This document shows, one piece after another, positions 1-64,000 of a stretch of 64,000 nt of DNA. The stretch's first letter is position 1. Every line of letters begins with the position of its first letter. The position numbers and the translations under genes are program-made. The notes below the pieces were generated by a model. The model was not told where the DNA came from. It searched no databases and saw nothing but the letters and a program-made list of their open reading frames with translations. Source of the DNA: Aliivibrio fischeri (GTDB lineage: Bacteria > Pseudomonadota > Gammaproteobacteria > Enterobacterales > Vibrionaceae); NCBI GenBank assembly GCA_038993745.2, contig CP160630.1:1355104-1419103 (forward strand), read 5' to 3'.

Positions 1-82
1 CTCACAAAGACCATTAAATTCTGTTTTGTTTCCGATATGATGTTTTTATCAATAGTTCATGAATATTTAGCCGGAGCCACGC

Positions 83-298
83 ATGAAAAAAATCGTCCCA
101 TTTATTTTACTCGCCTTTTTCAGCTTGCGTTTATTTGCTTCTGTCGGTCCTCATATTCAACAGCTAGAACATGATGGTTTTACAATTCTTCGTTCAGCTC
201 TTATTGTTGGTGCGGTCTGTTTTGCCATTTCATTAATAATTAAAAAGTTTAAAAAACCGACTCAGATAGAAACCAAATCAGAAGATAATCTAGATTAG
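83..298 (+). CDS. Small putative membrane protein, 71 aa
   Basis: I do not recognise a family. The product begins with a Lys-rich start and a hydrophobic stretch (about residues 4-20) that could be a signal peptide or a first membrane segment. A second hydrophobic segment (about residues 39-54) is followed by a Lys-rich patch and a charged acidic tail. A GGAG ribosome-binding site sits six bases before the ATG, which supports real translation. A terminator hairpin follows directly. It converges with the MscS-type gene. Function unknown. Confidence 0.55.
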   Translation: MKKIVPFILLAFFSLRLFASVGPHIQQLEHDGFTILRSALIVGAVCFAISLIIKKFKKPTQIETKSEDNLD

Positions 299-306
299 AA
301 TCCATA

Positions 307-338
307 AAAAAAGAGTGACCGTTTGATCACTCTTTTTT
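307..338. terminator. Bidirectional rho-independent terminator
   Basis: AAGAGTGA (311-318) pairs with TCACTCTT (327-334), with an A-run on the left and a T-run on the right. It lies between two convergent genes (83-298 and the MscS-type gene) and could end both transcripts. Confidence 0.8.
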
Positions 339-349
339 GTTTCTGCATT

Positions 350-1954
350 TTATGCTTCGTGTTTATAAATATGCAGGTCACGTTGTGGGAATGGAATGCT
401 CACACCTTCCGCATCCAAACGTTTTTTAACGGTTTCAGTTACTTCCCAGTACACATCCCAGTAATCATCAGTCTTAACCCAAGGGCGTACAATAAAGTCC
501 ACAGATGATTCATTTAGCGTATGCAATTTAACCATAGGTTCTGGCGTTTTTAATACTGCTGGGTGACTTTCTAAAATATCAGTAAAGATAGCTTTTGCTT
601 TTTCAATATCGTCTTGATAACCAATACCAAACACCATGTCTACACGACGCTCAGTTTCGATAGTTACGTTCTTAATTACGTCACCCCAAATCTTATTATT
701 AGGGAAAATTAAGTTTTGGTTATCAACGGTTTTAATCGTTGTTGATACCAGGTTCATGCGATTAACCTTACCCACAATACCACCGATATCAACCAAATCA
801 CCCACATCAAATGGACGATAAATCAGGATCATCATGCCAGATGCAAAGTTAGATAACGTGTCTTTTAATGCAAAACCAATAACAACACCAGCAACACCAA
901 AACCAGTTAATAGTGGACCTAAATTAATGCCGATTTGAGATAAAGCAATTAAGATACCAATCATCATGACAAACTTTGAGCCCATAGACACAAAGAACTC
1001 TTGCATTAACTTGCTGAATTTCATTTTTGAGTGAGAAACACTTCTCTTAATTGCACGCTTCGCAAGACGAGAAAGGAAATTAGTAATCCAAAGAATAACT
1101 GCAAAAATGATTAACTTAACAATGATAGATGGTGCATTTTCTACCGCCCAATCTTTAAATCGAGTAACCCATTCTTCAGTTAGACCATATGCAACGCTGA
1201 TATCCAATACATCGCTATTAATATCACCTGTCACAGAGAAGATCAGCTGCTTATATTCTGTAATATCAATATTATTTTGTTCCATTAATGCAGTCGTTAC
1301 TTCTAAACTCGCAATCATTAATGAAATACGCTCAGTCAAGTTAGTCGCATTCTGCGTAAGAAGTTCTTTCTTCTCGGTAGATGCATATTGCATACGCTTA
1401 GCAATATCTGACTTTTGTGACTCAAGGTAATGAATGATATTAGATAACAAATCAGCACGATTTGTTAGCTCTTTTAAAATCGCGGTTTTTTCTTTTGTGA
1501 AATCAATATTTAGAGTTTCACCCCATGACAATGTGTCAAATGCTTCTTCATAATACACATCCATAATGCCAAGGCGTTTTTGCGCCGCAAATTCTAAATC
1601 GTCTTTCTCATCACCCTTCGCTTTACGAACCGCTTTAGTTAATTCAACGAGATCTTGATGACTTAACTTCAATAGGTTCCCCATAAGCGTCATCTCTGAA
1701 CGAACAACCCCATCCAGTCCTTTAGCACTTGGATTATCTTGTAGTTGTAGTTCAATATCAGCTCGAATCTTGTCATTTTTACGACGTAATACATCTTCAA
1801 AAAACAATTTATCAGCAGGATCAGCCGTTGATAACTGAACTAATCTTTCTTTTAACTCTTGTTGAACCGTAACCATGCTATCAATAGATTGAGCATAGGC
1901 AGGAGCCATCATACTCATCATTAACAACAATGCGGCAAAATACTTTTTAATCAT
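350..1954 (-). CDS. MscS-family mechanosensitive channel with long periplasmic N-terminal region
   Basis: Predicted small-conductance mechanosensitive channel of the inner membrane, releasing solutes on hypo-osmotic shock. The start at 1954 is preferred over the upstream ATG at 2011, because it follows an AGGACG ribosome-binding site and opens with a clean signal peptide ending AYAQ. About 240 residues of charged, probably helical N-terminal region follow. Then come hydrophobic segments near residues 275-295, 325-345 and 345-360, the last being the Gly/Ala-rich pore helix (GVAGVVIGFALKD). The MscS beta domain follows (RPFDVGDLVDIGG, IFPNNKIWGDVI). At 534 residues it is much longer than E. coli MscS (about 286), so it belongs to the larger MscS-like subfamilies. 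It is monocistronic as far as seen. Confidence 0.88.
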   Translation of the reverse strand: MIKKYFAALLLMMSMMAPAYAQSIDSMVTVQQELKERLVQLSTADPADKLFFEDVLRRKNDKIRADIELQLQDNPSAKGLDGVVRSEMTLMGNLLKLSHQDLVELTKAVRKAKGDEKDDLEFAAQKRLGIMDVYYEEAFDTLSWGETLNIDFTKEKTAILKELTNRADLLSNIIHYLESQKSDIAKRMQYASTEKKELLTQNATNLTERISLMIASLEVTTALMEQNNIDITEYKQLIFSVTGDINSDVLDISVAYGLTEEWVTRFKDWAVENAPSIIVKLIIFAVILWITNFLSRLAKRAIKRSVSHSKMKFSKLMQEFFVSMGSKFVMMIGILIALSQIGINLGPLLTGFGVAGVVIGFALKDTLSNFASGMMILIYRPFDVGDLVDIGGIVGKVNRMNLVSTTIKTVDNQNLIFPNNKIWGDVIKNVTIETERRVDMVFGIGYQDDIEKAKAIFTDILESHPAVLKTPEPMVKLHTLNESSVDFIVRPWVKTDDYWDVYWEVTETVKKRLDAEGVSIPFPQRDLHIYKHEA

Positions 1955-2141
1955 AAAAAACGTCCTATATAAATCATGACCATATAATAATTGATACCGC
2001 TCTATTCTCATCTATAACAATTACAAATAACAGTGACGAATGATGAAAGCTTGTTCAATTGTTGGGATTTTGTGAGATTTAAAGTATCAATTTGAATTTA
2101 TAAATTAGTTATTTTGTTTTCAATCTGCGGTTTTCTTGTAT

Positions 2142-2180
2142 AAAAAAGGCGCACCCATTAAATGGATGCGCCTCTATTTT
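2142..2180 (-). terminator. Terminator downstream of the FMN reductase gene
   Basis: AGGCGCA pairs with TGCGCCT, with further pairing of CCATT and AATGG inside the loop. On the minus strand it is followed by a run of U (A-run at 2142-2147). Confidence 0.8.
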
Positions 2181-2189
2181 CATGAAAAC

Positions 2190-2711
2190 TTATAATACTG
2201 ACATGATTGTTTTTAACTCAGCAATCAATGCTTCATTACGCAGCTCACCTTTTTCCATATCAAAGTTATCGTAAAAACTTGGAACAGATAGTGAACCTTT
2301 AACATCTGCAGCAAAATAAGGCGCAGAGCCTGTAGCTGCTGCTAATACTGTTGCAGCACCACCAGGGCCTGGAGATGTTGCTAACATAACAACAGGTTTA
2401 CCTTGGTACACTTTCATATCAATACGGGAAGTCCAGTCAAACACATTCTTAAACGCTGTAGCATAAGAACCATTATGTTCAGCATAAGAAATGACAATCG
2501 CATCCGCTTCACCAATTTTTTGGAAGAAGCGCTTAGCTTGCTCTGGTTGACCGATTTCTTTTTCTTTATCTTCACTAAAGATAGGCATTTCGTAATCATT
2601 AATATCTAACACTTCAACTTCAGCACCGGCAACCAAACCTGCTGCATACGTTGCTAGTTGTTTGTTAATTGATGTTGAACTGCTGCTTGCTGCTAATGCT
2701 AAAATTTTCAT
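2190..2711 (-). CDS. NAD(P)H-dependent FMN reductase-family oxidoreductase
   Basis: Flavodoxin-like NADPH-dependent FMN reductase (173 aa), the family that includes chromate and azo reductases. Visible marks are the N-terminal phosphate-binding loop ASSSSTSIN (residues 8-16), the flavin-contact segment AEHNGSYATAFKNVFDW (77-93), and a Gly-rich loop SPGPGGAA (113-120). The cytosolic enzyme would reduce FMN, quinones or similar electrophiles; the substrate cannot be read from sequence. It is transcribed divergently from a LysR-type regulator starting at 2888, the usual arrangement for a regulator and its target. An AAGGT ribosome-binding site precedes the ATG. Confidence 0.85.
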   Translation of the reverse strand: MKILALAASSSSTSINKQLATYAAGLVAGAEVEVLDINDYEMPIFSEDKEKEIGQPEQAKRFFQKIGEADAIVISYAEHNGSYATAFKNVFDWTSRIDMKVYQGKPVVMLATSPGPGGAATVLAAATGSAPYFAADVKGSLSVPSFYDNFDMEKGELRNEALIAELKTIMSVL

Positions 2712-2887
2712 CGGGATACCTTCATATTCTATTTAAGTAAAAAGAGTAGTTAATGCTCTGCTCTTTTCAAATCTATTGTTCTTGTTTGCGATGGAATAAC
2801 TATAATTCATTCACAAATATTGATTAATAGCCTAAATGTGTAATGATTGTTTCCATATGACTCTTAATAAACTTAAAGATACGCAAT

Positions 2888-3790
2888 ATGGCATTTAATT
2901 CAGCATTGTTTGATGGCATGGTCATTTTCTCAGAAGTAGTGACCAGTGGTAGCTTTACTCAGGCCGCACTTAATAGTGGGCACTCAACCTCTTACATCAG
3001 CAAAGAAATTGGAAAATTAGAAGAGCGCTTAGGTGTTCGTCTACTTCATCGCACCACTCGAACGTTACGATTGACTCCTGAAGGCGAACTTTATTTTCAG
3101 CAATGCCAACAACTAATTGAAGATGCTCAAATGGCAGAAAATGCCATTACAGGACAACAAGAAAAACCCAAAGGACGATTAAAAGTCAGCTGTCCTGTCG
3201 GATTTGCACTTTCTCGCTTACGTCCAATACTGGGAAAATTTACTGACTTATATCCAGACATTACACTGGAGTTAGACTTGAATGATAGGAAAATAGATAT
3301 CGTTGCTGAAGGATTTGATATGGCAATTCGAGCATCACATCAACTTGAAGATTCTAGCTTGATCAGTCGCCGGTTCTTACGTTCAAAAGCGGTTACCATC
3401 GCCTCTCCGGATTATTTAAAAAAGCACGGTGCACCACTGCACCCTAATGAACTGCCTTTACATAAAACCATAGGCTATGCCTACGTTAAGCAAGGAGCTG
3501 TTTGGGATTTTACCGATAAAAATGGCCAATCACTGGCAATTCAATTAAAAAGCCAAGTAATCACCAATAATTCATTTATGGAGCTATCGTTATGTTTAGC
3601 CGGACAAGGGATAACGCGTATCCCTCATTTTCATTTAACCGATGAATTAGAAACGGGTAAATTAGTTGAATTGTTTGCGGACTATCCTCAATTGGCCATT
3701 GATATTTTTATGGTGTATCCAAGCCGCAAACATATGTCGGCCAAGGTGCGATGCTTTATGGACTTCATATCTGAACACCTTGGGGATTGA
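2888..3790 (+). CDS. LysR-family transcriptional regulator
   Basis: A 300-aa LysR-type regulator. The N-terminal winged helix-turn-helix is typical (SGSFTQAALNSGHSTSYISKE, then RLGVRLLHRTTRTLRLTPEG, about residues 20-65). The C-terminal co-inducer domain has the usual VSCPVGFALSRLRP and FDMAIRAS segments. It is divergent from the FMN reductase gene (start 2711), so that gene is its probable target and the 176-bp gap its operator region. Effector unknown. Confidence 0.88.
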   Translation: MAFNSALFDGMVIFSEVVTSGSFTQAALNSGHSTSYISKEIGKLEERLGVRLLHRTTRTLRLTPEGELYFQQCQQLIEDAQMAENAITGQQEKPKGRLKVSCPVGFALSRLRPILGKFTDLYPDITLELDLNDRKIDIVAEGFDMAIRASHQLEDSSLISRRFLRSKAVTIASPDYLKKHGAPLHPNELPLHKTIGYAYVKQGAVWDFTDKNGQSLAIQLKSQVITNNSFMELSLCLAGQGITRIPHFHLTDELETGKLVELFADYPQLAIDIFMVYPSRKHMSAKVRCFMDFISEHLGD

Positions 3791-3801
3791 ATTGATAGAT
3801 A

Positions 3802-4641
3802 TTACTCTTCTAATAGTGTCTCAAAGCGCTCTAAGCCTCTTAAAGGGTCAAAATCAGGCTCTTCTAATACAAGTTCACGCATAGACGTACTCGCCTCAAT
3901 AGAACGCTGCAAGTCATCAATGGCTTGCACTTCTGCCCCTAATTGCGCATATGCACAAGCACGTTGGAATAATGCGTGTGCATTTTGATCATCTACTTCT
4001 AAAACACGATTACATAAATTCAAAGCCCAATGGAATTCACGCATCTCCATTGCCGCATCCGCTTTATAGGTTAACGCTTCTAAATCACCCGGTCTTACCT
4101 TTAAAATCTCATCATAAATATCCATTTTCTGCTCAGGGGTTTGCACACTTTGAGCACGGAGCCATAAGTTGTGCACTTCATTAATGATTTCAATTTCACG
4201 GTTATTCTCGGTAATAATGCGCGTTTTACGCTTTAGGTCACGCTCTAATGCAACAAACTTCTTCTCATAGTCTTCCGCTATTTTATTAAGTTGTTTATCT
4301 GCCATTTCTTTGGTGTTTTGCTTCATCTCTCTCAATGATTGCCAACCAATCAATGCAATCAAAGAAGCAACCGCTGCAATAACATAGAAAAAGTAAGTTA
4401 CTGTTGTATTGGAATAATTTAATGATTTATCTGCAACCGCTAACTCGCGATCGGTAATTTGTATCGTCATTCTACGTTCTAAGTCTTGTTGTTCAGTTCT
4501 TAATGACTTCAATTCATCGAGAATATAACGCTCCATTAACGGACGGTCTAAATACTCTTGTTCAGAATACGTCACTTCTTCTGCCTGTAATGACAATGAA
4601 GTAAAAAGAGTAATGAGGAGCAAAAAGAAGTGTCGATACAT
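3802..4641 (-). CDS. TPR-containing membrane protein
   Basis: The start at 4641 is chosen because it has an AAGGG ribosome-binding site and begins a clean signal peptide (MYRHFFLLLITLFTSLSLQA), whereas the ATG at 4722 has neither. The 279-residue product has a periplasmic charged stretch, a membrane segment (about residues 82-100), a coiled coil (about 105-145), and at least two tetratricopeptide-like repeats near the C-terminus (ALTYKADAAMEMREFHWALN, NAHALFQRACAYAQLG). TPRs mediate protein contacts; no specific partner can be named. It converges with the LysR gene ending 11 bp away. Confidence 0.7.
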   Translation of the reverse strand: MYRHFFLLLITLFTSLSLQAEEVTYSEQEYLDRPLMERYILDELKSLRTEQQDLERRMTIQITDRELAVADKSLNYSNTTVTYFFYVIAAVASLIALIGWQSLREMKQNTKEMADKQLNKIAEDYEKKFVALERDLKRKTRIITENNREIEIINEVHNLWLRAQSVQTPEQKMDIYDEILKVRPGDLEALTYKADAAMEMREFHWALNLCNRVLEVDDQNAHALFQRACAYAQLGAEVQAIDDLQRSIEASTSMRELVLEEPDFDPLRGLERFETLLEE

Positions 4642-4732
4642 AGGGATACCCTTATTAATCGTGTATTTAGAGGTGATATACATAAAGATAACACATCCAA
4701 GGCAGCAACACCCAATTAACAAAGAAAACCGA

Positions 4733-5320
4733 TTAAAATCCCATCACCATAGAGCCTACAAGTAAACCAGCCATGCTGTAATTAAAAAGTTTTAAATGCT
4801 TAGGTGTTTTCAATCTCTTTTGTAGTTCTTTGCCCGCAACTGTCCAAAAACTCACTGTTGGGACATTAATACAAATAAACACAAACGCAATTAACAATAC
4901 ACTGAACATATCTGAACTGGTTGCATAAATGCTCATCACAGATAAAGCCATCGACCATCCTTTCGGGTTCACCCATTGGAAACTTGCCGCAGCTAAAAAT
5001 GACATTGGCTTATAATCACCAACACGGCTGTCTACCGGTTCACTTTGTGCAATTTTATACGCCAAATACAGTAAATAAATAGCACTTACAACTTGTAAGC
5101 CCTTTTCTAGTTGTGGATAGGTATGAAAAATCTGAATTAAACCAAAACCAACAAGCACTAACATAAATGCAAAACCAAATATCACTCCAAGCATATGTGG
5201 AATGGTACGAACAAAGCCAACATTAGCTCCTGATGCCATGAGCATAATATTATTCGGACCCGGCGTGAATGCACCAACGAAAGCAAAAGTAATTAACGCA
5301 AGTAAATGAGGATATTCCAT
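4733..5320 (-). CDS. LysE/RhtB-family amino-acid exporter
   Basis: A 195-aa inner-membrane exporter of the LysE/RhtB superfamily. The signature TPGPNNIMLMASG lies at residues 19-31, with about six hydrophobic segments and the conserved WVNPKGW motif near residue 116. Members export amino acids or derivatives. It is transcribed divergently from an Lrp/AsnC-type regulator (start 5429), which commonly controls such exporters in response to amino acids, so this looks like a regulator-exporter pair. Confidence 0.87.
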   Translation of the reverse strand: MEYPHLLALITFAFVGAFTPGPNNIMLMASGANVGFVRTIPHMLGVIFGFAFMLVLVGFGLIQIFHTYPQLEKGLQVVSAIYLLYLAYKIAQSEPVDSRVGDYKPMSFLAAASFQWVNPKGWSMALSVMSIYATSSDMFSVLLIAFVFICINVPTVSFWTVAGKELQKRLKTPKHLKLFNYSMAGLLVGSMVMGF

Positions 5321-5428
5321 AGTGATAATCTTATTAAATTAAATTCTGCTTGTATCTTAATGCGAGACTGAGTAAATTTTCTGTCTATATTTGTTTAAAA
5401 TAAAACTATTTCACAAGGAATTGTCACT

Positions 5429-5872
5429 ATGGATAGATTTGACGAAAGAATATTGCAAGAACTGAAATTAAATGGCCGATTAACCAATGTGGAGTTATCT
5501 GAACGTATTGGATTATCACCTTCGGCAACACTTAGGCGAGTACAAGAATTAGAGCGTAATGGGACAATTCAAGGCTACCGAGCAATATTGAACCCAAGTA
5601 AATGTGGGATAGGTTTTGTGGCTTATGTAACTATCGGGCTATCTGATCACAGTAAGAAATCACAAAAGGATTTCGAAGAACAAATAATGGAATCGAAAGA
5701 AGTGACTGAATGCCACAATATTACGGGGTCAAATGAGTATTTATTGCGAGTTGAAACTGAGAGTCTATCTTCCTATAAGCAGTTTCATTCAAACGTACTT
5801 GGAGAGATCTCTCAGGTCAACTCAATTGGCACCTTAGTGGTGATGGACACGCCTAAAGATGAACGAACTTAG
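5429..5872 (+). CDS. Lrp/AsnC-family transcriptional regulator
   Basis: A 147-aa feast/famine regulator. The N-terminal helix-turn-helix (residues 6-50) reads DERILQELKLNGRLTNVELS then GLSPSATLRRVQELERNG. The C-terminal alpha/beta ligand domain (about 65-140) includes the VTECHNITGSNEYLLRV core. An AAGGAA ribosome-binding site precedes the ATG. It is divergent from the LysE-type exporter, its likely target. Its stop overlaps by four bases the stop of the convergent CDF-like gene. Confidence 0.9.
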   Translation: MDRFDERILQELKLNGRLTNVELSERIGLSPSATLRRVQELERNGTIQGYRAILNPSKCGIGFVAYVTIGLSDHSKKSQKDFEEQIMESKEVTECHNITGSNEYLLRVETESLSSYKQFHSNVLGEISQVNSIGTLVVMDTPKDERT

Positions 5873-6552
5873 GCGTGTGAATACTTTGCTAATACACCAT
5901 CTCGATTTAATTGGTGCAGTTGTTTTGATGAACTAATGATCATTTTAACTGGCACAATAATAAAGTAGACAGAGGCCATAACAACCATGATTGGGTCAGC
6001 AAGTTGTGCATAGTGCGCATATGATGTTAGTAACAATACTTTAGCAATCATAAAGCCAACAAATACAGCAGCACTAATTACGGTATCCATTAACCACTGT
6101 TTTGCTTCCGCATCAACAAGCGCCGAGTTGACTTCACGACCTTGGGTTTTCATTACCCAATAACTGGTGTAACAACCTATCATGCTGAAAACACCAAACG
6201 CTAATGCGATACCAGTATTCACTTCTCGGCCACCTTCCATAATTGCTTGAACAGCAGCCACAAATGAAAGTACACACATTAAGGTAATTGCGATCCCTTT
6301 AAGCAAGATTACTGAAGACTCAATTACCTTAACACGCTTAATATTCTTCGAAACGTCTTCCTTTCGAATATACAGCACAGCCACTAACGAAATTAACGTT
6401 AAACCTAAACTCACTAGTGAATAAACACCATCAAAAATAATAACTAATGAATGAATCAACATACCTAATACAATACCTAGCATTGCAAACAGTAACGCTG
6501 AAAACATTGAAACCAGTAATAATTGCCTTTCTTTTTTAATTGAATACGACAT
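5869..6552 (-). CDS. Cation diffusion facilitator (CDF)-like transporter
   Basis: The start at 6552 follows a strong GGAGG site; the ATG at 6564 overlaps that site and is rejected. The 227-residue product has about six membrane segments. The second holds the CDF-like pattern HSLVIIFDGVYSLVSL (about residues 30-45), and a later one contains ALVDAEAKQWLMDTVISAAV, matching the second metal-site helix of the family. It lacks a clear C-terminal cytoplasmic metal-binding domain, so it is a short member. Members export Zn, Co, Fe or Mn; the metal cannot be told. It faces the LysR gene at 6691 divergently. Confidence 0.75.
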   Translation of the reverse strand: MSYSIKKERQLLLVSMFSALLFAMLGIVLGMLIHSLVIIFDGVYSLVSLGLTLISLVAVLYIRKEDVSKNIKRVKVIESSVILLKGIAITLMCVLSFVAAVQAIMEGGREVNTGIALAFGVFSMIGCYTSYWVMKTQGREVNSALVDAEAKQWLMDTVISAAVFVGFMIAKVLLLTSYAHYAQLADPIMVVMASVYFIIVPVKMIISSSKQLHQLNRDGVLAKYSHA

Positions 6553-6690
6553 ATTTTCCTCCATCGACTTATTTTTCGTCTTTTTTATGTATACAAAGCA
6601 TCATATAGAGAAAAATGGTGATAGGATAATCAGTCAGCGCCAAGTAATTCGTCGCTAAGATTTTGATAACATAATTTATCGAGAAAAATC

Positions 6691-7575
6691 ATGAAAACTA
6701 GCCAAATTGAAATGCTCTTATATACCGTCGAATTGGGTTCTATTGCAGAGGCCGCCCGCAAACTTCAAAAAAGCCGAACTACGGTCAGTGCGGCATTAAG
6801 CACTCTTGAAGATGAACTTGGCGTTACGCTTTTAGTTCGTACTGGCAATCGTATTACTCCAACAGAGATTGGGGAATCCATTGTTAATGATTGCCAGCGC
6901 ATGATGGTCATTAGTAATGACATAGTGAGTAAGTGCTTACAATATAACGAAGGGATTGCCTCAACCATTCGTGTTGTTCGAGACGATTCACTACCAGAAC
7001 CAATTTGGCGTGATATTTTGACTCGCATGAGCCGTAAATTCCCAAATACCAGTATTTCAATTTACGTCGCACCATCACCAGAACTTGAAGAAATGGTAGA
7101 GCAAAACGTCGTTGATGTGGCTTATGGGATATTACCGATAAATAGCCAGCTTCTGCATGTTCAACAGAACGAGTTAGGGCAAATTCGCATGATGTCAGTA
7201 GCGCATAAAGAACATCCACTAAGTCAGCTCAGAAAAGTAAGCCCTACGGATTTAGAAAGCCATACTGAGATCATTGTGAACTACATTGATGATGATGAAT
7301 TAATGGTATTCGAACCTAAATCCAGTAAATACATTGCCCTTACTTTCTATGAGCACCTGCGTGATGCAGTCTTGGATAAAACAGGATGGTCATCCGTTCC
7401 TGCGTTATTAATTAATGAACATTTACGTGATGGTACTTTAAAGGTCCTTAAACATAATCGTGCAATGAACTGGCAATCTTTCGCTGAAATGACCAAGACT
7501 ACCATGCCCCGTGGTGTGATTATTGATTGGTTATCAGAACAAGTTGAAGACTATTTATTAGAAGTCTCAGAATAA
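6691..7575 (+). CDS. LysR-family transcriptional regulator
   Basis: A 294-aa regulator with a LysR-type DNA-binding domain (ELGSIAEAARKLQKSRTTVS and ELGVTLLVRTGNRITPTEIG, residues 10-65). The effector domain is less typical. It could act on the divergent CDF-like gene (start 6552) or the downstream LysE-type exporter (start 7682). The 106-bp gap to the latter carries no obvious terminator, so co-transcription is possible. Confidence 0.85.
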   Translation: MKTSQIEMLLYTVELGSIAEAARKLQKSRTTVSAALSTLEDELGVTLLVRTGNRITPTEIGESIVNDCQRMMVISNDIVSKCLQYNEGIASTIRVVRDDSLPEPIWRDILTRMSRKFPNTSISIYVAPSPELEEMVEQNVVDVAYGILPINSQLLHVQQNELGQIRMMSVAHKEHPLSQLRKVSPTDLESHTEIIVNYIDDDELMVFEPKSSKYIALTFYEHLRDAVLDKTGWSSVPALLINEHLRDGTLKVLKHNRAMNWQSFAEMTKTTMPRGVIIDWLSEQVEDYLLEVSE

Positions 7576-7681
7576 TGATTTCTTTCATTCAAAATAAGCA
7601 GTAAATTATTCATGATTCACATCTGAAAAGGGGTTTAATCATAGCCCTTAATACCAAATGCAGCAGTACATGGAATTATTT

Positions 7682-8299
7682 ATGAGCATTGAAACTTATC
7701 TTCTTTTTATCGCAGGAATGTTCGCCTTTTGTGCGATGCCTGGCGCTGATTTCTTTTACGTTCTTTCAAGAGCCTTAGGCGGTGGTGCCAAAACAGGGGT
7801 TTATGCCGCTGTGGGTATTGCCACTGGTGTTCTTTTTCATACCTTTTTAGCTGTTGTTGGCTTAAGTGCACTACTGCTATCTTCAGCAACCGCATTTATG
7901 GTAATTAAATACATAGGTGCCGCTTACCTGTGTTATATCGGATTTAAAATGTTCACAGCAAAAGGCGGTTTTGGCCAAGTAGAAACCACTAATCGCACAT
8001 CAGATATGAAAGTGTTTCGTCAAGGCATTCTAACCAATGCCCTCAATCCTAAAGTATGTTTGACCTTTGTTGCTTTTATTCCTCAGTTTTTAACTCCAGA
8101 GACATCATCACCTTTAATGATCGGAATGCTTGGTATTACAACCGCCGTTATCGCTTTATTATGGTTTACTTGCGTTGCCATTTTTGCAGCCAAATTTCGA
8201 ACCGTCATTGCCGAGAGCAAAGCCTTTTCAAACATCTTGAAATACGGCCTAAGCTCTTTATTAGTAGGCTTTGGCGCTAAGTTAGCAATGACTAACTAA
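7682..8299 (+). CDS. LysE/RhtB-family amino-acid exporter
   Basis: A 205-aa LysE-type exporter with the family motif AMPGADFFYVLSRALGGG near the N-terminus, several membrane helices, and LTNALNPKVCLTFVAFIPQF at about residues 110-130. The ATG at 7682 is preferred to the one at 7658, because it has a GGA site eight bases upstream and puts the first membrane helix at the N-terminus as in relatives. It follows a LysR gene on the same strand. A strong terminator follows, shared with the GGGtGRT remnant on the other strand. Confidence 0.85.
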   Translation: MSIETYLLFIAGMFAFCAMPGADFFYVLSRALGGGAKTGVYAAVGIATGVLFHTFLAVVGLSALLLSSATAFMVIKYIGAAYLCYIGFKMFTAKGGFGQVETTNRTSDMKVFRQGILTNALNPKVCLTFVAFIPQFLTPETSSPLMIGMLGITTAVIALLWFTCVAIFAAKFRTVIAESKAFSNILKYGLSSLLVGFGAKLAMTN

Positions 8300-8314
8300 T
8301 ATTAGTCTAAAATC

Positions 8315-8351
8315 AAAAAAGGGCTGAAGATATTGTATCTTCAGCCCTTTT
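8315..8351. terminator. Strong bidirectional terminator
   Basis: A long perfect stem (AAAAAAGGGCTGAAGATA paired with TATCTTCAGCCCTTTTT) with T-runs on both strands. It ends the LysE gene on the plus strand. On the minus strand it is the original terminator of the GGGtGRT operon, whose native stop codon is at 8393-8395. Confidence 0.9.
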
Positions 8352-8392
8352 TTATCACTCCATCAGCATTTACTTATTTTCTTCAAAAGAGA

Positions 8393-8479
8393 TTAACGAT
8401 TTAAACGTTGATCAATCTCTACCGCCAGTGCTACTGATGCTCCAACCATTGGGTTATTCCCCATTCCAATAAAACCCAT
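8393..8479 (-). pseudogene. Detached 3' end of the GGGtGRT gene (last 28 codons)
   Basis: Read on the minus strand, this stretch encodes MGFIGMGNNPMVG followed by ASVALAVEIDQRLNR and a stop. As I recall it, this matches the conserved C-terminus of GGGtGRT-family proteins, in which an AHV-x-MMG segment continues into IGMGNNPMVGA. The 5' part of the gene lies 7 kb away (15503-16395). Removing the intervening 7,023-bp element and one copy of the CCCAT duplication joins them into one 975-bp reading frame (324 aa plus stop). The fragment has no start or promoter of its own and is not expected to be expressed. Confidence 0.88.
8475..8479. repeat. Target-site duplication, left copy (CCCAT)
   Basis: CCCAT directly precedes the element's TGTATAG terminus. 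The same five bases recur at 15503-15507 directly after the other terminus. A 5-bp duplication is the length made by Mu-type transposition. Confidence 0.85.
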
Positions 8480-8490
8480 TGTATAGACTC

Positions 8491-8510
8491 TATTATTATG
8501 AACAATTAAA
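8491..8510 (+). repeat. Candidate left-end transposase-binding site L1
   Basis: TTATGAACAATTAAA within this stretch resembles TTTTGAACAGTGAAA at the right end (minus strand, 15451-15471) and starts about 11 bases in from the left terminus. It is weaker than the two internal copies. Confidence 0.4.
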
Positions 8511-8649
8511 CAAGGTATAGGGATCTGGTGCACTTTATGCGGAATAAATGGGATCGCTTTACTGCTTAACCCTTATGTAATAAGGGATTGCGGTTTTTTT
8601 TGATTGATACAATGTATAGCAAAAAGACATAAATGAAGAAAAAACAAAA

Positions 8650-8714
8650 GCTAGGTAATTTGAGCAATAATATAAAAATGGCTTATTTAAGGCTAGTTAT
8701 TTGAGCAGTGATAG
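8650..8714 (+). repeat. Two direct repeats: candidate left-end transposase-binding sites
   Basis: GCTAGGTAATTTGAGCAATA (8650-8669) and GCTAGTTATTTGAGCAGTGA (8692-8711) are near-identical direct repeats starting 42 bp apart. The same motif, GCTAGAGTTTTGAACAGTGA, appears in inverted orientation at the other end of the element. Repeated motifs at both ends in inward orientation match the layout of MuA L and R sites. Confidence 0.65.
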
Positions 8715-9028
8715 TTTTAAAGTAAAAATGTTTAAACAGCATTTAAAAATATAGAAAACCCTTATAAATAGGGGTTTTATCACATATTCTTTAAGGGCAA
8801 AACAACGGAACAATAAATTTAATTAAAACAATTAGTTGTGTTTTTTTTAAATCAATATGATTTTAAAAAGAATTCAAATGATATTACTCGATTATTTTGA
8901 TATTTATCAGTTAGTTACGTAAAAATAATGAGTATCTACAATTTATCTTTTCAAATCAAAATCAATGGATGCTAACAAAAAAATAAATTTATTTTCACCT
9001 CATAATTTCCTTTCAATCAAAACACCTT

Positions 9029-9073
9029 AAAAGAAAGAGCTCCTTCCTTTAAAGAAACGAGCTTTCTTTTAAG
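9029..9073. terminator. Possible terminator hairpin
   Basis: AAAAGAAAGAGCTC pairs imperfectly with GAGCTTTCTTTT across a 16-base loop. No gene on either side obviously needs it, but it may insulate the promoter at 9196 from upstream transcription. Confidence 0.4.
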
Positions 9074-9195
9074 TTAAGTTGTTGATTTTAAAGTAATAAG
9101 CAGGATTAAATGGTGTGCCTACTCTGATTTTGAAAGAAAGAGTTTTTTTGATTTTAAATCTTATTTTTTGCTCAATACACTAGCTTAAAAAGTTC

Positions 9196-9224
9196 TTGAC
9201 GCTTTCATATTCCTTGTATATATT
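9196..9224 (+). promoter_or_regulatory. Sigma-70-type promoter for the C4-like RNA region
   Basis: TTGACG (9196-9201) and TATATT (9219-9224) are separated by 17 bases, close to the consensus. Transcription would start near 9231 and run into a hairpin region at 9283-9321, then the C4-like RNA and the gene at 9472. Confidence 0.65.
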
Positions 9225-9282
9225 TATTGAACGTTAGCAAAATCTAGCGTCAGGATTCGAACCCTGCTATATTACATCGGCG

Positions 9283-9321
9283 CACAAACACACGCCTATT
9301 TGCGTGTTTTTTTGTTTGTGT
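9283..9321 (+). terminator. Strong hairpin/terminator upstream of the C4-like RNA
   Basis: CACAAACACACG pairs with CGTG-T-run-GTTTGTG, with a seven-T run (9307-9313) inside the descending arm. It could end a transcript of about 80 bases from the promoter at 9196. That short RNA contains the first of three TTCGAACC motifs (9254-9261). Confidence 0.65.
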
Positions 9322-9340
9322 GATCTAGTCTTCATATTAT

Positions 9341-9417
9341 GGTGGACTGGGTGAGGCTAACTTCGGTTAGGCCGTTTCCTTTGTAGCGGTAGTTCGAACC
9401 TTATTCAGTTCGCCACC
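9341..9417 (+). ncRNA. C4-type phage antisense RNA
   Basis: The 77-base segment can fold into an outer stem (GGTGG 9341-9345 with CCACC 9413-9417) enclosing two hairpins. The first is GGCTAAC-TTCG-GTTAGGCC and the second is CCG...CGG with the loop TTTCCTTTGTAG. Size, fold and the GGGTGAGGCTAAC block match C4 antisense RNA of P1/P7 and related prophages, as I recall that family. TCCTTTGTA (9377-9385) is perfectly complementary to TACAAAGGA (9455-9463), which includes the ribosome-binding site of the gene starting at 9472. TTCGAA (9393-9398) can pair with TTCGAA at 9424-9429. Both are the a/b-type antisense contacts expected of C4, so it should repress that gene. Confidence 0.75.
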
Positions 9418-9471
9418 ATGAGATTCGAACCTTGTAGTGGTGATTTAAAAATCATACAAAGGATCTTAATC

Positions 9472-9864
9472 ATGGCTAATAATCTTCCAGTTAAACATTC
9501 TACTATCATCTCTGACACCAACCATAATCTAACATCGTCTTACGTTCCGTCTGCTGAACTAAAGTCTAACCTGCGTTCTGAGCTAGGTTGTATCCAAACT
9601 AAACTAGTTTCATTTATGAATTTATATCATAAGTGGGATAATGGTTTGATGAAATCTGATTGGACTGTTGTTAGCGAACTTGGCCTACGCGCCTCTGCTT
9701 TAGAAAATTCAATGAAGCGAATTCATAATAATTGCTCTAACGATCGCAAGAATCAAAATATAACTCAAAGCCTATCTATTGATGAAGAAAAAGAACTTAG
9801 TTCTTTAATGGATAAAGTATCTCCGTTAGAGTTATTGGCGATCCTTAAATCAAACATCCACTAA
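9472..9864 (+). CDS. Hypothetical phage protein under C4-type control
   Basis: A 130-aa protein of no recognised family. The start at 9472 follows an AAAGGA site at the right distance. The in-frame ATG at 9420 lies in the C4-like stem and would be read only as a leader. The product is polar and probably helical toward the C-terminus (SIDEEKELSSLMDKVSPLEL). In P1/P7 the C4-controlled genes are icd and ant (an antirepressor); by position this could be such an early regulator. That is inference only. The next small gene starts 12 bp downstream, suggesting an operon. Confidence 0.6.
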   Translation: MANNLPVKHSTIISDTNHNLTSSYVPSAELKSNLRSELGCIQTKLVSFMNLYHKWDNGLMKSDWTVVSELGLRASALENSMKRIHNNCSNDRKNQNITQSLSIDEEKELSSLMDKVSPLELLAILKSNIH

Positions 9865-9875
9865 GAGAGGTTAAG

Positions 9876-10016
9876 ATGAATAAAGATCGCTTAACCTCAA
9901 AAGAAAGCAAAGAACTATCTGCCATTGTTGGTAAACTTGGAGCTAGAAAGGCTCTTTATATCCTAAAAAACTGGTATAAGAATAATGAGAGGTTTTTAGA
10001 TAATCATGACAAATAA
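9876..10016 (+). CDS. Small hypothetical protein, 46 aa
   Basis: The ATG at 9876 is preceded by AGAGAGG (9864-9870). The frame runs to TAA at 10014 and overlaps the start of the next gene (10006) by 11 bases, typical of translational coupling. It begins MNKDRLTSKESKELSAIVGK and is basic. Its segment KELSAIVGKLGARKALYIL resembles the C-terminal motif KELSSLMDKVSPLELLAIL of the preceding protein, so the two may share ancestry. No known family. Confidence 0.55.
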   Translation: MNKDRLTSKESKELSAIVGKLGARKALYILKNWYKNNERFLDNHDK

Positions 10017-10365
10017 ACTAACAAACTTAACCCATAAAGATGTTGCTAAGAATAAAATCCGTAAAATATTATGCGATTTAACGCAAAGGCAAGCTCTTGA
10101 GGTTTACAATGAGTTATTAACAGAATTTGGGTTTCATAATGAGGATATGGAGAGCCTATATATTAGGTCTACTCATACATTAAGAACTAAACCTCACTTA
10201 TTGCCATTTATATTAAGTCTACCTCTAAACACTCTAACACAAACACGAGTTCTAGAGCTTTGTGATGAAAAGTTTGGTAAATCTGAATCTATTAGTCGTT
10301 CGTCATTATATAGAATGTGGTTTAAACTTATTTTAATGAAAACTCGTAAAGACTTGAATAATTAA
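10006..10365 (+). CDS. Hypothetical phage protein with helix-turn-helix-like C-terminus
   Basis: A 119-aa basic protein. The C-terminal region (FGKSESISRSSLYRMWFKL, about residues 90-108) looks like a helix-turn-helix recognition segment; the rest is unrecognised. It is translationally coupled to the 46-aa gene and closes the three-gene operon begun at 9472, since a terminator follows at 10418. It may be a regulator of the element. Confidence 0.55.
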   Translation: MTNKLTNLTHKDVAKNKIRKILCDLTQRQALEVYNELLTEFGFHNEDMESLYIRSTHTLRTKPHLLPFILSLPLNTLTQTRVLELCDEKFGKSESISRSSLYRMWFKLILMKTRKDLNN

Positions 10366-10417
10366 CTTTTCTTCTGTATGTTAATCATGAGCTTCAGACA
10401 TTAGTGCTGATTATATT

Positions 10418-10447
10418 GAAAGCCTCCTTTATTGGGGGCTTTTTTTT
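10418..10447 (+). terminator. Terminator after the first operon of the element
   Basis: AAAGCCTCC pairs with GGGGGCTTT around TTTATT, followed by a T-run. It separates the 9472-10365 genes from the Mor-like genes. Confidence 0.8.
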
Positions 10448-10552
10448 ATCTCCTTTTCATTTCTAGCCCCCCTACATTCATCAATCAAGGTTAATACAGT
10501 AACATCAATTAATGTATTACTATTAACTCATCGTTAACGACTTGGTTGGCTT

Positions 10553-11149
10553 ATGGGAAACAACACATTAAATAATAAATCTGAAATTTTATTACATCTA
10601 ATAAACTTTTTCTTTGATGGAAAAGTAAATTACGATTACATAAGTAATTTGAAAATAGATGGACGTAGATTTTATGCTATAGAAAACTGCCGAGTATATG
10701 TATTAGAAGAGTTTATTGTTAACGACTTTAAAAACGGTCACTCTTTGACTTGTTTAACAAATAAATATGAACGTAGTGAATCGTGCATAAGAAAAATTTT
10801 ATATAAATATGGCTATAATATTAAAAATGAAAAAATCAAATGCTCGAATGTAATTGATATTATTCATTTAGTTGATTTATTTAATCGTAAAGGTGAGGGA
10901 ATTAATTATTTTAATTTGATTCATAAACTTTCAAGTATTGTATGTGAAGAATCAAAACAAAAATACTTTTTAAATGGTGATGATTTTCTATGTGGAATTA
11001 AATACTTGTTTATTTGTGATGATGCCAAAAGTATGACAGCAAATGAAATTGCATTTAAATACGGTCATTCAGTTGTTCATATATATAGAATATTAAAAAG
11101 TAATAATACAGTTTCACAAATAAGAGAAAGAACCCCAAAACTTAATTAG
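10553..11149 (+). CDS. Divergent Mor-like regulator with two helix-turn-helix units
   Basis: A 198-aa protein. Two segments each align by eye with the C-terminal DNA-binding part of the Mor protein encoded next door. They are EEFIVNDFKNGHSLTCLTNK then YERSESCIRKIL (about residues 57-90), and MTANEIAFKYGHSVVHIYRI (about 160-180). The neighbour reads NGENAYELARKYKASHQHIY. It therefore looks like a tandem Mor-type protein, unusual because Mor/C proteins normally have one such unit and act as dimers. It is very AT-rich. Its stop is 11 bp before the Mor gene, so they are probably co-transcribed. Confidence 0.6.
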   Translation: MGNNTLNNKSEILLHLINFFFDGKVNYDYISNLKIDGRRFYAIENCRVYVLEEFIVNDFKNGHSLTCLTNKYERSESCIRKILYKYGYNIKNEKIKCSNVIDIIHLVDLFNRKGEGINYFNLIHKLSSIVCEESKQKYFLNGDDFLCGIKYLFICDDAKSMTANEIAFKYGHSVVHIYRILKSNNTVSQIRERTPKLN

Positions 11150-11159
11150 TGAGTTATTT

Positions 11160-11552
11160 ATGCGTAATATCAGTTGGATTGAATTATCAAAAAATAAAGA
11201 TGTGCATAACGCAGTTTTATCTAGACTAGAAAATGATAAAACATTATTAGGAGAAGTATTCTCAGCTTTAAGAAAAGAACTTAAAAATCAATTTTCAGAT
11301 TCAGAGATTATATCTGTATTTTGTTGTATATGTGATTACTTCGGCGGAGCACAAGTATACTTTCCATCAGGTCATTCATTAAAAAGCGCAGTATCAGGAT
11401 TTTTAATTTATAAAGAATTTAATGGTGAAAATGCTTATGAATTAGCAAGAAAGTACAAAGCATCTCACCAACATATATATAGACTTGTTGAAAAGCACAG
11501 GAACGCAGAGCGCGAAGCTAGAAAGCAAGTTGAGCAATTTAAATCATTATAA
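11160..11552 (+). CDS. Mor-family transcription activator
   Basis: A 130-aa protein of the Mu Mor/C family, which activates middle or late phage promoters. The N-terminal dimerisation part includes FCCICDYFGGAQVYFPSG (about residues 56-73), matching the Mor beta strand and its GGxQxYxPxG pattern. The C-terminal helix-turn-helix reads YELARKYKASHQHIYRLV (about 97-114). It stands between a Mor-like gene and the structural genes, as expected for a late-gene activator. Confidence 0.82.
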   Translation: MRNISWIELSKNKDVHNAVLSRLENDKTLLGEVFSALRKELKNQFSDSEIISVFCCICDYFGGAQVYFPSGHSLKSAVSGFLIYKEFNGENAYELARKYKASHQHIYRLVEKHRNAEREARKQVEQFKSL

Positions 11553-11563
11553 AAGGGCGTAAC

Positions 11564-11935
11564 GTGTACTCATATAAATTAATTGATGGTGTTGTTGTTC
11601 ATGGTGAATTAGTCACTGATTTTACTATCACCCCTTTAAGTGATGAACAAAAAACGGTTATTGATGAATTGGTAGAACGCCAACACGCAGTATTACTTCA
11701 ATCGAAAAAATTTGAAGCAGTAACAGAGCAACACGCACTAGCGGTTAAAGGTGTAATGACTCTAAACGAATACACATCGGCTTCTATTTCTTCTCTTGGT
11801 GATGAATCGGTAAATCTTAGCTTTGACGATCTCTGTGATTTAAAAGTGTCGGCTCAAGATTGGAATGTAATTCTAACGTCCTCTATGGCTTGTGACGAGT
11901 TTCATAATAGCTCTAGAGGTTCAATATATGTTTAA
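11564..11935 (+). CDS. Hypothetical phage protein, GTG start
   Basis: A 123-aa protein starting with GTG at 11564 behind an AAAAGGGCG site and 11 bp after the Mor gene. No recognised family. It is mostly acidic and polar with no membrane segment. Its C-terminus (SACDEFHNSSRGS-like region) looks abrupt, so it might be a remnant fused out of frame at a deletion point. A 53-bp gap separates it from the protease gene. Confidence 0.5.
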   Translation: MYSYKLIDGVVVHGELVTDFTITPLSDEQKTVIDELVERQHAVLLQSKKFEAVTEQHALAVKGVMTLNEYTSASISSLGDESVNLSFDDLCDLKVSAQDWNVILTSSMACDEFHNSSRGSIYV

Positions 11936-11988
11936 ACGCTAACAGCGCGATTTAAACGTGGTTTAAACATGGTTACAGGTACTATCAA

Positions 11989-12819
11989 ATGTTATTTAAA
12001 GCAATATGCAAAGATTTAAGTGGTAACGCCCCTGAATGGGTGCAAATTCTTCCTAGTGGACCTGATATTCAAGGGCTTGATGGTCGTAGTTGGAAATCGA
12101 AGTCACCAGAAGCATTAGTACATGCTTTTAATAAGCTTAAAATGCCGATGGTTGTCGATTATGAACATGGACAAGAACTAAAAGCTCCAAATGGTGAAGA
12201 AGCTCCTGCGGCTGGGTGGATTGAAGAGCTAGAAGTTCGTAACGGTGAGTTATGGGCGCGTGTGGATTGGACTGAACGAGCTAAAACAGCAATTAATGCT
12301 CGTGAGTATCGATTCTTATCTCCTGCGTTCTCTTATAACGACCAAAGAGAAATAATGAGTTTTTCAAGTGTCGGTTTAACTAATAAGCCTAATTTAGTAA
12401 TGCAAGCATTAAATAGCCGTCAATCCAATGCAGTAGACGCAACGGATTGGTCTGCGGTATCTAAAGCGTTAGGTACAACAGTATCAGACCAAAATGGATT
12501 ACTTGCTGCTCTGAATAATAAAGATGAAGCTAAATCAACAAAAGAAGCGGAAACGATTGTTGATAGCTTTATTGAAAAAGCAGTATTTGCGCCCTCTCAA
12601 CGTGATTTCTTAATTGCCACTTGTCGCACGCAAGGTATAGAGCAATTTACCGCGTTCGCAAGTGCTAACACTGGCTTTTCTTATTTAAATGATGGCTTGT
12701 CCATTCCAAATAAAGCCATAAATAAAAAATCTAATCTTGATGATACTCAACTTGCAGTATGTCGCAGTGTCGGCGTAACAGAAGAGCAATTCATTAACGT
12801 AATTAATAAAGAGAAATAA
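11989..12819 (+). CDS. Mu gpI-like prohead protease/scaffold
   Basis: A 276-aa protein matching the Mu gene I product, whose full form is the prohead protease and whose internal product (Z) is the scaffold. Visible segments are WVQILPSGPDIQGLDGRSW (residues 17-35), MVVDYEHGQE (about 56-65), a putative protease core AAGWIEELEVRNGELWARVD (about 75-94), and EYRFLSPAFSY (about 105-115). Mu gpI is about 361 aa, so this is somewhat short in the scaffold part. It directly precedes the capsid gene, as in Mu. Confidence 0.82.
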   Translation: MLFKAICKDLSGNAPEWVQILPSGPDIQGLDGRSWKSKSPEALVHAFNKLKMPMVVDYEHGQELKAPNGEEAPAAGWIEELEVRNGELWARVDWTERAKTAINAREYRFLSPAFSYNDQREIMSFSSVGLTNKPNLVMQALNSRQSNAVDATDWSAVSKALGTTVSDQNGLLAALNNKDEAKSTKEAETIVDSFIEKAVFAPSQRDFLIATCRTQGIEQFTAFASANTGFSYLNDGLSIPNKAINKKSNLDDTQLAVCRSVGVTEEQFINVINKEK

Positions 12820-12822
12820 ATT

Positions 12823-13724
12823 ATGCCTACACCAGTTGATATTAATAACATCGTAATTCAATCAAGCTCTGCTTTTGCTGCTCGTTTTGGTCAAGGTATG
12901 GAGCATGCAAATCCTGATTACCTTAAAGTAGCTACCGTTCTACCATCTTCATCAGGCGCAACGGGTTACGGTTGGCTAGGTGACTTTCCAAACTTAAAAG
13001 AATGGATTGGAGCTCGACAATTAAAAGATCTTAAAAAGCATCAATACAATATTGTTAATAAAACCTTTGAATCATCCGTTAAGGTTGCACGTGTTGATTA
13101 CGAAGATAATGACTACGGACGTTATGGAATTATTTTCGAGCAAATGGGGCATGATGCAAAACTATATCCAGATGATCATGTATTTGGTTTATTAAAAGAT
13201 GGCTTTACAGAAGTTTGTTATGATGGACAACCATTCTTTGATGCTGACCATCCGTCTGAGATTGCAGGACAACCAACATTATCGAATATTGATGTCCCTG
13301 CTACTGACCCATCAACAGCATGGTATTTATTAGATACAAGTCGCCCTATTAAACCGCTTATTTGGCAAGAGCGCGTTAAACCAGAATTTGCGTCTTTAAC
13401 TGATAATAATGATGCGCATGTATTTATTAATGATGATTATTTATTTGGTACTCGCGCTCGCGGTAATTCTGGATTTTCTTTTGGCAATTGGCGTTTGCAT
13501 CAAAACAAGCATTAACAGAAGCAAATTTTGAATCTTTATTAACTAAAATGATGGAGCAAAAGAATAGCGAAGGTAAATCTTTAAAAATTAAACCTACGCT
13601 ATTAGTTGTCCCTGTATCTCTTCGTTCTGCTGCCGAACGTATTATTTTACGTAAGCAATTAGAAAACGGAGAAGATAATACAAATTATAAAGCGGTTGAG
13701 ATTCTAGTCTCTCAAGACCTTTAA
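12823..13724 (+). pseudogene. Mu gpT-like major capsid protein, apparent frameshift
   Basis: It encodes a Mu gpT-type major head subunit (Mu T is about 305 aa). The first frame (12823-13515) starts MPTPVDINNIVIQSSSAFAA and ends off-track at RLHQNKH. The second frame resumes at about 13488 with LAFASKQALTEANFE and TLLVVPVSLRSAAERIIL, which is the conserved gpT C-terminus. Inserting one base near GGCAATTGG (about 13484; for example GGCCAATTGG) restores a 300-aa protein. This is either a true lesion in a dead phage gene or one of the single-base errors seen across this window. Confidence 0.8.
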
Positions 13725-13734
13725 TTAAATAACG

Positions 13735-13766
13735 AAAAAGGCTAATTATTATATTAGCCTTTTTTA
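13735..13766. terminator. Terminator between capsid and tape-measure genes
   Basis: AAAAAGGCTAAT pairs with ATTAGCCTTTTT, A-run and T-run on both sides. Mu has several genes between T and the tape measure; the terminator followed at once by the tape-measure gene marks a deletion or reorganisation. Confidence 0.85.
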
Positions 13767-13779
13767 TTGGTGGTTATAT

Positions 13780-15444
13780 ATGGCTAATAAATTAGAAACT
13801 GAAATTATTCTTAATTTAAAAGGGAATCTTTCAGAAAAAGCGAAAAGCTATGGTGCTTCCATGAGTAAATTTGCACGAGATAATGAACGTGCAATGTCAA
13901 TGGTACAAACAACAACAGCGGCAGCGTCAAAAGGTATTGATACGTTAGGTAATCGAAGTTTAATAGCAACAGGGGCAATAGGCGTTGCTTTTCATCAGAC
14001 GTTTGTAAAAACAGCGGCAGAATTTGAAAAGTATCAAATAATGCTTAATAACTTGCAAGGCTCACCAGAAGGAGGAGCTGCCGCAATGGATTGGATTGAA
14101 GAATTTACCCAATCAACGCCCTTTGCAGTTAATGAAGTGACAGAAGCCTTTGTTAAATTAAAAGCGTTTGGGTTAGATCCTATGGATGGTTCAATGCAGT
14201 CCATTGTTGATCAAGCTGCAAAAATGGGAGGTACTGCGGAATCGGTCGAAGGGATAGCTCTTGCTTTAGGTCAAGCATGGACAAAAGGAAAGTTACAAGG
14301 TGAAGAAGCATTGCAGCTCTTAGAACGTGGCGTTCCTGTTTGGGATTACTTAATTGAAGCAAGTAAAGAGCTTGGACATAATAATGGTCTTGGTTATACC
14401 GCTGCTCAATTACAAGATATGGCCTCTAAAGGCGAATTAACAAAGGATGCGATAACGTCTCTTATTACAGTTATGGGACGCGCTTCAAGTGGGTCAGCTA
14501 AAGCGCAAATGGACTCATGGAGTGGTATGTTATCTAATATGGGCGATCATTGGGATTTCTTCCAAAAAGATATTATGGATAGCGGAGCTTTCCAAGTTCT
14601 TAAAGATGAGCTGGGAGATTTACTAGATACTCTCGATAAAATGAAAGAAACAGGCGAATACGATAAGCTTGTTGAAACTGTAGGACAAAATCTTGTTGAT
14701 GGTTTTAAAGCGGCAGCATCCGCAGCTACAACGTTAAAAGAGGTTGGCAAAGAGTTTTTACCCGTTCTTAGAGCGATAGGAAAAGGTGCATCATCAATTA
14801 GCGAAGCTGTAGGAGGGTATGAGAATTTAGCTAAAATTCTTGTTTCCGTATACGCTCTAAATAAAGCCATTCGTGTAGGAACGCCTTTAATGCAAGGTGC
14901 GATCTCTGCGGGGAAATGGGCTCTTGGTCGTGGCTCTAAAGCGGACGGTAAAGGCGGAATGCAAGACCTCGGAGCAACCCCTGTTTTTGTTGTTAACATG
15001 CCAGCAAGCGGATTAGGTGGTTCAATATGTAGCGCATCAACTACAAGCGCATCAACAAAAACAAGTAAAGCGGTAAAAGCCCTTGACGTTCTAGGTAAAG
15101 GTTTAATTGTTGGTGAGGTTATGGATGCCTTGTTCGGTGATACTGAGTGGGCCCAGAAAGCTAAAAATACAACATTATCCGATGTATTTCCTAGTGTGTT
15201 TGATAATCAATCAAAGCCAAAACAAATAGCTCAACCATCAACGCAAGAAATACTTAAAGCCGTTAATATGGAAATAAATGCACGCTCTCAAGGTGGTGCT
15301 ATGGGGTCAATGTGGGATAACTTTCCTATTCCTAATCAAGGACAATCAAGCCTTAAAATTGAAGTATCAGATGATCGTGTTCGCGTTACAAATGTAAATT
15401 CATCACCACATTTAAATATTGATTATGATAACGGCCGTAATTAA
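13780..15444 (+). CDS. Phage tail tape-measure protein (short)
   Basis: A 554-aa protein with a tape-measure domain (about residues 70-280): AEFEKYQIMLNNLQGSPEGG, EFTQSTPFAVNEVTEAFVKL, GEEALQLLERGVPVWDYL and SGMLSNMGDHWDFF are characteristic. In a virion it would set tail length and act inside the tail tube. The C-terminal part is Lys/Ser/Gly-rich and ends six bases before the right-end binding repeat of the element. No tail tube, chaperone or DNA circularisation genes accompany it. It is the last gene of the Mu-like element. Confidence 0.82.
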   Translation: MANKLETEIILNLKGNLSEKAKSYGASMSKFARDNERAMSMVQTTTAAASKGIDTLGNRSLIATGAIGVAFHQTFVKTAAEFEKYQIMLNNLQGSPEGGAAAMDWIEEFTQSTPFAVNEVTEAFVKLKAFGLDPMDGSMQSIVDQAAKMGGTAESVEGIALALGQAWTKGKLQGEEALQLLERGVPVWDYLIEASKELGHNNGLGYTAAQLQDMASKGELTKDAITSLITVMGRASSGSAKAQMDSWSGMLSNMGDHWDFFQKDIMDSGAFQVLKDELGDLLDTLDKMKETGEYDKLVETVGQNLVDGFKAAASAATTLKEVGKEFLPVLRAIGKGASSISEAVGGYENLAKILVSVYALNKAIRVGTPLMQGAISAGKWALGRGSKADGKGGMQDLGATPVFVVNMPASGLGGSICSASTTSASTKTSKAVKALDVLGKGLIVGEVMDALFGDTEWAQKAKNTTLSDVFPSVFDNQSKPKQIAQPSTQEILKAVNMEINARSQGGAMGSMWDNFPIPNQGQSSLKIEVSDDRVRVTNVNSSPHLNIDYDNGRN

Positions 15445-15450
15445 TCATTT

Positions 15451-15471
15451 TTCACTGTTCAAAACTCTAGC
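15451..15471 (-). repeat. Candidate right-end transposase-binding site
   Basis: On the minus strand this reads GCTAGAGTTTTGAACAGTGA, closely matching the two left-end repeats (8650 and 8692). It points inward from the right terminus, 31 bases inside the end. Between it and the terminus is a GC-rich inverted repeat (GCGCAAAATGCGC, 15480-15492), similar in character to the GC-rich right tip of Mu. Confidence 0.65.
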
Positions 15472-15502
15472 AAACGATGCGCAAAATGCGCGCGGCTGCA
15501 CA

Positions 15503-15507
15503 CCCAT
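15503..15507. repeat. Target-site duplication, right copy (CCCAT)
   Basis: Matches 8475-8479. Both copies derive from codons of the GGGtGRT gene (…ATG ATG GGT… on the minus strand), which makes the insertion point exact. Confidence 0.85.
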
Positions 15508-16409
15508 CATCGCAACATGTGCAGGTACAGATGAACTTCCAGCAAATTGTGCATCTGCATGCATTCTTCCCATGGTATCTGTCATACCGTAAGATGCAGG
15601 ACCAGCTGCCACATTATCAGGGTGTAAAGTTCGTCCTGTACCACCACCAGAGGCCACAGAGAAGTACGGTTTTCCTTGAGATAAACGTTCTTGTTTATAA
15701 ATGCCAGCAACAGGGTGCTGAAAACGTGTAGGGTTCGTTGAATTCCCCGTAATACTCACATCAACATTTGCAGCATGCATAATTGCGGTGCCTTCACGAA
15801 CATCATCCGCACCATAACATAAAATATCCCCACGCTCTGTTTGCGAAAAACGCTTTCTACTGACTTCAACCAATTCACCGGTTTGGTAATTAAATTCTGT
15901 TCTTACATAAGTAAAACCATTAATACGCGAGATAAGATAAGCGGCATCTTTACCTAAGCCATTTAATACCACTCTTAATGGTGTTTGACGTGATTTATTT
16001 GCATTTAATGCAATTTTAATCGCTCCTTCAGCAGCAGCAAAAGACTCATGACCAGCTAAAAATGCAAAACATTGAGTTTCTTCCGATAATAAGCGAGCTG
16101 CTAATGCACCATGACCAAGCCCAACTTGACGCTGCTCTGCCACGCTCCCTTTTTTACAAAATGCTTGTAGCCCCTCACCTATCATTGTTGCTGCCGTTAC
16201 CGCACTATCCGCTTTTCTAAATAGTGCTAAAGCAGAGCCTAAAGTATAAGCATCACACGCATTATCAAAGGCAATCGGCTGAGTATCTAATACCAATTTT
16301 TTAGGATCGATCCCAGCTTCAAGGCAATAATCATATGCTTGATCAAGTGTTGAGAAATTCATTTCTTCAAGTAATGTTTGGATATTTGTATTCATAATGA
16401 TGGCCTCAA

Positions 16410-17102
16410 TTATTCTTGACGTGGATAGACAGTTTTTACTGCTTCAGAAAAGCGTCCATAAGTACCCTTAGCACCTTTTAACGCTTCATCAGCAGAAATA
16501 CCTTTTCCAATATCAGCCATCATTTTGCCAAGATTCAAATACTCATAACCAATCACTTCACTGTCTTCATCAAGACCTAGGCGAGTTACGTATCCTTCGG
16601 CTAATTCCATATAACGAACACCTTTTGCATTAGTTGAATAACTCGTACCAACTTGGCTTCGTTTGGTTTTACCTAAATCTTCTAATGCAGCTCCAACCTC
16701 TAAACCACCTTCAGAGAAAGCAGATTGAGTTCGACCATAAGCAAATTGAAGAAAGATTTCACGCATCGCAACATTAATTGCATCACATACCAAGTCCGTA
16801 TTCATTGCTTCTAAAATGGTTTTTCCTGTCAGGATCTCAGCAGCCATTGCTGCAGAATGTGTCATGCCAGAACAGCCAATCGTTTCGATCAGTGCTTCTT
16901 CAATAATGCCTTCTTTCACATTTAAAGTTAATTTGGCAGCCCCTTGCTGAGGAGCACAAGCACCTACGCCATGACTTAATCCAGAAATCGCTATTACTTC
17001 TTTTGGATTAATCATTCTTCCTTCAACAGGAATTGGTGCTGATGAGTGAAGATCGCCTCTTTGAATAGGGCACATGGTTTGAATTTCAGATGCGTATTGC
17101 AT
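16410..17102 (-). CDS. NifU-like iron-sulfur scaffold family protein
   Basis: A 230-aa protein of the NifU/IscU-like scaffold type that accompanies GGGtGRT genes. It contains a Cys in GACAPQQGAAKLTLNV (about residue 50) and another in ETIGCSGMTHSAAMAAEIL (about residue 80), plus a later Cys in DLVCDAINVAM. These are plausible cluster ligands. Known NifU-N proteins assemble Fe-S clusters; the partner and target here are unknown. It is the first gene behind a fluoride riboswitch (17258-17311), which implies induction by fluoride. The downstream partner gene is broken by the Mu-like element. Confidence 0.8.
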   Translation of the reverse strand: MQYASEIQTMCPIQRGDLHSSAPIPVEGRMINPKEVIAISGLSHGVGACAPQQGAAKLTLNVKEGIIEEALIETIGCSGMTHSAAMAAEILTGKTILEAMNTDLVCDAINVAMREIFLQFAYGRTQSAFSEGGLEVGAALEDLGKTKRSQVGTSYSTNAKGVRYMELAEGYVTRLGLDEDSEVIGYEYLNLGKMMADIGKGISADEALKGAKGTYGRFSEAVKTVYPRQE

Positions 17103-17125
17103 AATGTTTTCCCGTTGGTAAGGAA

Positions 17126-17249
17126 AACAGGTGTAGGAGGGTATATGACCTACAGACCAAGAGCGAACAGCAATCTCAATCTAGATAAGTAACTATATAG
17201 ATACTTATTTGGATTGACATACAACGTCCGTTCAACAGATACACCTGTT
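17126..17249 (-). promoter_or_regulatory. Candidate expression platform of the fluoride riboswitch
   Basis: Between aptamer and gene, AACAGGTGTA (17249-17240) can pair with TACACCTGTT (17135-17126), enclosing a stable hairpin at 17177-17216 (CAATC...ATAAGTA / TACTTAT...GATTG). In addition CTGTAGG (17155-17149) can pair either with CCTACAG at the aptamer's 3' edge (17263-17257) or with CCTACA (17137-17132). These mutually exclusive pairings could couple fluoride binding to gene expression. There is no clear intrinsic terminator, so control of translation or Rho access is as likely. This is inference. Confidence 0.5.
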
Positions 17250-17257
17250 CTCTATTC

Positions 17258-17311
17258 TGTAGGAGTCATCAGCCAACATTGGCGGTTAAGTAGGTGGAAC
17301 CCCATCACCTT
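17258..17311 (-). ncRNA. Fluoride riboswitch aptamer (crcB motif)
   Basis: On the minus strand the sequence runs AAGGTGATGGGGTTCCACC, then CTACTTAACCGCC, AATGTT, GGCTGATGACTCCTACA. It matches the crcB-motif consensus I recall: GGNGATGGNGTTCNCC stem-loop, AAC-NGCC linker and stem, then GCTGATGACTCCTAC. The GGGGTT loop can form the required pseudoknot with GACTCC. The next gene on this strand is the NifU-like gene 155 bp downstream. No fluoride exporter (crcB/fluC or clcF) is adjacent, which is unusual. Confidence 0.92.
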
Positions 17312-17472
17312 TACGTATTCAATACTAGCTCCAAAGAACACGCAGTCGCAACAGGGTTATTAGACTTATTTTATATATTAAAGCCAACTTTTATATTAGA
17401 TAAACCATAAAGATTGAGTATTTATCACTAGTTAAGGTAAGTAATACAACGTAATGTAATATTACTTAAAAC
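17312..17472. other. Intergenic stretch upstream of the riboswitch
   Basis: It should hold the promoter for the riboswitch-NifU-GGGtGRT transcript (minus strand) and the end of the cytochrome c' gene. I see no convincing terminator or further gene here. Confidence 0.4.
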
Positions 17473-17903
17473 TTAAAATCGTGAGCGATAACTACGATGG
17501 CATCCATTACAGGTATCCTGCGCCTGCTCTAAACCAGCTTCTGCCGCCTCTTTATCTTGTTGTTGGCTTGCTTGATATAGCAAAGCAAAACCACTATCCA
17601 TCTCTTTCATCAGTTGATTAAACTTTTCCGGTTTATCCCACACCGCTTTTTTGCTTTACTGCCTTCTTGGCTCCCTTCAGTAAAAGCCGTATTTAATAAT
17701 TGACTATGTTGAATCAATTGCTGACTGATCGATTCAATTTCGCTCCAATTTAGTACATTTTCATCCATCATCTCTTCTACTTGCTCTGATTGATTTTCTA
17801 TATGTACAAAAGCCTGTTGTCTTGCGTTAATTAGGTCAACACTCGCTTGAGCAAATGCGATATTTGGTAATAAAACACATAAACTAATTACTAATTTTTT
17901 CAT
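17473..17903 (-). pseudogene. Cytochrome c' gene with apparent frameshift
   Basis: Periplasmic cytochrome c'-type protein. Frame one (from 17903) has a signal peptide MKKLVISLCVLLPNIAFAQA and helical region, then goes off-track at KAKKRCG. The other frame continues KKAVWDKPEKFNQLMKEMDS to AQDTCNGCHRSYRSRF and a stop at 17473. CNGCH is the C-terminal heme motif typical of cytochrome c'. The break lies in a run of six A (17649-17654 region, minus strand); adding one A restores a 143-aa protein. It is divergent from a cytochrome b561-type gene, a likely electron partner. Cytochromes c' bind NO. Probably a sequencing error rather than a dead gene. Confidence 0.8.
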
Positions 17904-17948
17904 TACGTTCTCTCTTAATTGATGTCTGTCTCGCTTCGAGTTGCACTT

Positions 17949-17994
17949 AATTTACATCACAATAGTTGCGCACACAACTATTGTGATGTAAATT
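17949..17994. promoter_or_regulatory. 20-bp perfect inverted repeat: probable MarR-type operator
   Basis: A 20-base arm ending ACAATAGTTG is repeated perfectly in inverse after a 6-base spacer (CGCACA). The core ATAGTTG-N6-CAACTAT looks like MarR/OhrR-type operators. It lies between the divergent cytochrome c' and cytochrome b561-marR genes, so the MarR protein encoded at 18682 is the natural candidate to bind it and control both sides. Confidence 0.7.
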
Positions 17995-18037
17995 ATTTCT
18001 AAGTTAGTTAAAACATCCATTAATTAGGAACACGAAA

Positions 18038-18676
18038 ATGAAGATTTGGGATTTACCAACACGCATATATCATTGGCTTCAAGCACTGCTTTTTATCGGA
18101 TTAGCCGCAAGTGGTTTTAATGGTGAAGGACCACATATCTATTTAGGTTTGGCTCTTTTTACTCTTATTTTATGGCGTATTGTGTGGGGCTTTATCGGAA
18201 GTGACACGAGCCGTTTTAAACAATTTATTTCTTCTCCAAAACGTACAATTTCTTATTTATTAGGAAAAGAACCATCAAAAGCAGGTCATAATCCAGCGGG
18301 ATCTTGGATGGTTATTGGGTTGATTTCCACCTTATTCATTCAATGCATTACTGGAATTGCATTAGCAGGATTATTCGATCACATCCTTTATGCCGATATT
18401 GTGCTAAATGACAATGTCTTTGATGTTTTTGTTACTCTACATGGAGTATGTGCACGCTTATTACCTGTATTAGTCGTATTGCATTTAGTCGCCATTCTCT
18501 TTTATAAATTACGCTCAAAGCCGCTTGTTTGGGCAATGATCACTGGCGTACAAAAGAAACTTACAGAACATCAAATGTCATCAAATCTAGTGTTTGTATC
18601 AAATAAGCGTGCATTATTAGTGCTAATTGCAACAGGATTAGTTACCATTGCAATAGTTGTAAGCGCAGGAGTTTGA
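18038..18676 (+). CDS. Cytochrome b561-type membrane protein
   Basis: A 212-aa di-heme cytochrome b561/Ni-hydrogenase b-type protein. It begins MKIWDLPTRIYHWLQALLFI; candidate heme ligands are His12 in helix 1 and histidines in FVTLHGVCARLL and LVVLHLVAIL. Four to five membrane helices are evident. It would pass electrons from the quinone pool to a periplasmic acceptor, plausibly the divergent cytochrome c'. An AGGAAC site precedes the ATG. The MarR gene follows within 5 bp, forming an operon. Confidence 0.85.
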   Translation: MKIWDLPTRIYHWLQALLFIGLAASGFNGEGPHIYLGLALFTLILWRIVWGFIGSDTSRFKQFISSPKRTISYLLGKEPSKAGHNPAGSWMVIGLISTLFIQCITGIALAGLFDHILYADIVLNDNVFDVFVTLHGVCARLLPVLVVLHLVAILFYKLRSKPLVWAMITGVQKKLTEHQMSSNLVFVSNKRALLVLIATGLVTIAIVVSAGV

Positions 18677-18681
18677 ACACA

Positions 18682-19107
18682 ATGGAAGAATTTGATCGTC
18701 AAAGTAGCTTTGGTTGGATGATAAATGTCATTGCTAATCAAGCATCAAAACGTTTCGAAACAGAATTAAAACAGCACGGCTTAACTGTTGCGCTGTGGCC
18801 AACCATGATGTGCCTATGGGAAGAGGAAGGAGTAACTCAGCGTGATATTGCTGAAAAGTCAAAAGTGGAAAACTCCACAACCACCCGAACATTAGATAAG
18901 TTAGAAAAACTTGGTCTTGTTGAACGACAAGCTGATCCCAATAGTCGTCGTTCCTTTCGAATTTACTTAACTGATGAAGGTCGAGCATTAAAAGAAACCC
19001 TTTTGCCAATCCCTATTAAAGTAAATAAAGAAATACTTAGCTCTCTTGATCTAAATGAGCAAAAAGAGATGATTCGACTACTGCAAAAAATGGTCGCGGC
19101 TGTATAA
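18682..19107 (+). CDS. MarR-family transcriptional regulator
   Basis: A 141-aa MarR regulator with the winged-helix core VTQRDIAEKSKVENSTTTRT, then LDKLEKLGLVERQADPNSRR and SFRIYLTDEG. The ATG at 18682 is used, behind a GGAG site ten bases upstream; an in-frame TTG at 18673 is too close to that site. It is co-transcribed with the cytochrome b561 gene and probably autoregulates through the palindrome at 17949-17994. It lies upstream of ectABC, but a terminator intervenes; a CosR-like role in ectoine control is possible and unproven. Confidence 0.87.
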   Translation: MEEFDRQSSFGWMINVIANQASKRFETELKQHGLTVALWPTMMCLWEEEGVTQRDIAEKSKVENSTTTRTLDKLEKLGLVERQADPNSRRSFRIYLTDEGRALKETLLPIPIKVNKEILSSLDLNEQKEMIRLLQKMVAAV

Positions 19108-19128
19108 ATATTACTCTTTTAAACTAAT

Positions 19129-19158
19129 AAATAGCCCAAATCATCATGGGCTATTTTT
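19129..19158 (+). terminator. Terminator after the marR-type gene
   Basis: AATAGCCCA pairs with TGGGCTATT around AATCATCA, then a T-run. It separates the MarR gene from ectABC. Confidence 0.85.
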
Positions 19159-19381
19159 GTATCTACGCCACCTTCATATCCAAATCAAAGCCCTCACAGA
19201 TACTAAGAGAACTAATCTATTTTTCTCTATTTATTATTTTAGCAATCGAACTTAATGTGACTTAGATCGCATTTAATTGGGCCTAATCGTCTTTTTTGCG
19301 TCATTAATTTGCTTTTCAACTGCTAAAAATGCCCATAATAAAAAGCAATTTAATTAGAGTACAAAGGATATGTATTTACAT

Positions 19382-19927
19382 ATGGCTATCGCTGCGCCCA
19401 GAATCTTGTGTCCAGATATAGATTCTGACACAACAAAAAAATGGATTTTTCGAGAACCTTCGAGGACAGACGGTGACGATGTTTACGCATTGATCACCGA
19501 GTGTCCTCCTCTTGATATAAATTCTTCATACTGCAACTTTCTTCAAGCTACTCATTTCAGTAAAACCTGCGTTTTGGCAGAGAAAGATGGCGATCTCGCT
19601 GGCTTTATCTCTGGGTATCAAAAACCTGATGAACCGAATACGCTGTTCATATGGCAAGTCGCCGTCTCCCCACGTTACCGAGGTAAAGGTTTAGCGTTTT
19701 CTATGCTAACCACGCTTTTAGAGCGAAAAAACCTTCTACATATCGAATTTATAGAAACCACAATAACCAAGCCAAATAACGCCTCTTGGTCACTATTTAA
19801 AAAAATTGATGCCCAATATGGAAATCAAGGGCAAGTCACTACGTTTCTAGATAAAGAATCACACTTTAAAGGCAAGCACGATACAGAGTATTTGTATCGT
19901 ATCCCTCTAAAATCTTCACAAAAATAG
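19382..19927 (+). CDS. ectA: L-2,4-diaminobutyrate acetyltransferase EctA
   Basis: A GNAT-fold enzyme that acetylates L-2,4-diaminobutyrate at the gamma-amino group, the second step in ectoine synthesis. It carries the EctA hallmarks FREPSRTDGDDVYALITECP, PPLDINSSYCNFLQATHF, and the acetyl-CoA loop VSPRYRGKGLAFSML. The start is uncertain: the ATG at 19370 sits right against the AAAGGA site, too close, while the ATG at 19382 (MAIAAPRILCP, 181 aa) is 13 bases away and matches the usual EctA N-terminus better. ectB and ectC follow at once. Confidence 0.93.
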   Translation: MAIAAPRILCPDIDSDTTKKWIFREPSRTDGDDVYALITECPPLDINSSYCNFLQATHFSKTCVLAEKDGDLAGFISGYQKPDEPNTLFIWQVAVSPRYRGKGLAFSMLTTLLERKNLLHIEFIETTITKPNNASWSLFKKIDAQYGNQGQVTTFLDKESHFKGKHDTEYLYRIPLKSSQK

Positions 19928-19947
19928 GAATCATAAACGGACTCATC

Positions 19948-21213
19948 ATGAATATTTTCAAGAAGCAAGAATCACAAGTGCGCTCATACTCAAACAATTT
20001 CCCAGTTGTTTTTCAAAAAGCAAAAGGCAGCTGGCTAGAAACTGAAAATGGAGAGCGTTACCTAGACTTCCTTGCCGGAGCCGGATCACTTAATTACGGT
20101 CACAACAACCCAGTCTTAAAGCAAGCTTTACTTGAATACATCGAAAACGACGGTATCACTCATGGCTTAGACATGCACTCTAGTGCAAAAGCCACATTTT
20201 TAAATGCCCTGAGCCGTTATATTCTCGAACCAAGAAACTTAGAATACAAGGTACAGTTCACGGGACCTACGGGTACCAATGCTGTTGAGGCCGCTTTAAA
20301 ACTGGCACGAAAAGTCACTAACCGAACCAATATTGTCGCGTTCACTAATGGCTTTCATGGTTGTACAGCCGGAGCACTGGCGGCAACGGGGAATCAACAC
20401 CATCGCCAAGGTGCCGGTTTTAGCTTAAACAATATTACACGCATTCCTTTTGAAGGTTATGCTGATATCGATGGACTTAACTTGTTTGAGACCATGTTAT
20501 CTGACAATTCAAGCGGTTTAGATAAACCAGCTGCGGTACTTTTAGAAACCGTACAAGGTGAAGGCGGTTTAAACGTCGCTTCAAATGAATGGCTACAACG
20601 TCTAAGTAAGATCTGTAAAGCCAACGACATTCTAATGATTGTTGATGATATTCAAGCGGGTTGTGGACGTACTGGTACTTTCTTTAGTTTTGAGTCATCT
20701 GGCATTAAACCAGACATGGTAACTCTATCAAAATCCATTGGTGGCTACGGCTTACCAATGGCGGTTGTCTTACTAAAACCTGAATTAGATGAATGGAAAC
20801 CTGGTGAACATAACGGTACTTTCCGTGGTAACAACCATGCCTTTATTACTGCAGCAAAAGCGCTTGAAATTTATTGGGCGAACGATAACTTTGAAAACCA
20901 CATCAAACAATCGTCTAACAAAGTCAGCGACGTAATCCTTCGCACCATTAAACGTCACCCTAAGTTATTTATTCAACAGAAAGGCCGTGGCATGATGATT
21001 GGCATTGAATGTAAAGACGGCATTATCTCAAGTGAGATAGCAAAAACCTGCTTTGAAAACGGAATGGTCATTGAAACCGCAGGTCCTGATGACGAAGTGG
21101 TTAAATTCTTTTGTCCATTAACCATTACTGAATCAGAGTTAGACCAAGGATTGGCTATCTTTGAAGACGCCGTTGATAGCATTGCAGCAAAACATTTTAA
21201 AAAAGCATCTTAA
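19948..21213 (+). CDS. ectB: L-2,4-diaminobutyrate transaminase EctB
   Basis: A 421-aa PLP-dependent class III aminotransferase that makes L-2,4-diaminobutyrate from aspartate semialdehyde and glutamate, the first committed step of ectoine synthesis. Marks are [19 protein letters not shown] (about residues 104-122), [19 protein letters not shown] (about 231-249), and the PLP-lysine region [15 protein letters not shown] (about 262-276). It follows ectA by 20 bp and precedes ectC by 14 bp. Confidence 0.95.
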
Positions 21214-21227
21214 TCAAGGAAGATACG

Positions 21228-21614
21228 ATGATAGTAAGAACATTAGATGAATGTCGCGACAGCGAACGACGTGTAGCATCGGAAACATGGGAAAGCGTAA
21301 GAATGTTGTTGAAAAATGACAACATGGGTTTCTCTTTTCATATCACGACCATCTATCAAGATACTGAAACACACATCCATTACAAAAACCATTTAGAGTC
21401 CGTCTATTGCATGAGTGGTGAGGGTGAGATTGAAGTGGTTGGAGGGGAGACTTACCCCATAAAACCAGGAACATTATACATTCTTGATAAACACGACGAG
21501 CATTATTTACGAGCGTATAAAGATAAAGAAATGGTGATGGCGTGCGTTTTCAACCCGCCGATTACGGGTGCCGAAGTTCATGATGAAAACGGTGTTTATC
21601 CTGTTCTCGATTAA
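21228..21614 (+). CDS. ectC: Ectoine synthase EctC
   Basis: A 128-aa cupin enzyme that cyclises N-gamma-acetyl-diaminobutyrate to ectoine. Family segments include [40 protein letters not shown] with its metal-site residues, [13 protein letters not shown] and [14 protein letters not shown]. It ends the ectABC operon. The aspartokinase gene (ask) that often follows in Vibrio is absent: the next gene is on the other strand. Confidence 0.95.
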
Positions 21615-21642
21615 GTTGTATAACAATCAGCAACGGTAGAAA

Positions 21643-21676
21643 TGCTCATTATTTTTCATCATTATTAATAATGAGC
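21643..21676. terminator. Hairpin after ectC
   Basis: GCTCATTATT pairs with AATAATGAGC across a 14-base loop, followed by a short T-run. It overlaps the 3' end of the convergent LysR gene and may end both transcripts. The T-run is weak. Confidence 0.5.
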
Positions 21677-22555
21677 TGTTTTACTTAACTCTTGCAGTGA
21701 TGACAATAGATCCTCTAATACGGGGCCAAATGCATGACGCCGAGAGACTAAGCAACCCATAGGCGTTAACCAACCATGAAACTCATGAGCAATCGGCAGC
21801 GCAACTAACTTTTTCTGCTCAATGAAGCTTGTCACCGTATGCTCTGGAACGATAGTCCAACCCACACCACGGCACGCTAACTCGATTAAGGCTTGATGGG
21901 TATTGGCATACCATAATTTTGAACTGATCCCGTAACTGAACCACAACTCTTTCCCCTTAGAGCTACGATGCACTAACTGTCGATATCCTTTCAATGCCGC
22001 ATCATTCACCATTGGTAAAGCCGCTAGCTCATGCTCTGGCGCTGCTACAGTAAGAAAACGGGTTTGTCCTAAGGTGAAAAAATCCATATCAACTTTAAGC
22101 TCACCATCAGCATAGACGATGCCTACTTGTGCTTTTCCCTTTCTAACCAGATCTTCAACATCAAAGGTTGAAGTCGTAATAATTTCAACATCGGTAACGG
22201 GAAACTTATCTGCCAATATCGCTAAAATTTGCAATAAATCATCATTAATTAAGCTTTCATCAATCGCAATAACCAACTCATATTCATGCTCTCTTTCTAA
22301 CGACTCAACCTTTTGATCAAAGTATTTCTGTTGGTGCAAAATAGACTGAGCAATCGGCAATAAAGCCTTACCCTTCTCTGTCAGTACTGGCGTATTTTTC
22401 TCACGATTAAACAGTTCTTGGTTAATGGCGATCTCTAAATTAGCAATGGCCTGACTCACACCTGATTGAGCACGCTTTAACTGACGAGCTGCGGCAGAGA
22501 ATGAACCGCACTCACACACGGTGACAAAGATTTTTAATTGCTCAAAACTGTACAT
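21665..22555 (-). CDS. LysR-family transcriptional regulator, divergent from a PACE efflux gene
   Basis: A 296-aa LysR regulator with a clear helix-turn-helix (CGSFSAAARQLKRAQSGVSQ, residues 16-35) followed by ELFNREKNTPVLTEKG. The effector domain includes VRKGKAQVGIVYADGE. It is divergent from the PACE-family gene at 22692, the same layout as Acinetobacter aceR/aceI, so it probably activates that gene. Confidence 0.87.
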   Translation of the reverse strand: MYSFEQLKIFVTVCECGSFSAAARQLKRAQSGVSQAIANLEIAINQELFNREKNTPVLTEKGKALLPIAQSILHQQKYFDQKVESLEREHEYELVIAIDESLINDDLLQILAILADKFPVTDVEIITTSTFDVEDLVRKGKAQVGIVYADGELKVDMDFFTLGQTRFLTVAAPEHELAALPMVNDAALKGYRQLVHRSSKGKELWFSYGISSKLWYANTHQALIELACRGVGWTIVPEHTVTSFIEQKKLVALPIAHEFHGWLTPMGCLVSRRHAFGPVLEDLLSSLQELSKTAHY

Positions 22556-22691
22556 AACATTTAGCTCAAGTAAGTAGACCTGCGCTTAAGCTATCACGAT
22601 TTGTGATGGCTGTTAACTTTATCTCTTTTATTCACTCTTTATAATCGCGCTTCTTTATTTTAGAACAGCCCCATTTTTTGAGAATACACCA

Positions 22692-23135
22692 ATGAAGATG
22701 AAAACCAATGAGCGCATTTTTCATGCCGTTTTATTTGAAGTATTAGCTGTTAGCTTATCTATTATTGGACTAGCTATTTTTACTGATCATGATGTTACGG
22801 CACTATCAGGAACCATGATAGTCGTTGCTACTATCGCCATGATTTGGAATTTCATTTATAACTGGATTTTTGATCAATTCTTCACTGGTGAAAAAACACA
22901 ACGCACACTGTCATTACGTATTTTCCACGTTATCTTATTTGAGTTAGGCTTGCTGTTTGTCACTGTGCCAGTAATGGCTTACTTATTAAGCGTTGGGATT
23001 TGGGAAGCCTTTATGATGGATATCGGCGTAACTATCTTTATCACCATTTACGCCTTTGCGTTTAACCTTATATACGACAACGTAAGAGCGCTATTAGTAA
23101 AAAGAATGGCGAGAGATGAGTCAGTCACAGCGTGA
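22692..23135 (+). CDS. PACE-family multidrug/proton antiporter
   Basis: A 147-aa four-helix inner-membrane protein built from two repeats of the bacterial transmembrane pair domain: RIFHAVLFEVLAVSLSIIG (first) and RIFHVILFELGLLFVTVPV (second). Each contains the conserved Glu in the LFE motif, and each repeat ends in a tyrosine/tryptophan-rich helix (NFIYNWIFDQFF, NLIYDNVRALL). PACE proteins (AceI type) export cationic biocides such as chlorhexidine and short diamines. The divergent LysR gene supports inducible expression. Confidence 0.9.
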   Translation: MKMKTNERIFHAVLFEVLAVSLSIIGLAIFTDHDVTALSGTMIVVATIAMIWNFIYNWIFDQFFTGEKTQRTLSLRIFHVILFELGLLFVTVPVMAYLLSVGIWEAFMMDIGVTIFITIYAFAFNLIYDNVRALLVKRMARDESVTA

Positions 23136-23168
23136 TAGATTAGATGTGATTATAGAGAGCTAGATAGT

Positions 23169-23202
23169 AAACAACCCGCTGATTGGCAGGTTGTTTATTT
23201 TT
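23169..23202 (+). terminator. Terminator after the PACE gene
   Basis: AAACAACC pairs with GGTTGTTT, then ATTTTTT. Confidence 0.8.
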
Positions 23203-23232
23203 TAGTTGCTCGGCATCTGAACTGAATTATTT

Positions 23233-23571
23233 TCAGTCCATTCGGGTAATAAAGGTTTGCTCGTCATCCACAAAAGCCACAAAGCCACCGTGATAGATAA
23301 ATACTCGACCACGCCCCTCAACTAGGCAAGCAAGCTGTGGAAGCAAATCTTCTTCGTTATCCTGACTTTGAAATGTACCTGTATCGGTAATTACACCACT
23401 GAGTGCAGGCAAATACCCATAAGTGCGCTTGGCTTGATCAATCAGACTCAATTCGCTGGCGATAGAGAAGCAAGATGGAATCGCACCGGCTTCTTCGATA
23501 AACATAGTTTTCAGTTCTTCAAAAGCTGTAATCACCAGCCAGTCGATGTCGTTAACATGATGGATAAACAT
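23233..23571 (-). CDS. Hypothetical protein, 112 aa
   Basis: I do not recognise the family. It is acidic, soluble, with no signal peptide or membrane segment. The C-terminal half has alternating hydrophobics (GRGRVFIYHGGFVAFVDDE) suggesting a beta sheet. It stands alone between a PACE gene and a GNAT gene. No strong ribosome-binding site is visible before the ATG (AGAAATCC), so it may be weakly expressed. Confidence 0.5.
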   Translation of the reverse strand: MFIHHVNDIDWLVITAFEELKTMFIEEAGAIPSCFSIASELSLIDQAKRTYGYLPALSGVITDTGTFQSQDNEEDLLPQLACLVEGRGRVFIYHGGFVAFVDDEQTFITRMD

Positions 23572-23778
23572 AGGATTTCTCGGTTATTCTGGTGCGAAGA
23601 TATTATCATTATTAGGAGAGAACGTAGTAGATATTTAATTAACAGTGGGACACTCAAAATCGCAATCAAGACAAAGCAAAATTCGTAAAACCACTAAACA
23701 TTAATTTTGAACAACAAACACAAGATTAACGCCATAAGTTAATATTCAACTTATAGCATTTAATTGCATTTGGCATAC

Positions 23779-24258
23779 TTACTTGTGACTAAAACGCTGT
23801 CTTGTCACTATGCCCCATTGCGGGTCATCTAATGTGTCTTCTTGGTAGCCTTGTTTAATATTATTCTCAGTGGTGTAAGTACCTACTACATCGCGCCAGA
23901 ATTTAACCGCGTGATCAGCACCTTCAACTTGCTTCATCTCCCACGAACCACCTAATTGCTTAAATAGCGTTGAGATAAAAGATTTACCTACTTGGTTCTT
24001 TCTAAAGAATGGCACAACATAAAAATCACACACTTCAAAATGATTATTCGTTTCATTTGCAATTGCTGTGTGCCCCGCTGGTACACCATCAACATAAAGT
24101 AAGTAGCCACTTACTTTTCCGCCAAGCTCGGTATCTAAAGGGAATACACCATTATCATCTGGCTTTTTCTGCATAATTTTTGAAAACTCAGCTTCATAAG
24201 CTTGAGCTAAGTTCATATAAACATGCTGATTGCTACTGTCTACTTTAACTATCTTCAT
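23779..24258 (-). CDS. GNAT-family acetyltransferase
   Basis: A 159-aa GCN5-related N-acetyltransferase-like protein. The acetyl-CoA-binding region reads YVVPFFRKNQVGKSFISTLF (about residues 86-105); preceding strands HTAIANETNNHFEVCDF fit the fold. The start at 24258 has an AGAGAAAG site; the frame extension to 24288 does not. The substrate cannot be inferred. It stands alone. Confidence 0.75.
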   Translation of the reverse strand: MKIVKVDSSNQHVYMNLAQAYEAEFSKIMQKKPDDNGVFPLDTELGGKVSGYLLYVDGVPAGHTAIANETNNHFEVCDFYVVPFFRKNQVGKSFISTLFKQLGGSWEMKQVEGADHAVKFWRDVVGTYTTENNIKQGYQEDTLDDPQWGIVTRQRFSHK

Positions 24259-24288
24259 AGTACTTTCTCTTTGTAATCCAAAAACCAA

Positions 24289-24706
24289 AATTAGAATCGT
24301 GGAAATAATATCATAAAGATAGCAGCCTACTTTTACTCTTCACTATTAAAAGCCCAATATCAGCAAAAATTCACTTACGGTAAAACAACAAAGAAAAGAA
24401 CATTTATCTACATATTCACTCACTGCAGTTCAATATACCAGCAAGCCACCACATACAACTTATCAACCTAAGAAACAACTGGTTACATATATTTCTCATT
24501 TACGAGATAAATACGGTGCGTTGCTGATATTTCCAGTATAGAATCCCGCTCAATGTCCAGTCTGTGTATTCGTAGAACCTTTTCTGACTAAGTAAGGGAA
24601 TGCTGAACACAATAGATTTGTGATAAATGGACGCTGGCCAAATAGAGATAAAAATAAATCTCTATTTAGCGATAACAGCACTAATGTGGCATTGAGAAAA
24701 TTTAAA
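24289..24706. other. Intergenic region with a hairpin, no gene seen
   Basis: About 420 bp without a supportable gene. The only structure I see is an inverted repeat, AAATAGAGAT / ATCTCTATTT (24639-24666), shortly before the carbamate kinase gene. If that gene once followed arcA and argI in an arginine deiminase operon, they have been lost here. Confidence 0.4.
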
Positions 24707-25689
24707 ATGAGTCGTACAACAATGAAACCAACAATTGTTATTGCCCTAGGTGGCAATGCACTATTGCGTCGTGGTCAGGTTCTTTCTTATGAAAATCAAC
24801 TTGAAAACGTAAAGGTAGCGGCAGAGTCTATTGCGAAATTAAGCAAAGAGTACCGTATTGCTATTGTTCATGGAAATGGCCCACAAGTTGGTTTATTAAG
24901 CCAACAAAATGATGCCTTTGATGCTGTTCCTTCTTATCCTCTTAGTTGTTTAGTTGCCGAATCTCAAGGGATGATAGCAACCATGCTTGCACAAGAATTA
25001 CGTAACCGTGTCGATTGTAACGTAACGACAATTCTTACCCATGTCGATGTTGATAAAGCCGACCCCGCTTTTAATGATCCTACCAAGTTCATTGGCCAAG
25101 TGTATTCTGAAAAAGAAGCGTACGATCTTGCTGAAGAGTTTGGCTGGTCTATTCGCCAAGATGGTGACTACTTTAGACGTGTTGTTGCTTCCCCTGCTCC
25201 TAAAAATATCCGTGAGAGTGAATTAATTTCATTGGCTTTGCAGCACGATAATATTGTTATATGTTGCGGCGGAGGCGGTATTCCGTTTGTACTGACAACC
25301 ACGGCATCACTTCAAATATCGATTGTGTTATTGATAAAGACTCAACGGCATCACTGCTTTCTCAGCAGATTTCAGCTGACTACTTCTTAATTTTGACCGA
25401 TGGTGATGGGGTATTTTTCCATTACGGCAAGCCAAACCAAATCAAACTAGACATTGCGACTACCGAAGAATTAAAAGGCTACTCTTTTGATAAAGGCTCC
25501 ATGCAGCCAAAAATTGATTCGATGATCAACTACGTTGAAAATGTCGATATCTCTATCGGTATCATTGCAGATTTGCACTTAGCTTTAGATGCGCTAAATG
25601 GCACGGCTGGTACAAAAATTGTAAAAAATAAGTTTTATAATGACTCTATTTCTCATCAACAAAATGATGGCGAATTAACACCAGCATAA
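24707..25689 (+). pseudogene. arcC: Carbamate kinase gene with apparent frameshift
   Basis: Carbamate kinase makes ATP from carbamoyl phosphate in the arginine deiminase pathway. The first frame has the signature KPTIVIALGGNALLRRG, VHGNGPQVGLL, and IRQDGDYFRRVVASPAP up to CCGGGGIPFV. The conserved sequence then continues in another frame as TDNHGITSNIDCVIDKDSTA and FLILTDGDGVF through KGSMQPKI to a stop at 25687-25689. Inserting one base near GTACTGAC (about 25290) restores about 322-327 aa. The start is uncertain (ATG 24707 or 24722). No arcA, argI or arcD gene is nearby, so it is an orphan. Error or real decay cannot be told apart. Confidence 0.85.
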
Positions 25690-25707
25690 TAATTCGATGA
25701 TAAAACC

Positions 25708-25738
25708 AAAAGCCCTAACGTGTTGTTAGGGCTTTTAT
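25708..25738. terminator. Terminator between arcC and the HAD gene
   Basis: AAAAGCCCTAAC pairs with GTTAGGGCTTTT, usable from both sides. Confidence 0.85.
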
Positions 25739-25762
25739 ATCACATCGTAAATAAGAAAAAAC

Positions 25763-26560
25763 TTACAACACTTGCTCTTTAATCACAGTAAATACCCCAG
25801 CATCTTTATTACTTGGAGCCATAAAACGTGCTGTCTCTTTTACTTTTTGATGTGCATTTTCCATCGCATAAGAGTAATAACTCTCTTGCAGCATTTCTAA
25901 ATCATTTAAGTAATCACCAAAGCTCATTGTTTCTTCAAAACTAAAGTCCAGTGTGTTTTGTAGATGTTTGATTGCCGCTCCTTTAGAAGCAACCGCATTC
26001 ATTACATCAAGCCAGATCTTAGCACTCACCACCACTTGATGACTCTCACCAAAGTTGGCATCAAAAGATGGGAAAACGAACTCTTCAGTTCCATCAAAAT
26101 GACAAATCGCTACTTTAATAAACTCGTCATCTACCGCAAGTAAGTCTTCGACATATTCACAACGCTGGTAATATTTTGAAAATTCAGCCAGTGCTTTTGG
26201 ATCTTGTGTTTCAATGTATGCAGAACGCTTTCCACAAAGCACAATGTGCGTACCTTCAATCGCACGAGCAGTTTTGATGATATTGATTACCGATGGTGTA
26301 TCCATTGAGCAGCTATAAAGTTCTTCACCTTTATACATCACTAGCGTGCCATTTTCAGCAATAAACATCATGCGATCTTTTACTGGCTCAAACGTTTCTA
26401 ACAAGCTGTAGTATTGACGCCCAGAGGCAGCGGCAAAAATGATATTTTTATCTTCTAATTGCTGATAAAGATCGAAAAAACTTGGATCTAATTGGCTATG
26501 TTCATTAAGCAGTGTGCCGTCCATATCAGCAGCAATAAATTTTACGTTATGTTTTTGCAT
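25763..26560 (-). CDS. Cof-type HAD-family sugar phosphatase
   Basis: A 265-aa haloacid dehalogenase superfamily hydrolase of the Cof/YbjI type. The nucleophile motif is AADMDGTLL (Asp12, Asp14), motif II is ASGR (about residue 61), and the C-terminal acid motif is SFGDYLNDLEML (about residues 214-225). A cap domain lies between. Relatives dephosphorylate sugar phosphates and FMN/PLP; the substrate is not predictable. Confidence 0.88.
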   Translation of the reverse strand: MQKHNVKFIAADMDGTLLNEHSQLDPSFFDLYQQLEDKNIIFAAASGRQYYSLLETFEPVKDRMMFIAENGTLVMYKGEELYSCSMDTPSVINIIKTARAIEGTHIVLCGKRSAYIETQDPKALAEFSKYYQRCEYVEDLLAVDDEFIKVAICHFDGTEEFVFPSFDANFGESHQVVVSAKIWLDVMNAVASKGAAIKHLQNTLDFSFEETMSFGDYLNDLEMLQESYYSYAMENAHQKVKETARFMAPSNKDAGVFTVIKEQVL

Positions 26561-26656
26561 TAATTGGTACTCAGAGATAATTTAAATTCAATAAACACCC
26601 AGAAGTATATACTGTTCAGGACGTTACACCGAACAACTCCACCGTAAAATGAGAGG

Positions 26657-27619
26657 CTACAGCCCCTTTTTCACTGGATATAAAGAGGCAAAATTTGGAA
26701 TGTGTTGCTCCCACAACGGAGGATGACCAATGTGCTTTTGCACGGCACTAATGAACTCTCTAACCAATGCGGTCTGTTTTCGATGCGGATAAAGTGCGTA
26801 TACCGCTAAGCCTTGATTACATAATGGGTAATCCGTAAGTAACGTTGTTAATCCCATGCTTTCGATAGAACGCTCAAGGTTTGATGAGGCAACCACTGCA
26901 TAACCTAAACCATCTTGAACAGCTGACAATAAGGTTCGAACATCATTTACCTTATAGTTACCTTTCATTTTATAGCTTTTAAATTGAGATGAATCTGGGC
27001 TTTCACCTAATCGAACGGTATCTACCGTTAATGTGCCATTGCTGTAAATAACAGAGGGTAAATTTACCAATTCTTCTGGTGTACTTGGCTCTCCAAAGCG
27101 TTCAATAAATGAATGTGAAGCGAGGATCACCCCTCGAATATCTGCCACTTTTTTCGCTATCAAACTTGAATCATCTAATCGACCTAATCGAAAAGCGACA
27201 TCAAAGTGCTCTGAAATGATATCGGAGCGTTTATCATCCATCATCAGAACCACCTCAACATCTGGATAAGTGGTCATAAACTGACTAATAACAGGTTGTA
27301 AATACCCTTGCCCAATATGCAATGGAGCTGTAATTCTAATTCGCCCTTTTGGTACTGCTTGATATGAATCTGCAATGGATTTCACGTTATCTAATGAGCC
27401 AACTAACTGATGGGCTTGCTCTAAGATCTCTTCGCCTGCTGGTGTTAATGAGAAAGTACGAGTCGAGCGGTTAAGTAACTGAACACCTAGCTCTGCTTCT
27501 AATTTTTTGATCTGTTTTGAAAGCGCAGAATTATCCATATCATGCAATGCAGCTGCTTTAGTGAATGAGCCTTGTTGCACCACATCGATAAATAGAGAAA
27601 GTTGATTAACCAGAGACAT
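26657..27619 (-). CDS. LysR-family transcriptional regulator
   Basis: A 320-aa LysR regulator with helix-turn-helix QGSFTKAAALHDMDNSALSK (residues 16-35) and LLNRSTRTFSLTPAGEEIL. It lies downstream of, and on the same strand as, the RND efflux operon with a 191-bp gap, so it could be its regulator, but no divergent arrangement proves it. Confidence 0.86.
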   Translation of the reverse strand: MSLVNQLSLFIDVVQQGSFTKAAALHDMDNSALSKQIKKLEAELGVQLLNRSTRTFSLTPAGEEILEQAHQLVGSLDNVKSIADSYQAVPKGRIRITAPLHIGQGYLQPVISQFMTTYPDVEVVLMMDDKRSDIISEHFDVAFRLGRLDDSSLIAKKVADIRGVILASHSFIERFGEPSTPEELVNLPSVIYSNGTLTVDTVRLGESPDSSQFKSYKMKGNYKVNDVRTLLSAVQDGLGYAVVASSNLERSIESMGLTTLLTDYPLCNQGLAVYALYPHRKQTALVREFISAVQKHIGHPPLWEQHIPNFASLYPVKKGL

Positions 27620-27810
27620 ACCTTTACCTAAAACACCCGTCGATTTGATTTAAAGTGAAACCAATCCAAATACATTGTGATATTAAACCTTAATTTTAGT
27701 GCGAATACGAAAATTATTCAGACTATTCGGTTATGGTACGTATAAAAAGGAGCCACGAAGGCCCCTTTGAATTTATATTTAATCGCTTAATGCGTTAACT
27801 TCTTGCAAAA

Positions 27811-30800
27811 TTACTCATCATCTAAAGGAATAAGTTTGGTGCTTCCGCCGTGCAACTTTTCACGACGACGTTGTACCATTGCATAGAAGCCAGGGATAAG
27901 TAGCGTACCCACTAATAACACACACAGTAGACCACCAATCAACGACACACCCAATGAGTTTTGGCTGATGTAGCCTGCACCCGATGCAAACACAAGCGGT
28001 AAAATACCCAAGATAAACGACCACGATGTCATGTTTACCGCACGGAATCGTAATCGACCACCGTTTACTGACGCATCATCTAAGCCCACTTCTTTCTCTT
28101 CACGCTCATTTTTCGCAAATTCAACAATCAAAATGGCATTTTTGGCGGCCAATGCGATTAAGAGAACCAGACCGATTTGTGCGTATAAATTCAACGGCAT
28201 CCCCGTTAAATTAAGCGCAAGGAAAGATCCAAAGGTTGCCACTGGCACCACAAGAATAATAGCAAGAGGAATACTCCAACTCTCGTATTGTGCCACCATG
28301 AATAGATAGATAAAGATCAGCGCTAGCGCAAACGCATAAATCGCTTGGTTACCCGCTTTCACTTCTTGATACGCCATACCTGTCCATTCATATTGGTAAC
28401 CATGTGGAAGCACTTCAGCTGCAACACGTTCCATCGCTGCAATGGCATCACCACTTGAATACCCAGCCGCTGGCTGTCCTTGGATCACCGCTGAACGATA
28501 CATGTTGTAACGCCACGCTACATCAGGTTCAAATACCGTGTCATAAGTGACTAATGTACTTAATGGCACCATTTGCCCCGAGCTTGCACGAACGTGGAAT
28601 TTATCCAAATCATCCATGCTGCTACGATACTGCCCATCTGCTTGCATCGTAACTCGGAAGTTCTTACCAAACATAGTAAAGTCATTCACGTACATTGAAC
28701 CTAAGTTACCTTGCAGTGTTTGGAAAATAGAGCCTAATGACACACCTAATTGCTTTGCTTTTTCACGGTCAATATCCACATAGTAGTGTGGAACATTGGC
28801 ACGGAACGTACTGAATGTATATTGAATTTCAGGCTGTTGATTGGCGGTTTGAATCACTTGATTCATAACATTAGCCAAATCAGTACGACTACGACCTAAG
28901 GTATCTTCAAGAACAAATTCAAAACCAGACGCAGCCCCCATTCCCGGAACCGCTGGCGCACCCATTGCAAAAATAACGGCTTCTGGTAACTCCATCGCTG
29001 CACGCCCGTTAATGCGGTTGGTAATTGCAAATGAAGAGTTATCTCCATCCATGTCATTACGCTCACCCCAAGGCTTTAATTTCACAAACAGTGACGCACC
29101 ATTTGATGCTGCCGCGCCTGTTAAAAACGCATAACCATTGGCGACGGTAACCCCATCAACACCTTGCTCTTGCTCTATGATTTCAAGCACTTTGGCAGAT
29201 ACTTCTTCAGTACGAGAAAGTGACGCTGAATCAGGTAATTGAACGTTAACCAGTAAAATACCCTTATCTTCTTGTGGTACAAACGCCGTTGATGTGGTCT
29301 TTGCAAAGAAGGTTACTGCACCTAAAGCAATCACAAAGAATGTCATCAGGATCATGGTTTTTCGTACAAAGAAACCAGCAATCTCACCGTATTTATCCGT
29401 TACTTTATCTAAACCACGGTTAAAGGCTTTAAACCAACGAGCCGTATTATCCCCTCCCTGTTTTAGAACCAGAGAACACAATGCTGGCGACAGTGTCAGT
29501 GCATTAATGGATGAAATAATTACCGCAATACAGATGGTTAATGCGAACTGACGATACATGATGCCTGTGATACCCGGAAGCATAGCAACAGGAATAAATA
29601 CCGCAAGCAGTACCAGAGTAGAAGTAATGATTGGGCCTGTTACTTCTTTCATCGCAATTAGAGTGGCTTTTCTTGGGCTTAATGAAGGGTCACGCTTCAT
29701 AATAGTATCGACGTTTTCAATAACCAAAATGGCATCATCCACCACAATACCAATGGCAAGAATAAGACCAAATAACGTCACGGTATTAATGGTAAACCCT
29801 GTCATAAGCATGACAGCAAAGGTACCAATTAAGGATACTGGAATAGCTACAACTGGAATTAACGTCGCACGAGCACTACCTAGGAACAGATACGTTACAG
29901 CAATAACCAATAGAATCGCTTCAATTAAGGTTTTTACTACCCCTTTAATGGATTCTGCAACAAACAGCGTAGTGTCATAACTGGTTTCATACGCCAGACC
30001 TTCAGGGAAAGTCGCACTGAGCTTTTCAAGCATCTCCATTACCGCCTTTCCACTCTCCAATGCGTTCGCATCAGATTGCAAAGAAAGCGTTACGATAGAA
30101 GCGTCTTTTCCTCTAAATTGACCATTACCGTCGTAGAATTTCTTGCCTAACTCAACACGGGCAATGTCTTTTAAATAAACAGAAGATCCATCGTTATTTG
30201 CTCGAAGAACGACATTTTCAAACTCTTCAACCGACTCTAAACGTCCTTTCGTTACGAGGTTAAACTGCACATCTTGCGCACTCGCATAAGGTGCAGCACC
30301 AATTTTACCCGCTGCAACTTGTACGTTTTGTTCAGCTAACGCGGCATGAACATCGGATGTGGTTAAACCTAAGTTGGTCATTTTATCTGGATCAAGCCAA
30401 ACACGCATGGCGTATTCACCACCACCAAGCACACCAACTTCACTGATGCCAGTAACACGAGCCAACTGATCTTTGATATTCAGATTTACGTAGTTAATTA
30501 AGAATTGATCGTCATATTTCCCATCAGGCGAGTAGAAGTTCAATACCATTAAAAGGTCTGGAGAACGCTTCTTAACAGTCACCCCCACCATACGCACTTC
30601 TTGTGGCAATTTAGATTCAATCTGCGCAACACGGTTCTGAACGTTAACCTGTGCCATGTCAGGATCGGTGCCCACATCAAAGGTGACATTTAATGAATAT
30701 GAACCGTCGTTGGCACTTTTTGAAGACATGTAAATCATGTTCTCTACGCCATTGACGGAGGTTTCTATGGGATCAGCAATCGCCTGTTCAACTACCTCAG

Positions 30801-30963
30801 CACTTGCCCCCGTGTAGTAAGCACTTACACTAACCGATGGCGGACTGATTTTTGGGTATTCAGCAACAGGTAATACTGCTAATGCAATGGCTCCGGCAAG
30901 AGTGAGGATAATAGAAATAACCAGAGCAAATTTAGGACGCTGTATAAAAAATCGACTTAGCAT
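27811..30963 (-). CDS. RND-family multidrug efflux pump inner-membrane subunit
   Basis: A 1,050-aa AcrB/MexB-like (HAE1) proton-driven transporter. It has the usual start [20 protein letters not shown], two large periplasmic loops, and twelve membrane helices. The proton-relay aspartates are in [18 protein letters not shown] (TM4), and the TM10 lysine region is [20 protein letters not shown]. It pumps drugs or bile-type amphiphiles together with the adaptor encoded one base upstream. No outer-membrane channel gene is adjacent, so it probably uses TolC. Confidence 0.95.
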
Positions 30964-30964
30964 A

Positions 30965-32083
30965 TTAAGACTCCGTGTTCTCTAAACGAACCTGGACTCC
31001 GTTTCTTACACGTTGTAATCCTTTTACTAACACTTGTTCATTGGCGTTAATTCCCGAACTGATGATCACGCCTTCAGGTAATTGCTTGCCTAGAGTGACA
31101 TTACGACGCTCTGCAATATTACCTTCGGTTAATACCATGACAAAATCGCCTTCTAAATCACTTTGTACTGCACGTCTTGGAGCCACTAAGACTTCTGTTG
31201 GCTGCTTCTCTCTAAGATTTACATTGATATGTTGACCAGGAAGTAGCGTATGTTCAGGGTTATCAACCAAAGCACGCAGTGTTAATGTGCCGGTTGTTTT
31301 GTCGATACGGTTACCAATGAAATCGACTTTGCCAAGATGTTTATACTCTTTACCATTTTCAAGGTTCAATACCACTTCCACTTGGCTTGATGCCCCTTTT
31401 CCATCTCCTTCAATCGCATCAATTCCCATCATCAAACGCTCACGCTCACTGATGGTAAAACGAGTATGAATTGGGTCTAAGCTAACTAAAGTGGTTAACA
31501 CACCAGATGCTGGAGATACTAAATCACCAATACTGGCTTTACTGTCACTAATTCGACCTGTGAATGGCGCTGTAATGGTAGTGTAAGATAGGTTAACTTG
31601 TGCCAACTTCAATTGCGCTTGAGCGGCCTCGACTTGCGCTTCCGCACTCAATAATTGCGCGGTTAGACCATCAAATTCAGCTTGGCTAATATTGCCTTTA
31701 GGTAATAGATTTTTGCCACGATTAAAATCTAACTGAGCTTTTTTAAGCGCGGCATTAGCCTGAGTTATTCCGGCTTTTGCGTTGGCAACTTGGGCTTCGA
31801 AAGAAGAAGGATCAATTTGAAAAAGCACATCACCCTTCTCAACCATTTGGCCTTCTTTAAACTGGCGAGACTGAATATATCCTGAAACTTGAGCTGAGAT
31901 TGAAGCATCTTCCATGGCTTCGATTCGACCAATGTAGGTTTTTCCTTGTTGGTACGAAATAGGTTCAACGGTGTAAGTTCCAACAAGTGGGGCTTGCGGA
32001 GCTCGTTGAGCAGTTGATTCATCACTACAGCCAACGAGTAAAGCTGCACTAATGATTGAAGCAAGAAGCGTTTTGGATTTCAT
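30965..32083 (-). CDS. RND efflux periplasmic adaptor lipoprotein
   Basis: A 372-aa membrane-fusion protein of the AcrA/MexA type. The lipobox LLVGCS places the acylated Cys at residue 19. Then come the barrel-sandwich segments ([34 protein letters not shown]), an alpha-helical hairpin (about 100-165), and a beta-barrel with [16 protein letters not shown]. It is the first gene of the pump operon; only one base separates it from the transporter gene. Confidence 0.93.
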
Positions 32084-32260
32084 AATATAACCATTTAACT
32101 GTTGAATTATCTATATTCTGACAGTTAAATGGTTAAAATTATTAATCTAAATAAAACGAGTATGTTACTGAATGTGTCTGTAATTTACGTTGATATTTAT
32201 TGATAATAAAATAATTAATAAACCCTTTATTATCAACAAATAACAATCAAATCTAAAAGC

Positions 32261-33226
<966 letters not shown>

Positions 33227-33275
33227 TTACGAGTAATACCAATCACAATCTGTGATCAGAAATAGCGAAAAAAAG

Positions 33276-33311
33276 AAAAAGGCATCGAGTGAACTGACAC
33301 CCGATGCCTTC
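33276..33311 (-). terminator. Terminator after yibL
   Basis: AAGGCATCG pairs with CGATGCCTT around a 13-base loop; on the minus strand a U-rich tract follows. Confidence 0.8.
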
Positions 33312-33332
33312 TAAACTGAGTACACTCTATAA

Positions 33333-33689
33333 TTAGAATGCTTGTGGTGCATAACCTGTCATTTCTTTAAGGCCAAGCTCTTTACCTAGTGCTGTCATTG
33401 GGTGAACAACAACTAAACCACGAACTGATTTTTTAAGTTTACCCATATCAGCTTGTTCAGCTTTAGTGATTGCACGATTGAAAGCTAGGTTACGTACTTC
33501 AGTACCTTTATTACCTGTTTCAAACTGTTGCTTACCTTTAAGCTTTGTTAGTTTCTTTTCAAGCGTTTGAATTTCATGCAAGAATTGCTTAACGACTGGT
33601 TGATCATCACGCTTTTGCGCAGCCGCTAAACGGTGCTTACAACGATCTAAACGGTTATGAATTTTTTGCAGTTCTTCTTTTACACTCAT
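33333..33689 (-). CDS. yibL: YibL-family ribosome-associated protein
   Basis: A 118-aa basic protein of the YibL family, which copurifies with ribosomes in E. coli. The start at 33689 is chosen (AAAGGT site, MSVKEELQKIHNRLDRCKHR); the frame extension to 33791 overlaps the divergent arfB gene and lacks family similarity. A predicted coiled coil spans residues 5-55. The C-terminal segment VRGLVVVHPMTALGKELGLK is family-typical. Confidence 0.85.
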   Translation of the reverse strand: MSVKEELQKIHNRLDRCKHRLAAAQKRDDQPVVKQFLHEIQTLEKKLTKLKGKQQFETGNKGTEVRNLAFNRAITKAEQADMGKLKKSVRGLVVVHPMTALGKELGLKEMTGYAPQAF

Positions 33690-33775
33690 GAAATTACCTT
33701 TGTATTGAAAATGGTGCGCATTGACGCTAACTGGTAGTATACCCTCTATTAGAACAACGATCATAGGTTTATTAC

Positions 33776-34168
33776 ATGCTAACCATCTCAAACCAAGTCC
33801 AATTAGCCGATTGGGAAATTGAACTTACTGCAATTCGAGCACAAGGTGCTGGTGGTCAGAATGTAAATAAAGTCTCTAGTGCCATTCATCTTCGCTTTGA
33901 TATTAGCCGTTCGACACTTCCTGCTTTCTATAAAGAGCGTTTACTGAAAATGCGTGATCACCGTATCACCAAAGAAGGTATTATCATCATTAAGGCGCAA
34001 CAATTTCGGACGCAGGAGAAAAATCGAGAAGATGCCCTTGATCGTTTAAAGCAACTCATTCAATCTGCTACTGAAACTCAAAAAGCACGTAAAGAGACAA
34101 AACCCACACGTAGCTCACAACATAAGCGTATGGATAAAAATCGCAGCGCGGTCAAACCAAGAGCATGA
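33776..34168 (+). CDS. arfB: Peptidyl-tRNA hydrolase ArfB (ribosome rescue)
   Basis: A 130-aa release-factor-like protein that frees stalled ribosomes. The catalytic GGQ is at residues 26-28 (RAQGAGGQNVNKVSSAIHLR). The C-terminal tail is basic (KARKETKPTRSSQHKRMDKN), as needed to enter the empty mRNA channel. It lies 19 bp upstream of the RecQ-like gene and is probably co-transcribed with it. Confidence 0.94.
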   Translation: MLTISNQVQLADWEIELTAIRAQGAGGQNVNKVSSAIHLRFDISRSTLPAFYKERLLKMRDHRITKEGIIIIKAQQFRTQEKNREDALDRLKQLIQSATETQKARKETKPTRSSQHKRMDKNRSAVKPRA

Positions 34169-34187
34169 GAAAGAAGGTAGATTACTA

Positions 34188-36104
34188 ATGTATCAACAAA
34201 CATTAAAAGAAACATTTGGCTTTGATTCTCTAAGAGGCGGTCAACAGCAAGTAATTGAGAAAGTGCTAAACGGTCACTCATCTGCTGCTATTTTTCCAAC
34301 TGGATCAGGTAAGTCTCTTTGTTACCAACTGCCTGCGCTTATTTTACCAAATCTTACCTTAGTTATTTCTCCACTTTTGGCTTTAATGAAGGATCAAATC
34401 GCTTTTTTAAAAAGTAAAGGTATTGCTGCTGCATCAATCGATTCCACCCAAACAAGAGAAGAAACTCAAGCCATTTTACAAGGCGTAAGAAACGGTGAAA
34501 TTAAAATATTAATGATCTCTGTTGAACGTTTAAAGAATGAACGCTTTCGTCAGTTTATTGCTCAAATTAATATTTCATTATTAGTGGTGGATGAAGCGCA
34601 CTGTATTTCGGAATGGGGTCACAATTTCAGACCCGATTACCTAAAACTACCACAGGATCGCGAAGCTCTGAATATTCCTCAGGTATTACTTCTAACCGCT
34701 ACAGCAACACCTGCGGTTATTGAAGATATGAGTAAAAAATTCAATATTGCTCAAGATGATATTGTGATCACAGGTTTCTACCGTTCGAATCTAGATATCT
34801 CAATCATTCCGGTTGAAGAAGAGCAAAAACGCTCAGCGCTGTTTGCAACATTAAAACAACGACCAGACCAACCAAGTATTGTATATGTCACGTTACAGCA
34901 AACCGCTGAAAACGTCGCTCAATGGCTGCAAAGTAACGGTATTCAAGCTAAGGCTTACCACGCAGGTTTAAAAAATGACGTCCGTGAAACGATTCAACAT
35001 CAATTTATGCACGGTGAAATAAATTGTATCGTAGCTACCATAGCATTTGGTATGGGAGTCGATAAATCGGATATTCGACAAGTCATTCATTTTGATTTAC
35101 CTAAATCTATTGAAAACTATTCACAAGAAATTGGCCGTGCAGGACGTGATGGTTTACCTTCTTTTTGTACTGTGTTAGCCAACACCTCTGGCTTAAATGT
35201 ATTAGAGAACTTTGTGTATGGCGATACACCAGACAGAGAAGCAATCCAATATGTGCTAGATGATATTTACCAAGCAAATGAAACGTGGGAAACACAACTA
35301 CTACGTTTATCTAAAGACAGCAATGTTCGTCAGTTACCCTTAAAAACGCTACTCGTTTATTTAGAGTTGAAAAAAATCATTCAAGCTAAATACAGCTACT
35401 ATGCCGATTATCGGTTTAAAACTCTTATTCCAGTAAACGATATTATTGCTAAGTTTCAAACGGAACGTCAGCAATTCGTATCAACTATTTTTCAGTGTTC
35501 ACCAAAAGCAAAAACTTGGCACACAGTCGATTTTGATGCCTTATGGATGGGATTCCGAGGTGAACGAAAACGTGTGATCGCTGCATTAGATTATTTTAAT
35601 GAACAAGGTTGGATAGAGCTTGAAAGTAAGCAAATGACTGAGGTTTATCAGGTTTTAAACAAAGTTGAAAGTACGCATGTTCTCTCTCAAGAGCAGCATC
35701 AACTATTCAAAAATAAAGAACAGAGTGAAATAAATCGAATTCATGCCATGTTGGATTTTTTTGAAACCAAAAGCTGTTTAAGCCATGCCCTTGCTCATTA
35801 CTTTGCTGATTTTAATGCGCCAGAAAAATGTGGTCACTGCTCTGCTTGTCGATCTGAAGCTGCCGTTTTGCCTCGCAGTTCGTCTCACTTTATTGCTGAT
35901 GATGAAAATGTAAAAGCATGGTGTCAAGAACTTCAAAACAGCAGCAAAGAGCCATTAGCAAATGCCGTTTTTGCACGTTTTTTATGTGGTATTCCAACCC
36001 CATTAACCAGCAAAATTAGAGCAAATAAAATGCAAGGATTTGGGAAGTTTGAATCTCAGCCTTTTTTTGAAGTACTTGAATTAGTCGGAAAATTGAACGG
36101 ATAA
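34188..36104 (+). CDS. RecQ-family ATP-dependent DNA helicase
   Basis: A 638-aa superfamily 2 helicase. Visible motifs: Gln motif FGFDSLRGGQQQVI, Walker A PTGSGKSLCYQLP (residues 37-50), DEAH (135-138), TATATP, and motif VI QEIGRAGRDG. A zinc-binding-like cluster CGHCSAC occurs at about residue 545. The C-terminus differs from classic RecQ (no clear HRDC domain), so it is a RecQ paralogue rather than recQ itself. It unwinds 3'-tailed DNA in repair. In an apparent operon with arfB. Confidence 0.9.
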   Translation: MYQQTLKETFGFDSLRGGQQQVIEKVLNGHSSAAIFPTGSGKSLCYQLPALILPNLTLVISPLLALMKDQIAFLKSKGIAAASIDSTQTREETQAILQGVRNGEIKILMISVERLKNERFRQFIAQINISLLVVDEAHCISEWGHNFRPDYLKLPQDREALNIPQVLLLTATATPAVIEDMSKKFNIAQDDIVITGFYRSNLDISIIPVEEEQKRSALFATLKQRPDQPSIVYVTLQQTAENVAQWLQSNGIQAKAYHAGLKNDVRETIQHQFMHGEINCIVATIAFGMGVDKSDIRQVIHFDLPKSIENYSQEIGRAGRDGLPSFCTVLANTSGLNVLENFVYGDTPDREAIQYVLDDIYQANETWETQLLRLSKDSNVRQLPLKTLLVYLELKKIIQAKYSYYADYRFKTLIPVNDIIAKFQTERQQFVSTIFQCSPKAKTWHTVDFDALWMGFRGERKRVIAALDYFNEQGWIELESKQMTEVYQVLNKVESTHVLSQEQHQLFKNKEQSEINRIHAMLDFFETKSCLSHALAHYFADFNAPEKCGHCSACRSEAAVLPRSSSHFIADDENVKAWCQELQNSSKEPLANAVFARFLCGIPTPLTSKIRANKMQGFGKFESQPFFEVLELVGKLNG

Positions 36105-36213
36105 TTTATAAAGTGTGAGCGTGTTTACATTTCATCAACACCATGTGAACCCCATACGCTATAAATGATAATATCATCCTATACTAATGAAAATTCATTA
36201 CTTGGGAAAAAGG

Positions 36214-37854
36214 ATGATTGAAAAGTTTTTAGCGTTTTCAGAAAAAAAATCTGCTGTACATTTTGTGATCCCAGAAGATGCATCACTCACCTCTCCTATT
36301 GCTTGCTCAGACATAGATAATGCATTGAGTGCAATGGGAGTCGGCCATTATTATCAATATCAAAGTAGTATTAATGAAATCATTGCTGCAATTAACAATG
36401 GCGATATTACCTCATTTAATAATGTCATGATTGCTCAGTGCTTGGATGCTCAACTCGTCGTTCATATGCAAGATGATGAAATGAAAGCATCAATGACAGT
36501 GACTGGAGCTTATGGCGGTCATCCTGTTCGTGGTCCTGAAATCATTCAAGCATTAACAGAAAATGGCATCACTAAAGGCGTGAAAAAGGAGGCTTTAAAA
36601 GTTCTCTTGCTCAAAGGAAAAGATCTTGCTCCGGGAGAAACCTACTCAGATGTTATCGCTGTTGGTCGTGAAGCGGTCGAAGGACAAGATACACAGTTTG
36701 AAGCCTTAGTACCCAATATTCATGAACGTGTACTCCAGCCACAAGAAACTGATGATGGCCATGTGGATATGCGTGATTTAGGTAATGTCATTAGCGTGAA
36801 ACAAAATACGCCACTAATGAGGCGAATTCCAGCAACACAAGGTACTAGTGGCAAAACCATTACAGGAAAAATTATTACAGCAACACCGGGAACGGATACC
36901 CCTTTCCAAGTTTATCCTGGCTCATCTATTTCTCCTACCGATCCAAACTTACTTATCGCTGATATTGATGGTACCCCATTAATCAATAAATCTGGCGTTG
37001 GTATTGATAACTTACTGACATTAAAAACCGTTAACGCTACATCTGGTCATGTCTCTTTTGAGGGCAGTATTTTCATTCAACAGGATATTGAATCAGGAAT
37101 GAAAGTTACCGCGACAGGGAGCATTACTGTTGGTGGTTTTATCGAAAATGCGGAAGTCACAGCAAAACACGATATCACTGTCATGCACGGTATTATTGGT
37201 CGCCCAGTACAGGATGGAGAGCCTTTGACTTGCATCGTAAGCTCAGAAGGTACTATTACATCAAAATTGGCTCAAAATGCCCATTTAATGGCTCATAAGG
37301 ACGTTCATATTACGCTCCATGCTAATCACTGTTTGATTGAATCTTTAGGCTCTATTTTTGTTATCGATAAAGCAGAAAGAAACGGGACCATCAGCGGTGG
37401 TAACTTAATCGCAAATGGTGCAATTAAAACCGCTAACCTTGGTATAGAAGGTGGCGCATATACCAAAGTTCAAGCTTTCCATGATTTTGAAACTCAAAAA
37501 GAAGGCCTCCATTTACTTCAAAAGCAGATAAATGAAGTTAAAACCCAACTGATTAAAATCTCAAATATTCAAATGGAACAACAGCCAAGTGAATTGGCTG
37601 AAAAGATCTTACGTTCAAAAGAAAAATCAGAGCAAGATTTACAAGTTTTAGGTTCAAAACTTCAGCGAGAACAAATCACGTTTAATAATGGTTTAAAAGA
37701 CAACACCGTTTTTGTCACCAACAAGATTTTCCCGCGAGTGGATGTTCAGTTTAATACACACCACTTAGTTACAAAGAGAGAATATAGCCCAAGTAAGATC
37801 TCTTATTCTGGCTATGAAATCGATGTCGAACCTATCATGATAAAAAAGAAATAA
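36214..37854 (+). CDS. FapA-family (DUF342) polymer-type protein
   Basis: A 546-aa FapA/DUF342 protein. The start at 36214 (MIEKFLAFSEKKS) follows GGGAAAAAGG; the ATG at 36187 has no site. The N-terminal third includes GHPVRGPEIIQAL. The centre is a right-handed beta-helix-like region (GHVSFEGSIFIQQDIESGMK, TGSITVGGFIENAEVTAKHD) typical of the flagellar-assembly/polymer-forming FapA core. A coiled coil follows near residues 435-490. The family is linked to cell-surface or flagellar assembly and signalling in Vibrio; the exact job is unknown. Confidence 0.82.
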   Translation: MIEKFLAFSEKKSAVHFVIPEDASLTSPIACSDIDNALSAMGVGHYYQYQSSINEIIAAINNGDITSFNNVMIAQCLDAQLVVHMQDDEMKASMTVTGAYGGHPVRGPEIIQALTENGITKGVKKEALKVLLLKGKDLAPGETYSDVIAVGREAVEGQDTQFEALVPNIHERVLQPQETDDGHVDMRDLGNVISVKQNTPLMRRIPATQGTSGKTITGKIITATPGTDTPFQVYPGSSISPTDPNLLIADIDGTPLINKSGVGIDNLLTLKTVNATSGHVSFEGSIFIQQDIESGMKVTATGSITVGGFIENAEVTAKHDITVMHGIIGRPVQDGEPLTCIVSSEGTITSKLAQNAHLMAHKDVHITLHANHCLIESLGSIFVIDKAERNGTISGGNLIANGAIKTANLGIEGGAYTKVQAFHDFETQKEGLHLLQKQINEVKTQLIKISNIQMEQQPSELAEKILRSKEKSEQDLQVLGSKLQREQITFNNGLKDNTVFVTNKIFPRVDVQFNTHHLVTKREYSPSKISYSGYEIDVEPIMIKKK

Positions 37855-37871
37855 TCCTCTTTCCTTCAGAT

Positions 37872-37910
37872 AAAAAAATAGCATTGGCAATAACGCTCAA
37901 TGCTATTTTT
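37872..37910. terminator. Bidirectional terminator
   Basis: AAAATAGCATT pairs with AATGCTATTTT, between the convergent FapA-type and punC genes. Confidence 0.85.
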
Positions 37911-37931
37911 ATTCACCAATATATTAACTGG

Positions 37932-39125
37932 TTATTGAGTTGCTAATGCCGCTCTTTCTTCTTTATTTACTTTAAATACCATTACAGCACCAATAAATAA
38001 GAACACAAGTTGCAATAACATGATGCTACCCATAGAGATTGCACCTAGGTAACTAATGCTTGAAACCATTGCACTTGCTGCTACACAGAAAAGCATTTGT
38101 AAGAAGTTTAGTAGACCAGAAGCTACGGCACTGCCCTCTTTAAAATCAACCAATGCGTTATTTACTACGATTGGGTAAATTGCACCATTTGCTGCTGCTA
38201 AGAAGCAAAACGGAATTAGCATTGGGATAATAGAAGATACATCCATTCTCCACGACACTAAGAATACAGTAGCCACGCTTGCAATCGACAGTTTTAAAAT
38301 CCATGGAAGAACTTGTTGAGCATCAAAACGCTCTAGTGCCCAACGGCAACCGTAACCACCAACGATAAATGCAATAGTTTGTGGAACATAACTTAAACCG
38401 ATATCAGCACCTGAGTAGCCCATTTGCGTCATTACAAACGGTGAACCCGTTAACCATGCAAAGAAGATCGCTGAACTTGCTGCATAAATTAGCATGTTAC
38501 CTGTGAATTTTTTTGACTTAATAACATCACGGAATGTAATGCTTTTCTCAGAAGTCATTTTTTCTTGTTTTGGTTCTTTGTCTACAAAAGTACGTAGTGC
38601 TAGACCAACACCAATCACAGTTAGTGTTACGAAAATCATTGACCAACCGTAGAACTTTTCAATTGCTGCACCCAATAATGGAGCTAAGGCAGGAGAAAGA
38701 GCAACAAGAGGCATGATAGTAGCAAAAACACGTTGTGATGTTTTTGCATCATAACGCTGAATCACCATTGCTTGCCAAATAACGTTTGCACTACACGCAC
38801 CTAACGCTTGGAAAAAGCGAGCGACTAGTAACATTTCTACACTGGTTGAAAATGAAGCAGCCAAACTACTGATTGCAAAAATGCTTAAACCAACGATTAA
38901 TGATTTTTTTGTACCTAATTTTTGAGTTAGTCTACCGTAAAAAAGTTGACCAATTGCCATACCTAACAAGAAAATACTTAGGGTTAAACCAATCATGTTT
39001 TCAGTAGTACCTAGATCACCACGGATGATATCGAATGCAGGTAGATACATATCAGTTGCTAAGAAACCCAGCATACTTAGGCCAGCAAGCCAAATATAAG
39101 GAATCGATTGTTTTTTATTGTCCAT
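37932..39125 (-). CDS. punC: MFS transporter, PunC-like purine nucleoside importer
   Basis: A 397-aa twelve-helix MFS protein of the Bcr/CflA branch. It closely follows E. coli PunC (YdhC) as I recall it: WLAGLSMLGFLATDMYLPAF, VIWQAMVIQRY, MPLVALSPALAPLLGA, FFAWLTGSPFVMTQMGYS, and GLSYVPQTIAFIVGGYGCR. The ATG at 39125 has a GGAG site seven bases away; the TTG start at 39137 overlaps it. The gene is divergent from a PunR-type LysR gene (39256), the same arrangement as in E. coli, where PunR activates punC for adenosine use. Confidence 0.85.
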   Translation of the reverse strand: MDNKKQSIPYIWLAGLSMLGFLATDMYLPAFDIIRGDLGTTENMIGLTLSIFLLGMAIGQLFYGRLTQKLGTKKSLIVGLSIFAISSLAASFSTSVEMLLVARFFQALGACSANVIWQAMVIQRYDAKTSQRVFATIMPLVALSPALAPLLGAAIEKFYGWSMIFVTLTVIGVGLALRTFVDKEPKQEKMTSEKSITFRDVIKSKKFTGNMLIYAASSAIFFAWLTGSPFVMTQMGYSGADIGLSYVPQTIAFIVGGYGCRWALERFDAQQVLPWILKLSIASVATVFLVSWRMDVSSIIPMLIPFCFLAAANGAIYPIVVNNALVDFKEGSAVASGLLNFLQMLFCVAASAMVSSISYLGAISMGSIMLLQLVFLFIGAVMVFKVNKEERAALATQ

Positions 39126-39255
39126 GTTCTTCTCCAAAGCTGAACATTTTTTAAATTCGTTGCATTCTATGTGCTAGTTGCTACTCTTGTGAAACGATAT
39201 AATTTGCACTTTGCATCAAATTATTTGATGCGAATAAATAACCATCAGGTATTTT

Positions 39256-40163
39256 ATGTTTTCATATCATGAATTAATCACAATCGAGTCCGTTGCACGG
39301 TTAGGTAGCTTTAGCCAAGCAGCGGATGAATTACACAAAGTGCCGAGTGCGATTAGCTATACGATTAAATCTGTAGAAGATAGATTAACCGTGGTTTTAT
39401 TTACTCGGCTTCATCGACGAGTAGAGCTCACCGCTGCCGGTACTTATTTTGTAGACCAAGCCAGAAAGTTATTAAAAGATATGGAAGAGATACGCTTTAA
39501 TACTCAGCGAGTTGCTAATGGCTGGCAACAAAGTGTTTCTGTTGCATTAGATAATGTGGTTCGAGAGAACAGTGTAAATCAACTTGTTCGTGACTTTTAC
39601 GCCACCTTTCCTGATATCGAACTTCAGTTAACTATGGAAGTGTTTAACGGTGTATGGGATGCATTAATGACAGGTAGAGCGGATATTGGTATTGGTGCAA
39701 CAGCAACCATTCCTATTGGTGGTGACTTTTCTTATCGCCCTATGGGAGAGTTAGCATGGGATTTTATCGTCAGCATCAACCATCCTCTAGCAAGTTTTGA
39801 ACATGACATCCCTAATGAAGAATTAGTTAAATACCCAGCGATTTGCCTTGAGGATACCTCTCAAATCTTACCTAAGCGTTCAACATGGCTATTAGATAAT
39901 CAACGTCGATTAATCGTTCCCAATTGGCATAGCGCCGAACAGTGCTTTATTGACGGCTTAGGAGTTGGGTTATTCCTAATCACAGAGCTAAACGATTATT
40001 AGAAACTGGCCAGGTGATCAGTAAGAAAATTGAACACCATATTGCTCCAAGTCCATGCTGTTTGGCTTGGAACAATAATAATCAGTCTATTGCGATTCAG
40101 TGGTTACTAGACTATTTAGGCGATAGTGACAAACTTAATAGTGAGTGGTTAAAAGAGTTTTAA
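39256..40163 (+). pseudogene. punR: PunR-like LysR regulator with apparent frameshift
   Basis: The first frame (39256-40002) has a LysR DNA-binding domain (LGSFSQAADELHKVPSAISY) and a PunR-like body (VFNGVWDALMTGRADIGIG, PKRSTWLLDNQRRLIVPNW). It breaks after GLGVGLF. The expected sequence resumes in another frame as PNHRAKRLLETGQVISKK to LLDYLGDSDKLNSEWLKEF and a stop at 40161-40163. Adding one base at TTATTCC (about 39972) gives a 302-aa protein. Divergent from punC, its likely target. The break is one of the set of single-base losses in this window and is probably not real. Confidence 0.83.
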
Positions 40164-40169
40164 GTCATG

Positions 40170-40204
40170 AAAAAAGCGATGATCATAAGATCATCGCTTT
40201 TTTC
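40170..40204. terminator. Bidirectional terminator between punR and pdxH
   Basis: AAAAAAGCGATGATC pairs with GATCATCGCTTTTTT over a 4-base loop. Confidence 0.92.
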
Positions 40205-40233
40205 AACTTTAATACTAGTGAATAACGACAAGA

Positions 40234-40869
40234 TCATGGCGCTAAACGATCGATCTGCCAATCATTTTTATCTTTACTGTATAAGAATCGGTCATGAAGT
40301 CGATGATCTCCTCCCTGCCAAAACTCTATAGAATCGATCTTAATTCTAAATCCGCCCCAAAACTTAGGAACAGGGATCTCTCCTTTTGCAAACTTTTGTT
40401 TTAACTCTAGGTACTTACCTTCAAGAGCGGCTCTTGCAGTTAAACGACTACTCTGTTTACTTGCCCATGCGGCTATCTGACTTTCTTTTGGTCTTGATGT
40501 GAAATATTTCATGTTCTCAAGAGCCGTTAATTTCTCAACAGTGCCTGTAATATGAACCTGACGCTCAAGTGGATGCCATGGGAAATGCAGTGATATCTTA
40601 CTGTGTTGCTCTAGCTGTTGTGCTTTACGAGAACCTAAGTTGGTATAAAAAACAAAACCTGTCTTATCAAAATGTTTTAATAGCACAATACGTTGAAACG
40701 GTTGTCCAGTCTCATCTACTGTAGCCACCGTCATCGCTGTAGGATCGGTCAATTTGGCTTCCACTGCTTGTTTTAACCATAATTCAAACAATTCTACAGG
40801 CTCTTGAGGTAAATCGGCTCTTCGTAAACCACCAAGGCTATAATCACGACGAATATCTTCTAATTCCAT
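40234..40869 (-). CDS. pdxH: Pyridoxamine 5'-phosphate oxidase
   Basis: A 211-aa FMN enzyme converting PNP/PMP to pyridoxal 5'-phosphate. Family marks: [20 protein letters not shown] (about residues 119-138), [19 protein letters not shown] and [10 protein letters not shown] at the C-terminus, and the FMN-binding [20 protein letters not shown]. Full length for the family. It follows lapV on the same strand but a terminator lies between. Confidence 0.95.
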
Positions 40870-40942
40870 GTAAATCTCGACTTCTTTAATTCCAGCTGAC
40901 TAAATTGTGCTCTTTTGAAACACGCTAAACAAGAGGTGATAC

Positions 40943-40968
40943 AAAAAAAGGGCCTAATTAGACCCTAA
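40943..40968 (-). terminator. Terminator after lapV
   Basis: On the minus strand AGGGTCTAATTAGGCCCT folds into a stem followed by a run of U. Confidence 0.8.
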
Positions 40969-40987
40969 ATTTCATATTAACAACAAG

Positions 40988-43900
40988 TTAGATCGTGTCA
41001 TCTAATTTAAAAAGTTGCTCATCAAGTAGTTTAGTTAGGATCTCAGCTTGATTTGAGAAATTAGCATTATCCAATCCGAACGAGCCAATACCTCCTTCAA
41101 CAACAATCGTATGATCTTTACCAGCATCATCTGTAATCGAGAGCGTTAAATCATCACCATCTTCAGAGATAGTTATATGTTCAAGTAAATCATTAAGATC
41201 ATTTTGATGAACATCATCATTTAAAATCTCAGTAATATCAATTAAGTCTTCACCTTTAGTGAAATCTGTAATTGTATCTATTCCTGAATCAGCCCCTTGA
41301 TCAACCCATTTGAAGATATCATCGCCAATACCTCCAACTAAGATATCGTCTCCAAGGCCTCCAATTAAAATATCGTTACCTTCGCCACCAAGTAAGTGGT
41401 CATTTCCCGTACCACCACGAAGACCATCATTACCATTACCACCATCTAAATAATCATCGCCAGCGCCACCAAATATGACATCAATACCACCTTGACCGAA
41501 AATCATATCATTACCATCACCGCCATGACCTATATCCAAATAAGCGTTACTTGCAGCGGTTAAAGTAGTAAATCCTCCAGACTCAATACCGCCCTGTAAA
41601 TGACTTAAATCACTACCTTTACTAAATACATCATCAAGTAAACTTTGAGCTAATTTAACTTTAACGTCATTCAGATCACCATCATAGTTGCTAGCGTAAC
41701 TATCTCCTAAATAAATGATATCATTTCCACTACCAAGATATACGTCATCTCCAGCCGCTCCAACATCTACAATTAATCCGTCTTTAGTTTCATTTATACC
41801 AAGGTTAACAGATGGTTTACCTGAACCAGCAGTAGCCCAATTAGTATCTTCATATGCGGTACCAGGGAAAATAACCTGAACTGAATCGACAAAATCACCA
41901 TTTGATAAAACATCAGGTTTAACAACGTCAGTTGTCATATTTTTATCTGCAACAATGAAATCAATATGCTTAGGCTCACTTTTCGCAATGGAGCCATTTG
42001 ATGTTTCGGTTGCAATAGCAGTAACAGATAGTGTAAATAAGCCCTTATAATTTACATCAAATACCATTTTAGCACTTGCTAATTGCTCAGCGGTAATTAC
42101 AACAGTACCATCAATTATAGGTAAAGCTACACCATCCACAAATACTTGTACTTCATCAGGTAAATTAGATATCTCATAACTTAAGCTTTCAGAACCATCT
42201 GTATCTGATAAGCTACCTGAAATATAATTACTTAAAATTATCTCAGTTGATGATTCATTATTTCCGGCTTGGACGCCATTATGTTCATCAATAACAATAT
42301 TATCGATAAGTGTCCCTCGTCCATTAGAGTTAACTTCACCAGAAGCCCTAATTTCAATATTAGTTTCATTACCAGAGCCTATAAAACTAAATTGTAAATC
42401 ATCCCACTGTAAACTTGTGTGGTAATTATCATAAATATCTTCAGAACCAATCCAACCATCAGCAGACCAACTGCCAATCACAACGCCGTCAATTAATACC
42501 TCAAAAGCATTAAATTCTTTTCCAACCCTGGTCGAGGAGCAGCATCTAAACTAATTGTATACAGCTTACCTTCCACTGTAGAAATATCCCGCTGAATACC
42601 ACCAGCACTAGAGAATTCATTATTTTCTACTTTATTAAGCTCTACAATTGTATTTCCCTCCGACGGGTTCACAATAATAGAACCATTACCTTCTGTTGCC
42701 CCATACCCCATACTTTCACCCGTTACCCAAATTTCAATAACAGGCTCGCCATCAGAAGGCCTCCAACCATCAAGGCCTGCAACATACCAAGGCGCCGGCC
42801 CAGGAATATCAACATTTTCGAGTCCAGTACTCAAAGACCAATCGGAGTTTTCTACAATTAAATTTGGAGTATTAGCAACAGCATCAATATTAACTGTAAT
42901 TTCAGCTGTTGATTGTCCACCATATCCATCATCAATTGTATATTCAAAAACAACTTCACCACTAAAATTTAAATCAGGCGTAAATAAAATATTTCCATGT
43001 TCATCTAATGAGGCAACACCACCATTAACACTACCAATATTTATAATTGATAAAGAGTCACCATCAGCATCAATATCATTACTTAACAACATATCTTTTG
43101 ATATAAGAATGGAATTATTTTCTAAAACATTAACAATATCATTAGAAGCTGTAGGCTCATTATTTCCTACATAAATAACACTATCTTCACCTGAATAAAC
43201 ACTTCCATTATAAGATATATCAACTGAGACATTAACCTCTGTATTATTTTCAGGGGTATCAATTTCTTTAACGATAACGCCTGAAGATATGTCTTCTTCT
43301 GATAAAATATATTCCTCAGTATGACCGTCAATAGTAATGAGTAAGGCCATACCTGCAACAGCTATCGAAGGTATACTAATAACAGCAGTTATCCTTCCTT
43401 CTAATTCTGTTTTGGTTAATATACCATCATTATTAGCATCATCTATGATAGTTACTTTTGGAACTGTAAGCTCTTCAATCGTTTTTGTTGTATCTGTAAA
43501 TTCAAAATTTTCAAAATCACGTAAAATATTTGTATCACCTTCACGATCAACAAGAACTATATCCCCATCGGAATTAATACTGATTTGCACATCTGAAAAA
43601 GCTGAATCAAAAGAAATTGTATCGTTACCAGCGCCACCATCAAACATAACTCTATCATTAGCATCATCATTATGAGCTTGGAAAAAATCATCACCGTCCC
43701 CAAGAAAGCCATAATCATCAGAATCTAATGAATTTCCATAATAATCACTATTAAAATACTGTATAGGATCAGATAATTCACTTGTATTACCACTCAAATC
43801 AGTTTGCTCTACTTGCAATATTTGATCTGAACTATCTGGGATACCTGAATAATCTACAGACCAAGTTCCATCTTCTCCAACAACCGTCGTAGCCCAAACA

Positions 43901-46900
43901 TTACCCTGAGAATAAAGAGTAATAGTTGCACCTGGCTCACCAGAACCATGCACAGTAATCTTAGAGTAATCACTATTTACTGAGTCATCAGTAATGTCAG
44001 TGATCGTTGGAGCATTTGGTGCTTGCGTATCAAGCACAAAATCTAAACTCGTTTCACCAGATGCGTTGCCTGCCGCATCCACTTCACGAACCACAATGGA
44101 GTTATTACCTTCCACAACAGCAGGAGGGGTTGTTGACCAGCTACCATCCGCCGCTTGATATTCAACCGTGTTCCCCGCTTCACTTGGAGTTACTGTGAAT
44201 GAGCCATCGTTCGTCAGTAAGTCACCATCACTAATGCCTGAGTCGGTATCTAACGTGATCGTCGGAGCGTTTGGTGCTTGCGTATCAAGCACAAAATCTA
44301 AGCTTGTTTCACCAGATGCGTTACCTGCCGCATCCACTTCACGAACCACAATGGAGTTATTACCTTCCACAACAGCAGGAGGTGTTGTTGACCAGCTACC
44401 ATCCGCCGCTTGATATTCCACCGTGTTCCCCGCTTCACTTGGGGTCACCGTGAACGAACCATCGTTCGTTAATAAGTCGCCATTACTAATGCCTGAATCC
44501 GTATCTAACGTGATCGTCGGAGCGTTCGGCACTTGCGTATCAAGCACAAAATCTAAGCTTGTTTCACCAGATGCGTTACCTGCCGCATCCACTTCACGAA
44601 CCACAATGGAGTTATTACCTTCCACAACAGCAGGAGGTGTTGTTGACCAGCTACCATCCGCCGCTTGATATTCCACCGTGTTCCCCGCTTCACTTGGGGT
44701 CACCGTGAACGAACCATCGTTCGTTAATAAGTCGCCATTACTAATGCCTGAATCCGTATCTAACGTGATCGTCGGAGCGTTCGGCACTTGCGTATCAAGC
44801 ACAAAATCTAAGCTTGTTTCCCCTGATGTATTACCTGCCGCATCCACTTCACGAACCACAATGGAGTTATTACCTTCCACAACAGCAGGAGGTGTTGTTG
44901 ACCAGCTACCATCCGCCGCTTGATATTCCACCGTGTTCCCCGCTTCACTTGGGGTCACCGTGAACGAACCATCGTTCGTTAATAAGTCGCCATTACTAAT
45001 GCCTGAATCCGTATCTAACGTGATCGTCGGAGCGTTCGGCACTTGCGTATCAAGCACAAAATCTAAGCTTGTTTCCCCTGATGTATTACCTGCCGCATCC
45101 ACTTCACGAACCACGATGGAGTTATCACCCTCAGTGGCCATTGGCGCACCCGTCGTCCACTCACCATCAACAAAATACTCCACCGTGTTACCCGCTTCGC
45201 TTGGGGTTACCGTGAATGAGCCATCGTTCGTTAATAAGTCACCATTAATAATGCCTGAATCCGTATCTAAAGTGATCGTCGGTGCATTCGGCACTTGCGT
45301 ATCAAGCACAAAATCTAAGCTTGTTTCATCTGATGCGTTGCCTGCCGCATCCACTTCACGAACCACGATGGAGTTATTACCTTCCACAACAGCAGGAGGG
45401 GTTGTTGACCAGCTACCATCCGCCGCTTGATATTCAACCGTGTTTCCCGCTTCACTTGGGGTTACGGTGAACGAACCATCGTTAGTCAGCAAGTCATCGC
45501 CCAACATACCGCTATCGGTATCTAACGTGATCGTCGGTGCATTCGGTGCTTGCGTATCTAAAACAAAATCTAAGCTTGTTTCACCTGACACATTGCCTGC
45601 AGCATCAGTCTCACGAACCACGATAGAGTTATCGCCTTCCACAACAGCAGGAGGCGTTGTTGACCAACTACCATCCGCCGCTTGATATTCAACCGTGTTA
45701 CCCGCTTCGCTTGGGGTCACCGTGAATGAGCCATCGTTCGTCAGTAAATCATCGCCTAACATACCGCTGTCGGTATCTAAAGTGATCGTAGGAGCATTTG
45801 GTGCTTGCGTATCAAGCACAAAATCTAAACTCGTTTCACCAGATGCGTTACCTGCCGCATCCACTTCACGAACCACGATGGAGTTATCGCCTTCCACAAC
45901 AGCAGGAGGGGTTGTCGACCAACTACCATCCGCCGCTTGATATTCAACCGTATTCCCCGCTTCACTTGGGGTTACTGTGAATGAGCCGTCATTCGTTAAT
46001 AAGTCGCCATCACTAATGCCTGAGTCGGTATCTAACGTGATCGTCGGAGCGTTCGGCACTTGCGTATCAAGCACAAAATCTAGACTCGTTTCACCAGAAA
46101 CATTGCCTGCCGCATCCACTTCACGAACCACGATGGAGTTATTACCTTCCACAACAGCAGGAGGGGTTGTCGACCAGCTACCATCCGCCGCTTGATATTC
46201 AACCGTATTACCCGCTTCACTTGGGGTTACCGTGAACGAACCATCGTTCGTTAATAAGTCACCATTACTAATGCCTGAGTCGGTATCTAAAGTGATCGTC
46301 GGTGCATTCGGTGCTTGCGTATCTAAAACAAAATCTAAGCTTGTTTCACCTGATGCGTTGCCTGCTGCATCCACTTCACGAACCACGATGGAGTTATCAC
46401 CTTCCACAACAGCAGGAGGGGTTGTCGACCAGCTACCATCCGCCGCTTGATATTCAACCGTGTTCCCCGCTTCACTTGGAGTTACGGTGAATGAGCCATC
46501 GTTCGTCAGTAAGTCATCGCCCAGCATGCCGCTGTCGGTATCTAAAGTGATTGTCGGAGCGTTTGGTGCTTGCGTATCTAAAACAAAATCTAAACTTGTT
46601 TCACCAGAAACATTGCCTGCAGCATCAGTCTCACGAACCACGATGGAGTTATTACCTTCCACAACAGCAGGAGGGGTTGTTGACCAGCTACCATCCGCCG
46701 CTTGATATTCAACCGTATTCCCCGCTTCGCTTGGGGTTACCGTGAATGAGCCATCGTTCGTTAATAAGTCGCCATTACTAATGCCTGAATCCGTATCTAA
46801 AGTGATCGTTGGTGCATTAGGTGCTTGCGTATCAAGCACAAAATCTAAACTCGTTTCACCTGACACGTTGCCTGCCGCATCCACTTCACGAACCACGATG

Positions 46901-49900
46901 GAGTTATCGCCTTCCACAACAGCAGGAGGGGTTGTCGACCAACTACCATCCGCCGCTTGATATTCAACCGTATTCCCCGCTTCGCTTGGGTTACCGTGAA
47001 CGAACCATCGTTCGTTAATAAGTCGCCATTACTAATGCCTGAATCCGTATCTAAAGTGATCGTCGGAGCGTTTGGTGCTTGCGTATCAAGCACAAAATCT
47101 AGACTCGTTTCACCTGACACGTTGCCTGCTGCATCCACTTCACGAACCACGATGGAGTTATCGCCTTCCACAACAGCAGGAGGGGTTGTCAACCAGCTAC
47201 CATCCGCCGCTTGATATTCAACCGTGTTCCCCGCTTCGCTTGGGGTCACCGTGAATGAGCCATCGTTCGTTAATAAATCACCATTACTAATGCCTGAATC
47301 CGTATCTAAAGTGATCGTCGGTGCATTCGGTGCTTGCGTATCTAAAACAAAATCTAAGCTTGTTTCACCTGACACATTGCCTGCCGCATCCACTTCACGA
47401 ACCACAATGGAGTTATCGCCTTCCACAACAACAGGAGGCGTTGTTGACCAGCTACCATCCGCCGCTTGATATTCAACCGTGTTCCCCGCTTCACTTGGGG
47501 TTACCGTGAACGAACCATCGTTAGTCAGCAAGTCATCGCCTAACATGCCGCTATCTGTGTCTAAAGTGATTGTTGGTGCATTCGGTGCTTGCGTATCAAG
47601 CACAAAATCTAGACTCGTTTCACCTGATGCGTTGCCTGCCGCATCCACTTCACGAACTACGATGGAGTTATCGCCTTCCACAACAGCAGGAGGGGTTGTC
47701 GACCAGCTACCATCCGCCGCTTGATATTCCACCGTATTACCCGCTTCACTTGGGGTTACCGTGAACGAACCATCGTTCGTCAGCAAGTCATCGCCCAACA
47801 TGCCGCTATCTGTGTCTAAAGTGATTGTCGGTGCGCTCGGTGCTTGCGTATCAAGCACAAAATCTAAACTCGTTTCACCTGACACATTGCCTGCCGCGTC
47901 CACTTCACGAACCACGATGGAGTTATCACCCTCAGTGGCCGTTGGCGCATCCGTCGTCCACTCACCATCAACGAAGTACTCCACCGTGTTACCCGCTTCA
48001 CTTGGAGCTACGGTGAATGAGCCGTCATTCGTTAATAAGTCGCCATTACTAGTGCCTGAGTCGGTATCTAAAGTGATCGTCGGTGCATTCGGTGCTTGCG
48101 TATCAAGCACAAAATCTAAACCTGTTTCACCTGACACATTGCCTGCAGCATCAGTCTCACGAACCACGATGGAGTTATTACCTTCCACAACAGCAGGAGG
48201 GGTTGTTGACCAGCTACCATCCGCCGCTTGATATTCAACCGTGTTACCCGCTTCGCTTGGAGTCACCGTGAATGCACCATCGTTCGTCAGTAAATCATCG
48301 CCCAACATGCCGCTGTCGGTATCTAAAGTGATCGTCGGTGCATTCGGTACTTGCGTATCTAAAACAAAATCTAAGCTTGTTTCACCAGATGCATTACCTG
48401 CCGCATCCACTTCACGAACCACAATGGAATTATCGCCTTCCACAACAGCAGGAGGGGTTGTTGACCAGCTACCATCCGCCGCTTGATATTCAATCGTATT
48501 CCCCACTTCGCTTGGGGTCACCGTGAACGAACCATCGTTAGTCAGCAAGTCGCCATTACTAATGCCTGAATCGGTATCTAAAGTGATCGTCGGTGCATTC
48601 GGCGCTTGCGTATCAAGTACAAAATCTAGACTCGTTTCACCAGAAACATTGCCTGCAGCATCAGTCTCACGAACCACGATGGAGTTATCGCCTTCCACAA
48701 CAGCAGGAGGCGTTGTCGACCAGCTACCATCCGCTGCTTGATATTCAATCGTATTCCCCACTTCGCTTGGGGTCACCGTGAACGAACCATCGTTAGTCAG
48801 CAAGTCGCCATTACTAATGCCTGAATCGGTATCTAAAGTGATCGTCGGTGCATTCGGCGCTTGCGTATCAAGTACAAAATCTAGACTCGTTTCACCAGAA
48901 ACATTGCCTGCAGCATCAGTCTCACGAACCACGATGGAGTTATCGCCTTCCACAACAGCAGGAGGCGTTGTCGACCAGCTACCATCCGCTGCTTGATATT
49001 CAATCGTATTGCCATTTTCACTTGGGGTTACGGTGAACGAACCATCGTTAGTCAGCAAGTCGCCATTACTAATGCCTGAATCGGTATCTAAAGTGATCGT
49101 CGGTGCATTCGGTACTTGCGTATCAAGCACAAAATCTAAGCTTGTTTCACCAGATGCGTTGCCTGCCGCATCCACTTCACGAACCACGATGGAGTTATCA
49201 CCTTCCACAACAGCAGGAGGCGTTGTTGACCAGCTACCATCCGCCGCTTGATATTCAACCGTGTTACCCGCTTCGCTTGGGGTCACCGTGAATGAGCCGT
49301 CATTCGTTAATAAGTCGCCATTACTAATGCCTGAGTCGGTATCTAAAGTGATCGTCGGTGCATTCGGTGCTTGCGTATCAAGCACAAAATCTAAACTCGT
49401 TTCACCTGAAACATTACCTGCTGCATCAGTTTCACGAACGGTAATTGAGTTATTACCCTCAGTGGCAATTGGCTCCTCAATTGTCCACTCGCCATCAACA
49501 AAGTACTCAATCGTGTTACCCGCTTCGCTTGGCGTTACGGTGAATGAACCGTCATTGGTCAGTAAGTCATCACCCAACGTGCCGCTATCTGTATGCAAAG
49601 CGATCGTAGGAGCGTTTGGTGCTCTTGTATCAACCACATTAAGAGTTTCACCATTAATACTACCGCTTTCTCTATATGCTATATATTGTTCTAATAATGT
49701 TAAGCTTTGAATTTTAGAAAAACCAATAGCTTCTAATGGTGAAGTATCAAAATCTGTTTTAGCAATAAAATCTTGGCCTGTTCGTTCTATCTCAACAGAT
49801 GTAGTTAAACTTGATCCATTATCTTCACCTGCGGCGGAGGCTTCAGAAACTAACGAAGGATCTTCTCCATCGACAATAGCATTTAAAACCTCTTCAATAT

Positions 49901-50078
49901 CCTTATCTTGCTTTTGTAATTCAGGTGCCTCATTAGTATCTGATGAAATATTTTCATTATCACTATTAAGTAGAATTTCTCCAGGTAACACTTTATCACC
50001 TGCATTAATTAGTTTTAAATTGCCATTTTTATCAATGACAATAAGTTGGTCTTTGTTTGCAGATATATTTAAAGCCAT
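40988..50078 (-). pseudogene. lapV: Giant LapV-type RTX/VCBS adhesin, two apparent frameshifts
   Basis: A surface adhesin of about 3,030 aa secreted by a type I system. The N-terminus (MALNISANKDQLIVIDKNGN) is a retention module; a dialanine in SEASAAGED (residues 82-83) is the expected LapG cleavage point. About 22 Ig-like repeats of 85 aa follow. Then come a Ca-binding/VCBS-like region (NNEPTASNDIVNVLENNSIL), a lectin-like segment, RTX repeats (GGAGDDYLDGGNGNDGLRGG) and a type I secretion signal. Two single-base losses break the frame: GGGG read as GGG near 46985-46990, and GGG as GG near 42520. Restoring both gives 9,093 bp, divisible by three. Repeats make assembly error likely. Confidence 0.88.
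44010..49620 (-). repeat. About 22 tandem 255-bp repeats in lapV
   Basis: Each unit encodes 85 residues of the form NAPTITLDTDSGISNGDLL... ending ETSLDFVLDTQ. Two linker variants alternate (GISNGDLL and GMLGDDLL), and some units carry FVDGEW in place of QAADGSW, making them one residue shorter. The units at 48523-48777 and 48778-49032 are almost identical over about 240 bp, as are those around 44423-44923, pointing to recent duplication or conversion. Unit number probably varies between strains. Confidence 0.9.
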
Positions 50079-50533
50079 GAAGAAATTCCTAAATCCATTT
50101 ATGTATACGAACTATTATCAGTTTAAATAATAGCCACCCACAAAACAAATTTATCACAACTATAACAACTCATCTACAAGGTGATTTATCTAAAGCCAAT
50201 TTATCTACTAACATTCTCTTTTTTACCCACCTATAATTTCTTTCTTTTGAGAAAAACAAAATAAAACCCTCAAAGCAGTCAAATAAGGTTTGATTTTTCG
50301 TTATAAACACAAAGGAAATTAAGCAACATTTAATTTAAACAAACAAAAATGTTACCAATTATTTTTCAACAAGTTATTTTTTGCTTTTCTGACCAACATA
50401 ACGTAGCATTTCTAACAAACAGGACACATAATAAGAACATTATGATGGCATTATGTTATAATTAACTCGTTGATAAAATTGTTAATATCATCTGCATTTA
50501 TGGTTTAAAGGTACGACTATTAGGAGAAACACT
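50079..50533. promoter_or_regulatory. Divergent promoter region of lapV and the TolC-like gene
   Basis: 455 bp of AT-rich DNA without a gene. A TATAAT (50457-50462) may be the -10 box of the plus-strand gene, with only a poor -35. The size suggests regulatory sites for both directions. No specific operator can be recognised by eye. Confidence 0.45.
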
Positions 50534-51850
50534 TTGAAATGGATGAAACTCGCGACATGCAGCAGTTTGCTTGTTTTGAGCGTATCTTCACAAGCTCAAA
50601 CTTTAGAGCAAGCTATATCTCAAACTTTAACGACTAACCCTGAGGTAAAAAAAGCTTATAACTCTTATATGAGCTATATTGAGGATAGTAATAGTGTTGA
50701 TGGTAATTATTTACCTTCTATAGATCTTGATGCTGGTATTGGATATGAACAAATCAACCCAGCAAGCGGAAACGACACGAGCTTAACACGAAAAGATGCA
50801 ACGCTATCTCTAACACAATTAATTTGGGATGGTTCAAACACTATAAATGATATGGATCGAACTGAAGCTGAAGCTGAATCTGCAAGATTACAGCTACTGT
50901 CTTTAGCTGAGAACAAAGCTCTTGATGTGTCACAAGTTTATTTAGATGCGGTTAAAGCCACTGAAATTCTCGCATTATCTGAAAGCAATTTAGCTATTCA
51001 TAAGAAAATCTACAAAGACATAAAAAAACGAGCTGCCTCAGGGATAGGCTCGACAGCTGATGTTTCTCAAGTTGAAGCTCGTATAGCTAGAGCTCATGGT
51101 AATTTGCTTGCAGCTCAAAATAACCTTTTTGATACTCATACTGTATTTACGCAAATAGTAGGCTCTCCTCCTCAAGCTCTCATATATCCAAGAGCAGATG
51201 CGAATACTTTACCTTTAAGTTTACAAGAAGGTATTGATAGAGCGTTTAAGCATCACCCAGTAATTTTAACTGCCCAATCAGATATTCAAGCAGCTAAATT
51301 TCAATATGCTCAATCAAAAAGCAACAACTACCCAACATTTTCTTTAGAAGCTTCTCAAACATGGCGTGATGATGCAGGAGGCATTGAAGGCAATAGTGAC
51401 GAATTTTCTGCAATGGTTCGCATGCGTTATAACCTATATAATGGCGGCACGGATAGCTCTCTATCAGAAAAAAGTGCATATCAATTAAATATGGCGAAGG
51501 ATTTACGAGATAGTGCTTATAGAAACGTAGAACAAGGTCTACGTTTGTCTTGGAGCGCGCTAGATTTAACCTTACAGCAAAAAGAATTTTTAGCAGATCA
51601 CGTTGACGCAGCAACTGATACCGTTATTGCTTACGAAAAACAATATCGTATAGGTAAGCGTACACTACTTGACTTACTCAATACTGAAAATGAACTTTTT
51701 GAAGCAAGAAAATCGTACCTAGATGCTCATTACGCTGAACAATTTGCAAAATACAGAGTATTACATGCAACAGGAACATTATTACCATCATTGTTAATTG
51801 ATACTCCAAAAGAGTGGGATAACAAAAACGAAAAAGAAGAGGAGAAATAA
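50534..51850 (+). CDS. lapE: TolC-like outer-membrane channel of the Lap secretion system (LapE-type)
   Basis: A 438-aa outer-membrane efflux protein forming the exit channel for LapV. It starts with TTG at 50534, seven bases after AGGAG; the ATG at 50543 is too far from that site. Signal peptide KLATCSSLLVLSVSSQAQ, then two OEP repeats: ALDVSQVYLDAVKATEILAL and QGLRLSWSALDLTLQQKEF, with coiled-coil hairpins. EKQYRIGKRTLLDLLNTENE is the family-typical C-terminal segment. It is divergent from lapV and followed after 2 bp by an OmpA-like lipoprotein. Confidence 0.88.
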   Translation: MKWMKLATCSSLLVLSVSSQAQTLEQAISQTLTTNPEVKKAYNSYMSYIEDSNSVDGNYLPSIDLDAGIGYEQINPASGNDTSLTRKDATLSLTQLIWDGSNTINDMDRTEAEAESARLQLLSLAENKALDVSQVYLDAVKATEILALSESNLAIHKKIYKDIKKRAASGIGSTADVSQVEARIARAHGNLLAAQNNLFDTHTVFTQIVGSPPQALIYPRADANTLPLSLQEGIDRAFKHHPVILTAQSDIQAAKFQYAQSKSNNYPTFSLEASQTWRDDAGGIEGNSDEFSAMVRMRYNLYNGGTDSSLSEKSAYQLNMAKDLRDSAYRNVEQGLRLSWSALDLTLQQKEFLADHVDAATDTVIAYEKQYRIGKRTLLDLLNTENELFEARKSYLDAHYAEQFAKYRVLHATGTLLPSLLIDTPKEWDNKNEKEEEK

Positions 51851-51852
51851 TT

Positions 51853-52461
51853 ATGAAGCAATCAATTTACCCTCTAATTATTGCTAGCCTTTTCTTAACT
51901 GGCTGTGTTTCAGGTGATAGAGATTACATTGAAACACCAACATCAGATCAAATCGCAGATTTAAGAGATGATGACAATGATGGTGTAATTAACGCAAGAG
52001 ACATTTGTCCAGGGACCCCTAGAGGCGCTCAAATTGACAATGATGGCTGTGCCGAATATGTCGAGCATTCAGATAAGAAAGATCTGAAGATCTTGTTTGC
52101 AAATGACTCATCAGAAATATCTCCAATATTCAAAACTGAAATACGCACCATGGCGGAGTTTTTAGAAGAATACCCAGAAACATCGATTCAACTGCAAGGA
52201 TTTGCGAGCCAGCAAGGTAATGCTGAATATAATATTCGCTTATCAGAATTACGAGCTGCTGCTGTTCGTGTCGCTTTAACCGAATATGGCGTTGATCCTC
52301 AACGTATTGAGACAATTGGTTTTGGTGATACATTACTAACAGCTAAAGGTGACTCAGCCGTTAGTCATGCTCTTAACCGTCGCGTAGTAGCAACTGTAGT
52401 CGGCTTTAAAGGGGATGTTGTCAATGAATGGAATATTTTTACATCCCGTAAAAATAGATAG
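51853..52461 (+). CDS. OmpA-family lipoprotein
   Basis: A 202-aa protein with signal peptide and lipobox (LFLTGCVSG, Cys at about residue 18). A thrombospondin type-3-like calcium segment DDDNDGVINARDICPGTP comes next, then an OmpA C-terminal peptidoglycan-binding domain (about 80-190; FASQQGNAEYNIRLSELRAA). It is coupled to the TolC-like gene and probably anchors or stabilises the LapV export complex at the outer membrane. Confidence 0.87.
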   Translation: MKQSIYPLIIASLFLTGCVSGDRDYIETPTSDQIADLRDDDNDGVINARDICPGTPRGAQIDNDGCAEYVEHSDKKDLKILFANDSSEISPIFKTEIRTMAEFLEEYPETSIQLQGFASQQGNAEYNIRLSELRAAAVRVALTEYGVDPQRIETIGFGDTLLTAKGDSAVSHALNRRVVATVVGFKGDVVNEWNIFTSRKNR

Positions 52462-52476
52462 CATGATGATTTAACC

Positions 52477-52513
52477 AAAAAAGCCCCTCAATAGCATTAT
52501 TGAGGGGCTTTTT
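52477..52513. terminator. Bidirectional terminator
   Basis: AAAAAGCCCCTCAAT pairs with ATTGAGGGGCTTTTT, between the OmpA-type and lapB genes that converge here. Confidence 0.92.
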
Positions 52514-52532
52514 ATTACAAAATAGAAAGAAC

Positions 52533-54646
52533 CTAACTTACCGCTCTTACCTTTCCTGTTTTCAGTTCATTTAATACTTGCTCTTTCGGCCCATCAGCAA
52601 TGATATGACCCTTCTCCATAACTATAAGCCGATCTACGACGTCTAGCATTGATGTCTTATGAGTAATTAATATTAACGTTTCAGCAGGCTTCAAGTGTGA
52701 AAGCTGATTCTTAAATAGCATCTCTGTACGATTGTCCATACAGCTTGTTGGCTCATCTAACAACAATACAGGCGGTCGACCAATTAACGCTCGCGCAATA
52801 GCAACAGACTGACGTTGTCCACCAGATAATAATAAACCACCTTCACCAACTTGACGTTCTAATCCAGCAGGGTCTTGCTGTGTGAAAGCAGTAACACCTG
52901 CACGATTAGCCGCATCCATCACCTCAGCATCATCAGAGAGTTCACGTCCAAGTACAATATTCTCTCGGATAGATCCATAAAAGAGTGTTATATCTTGAGG
53001 AACACAGCCTATATTACGTCTCACATCAACATGGTGTAATTGTGAGATGTCGGTATCATCAATACGAACAGAACCTGCTGTAGGCTTATACAGGCCCATA
53101 ATAAGGCGTTCTAATGTGGTTTTTCCCGATCCAATACGCCCAATAATTGCAACTTTCTCACCTGGATTAATCGTTAAGCTAATATCACGTACCGCAGCCA
53201 CTTCAGCTTCAGGATAATTAAAGCTGACTTTATCCAATTCAATTTTACCTTGTAAAATAGGGCGATGAATATATCGCTTCTCTTCTTCCTGTTCATCAGG
53301 CATTGCCATTAATTCTTCAATAATCGTCATTGATGATTTTGCTTGATTATAACGACTTGATAGTAGAGATATTTGAACCAAAGGGCCGATAGCTTTACCA
53401 CTTAACATTGTTGATGCGATTAAGCCTCCCATGGTTAGATCACCATTAGAAATAAGATAAACACCAACAATAATCATCCCGATGTTTACGGCCTGTTGAA
53501 CAAAACCAGCCATGTTTTGAATCGAATCAGTAATTCTTCGGCTTTTAATGCTCCAATTAGAAATATGTGTAACCGCTTCTTCCCAACGATACTGGTACTG
53601 GCTTTGTGCATTAAATATTTTTAACGTTTCTAAACCCACTAAACTTTCAATTAAGTTCGCATACTTTTGCGAGGACAAACGAGAGCCTTCTTCAATCGTT
53701 TTCTTTAAAGGTCCTTGAATTATAGCGGCATGAATCAACAGCAATGTAATACCGACGACAGGAACTAATACAATAGGTCCTGCAATAAGATAAATAATAA
53801 ATAAGAATAAAAGAGCAAAAGGTAAATCAATCAATGATGCAATCGTTGCAGAAGTAAAGAAATCACGAATAGACTCAAATTCTTGTAAATGCCTTGCAAA
53901 TGCACCAACAGAAGCAGGTTTTGCTTCCATTCGAATACCCAGTACTTTTTGAAACAGCTTTGATGAAATTAATACATCTGATTTTTTACCTGCTACATCA
54001 ATAAAGTAGCCTCTTAAGTATTTCAAAATAAAATCAAATACAAAGACCACAAAAATACCAGAAGCCAATACCCATAAAGATTCGAATGCTAAATTAGGTA
54101 CAACTTTATCGTACACCAGACGGGTAAACATAGGTGTAGCGATTGCAAATATATTAATCAAAATAGAAGCAATAAATACATCTCGATAAATATGCTTCGA
54201 CTCAAACAAAGTGCTCCAAAACCAATGACCTTCACGCTTTTTTAAAATCTCAGGTGAACGATCATCATATCTGAACTGTTTTTTTAATAAGATATACCTG
54301 CCAATATATTGAGCTTCTAAATCTTCAATAGAAATAGATATAGGTAACATATCCGAACTTAATGTAATAATTTCAGCTTCTTTTCGCTCAGCATCAAACC
54401 CGATTAAAACACACGACTCTCCCCCTTTAGCAATAAAACAACAGGTAAAATAAGTTGAGGAATAGAAAGTAACTCACCTTGGTTTTCTTTTGCTACTAAA
54501 CCTGCTCTTTCTGCGGCACGAGAAAACAAAAATGGCGTTAACTTACCATCTTGTAATGGCAATCCATTAATCAATGCTTCTGGTGAATTTATTTGTCCGT
54601 AGTAACGACTTACATAACAAAGTGAATGTAATAATGAATCCTTCAT
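52533..54646 (-). pseudogene. lapB: Type I secretion ABC transporter LapB, apparent frameshift
   Basis: Exporter ATPase for LapV. From the ATG at 54646 (GGAAGG site), residues 1-80 form a degenerate C39-peptidase-like domain (SLCYVSRYYGQINSPEALIN). The frame breaks in a G-run at about 54424; six G rather than five restores KGGESCVLIGFDAERKEA and a 704-aa protein. Then follow the six-helix membrane domain and the nucleotide-binding domain (Walker A GRIGSGKTT, signature LLSGGQRQSVAIARAL, Walker B PVLLLDEPTS). Its start lies one base after the lapD stop, so it is the last gene of lapC-lapG-lapD-lapB. Confidence 0.88.
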
Positions 54647-54647
54647 A

Positions 54648-56573
54648 TTAAATGCCTTCCACTTTTTCATTAATAAAGAAACCTTGGAATACATCAACAT
54701 TATGTTCTGCTAGTAAATCCAATTGTTCTTTGTTTTCAACGCGTGATGCGATTGTTGTAATACCAAGGTTTTGTGCTGTTCTTGATATAGAAGCTAAAAT
54801 ATAGCGCTGTTTTTCATCATCTAACTGATGGGTAAATAGATAGTCAAGTTTTACATAATTAGGGCGGAATAATTTAATGTACTCTAAAGACTCAAAATTG
54901 CGTCCAAAATTATCAACGCCAAATTCAGCACCAGAAGAACGAATTACATTACATAATAATGCCGTATGATCTTCACTCTCAATGAATGCACTCTCTTGAA
55001 TTTCAAAATGGAATAATGGAGCAATAGATTTATGTTTCTTCAATGTTGTAGTTAACCAACGAACAAAGCTTGGGTTATCCACACTTCGATTTGATAAGTT
55101 AATAGCAACAGGTTGTGTTATTTCCCCTGATGACACTCTTTCTATCATGGTTCTAATTACAAATTGATCAAAGTAAGTCGTTTCATTCAGTTGTTCTAAT
55201 GCAAATAAATACTGATTAGCAGAGTAACGTTGCTCATCTTTTTCTATCGCCGAAAAAACTTCTTGATGAAAAACAGTTCCGTTAGGAGTTGTGGCAAGTT
55301 GCAACGTAAATTGGAATAAGTGCTCATTAATAGCTTCATCAACAAACGCTTTCCATTGTTGTTTACCCATCAACTCATGCTCACTTTCATCAGCAATAAA
55401 ACCAAAAGGCAGTTGAGGATTTGAATGGGCTAATGTTAATGCATTATCAGCAAGTGATAATATTTCAGTTGTCGTTTTCCTTGTTTCATTAAATACAACG
55501 CCAAGCTCAGCATCAATAGGCGCGGTTGCTGTTGGATCACCTTTAATATCTTGGGTATAAATCACAATATTTTCAGCAGCTAGTTTTAACTCATCTTCTT
55601 CAATATTTGGAAAAATAAAACCAAATTCAGAAGAGTTGATACGAGTCAGAATTACATTAGATGCAGGAAGCGTTGCTTTTAATAAATCAGACAGTTCACG
55701 AACTAAAGCATCACCAGCTTCATAACCATCTTGCTCATATACTTTATTGATAAAATTTACTTTAAATAAAGCAACACCACCTTTAGAGGACTCAGCTAAC
55801 CAATTTGTTAACTGTCCCATAAAGAAGGTTCTATTCCCTAGACCTGAGATAGGATCTAAATACACTTTATCACGTAATTTTTCAGCCTCTTTAGCTTGTG
55901 ACTGAAAACTTTGTGCTATCTGTGCTGACATCGAATTGATCCCATCAATCACAGCTTCTAGATCTTTTGTCTTTGGTTTTGGTAAATTGTTTTCGAAATT
56001 ATTATTAGCAACTTCTTTCATCTTAATAATAATCTGTTGAAGCGGAGACAGTGCACGCTTAACAACAAAGGCAATAGTTACTGTACCAAGACAAATAACA
56101 ACAAAAAAAGTTATTGTTAACTGTATCAAAGCACTCCAGAGTTGCTGATAAGCGTAACCAGGATGCGTAACAATTTCGACTTCTGCTAACTGCAACCAAC
56201 CACTTGTTATAATACGATTCTCAGAAATAGTTCTAAAAAGGTGTAATTGAGTAAACCACTCGGGAACGGTATCGATTTTAACCGGATAAACTCGAACTAC
56301 TTCCTCATTCGTAGTAAACAGTGTTAAACGTACCGCAGAGTAATAACTTCCATCAAATAAAGCATTAATAACAGATTCAGCAGCTACTTTATCTTCGTCT
56401 TCCAAATAAGGAGCAAGTGCTAAACCAACCGTATTAATGGTGTTATTCACTTCTGAGCGTTGTTGATTCTCTAAGAAGGTTTGTGTATTTCGAAATTCAA
56501 TGGCAAAAACAGAAATCATCAATATTAAAAAGACAGCTGTCATCCATGCTACTAGTTGTTTATATAATGTCAT
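54648..56573 (-). CDS. lapD: LapD-type c-di-GMP receptor controlling LapG
   Basis: A 641-aa inner-membrane receptor. TM1 is at residues 8-26, then a periplasmic LapD/MoxY-like output domain (27-145), TM2 (150-172), a HAMP region, a degenerate GGDEF domain (RINSSEFGF where GGDEF would be, about 311-319), and a degenerate EAL domain (QEVFS instead of EAL, about 440). Inactive GGDEF/EAL is the LapD hallmark: c-di-GMP binding inside lets the periplasmic part sequester LapG and so retain LapV on the surface. It sits between lapG and lapB with 6 bp and 1 bp gaps. Confidence 0.92.
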   Translation of the reverse strand: MTLYKQLVAWMTAVFLILMISVFAIEFRNTQTFLENQQRSEVNNTINTVGLALAPYLEDEDKVAAESVINALFDGSYYSAVRLTLFTTNEEVVRVYPVKIDTVPEWFTQLHLFRTISENRIITSGWLQLAEVEIVTHPGYAYQQLWSALIQLTITFFVVICLGTVTIAFVVKRALSPLQQIIIKMKEVANNNFENNLPKPKTKDLEAVIDGINSMSAQIAQSFQSQAKEAEKLRDKVYLDPISGLGNRTFFMGQLTNWLAESSKGGVALFKVNFINKVYEQDGYEAGDALVRELSDLLKATLPASNVILTRINSSEFGFIFPNIEEDELKLAAENIVIYTQDIKGDPTATAPIDAELGVVFNETRKTTTEILSLADNALTLAHSNPQLPFGFIADESEHELMGKQQWKAFVDEAINEHLFQFTLQLATTPNGTVFHQEVFSAIEKDEQRYSANQYLFALEQLNETTYFDQFVIRTMIERVSSGEITQPVAINLSNRSVDNPSFVRWLTTTLKKHKSIAPLFHFEIQESAFIESEDHTALLCNVIRSSGAEFGVDNFGRNFESLEYIKLFRPNYVKLDYLFTHQLDDEKQRYILASISRTAQNLGITTIASRVENKEQLDLLAEHNVDVFQGFFINEKVEGI

Positions 56574-56579
56574 TTCTCA

Positions 56580-57245
56580 CTACTCATCATAATTCAAAAT
56601 TGGGTGATTTAATCTCAAGTCATCGTTCCGTTTTCGTAAATCATTCCATAGACTTAAACGAGATGACTTCCCAGCTTGCTGGCCATTACCTTTTCCTTTC
56701 ATCAGCCATAGATGTTGACCATTAAAACTGTATATAGGTAAAAGATCTGTTCGTTCTGTTGCTGGTTTTATTTCTTTATCTATATTATCTAAAATTAAAG
56801 GGATTGATGCTGGTGTTGGATAATAAGCCAGCACCATATGAAACTGATTTAACTCGATTGCTTTAAGATAAATAAGCCTTAACTTTTTATCTGATACGCC
56901 TAACTCAATCAGAGAAAAATATTTAGCAATGGTAAAGTCTTCACAATCTCCAGCATTTGCTCCAAGAAACTCTAAAGGCGTTGCCCAGTAATCTTTTTTC
57001 CCCCACAGTTTTATATCATCTACAAAATAGAGTTGATTAAAAAACTGATTCACATTATTTAATTGTTCTCTCTCATTCTTCAAATCAGCTTCGGCTAACA
57101 TATCCCGCCAAGCTAACACTCTTTTTCCGGCTCTTTCGCCATATTCATCTTGTACTGCTTTGATCCAAATATTTTCTTGTTGTGTTAAAGCAATAGAAGC
57201 GATAGAGAATATGGCGAATGGTATTCCTAACCATCGACTTCTCAT
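56580..57245 (-). CDS. lapG: LapG-type periplasmic cysteine protease
   Basis: A 221-aa bacterial transglutaminase-like cysteine proteinase. An N-terminal signal sequence (about residues 1-22) leads to the mature enzyme. The catalytic triad is readable: Cys101 (GANAGDCEDFTIAKYF), His136 (NQFHMVLAYYP) and Asp153 (ILDNID). It cleaves LapV next to the N-terminal dialanine to release the adhesin when c-di-GMP is low. Second gene of the operon; 23 bp after lapC. Confidence 0.93.
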   Translation of the reverse strand: MRSRWLGIPFAIFSIASIALTQQENIWIKAVQDEYGERAGKRVLAWRDMLAEADLKNEREQLNNVNQFFNQLYFVDDIKLWGKKDYWATPLEFLGANAGDCEDFTIAKYFSLIELGVSDKKLRLIYLKAIELNQFHMVLAYYPTPASIPLILDNIDKEIKPATERTDLLPIYSFNGQHLWLMKGKGNGQQAGKSSRLSLWNDLRKRNDDLRLNHPILNYDE

Positions 57246-57268
57246 TGTGAGATATGCTCCTTTTACTT

Positions 57269-58660
57269 TTATTCTCTTAGTGCCGATCCTTTTGCTTGAA
57301 CGATAGGTTTCACTAAGTAATCTAAAATAGAACGTTTTCCTGTAATAATATCAACCGTGGTTGTCATACCTGGAATAATATTAAATTGTGTTTTTTCTTC
57401 TAAATCTTCTTGTGAAGTCCTAACTCTTACAAGATAAAAACTGTTTCCCTCTTCATCTTGAATAGTATCAGCACTGATATGCTCTAATGTACCTTTCAAA
57501 CCACCATAACGAGTAAAGTCATAAGCACTAAATTTAACAATGGCAGAAAGCCCTGGACGTAGAAAGGCGATATCTTGTGGTGCAATCTTAGCTTCAATTA
57601 ATAACGTATCTTCTGTGGGTACAATTTCAATTAAGTCCATACCAGGTTGAATAACACCACCGACCGTATTTATGTATATTTTTTTTATGGTTCCGGTAAC
57701 TGGCGATAACACTACAGTACGGTTTACTCGGTCTTTCAATCCGACCTGTGATTCAGTTAATGCTGATAATTTATCTTGAGTAGTATTTAATTTTTCTTGC
57801 TGTTCAGAGCGAAACTTTAGAGCTGCGTCGATTCTGTTTAAAACAGTTTCTTGAATTGCAGAAGTTAAGACAGGAATTTTTAATTCAGTTGATGTCAACT
57901 CACGCTTAGTATCGTTAACTTGACGCTGTAATTTTAATAGTTCGATGCGAGGAACAACACCTTCATCTGCTAGTGGTTTTGTTATATCTAACTCTTTTCT
58001 TGCAAGGTTATAACTTGCCTTTAAATTTCGAACCCGCGCTTTTATTTCTACAAGATCTTGTTGCTTTTGACTTACTTGTTGGTCAAAAACAAAAATTCTA
58101 TTTTTAAGGTTATTCATATCAGCTTTATATTCTGCAAGCTGACGACGAGTAACAATAGGGTTTTCTTTTGCAAACGCTTCGTCGAATTTTAGTTTATCAG
58201 TATAAACAATAACAGACTCTTTCCAGCGCTTACGGTTATTTATATCCTGTATAAGAATACTATCCATCGAAGCTGCCAATTGTTGAGCGCTTGCAGTTAA
58301 ATTGATCAGTTGTTTTTTACGTTCTCTAAAATCAGAGCGAAAGCGAGTATCATCAATTAAAAGAAGTTGCTGTCCTTTTTCAACTTGGTCACCTTCTTTA
58401 ACCAACATCTCTTTGACTAGACCACCTTCTAGATTTTGTACAACTTGTAATTGTGAAGAAGGAATGACTTTTCCTTGACCAACAGTAACTTTATCAATTT
58501 CGGCCCAAGAAGCCCAACCAATAGCAATACCAAAGAAAACGACAATTACCCATAAAAGAATTTTTGCATTAGTTGGTGTGTTTAAAAGTAGAGCCGCCGT
58601 TTTGTCATCAACAAAATCCAGCTCATGTTTATCAAGCTTGTTGAATCCTTTCTTACTCAT
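57269..58660 (-). CDS. lapC: Type I secretion membrane-fusion protein LapC (HlyD family)
   Basis: A 463-aa HlyD-type adaptor: one N-terminal membrane helix (residues 32-50, ILLWVIVVFFGIAIGWASW), a barrel-sandwich lipoyl half (VVQNLEGGLVKEMLVKEGDQ), long coiled coils (about 115-300), and the C-terminal half with RTVVLSPVTGTIKKIYINTV. Together with LapB and the TolC-like protein it exports LapV. It is the first gene of the lapC-G-D-B operon; its promoter must lie in or near the parS2 cluster at 58796-58885. Confidence 0.92.
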   Translation of the reverse strand: MSKKGFNKLDKHELDFVDDKTAALLLNTPTNAKILLWVIVVFFGIAIGWASWAEIDKVTVGQGKVIPSSQLQVVQNLEGGLVKEMLVKEGDQVEKGQQLLLIDDTRFRSDFRERKKQLINLTASAQQLAASMDSILIQDINNRKRWKESVIVYTDKLKFDEAFAKENPIVTRRQLAEYKADMNNLKNRIFVFDQQVSQKQQDLVEIKARVRNLKASYNLARKELDITKPLADEGVVPRIELLKLQRQVNDTKRELTSTELKIPVLTSAIQETVLNRIDAALKFRSEQQEKLNTTQDKLSALTESQVGLKDRVNRTVVLSPVTGTIKKIYINTVGGVIQPGMDLIEIVPTEDTLLIEAKIAPQDIAFLRPGLSAIVKFSAYDFTRYGGLKGTLEHISADTIQDEEGNSFYLVRVRTSQEDLEEKTQFNIIPGMTTTVDIITGKRSILDYLVKPIVQAKGSALRE

Positions 58661-58795
58661 TTATATATCCCTAATTGTTGTTATTCAGATAACAATCCTA
58701 TTACATTAAGAATATAGTATTTATACGTTAGGAACTACAACAAATCATTGAATATTAGAAGGCTGAATCAAATTTAGGATAACTCTTTAGATGGG

Positions 58796-58810
58796 ATTTA
58801 CAGTGTAAAT
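58796..58810. other. parS2 centromere site, copy 1
   Basis: Contains TTTACAGTGTAAA (58797-58809), a perfect match to the Vibrio chromosome-II parS consensus TTTACANTGTAAA. ParB2 binds such sites. It lies upstream of lapC. Confidence 0.88.
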
Positions 58811-58831
58811 TCAATGAATATGAAAATCTTA

Positions 58832-58846
58832 ATTTACACTGTAAAT
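58832..58846. other. parS2 centromere site, copy 2
   Basis: TTTACACTGTAAA at 58833-58845, the reverse complement of copy 1; 36 bp centre-to-centre from it. Confidence 0.88.
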
Positions 58847-58865
58847 TGATGACTATAGTATTTGA

Positions 58866-60994
58866 CTAGGATTTACAGTGTAAATTGCACAATAAGATTC
58901 TAATTGCTGAGCGCATTTCAGTTTCGGCTTCTCTTCTTCCTGAAACCTTTGAAAGAGAAATGGTAGTTTTCCAATCTTGTAATTGAAGAATCTTAGATAC
59001 CACTAATACTTGGTGCGTTGCATTTAGAGTTAACAGAAGTGATATAGACGACAATACAAAATGTCTGAGTTCATACTGAATCATCTCAACGCCTAACCCA
59101 CCGTTAGAATACATTTCAATTCTTTTAATCATTACATCGGCTAACGGCTGTCTCGTATCGATCCCTTTTAATAAACTTAATACTTCAGAAACATCAAGTT
59201 CATTAAAAACACTTAGTAATTGCTCAGGTAAAGCCATAGCAAAATAATCTTTACCAAGAGGTAGCCATTCGATAGCATTTTTGGATAAAGGCAATACTGC
59301 CAGTAACGAGTGGTTTCCGCTCGCTTTATCCTTAGAAATACCTAATCGCATAAAACTAAAATCTAAGCTCAACCAAAATTCATTCAATCCAGGAGTCGAG
59401 CCAAAACTTGTGCTTAGGTAATCAACACCTAAATCACAATAGAACGCTTTTATAAACTCAATTAATTTAGAACCAAGATGCATACGTTGATAATGCTGCT
59501 CAACCGCAATCCTCATAATACGAATACAAGATTGTTGAGCTGGTTCGTTAATACATAACGTTTGAGTTAATGAGACAGGAACTAAATGTCCTCTAGGTCT
59601 TCTCTTTCCAAGTTGAATATCAGCAATAAGCTGATTGTCGAGTTCACCTTCCGAAGAAACTAATGCGCATGTAAGTACGTTTCTAGACGATTTATCGATG
59701 CCAGCCCAACAAAAGAGACTAGGATCGGATAATAGAGATAACCAATCATTAGGTGATGTTTGATAATGAGCAGACACTAATAAAGAAAAAATGGATTGTG
59801 CTAATTCTGGATCCGTTAATAAATCACTTGCTTTCAAGCGAACGAATTCGACATCCTCTCGGCTAATATCCTGTTGCTTATTGCTCGACACTTTGTGATC
59901 TAATAAAAAAACAGAAGATAACCAATTTTCTAATGGATCGAGTTCAGACCAGCGAATAGGTTGTGTCATTTCCACAGAATGAAAGTTTGGGCGTAGCAGA
60001 GCAAGTTGCTTTTTGAACTTAATTTCGAACCCTCTACCAGTACCTTCATAACCATTAATTGTGGTAGAAAAAACCAGACGAGAATAACGCTCAGTTAATG
60101 CCAATAACATCGGTGCAGGAATAGCTGCCGCTTCATCGATACATAACAAATCTAATGAATAAGAATCACGTATTAATTCATCCGGAGCAAAATACGTAAC
60201 CGTTGAACCATTTATAGTTAAGGTATTTTTTTCTTGTTTAAATGGCATTCCTAATTTTTTTGCCACACTTGCAGCATGACCGAAAACTTCATTGATATTC
60301 ACTCGTAGTGGTGCCGTAATACCAATAACCAATTTTTTATCACGAACAAGCTCAGCGATAGCGATACCTATTGCTGAAGATTTTCCTCGTCCACGATCAG
60401 CGGTGATAATTAATGGTCTCTTAGCGTGGCCAGTAATCACTCTTTGTATACTTAACACGGCATGCTTTTGATCTACAGAACGATATAGTTCATCTAATTT
60501 ATCTGTCTGAGTAAAAGACGACATTAATTTTTTTTCTGTTGGCACCTGCGGTAGCAACGGTAAAGGGGCATTTTCTGAAATAACGAGCATCTGCTTTGTA
60601 AAGTGTGTTAACCAACGTTCAATATTACGATGCAAAGATGAGTCTTCAGAGTGAATAAAAAAAACTAATCCCCACCAACAAGTGTTCCACAAACTGCATT
60701 TATTGCATTCGCGTTAAACTCATGAGAAATATCAATCACCAAACAATGTGTTTCTTGTCCTAACTTTTTCAGTGCAGCTTTCATTTCTAAGCTAGGTAAT
60801 TCACCAATAGAAAGATTACCGTAAACCTCAATATCAGAATCTAGATATCCAGAATGAGCAATATACTCTTTAATAATTTCTTCGCTCCAACCGATAGAAC
60901 CTTCTAAAAGAATTGGATATCGAATAAAACCACTCGCTGCATAAGCAGAAACTGTTTTCAAAAAAGATAAAACTTGAGGCATGGGAAGATCCAT
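58866..60994 (-). pseudogene. tmcA: tRNA(Met) cytidine acetyltransferase TmcA, apparent frameshift
   Basis: TmcA makes N4-acetylcytidine at position 34 of elongator tRNA-Met. The first frame (60994-60665) ends early after NAVCGTLVGGD; the second continues GLVFFIHSEDSSLHRNIERW. One G added to GGTGGGGATTAG at about 60670 restores a 709-aa protein. The ATPase/helicase part has Walker A TADRGRGKSSAIG and CIDEAAAIPAP. The GNAT part reads CIRIMRIAVEQHYQRMHLGS. The last residues (NLHCKS) are encoded by a parS2 site. The break fits the single-base error pattern of this window. Confidence 0.9.
58871..58885. other. parS2 centromere site, copy 3
   Basis: TTTACAGTGTAAA at 58872-58884. It overlaps the last codons of tmcA, so a centromere site is embedded in coding DNA. 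Confidence 0.88.
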
Positions 60995-61132
60995 TTACGA
61001 GAGATAAAAACCTTTGAATTGTAGCATGAGATACAAAGTTTCCTTTAATTAAGAAAAGAAAGTATGACGAGAGTTTATTTGAAAAGGTATAATAACCACC
61101 TCATTTATGACTTCATCATTTAGGAAATAAAC

Positions 61133-61705
61133 ATGCATTTAAGTCAATTAACTCCAGCGGTTTACCAAAAGCTTTATCAAGATATCGAACAGTTCAGAAG
61201 TACCTTTGACTTAGCTGTTGATTCACCTGAATCACTAGATGAAAAAAATGATCTATTACATACATCTCTAGCTATTGAAGAGTTAACTGAACTTGCTGAA
61301 GCGGATAGTAAAATTGAACAAGCGGATGCTATTGTTGATACGGTTTATGTATTAATGGGAAGAGCTGTTCACCTTGGAACAAAGAATATAGAAGATAATC
61401 TAAGTATTTCGTACCTAGTAGATTTACTTCTAAACGTTGCTAAAAATCTGAATATTGAATTTATTCCATGTTGGGATGAAGTTCATTCAAGCAACATGAG
61501 CAAAGTATGTAAAACTGAAGATGAATACCAAGCAACAAAAGCCTTCTATGCAGAGCAAGGCATTGAACTAATGTCGACAGAAAAAGGCGGCTTTATTATC
61601 GCGAAATGCGCACAAAATGTAGAACTAGAAAATAAAGTAATTAAACAGGGTAAAGTTCTTAAATCAGTAAATTACCGACCTGCTGATTTAGCACCACTGG
61701 TTTAA
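61133..61705 (+). CDS. MazG-like nucleotide pyrophosphohydrolase
   Basis: A 190-aa all-alpha NTP pyrophosphohydrolase-like protein. The metal-binding pattern is EELTELAEAD followed by EQADAIVDTVYVLMG (about residues 48-76), equivalent to ExxE...ExxD of MazG/HisE proteins. The substrate is not known. It stands between tmcA and parB with its own start (AGGAAA site) and ends at a terminator shared with parB. Confidence 0.8.
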   Translation: MHLSQLTPAVYQKLYQDIEQFRSTFDLAVDSPESLDEKNDLLHTSLAIEELTELAEADSKIEQADAIVDTVYVLMGRAVHLGTKNIEDNLSISYLVDLLLNVAKNLNIEFIPCWDEVHSSNMSKVCKTEDEYQATKAFYAEQGIELMSTEKGGFIIAKCAQNVELENKVIKQGKVLKSVNYRPADLAPLV

Positions 61706-61718
61706 TGCTTTCTTAGAT

Positions 61719-61759
61719 AAAAAAAGAGCCTGATTTAATGATTAAATCAGGCTCTTTTT
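61719..61759. terminator. Bidirectional terminator
   Basis: AAAAAGAGCCTGATTTAA pairs with TTAAATCAGGCTCTTTTT around a 3-base loop, between the convergent MazG-like and parB genes. Confidence 0.93.
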
Positions 61760-61778
61760 ATTATTTAATAAATACTAG

Positions 61779-62753
61779 TTACGATACTTTTTGACTAATG
61801 TACTCAAGAATATCTTCCATCAAGGCATCATCAACTTTTTTCAAATTCAGTGTTAAACCCGAACCTTTACGCTTATAAGAAGCACGTCCTTTTACTAATT
61901 CAGTCGTTAACGATTTTGCTGGTTCTTTTTTCGGTAATAGATCTTCAATCCATACTTCAATCAGCTCTGTTACTTCTTTAGTCATTCGACTAACACCAAG
62001 AGCCGTAGAACGCGTCCAGGCAGCTCCTTGTTCACCAGCACATTGCTTTAATAAGGTTTTCTGCTCTTCTTCTGAGAGGGCGTTATAGAGCTTATGAAGC
62101 TTAACTACAGTTGGACGACCTATTTCACTTACGCTTGGGTAAGCTTGTAGTAATTCCAATGGTAAAGTCGCTGCTTTTAGAGCTCCACTGACTAAAGCTT
62201 CACTGCATTGGCATACTTTTGCTAATTCTTTTTGATCTGCAACATCACCACGAGAAAGCATTGCCTGCATTTCTTTACCGCGTTCATATAATGAAAGTGG
62301 TTTATGAGCATTGGCAACATCTGATAAGAATTTGGCATGTTTTGTATTAATACCTTCGGCAACATAGATTAAGAAATCTTGCTCAGCCAAAATACATGAC
62401 ATACGACGACGGCTACCATCAAGAACTTCAATCTTGCCGCCTTCAACTACACGACCAACAGCTGGATATTGCTGACCACGATCACGTAATGTAGATAAGA
62501 TATCTGATAGTGCATGCTCAGTTAAAAAAGACTGTTCACGAGCATTTTCAGCAAAGACTACCGTTGATGAACTCACATCTTTAGCAGGAATTTTACGTAA
62601 CTCAAACGTCACTAAATCTTCACCAGCAACAGCTAATTCAATAACTTGAGCTTGTGATTTAGCTGCTTTTTGTGCTTCGACAGGAGTTGTCGCACGACGC
62701 TTATTAGTTTTACCAAATAATTTTGCGTTTAAGTCAGAAGTTTTAATCGCCAT
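61779..62753 (-). CDS. parB2: ParB2 chromosome-II partition protein
   Basis: A 324-aa ParB-family protein of the plasmid-like type found on Vibrio chromosome II. The ParB/Srx region includes LRDRGQQYPAVGRVVEGGKI and EVLDGSRRRMSCILAEQD (about residues 88-125). The helix-turn-helix is DQKELAKVCQCSEALVSGAL (about 172-191). It should bind the three parS2 sites 3 kb away. It begins three bases after the parA stop, with AAAGGGGAG in the parA end serving as its site: a parAB operon. Confidence 0.93.
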   Translation of the reverse strand: MAIKTSDLNAKLFGKTNKRRATTPVEAQKAAKSQAQVIELAVAGEDLVTFELRKIPAKDVSSSTVVFAENAREQSFLTEHALSDILSTLRDRGQQYPAVGRVVEGGKIEVLDGSRRRMSCILAEQDFLIYVAEGINTKHAKFLSDVANAHKPLSLYERGKEMQAMLSRGDVADQKELAKVCQCSEALVSGALKAATLPLELLQAYPSVSEIGRPTVVKLHKLYNALSEEEQKTLLKQCAGEQGAAWTRSTALGVSRMTKEVTELIEVWIEDLLPKKEPAKSLTTELVKGRASYKRKGSGLTLNLKKVDDALMEDILEYISQKVS

Positions 62754-62756
62754 GAA

Positions 62757-63992
62757 TTAGTACTCCCCTTTATTTAATGAATTCCAGTGACTGTGTAATA
62801 CGCGTTCAAACTCTAATGCACTTTTCTTAACAGCATCTTGAGCCACAGCAAGTGTCTTCTTACCACCTTCAAAATCAGCGGCAGTTAAGTCAAATACGGT
62901 ACTGTATGTATCTGCACAAATTTCAAATGCTCGGCTTCTTGGAATGGTCGCCATCATAACTTGATCAGCCAATAAATAATTCATTTCCGTTAACACCGAA
63001 ACTTGTTTTTTATTGTCATCTTCAAACATAGTTGGCATTAAACGAACAAACTCTAAACCATGCCAGTCTTCAGGGAACATTTCATAAACTGTTGGTAGAT
63101 GTTGGAAAAAGTTAACCGTTGAAGCCCAGTCTAAACGTTTTGCAGCACATGGAATTAATAATGAATTCGATGCGTACATTGCATTCCAAACTAATGGGTC
63201 TACGTGAGGACCGGTATCTATCATAATGACATCAAACTGATCAGCAATTGGATCAATCACTTTTTCTTTCAATAATTTAACGATATCTAGAGAACCATTT
63301 GTTGATAAATCTTGCCATGCTTCAGCATTAAACATCGCATCTTCAGGGAAAGCTGAAATCGTTTTTAAATTTGGATATTGCGTGTTTAAAAGCACATTTT
63401 TAGCCATGAACTCGCCATCAATAACCTCACCTTCAGGTACATTATCTAACATAATATCTACAGCAGAATAGATAGTGTCTTGCTCTGACACACTGATCTG
63501 AGGGTTTAAAAATAGACGAAGTGAGCCTTGAGGGTCTAAATCGATTAGACAGATACGGTATCTTTTTTCCAGGTTTAACGCTAAACATGCAGCCAAATGT
63601 ACAGCTGTCATTGATTTACCAGTACCACCTTTTTGGTTCTGAACATTAACCACCCAAGGTTTATTGTTAGCATTTTTCTTCTGCTCATGAAATGTTGGAA
63701 CGCCTGCTGCGTCCATTAACATATGCGCTTCAGTCAAAGAAATTGAATAATGATTTGCATTATTTTTTGTAAATTGATGACCTTCAGATTCTAAACGAGT
63801 AATCGCTTCATCTAACTTACGTCTTGTTAAACCAGAACGAGTTTCCATCATTGCTTTCGACATTGGAGGGAAGTGTTCATTGTTTCTTTCTTCAAGTACT
63901 AACTCAATACGATCAGATTGAACTTGCTGAGTTTGTTCTGCCAATGCAGCTAAATTGGCAATGGTTTGTTCTCTATTCATTATATTCGCCAT
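62757..63992 (-). CDS. parA2: ParA2 chromosome-II partition ATPase
   Basis: A 411-aa ParA ATPase of the P1/F-plasmid large type. An N-terminal helix-turn-helix region (about 45-95, TRSGLTRRKLDEAITRLESE) precedes the deviant Walker A NQKGGTGKSM (residues 119-128), Walker A' CLIDLDPQGS and Walker B VIMIDTGPHVD. With ParB2 and parS2 it positions chromosome II; the N-terminal part autoregulates the operon in relatives. The start may be the ATG at 63980 (MNREQ) instead; neither has a strong site. The gene is complete within the window. Confidence 0.93.
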   Translation of the reverse strand: MANIMNREQTIANLAALAEQTQQVQSDRIELVLEERNNEHFPPMSKAMMETRSGLTRRKLDEAITRLESEGHQFTKNNANHYSISLTEAHMLMDAAGVPTFHEQKKNANNKPWVVNVQNQKGGTGKSMTAVHLAACLALNLEKRYRICLIDLDPQGSLRLFLNPQISVSEQDTIYSAVDIMLDNVPEGEVIDGEFMAKNVLLNTQYPNLKTISAFPEDAMFNAEAWQDLSTNGSLDIVKLLKEKVIDPIADQFDVIMIDTGPHVDPLVWNAMYASNSLLIPCAAKRLDWASTVNFFQHLPTVYEMFPEDWHGLEFVRLMPTMFEDDNKKQVSVLTEMNYLLADQVMMATIPRSRAFEICADTYSTVFDLTAADFEGGKKTLAVAQDAVKKSALEFERVLHSHWNSLNKGEY

Positions 63993-64000
63993 CAGTATTA

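Follow-up and report, generated by a model that had tools for sequence, protein, structure and literature searches.

In the window, the stretch of 64,000 nucleotides of Aliivibrio fischeri DNA analysed here, a GGGtGRT gene is split by an inserted element. The features at the locus, in the numbering of the window, are as follows.

8393–8479, minus strand: 3′ fragment of the GGGtGRT gene (junction analysis)
8475–8479, no strand: target-site duplication CCCAT, left copy (junction analysis)
8480–15502, plus strand: whole element, 7,023 bp, TGT...ACA (empty site in five relatives; comparison of its ends to those of resident prophages and further copies)
8480–8539, plus strand: left end, resembling that of resident Mu-like prophages
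9231–9312, plus strand: isrK RNA (RF01394; 60.6 bits, gathering threshold 50)
9335–9420, plus strand: C4 antisense RNA (RF01695; 70.3 bits, gathering threshold 45)
9455–9463, plus strand: putative C4 target covering the next gene's ribosome-binding site (9-nt complementarity, co-variation with C4)
9472–9864, plus strand: first gene after C4, 130 aa, phrog_16494 (PHROG match, with a query starting one codon downstream)
9876–10016, plus strand: 46-aa protein (phrog_16430, E 0.0017; tblastn matches in elements L093 and L184)
10006–10365, plus strand: 119-aa protein, phrog_16319 (PHROG match)
10553–11149, plus strand: 198-aa putative regulator, weak Mor similarity (24.3 bits, below the cut-off of 24.9)
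11160–11552, plus strand: Mor/C-family late transcription activator (PF08765, 69.4 bits)
11564–11935, plus strand: g6, 123-aa protein with a predicted tail-assembly-chaperone fold (fold prediction)
11989–12819, plus strand: gpI, head protease/scaffold, 276 aa (PF10123, 168.8 bits), without one scaffold segment
12823–13724, plus strand: gpT, major head protein (PF10124; phrog_371 in two pieces), frame broken here
13780–15444, plus strand: full-length tape measure protein, 554 aa (aligned over 1–554 with 56.6% identity to Vibrio phage 1.028.O)
15443–15502, minus strand: right end, Mu-type, resembling the resident prophage no more than it does another
15503–15507, no strand: target-site duplication CCCAT, right copy (junction analysis)
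15503–16395, minus strand: 5′ part of the GGGtGRT gene (PF14057), whose open frame now enters the element to 15445 (316 aa)

An earlier note had reconstructed this insertion from its junctions, and its account of the site holds. CCCAT stands at both junctions, the length of 7,023 bp is exact, and joining the flanks through a single CCCAT gives 975 bp (324 aa and a stop) and restores the AHVAMMG-FIGMGNNPMVG junction; both the arithmetic and the coordinates were correct. The predicted empty site exists in relatives. The GGGtGRT gene is present in 6 of the 14 genomes of the genus searched, this one included, and in all five others it is continuous across the join (two of the five loci were reoriented before alignment), the closest being G002 with 763 of 805 positions identical. 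PF14057 matches the open 5′ part with 512.7 bits. Because the gene was found only once in its own genome, at the sensitivity of that search, no intact second copy was seen there.

The same note had called the element Mu-like. The insertion, the 5-bp duplication and the Mu-like nature stand, but the description was incomplete: homologues of MuA, MuB, the large terminase and the portal are missing, C4 and isrK RNAs are present, and a reduced gene set of equal size is seen again in other genera. No integrase is among the family matches of the element's proteins. The architecture, 6.7–7.6 kb long, was found again in Vibrionaceae, Aeromonas and Klebsiella, usually as isrK and C4 RNAs and a Mor-like activator followed by gpI, gpT and the tape measure gene, and nine full-length elements from several genera are alike in gene set, order and size. 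The two RNAs were not found in elements L188 and L096.

How much of a phage these elements retain was assessed with the 26 proteins of at least 150 aa from prophage A, a Mu-like prophage resident in the same genome, named from gene order. Only gpI, gpT and the tape measure have homologues in all nine elements. The small terminase has one in five of nine, and the remaining 22, among them MuA, MuB, the large terminase and the portal, have none in any of the nine. The family shows the general marks of satellites, being recurrent, compact and without genes for whole particles, and lacks those of an autonomous Mu-like phage, namely MuA/MuB and a complete head, packaging and tail operon. The element belongs to a satellite-like family and is neither an ordinary or full Mu-like prophage nor a randomly decayed remnant of one.

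Exact 5-bp duplications flank all seven insertions bounded by TG...CA, the ends of four (L183, L184, L187 and L093) having been chosen among several candidates by demanding a 5-bp repeat. Klebsiella copies have 4-bp instead of 5-bp repeats, with a left terminus of TATAG. The targets are unrelated to one another; one copy sits inside, and disrupts, the MuA transposase gene of a Mu-like prophage, and another lies in a plasmid between traD and traX, with a 99.985% identical one elsewhere, where it adjoins sequence from unrelated phages of Klebsiella. One genome holds two copies, 99.86% identical, on separate replicons with duplications TGCGT and ATAGC.

Of three genomes tested, two show a match between the left end or its surroundings and the resident Mu-like prophage. 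In the present element, the left end agrees with its own prophage A in 51 of 61 alignment columns vs 37 of 62 with the prophage of genome G312, and that of element L185 agrees with the G312 prophage in 48 of 61 vs 38 of 63 with prophage A. Pointing the other way, no match to the resident prophage is seen at the right ends, the Mu-like prophage residing in genome G164 has no DNA match to the satellite there, and the PF02914 transposase is absent from two of five satellite-carrying genomes.

Among viral contigs, one IMG/VR contig of 6,691 bp is apparently a single element from end to end. Contigs of 6.2–7.4 kb are commoner in satellite gpI clusters (10/38 vs 6/82, P 0.008, among the best 120 of 389 matches), as calculated once the lengths had been seen. 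The left-end pattern has no match in viral contigs, nor do g1 and g6 have relatives there; g1 is also unmatched in phage records. At megablast sensitivity, the E. coli genomes showed no DNA of the Klebsiella element.

In the gpI tree, a single branch with support of 100/100 splits 44 satellite-type rows from 44 phage rows, and in the gpT tree 24 satellite rows are set against 54 phage rows with support of 97/79. The gpT grouping of the satellite branches is therefore not fully supported, and the neat grouping of two branches once suggested by bit scores is ambiguous (L187 gpT scores 267 to prophage A vs 251 to L094). A dN/dS of about 0.09 in the pair measured (L183 and L184) shows gpI (and gpT) to be under purifying selection in these sequences. 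A block of about 36 or more residues is missing in five of five aligned satellite gpI proteins and present in three of three phage ones. Tape measures are 554–625 aa long in satellites and 522–599 aa in phages. Truncation at the end of the tape measure, raised by its PHROG match, was rejected by the full-length match to Vibrio phage 1.028.O. A tape measure shortened for short tails was rejected too: its length equals that in phages, which gives no reason to expect shorter tails.

Could independent deletions in Mu-like prophages have left gpI, gpT and the tape measure between intact ends by chance? Decay has its marks: the gpT frame is split here into ORFs 12823–13515 and 13488–13724, gpI and the tape measure gene are broken in both G312 copies, and the tape measure gene is broken in L184. 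An intact 300-aa gpT (P0130) resembling this one, however, occurs on 17 contigs, and the agreement of nine elements across genera, the low dN/dS, the common missing gpI segment and the C4–target co-variation described below all argue against chance, which the single gpI lineage already contradicts. We regard this explanation as most improbable.

The RNA has both features of a C4: it matches the Rfam fold and is complementary to the ribosome-binding site downstream of it. The 9-nt complementarity is reached by 2% of shuffles. Across elements, C4 and its two target segments co-vary: of 720 permutations, 0.6% and 0.3% attain the sum over own pairs. Incidentally, a hairpin at 9027–9080 has a folding z of −1.87.

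Two smaller proteins bear on tail assembly and packaging. The predicted fold of g6 resembles a tail-assembly chaperone, with a profile-comparison probability of 20% and a gene not adjacent to that of the tape measure; the g6-type protein of the Vibrio/Shewanella/Aeromonas branch is a candidate tape-measure chaperone. The 137-aa protein at the same position in the Klebsiella branch matches neither g6 nor chaperones. PF11985 (small terminase, Mu gp27) matches a protein of L184 with 35.2 bits (cut-off 28) over positions 1–48 of 173, and proteins of L093 (21.9 bits) and L188 (22.3 bits) below the cut-off. The 46-aa protein of the present element resembles the N-terminus of this small-terminase-like protein in other elements. 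Its 119-aa protein was tried as a small terminase and was not supported, with no match to PF11985.

Taken together, the element very probably belongs to a non-autonomous satellite family of Mu-like (transposable) phages. We infer that Mu-like helpers mobilise these satellites in trans and that the satellites are packaged into helper particles to which they contribute head and tail proteins of their own. At rest, C4 RNA would base-pair over the first gene's ribosome-binding site and hold the element silent. When a Mu-like helper enters or is induced, its MuA and MuB would work in trans on the ends of the satellite and replicate it via transposition, and Mor-like proteins would turn on the late genes. 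The helper would also give terminase, portal, tube, sheath, baseplate and lysis functions, and the satellite would give the parts that nucleate heads and tails, which are capsid protein, protease/scaffold and tape measure. The protease/scaffold without one segment could make a smaller head, the Vibrio/Shewanella/Aeromonas branch would add its probable chaperone, and the partner-less small-terminase DNA-binding domain of some elements may favour satellite packaging. It is likely, as a whole, that a family in at least Vibrionaceae, Shewanella, Aeromonas and Enterobacteriaceae uses Mu-type replicative transposition by helpers in trans rather than an integrase, is silenced by C4, and captures helper particles via these head and tail nucleators, including the scaffold with the shared missing segment and the chaperone.

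The small-head step is the only one in conflict with another reading, that of a natural mini-Mu, which a helper moves and packages with host DNA in full-size heads while the element's own gpI, gpT and tape measure leave particle size unchanged. Mu ends suffice for mobilisation of laboratory mini-Mu in trans by a helper, Mu replication is expected to yield no concatemers, and the tape measure matches the phage's in length. It would not explain why capsid and scaffold, both diverged and under selection and the latter with a common gap, have been retained, and we consider this reading possible but doubtful. The satellite reading itself is untouched by it.

The same proteins would also suit an anti-phage defence island that mainly poisons Mu-like particles and spreads only occasionally. 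The element carries precisely the head- and tail-nucleating subunits, one copy disrupts a Mu-like MuA, and assembly interference is described as defence in PMC11364771. Intact transposon ends, two recent copies in a single genome and near-identical copies at differing sites show instead spreading that is selected or at least ongoing, making a mainly defensive role quite unlikely; as satellites often interfere too, the two readings overlap.

If true, a satellite of transposable phages multiplies in a mode other than the integrase-based one, and would account for gene disruptions like that of GGGtGRT. The family offers a natural test of the minimal phage portion needed for particle capture, and its shared scaffold gap makes head-size setting in Mu-like phages directly testable. 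Tape measure exchange with phages raises the question of what benefit a satellite has from its own.

No satellite of Mu-like phages is described in the CC-licensed PMC literature searched, and the review passages searched do not mention phage Mu or Mu-like phages. With Mu-like phages (Vibrio phage 1.028.O, MG592412; resident prophages A and B) the satellite shares TG...CA ends, 5-bp duplications and the gene order Mor activator, gpI, gpT, tape measure. It measures 7 kb, whereas the phages measure 32–33 kb, it is without MuA, MuB, large terminase and portal, and its C4/isrK RNAs stand where the compared phages have a hammerhead ribozyme. Laboratory mini-Mu likewise has Mu ends and is moved in trans, but the satellite is natural, is kept across genera, and carries a capsid, scaffold, tape measure and RNA control of its own. 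Like P4-like elements, PICIs, PLEs and PICMIs, the family is small, helper-dependent and phage-related; all known satellites integrate at specific sites by a satellite integrase, according to passages of PMC10803314, whereas the present family would insert at unrelated sites by transposition. With cf-PICIs the family shares a satellite-encoded capsid protein and head protease. According to passages of PMC10690885, cf-PICIs additionally carry genes for portal, connectors and terminases and require tails only; the present family differs in having no portal or large terminase homologue, in its variable insertion sites, in its tape measure gene and in that no integrase turned up. The C4 fold and its pairing with a downstream ribosome-binding site are those of C4 in P1 and P7, as described in passages of PMC12197685, but the gene that would be controlled differs, being here phrog_16494.

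The earlier note had claimed that one GGGtGRT gene is split by an element, and this holds; the gene matches PF14057, and its two parts lie at 16395-15503 and 8479-8393 on the minus strand. CCCAT is present on both flanks of the 7,023-bp insert (8480-15502), and joining via a single copy gives 975 bp. The gene was found at the DNA level in six of the 14 genomes of the genus, this one counted, and all five others run through unbroken at exactly the place predicted for the empty site. The DNA-level search found one copy in the A. fischeri genome, where an intact second copy could have explained the fragment otherwise.

Features inside the A. fischeri element
isrK RNA, first of the RNAs between the ends (RNA search)
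C4 antisense RNA (RNA search)
phrog_16494 protein (family searches)
46-aa protein and 119-aa protein
198-aa protein, weakly Mor-like
Mor activator, a clear match
11564..11935 (+), g6, a 123-aa protein, before gpI
Mu gpI (head protease/scaffold), then gpT (major head protein), then tape measure protein (family searches)

The analysis covered nine elements over their full length: this one, L183, L184 (genome G164), L185 and L186 (two copies in genome G312), L187 (the same place as L030), L093, L094 and the Klebsiella plasmid element L188. L095 ends at a contig end, and L096, L110 and L123 are outside the nine. All nine have the gene order Mor-type regulator, one further gene, gpI, gpT and tape measure. 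The existence of a family, its ends and its reduced gene set (both described below) are shown; its novelty is judged from literature searches and passages of papers. Genes are in a single frame for gpI in 7/9, gpT in 8/9 and tape measure in 6/9, the broken ones being gpT in the A. fischeri element, gpI and tape measure in L185 and L186, and tape measure in L184. In the protein collection, 17 contigs carry a 300-aa version of the frameshifted A. fischeri gpT, 98.7% and 100% identical to its two pieces. The g6 relatives P0243, P0245 and P0246 carry the NCBI name 6-phospho-beta-glucosidase, most likely wrongly.

TGT...ACA ends with an exact 5-bp duplication (CCCAT, CTCGG, ATGTC, TGCGT, ATAGC, TCCTG or ACCGA) were found in all seven elements whose boundaries were set, at sizes of 7,023-7,551 bp. 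Boundaries came from the empty site for the A. fischeri element and from comparing the two copies for L185 and L186 (99.86% identity); for L183, L184, L187 and L093, they were picked from several candidates by requiring a duplication and taking the best left end. Those of L093 are confirmed because MuA of a Mu-like prophage lies split around it, residues 7-548 on one side and 545-669 on the other; at L093:6308-15398 the satellite is within, and disrupts, the transposase gene. L188 and its copy L197 lie in differing surroundings but share 99.985% identity over 6,815 bp; their repeats are 4 bp long (CGTG and TCCA) and the terminus is TATAG. The L197 copy (1400-8900) sits in DNA that unrelated Klebsiella phages also have (methyltransferase/exonuclease region). 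L094 is a public contig of 6,691 bp that appears to start and stop at the element ends. The left part of the A. fischeri element has an inverted repeat (9015-9087), part of which also matches G009:C25, with a similar left end near that site.

Searching proteins with gpI yielded 389 matches. Among the best 120, the top 38 form one group, mostly 270-279 aa with at least 42% identity, and most of the others exceed 300 aa. In a tree, these 38 plus six sequences from loci were set against half of the other 82 (every second one) plus three prophage sequences; a single branch splits satellite-type from phage gpI (support 100/100), the satellite label of most rows being clade membership, with architecture checked in the examined loci. 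An alignment of 33 of the 38 matched 7 of 329 genomes of the family at 1e-50 (four at 1e-118 or better), 2 of 394 of the order, and 63 loci in 84,980 species genomes, the single close one in Aeromonas sobria. Viral contigs were also searched with it. Among plasmid records a single close match turned up, located on a plasmid of Klebsiella pneumoniae; Klebsiella-branch gpI matched 23 phage records, none reaching 60% identity (best covering match 33%).

Sequence comparison indicates that the head genes are the satellites' own and the tape measures exchanged. Satellite gpI proteins score 241-554 bits to one another versus 125-165 to phages, and an internal block present in 3/3 phage gpI is missing from 5/5 aligned satellite gpI. 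In the gpT tree satellites part from phages at 97/79, and the Vibrio/Shewanella/Aeromonas branch taken alone has 98/99. dN/dS is ~0.09 for both genes (L183 versus L184). The A. fischeri tape measure is full length, all 554 residues aligning with the Mu-like Vibrio phage 1.028.O (MG592412; 56.6%), and scores 574 bits to it versus ≤113 to other satellites. That of L093 scores 490-576 to A. fischeri prophages A and B and G312 prophage H312 versus ≤372 to satellites; those of L183, L184 and L187 are more alike one another. Intact satellite tape measures equal the phages' in length.

The A. fischeri genome (C2) has two complete Mu-like prophages, one at 993844-1026974 and one at 1044850-1077407; their duplications read TTCAC and ATCGC, and their left ends are like the element's (75% over 116 bp). 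They are 92.7-99.9% identical across aligned blocks. Both contain a type II hammerhead ribozyme, which lies ~7.6-8 kb in from the left end; phage 1.028.O also has one. By tblastn of the 26 prophage A proteins that are 150 aa or longer, gpI, gpT and tape measure match in 9/9 elements and small terminase in 5/9; the other 22, including MuA, MuB, large terminase and portal, match in none. PF02914 transposase was found in three of five satellite-carrying genomes. The left 60 bp of the A. fischeri element match prophage A at 51/61 versus 37/62 for H312, and those of L185 match resident H312 at 48/61 versus 38/63 for prophage A; right ends had no such preference in this comparison. H312 and its genome's satellite share ~80% identical DNA where the tape measure gene begins and where it ends. 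In G164, the prophage region that bears the transposase has no DNA match to L184, which counts against a simple satellite-resident prophage rule. We strongly infer that the satellites are mobilised in trans by MuA. Packaging is likely, a smaller head is plausible, and a satellite's own tape measure may perhaps act at the inner membrane, in entry or in exclusion.

isrK and C4 exceed Rfam thresholds in nine of 11 distinct loci scanned (partial L095 counted), both being absent from L188 and L096. Six elements were compared for C4 pairing (L185 omitted as a near-duplicate, L095 not included). Two segments of C4 are complementary, respectively, to the stretch directly downstream of C4 and to the ribosome-binding site of the following gene. 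Pairing was better within elements than when C4 and target were swapped between them (0.3% and 0.6% of 720 permutations), with modest significance element by element (2% to 33% of shuffles). Passages of PMC12197685 describe the C4 RNA of P1 and P7 as blocking translation around a ribosome-binding site.
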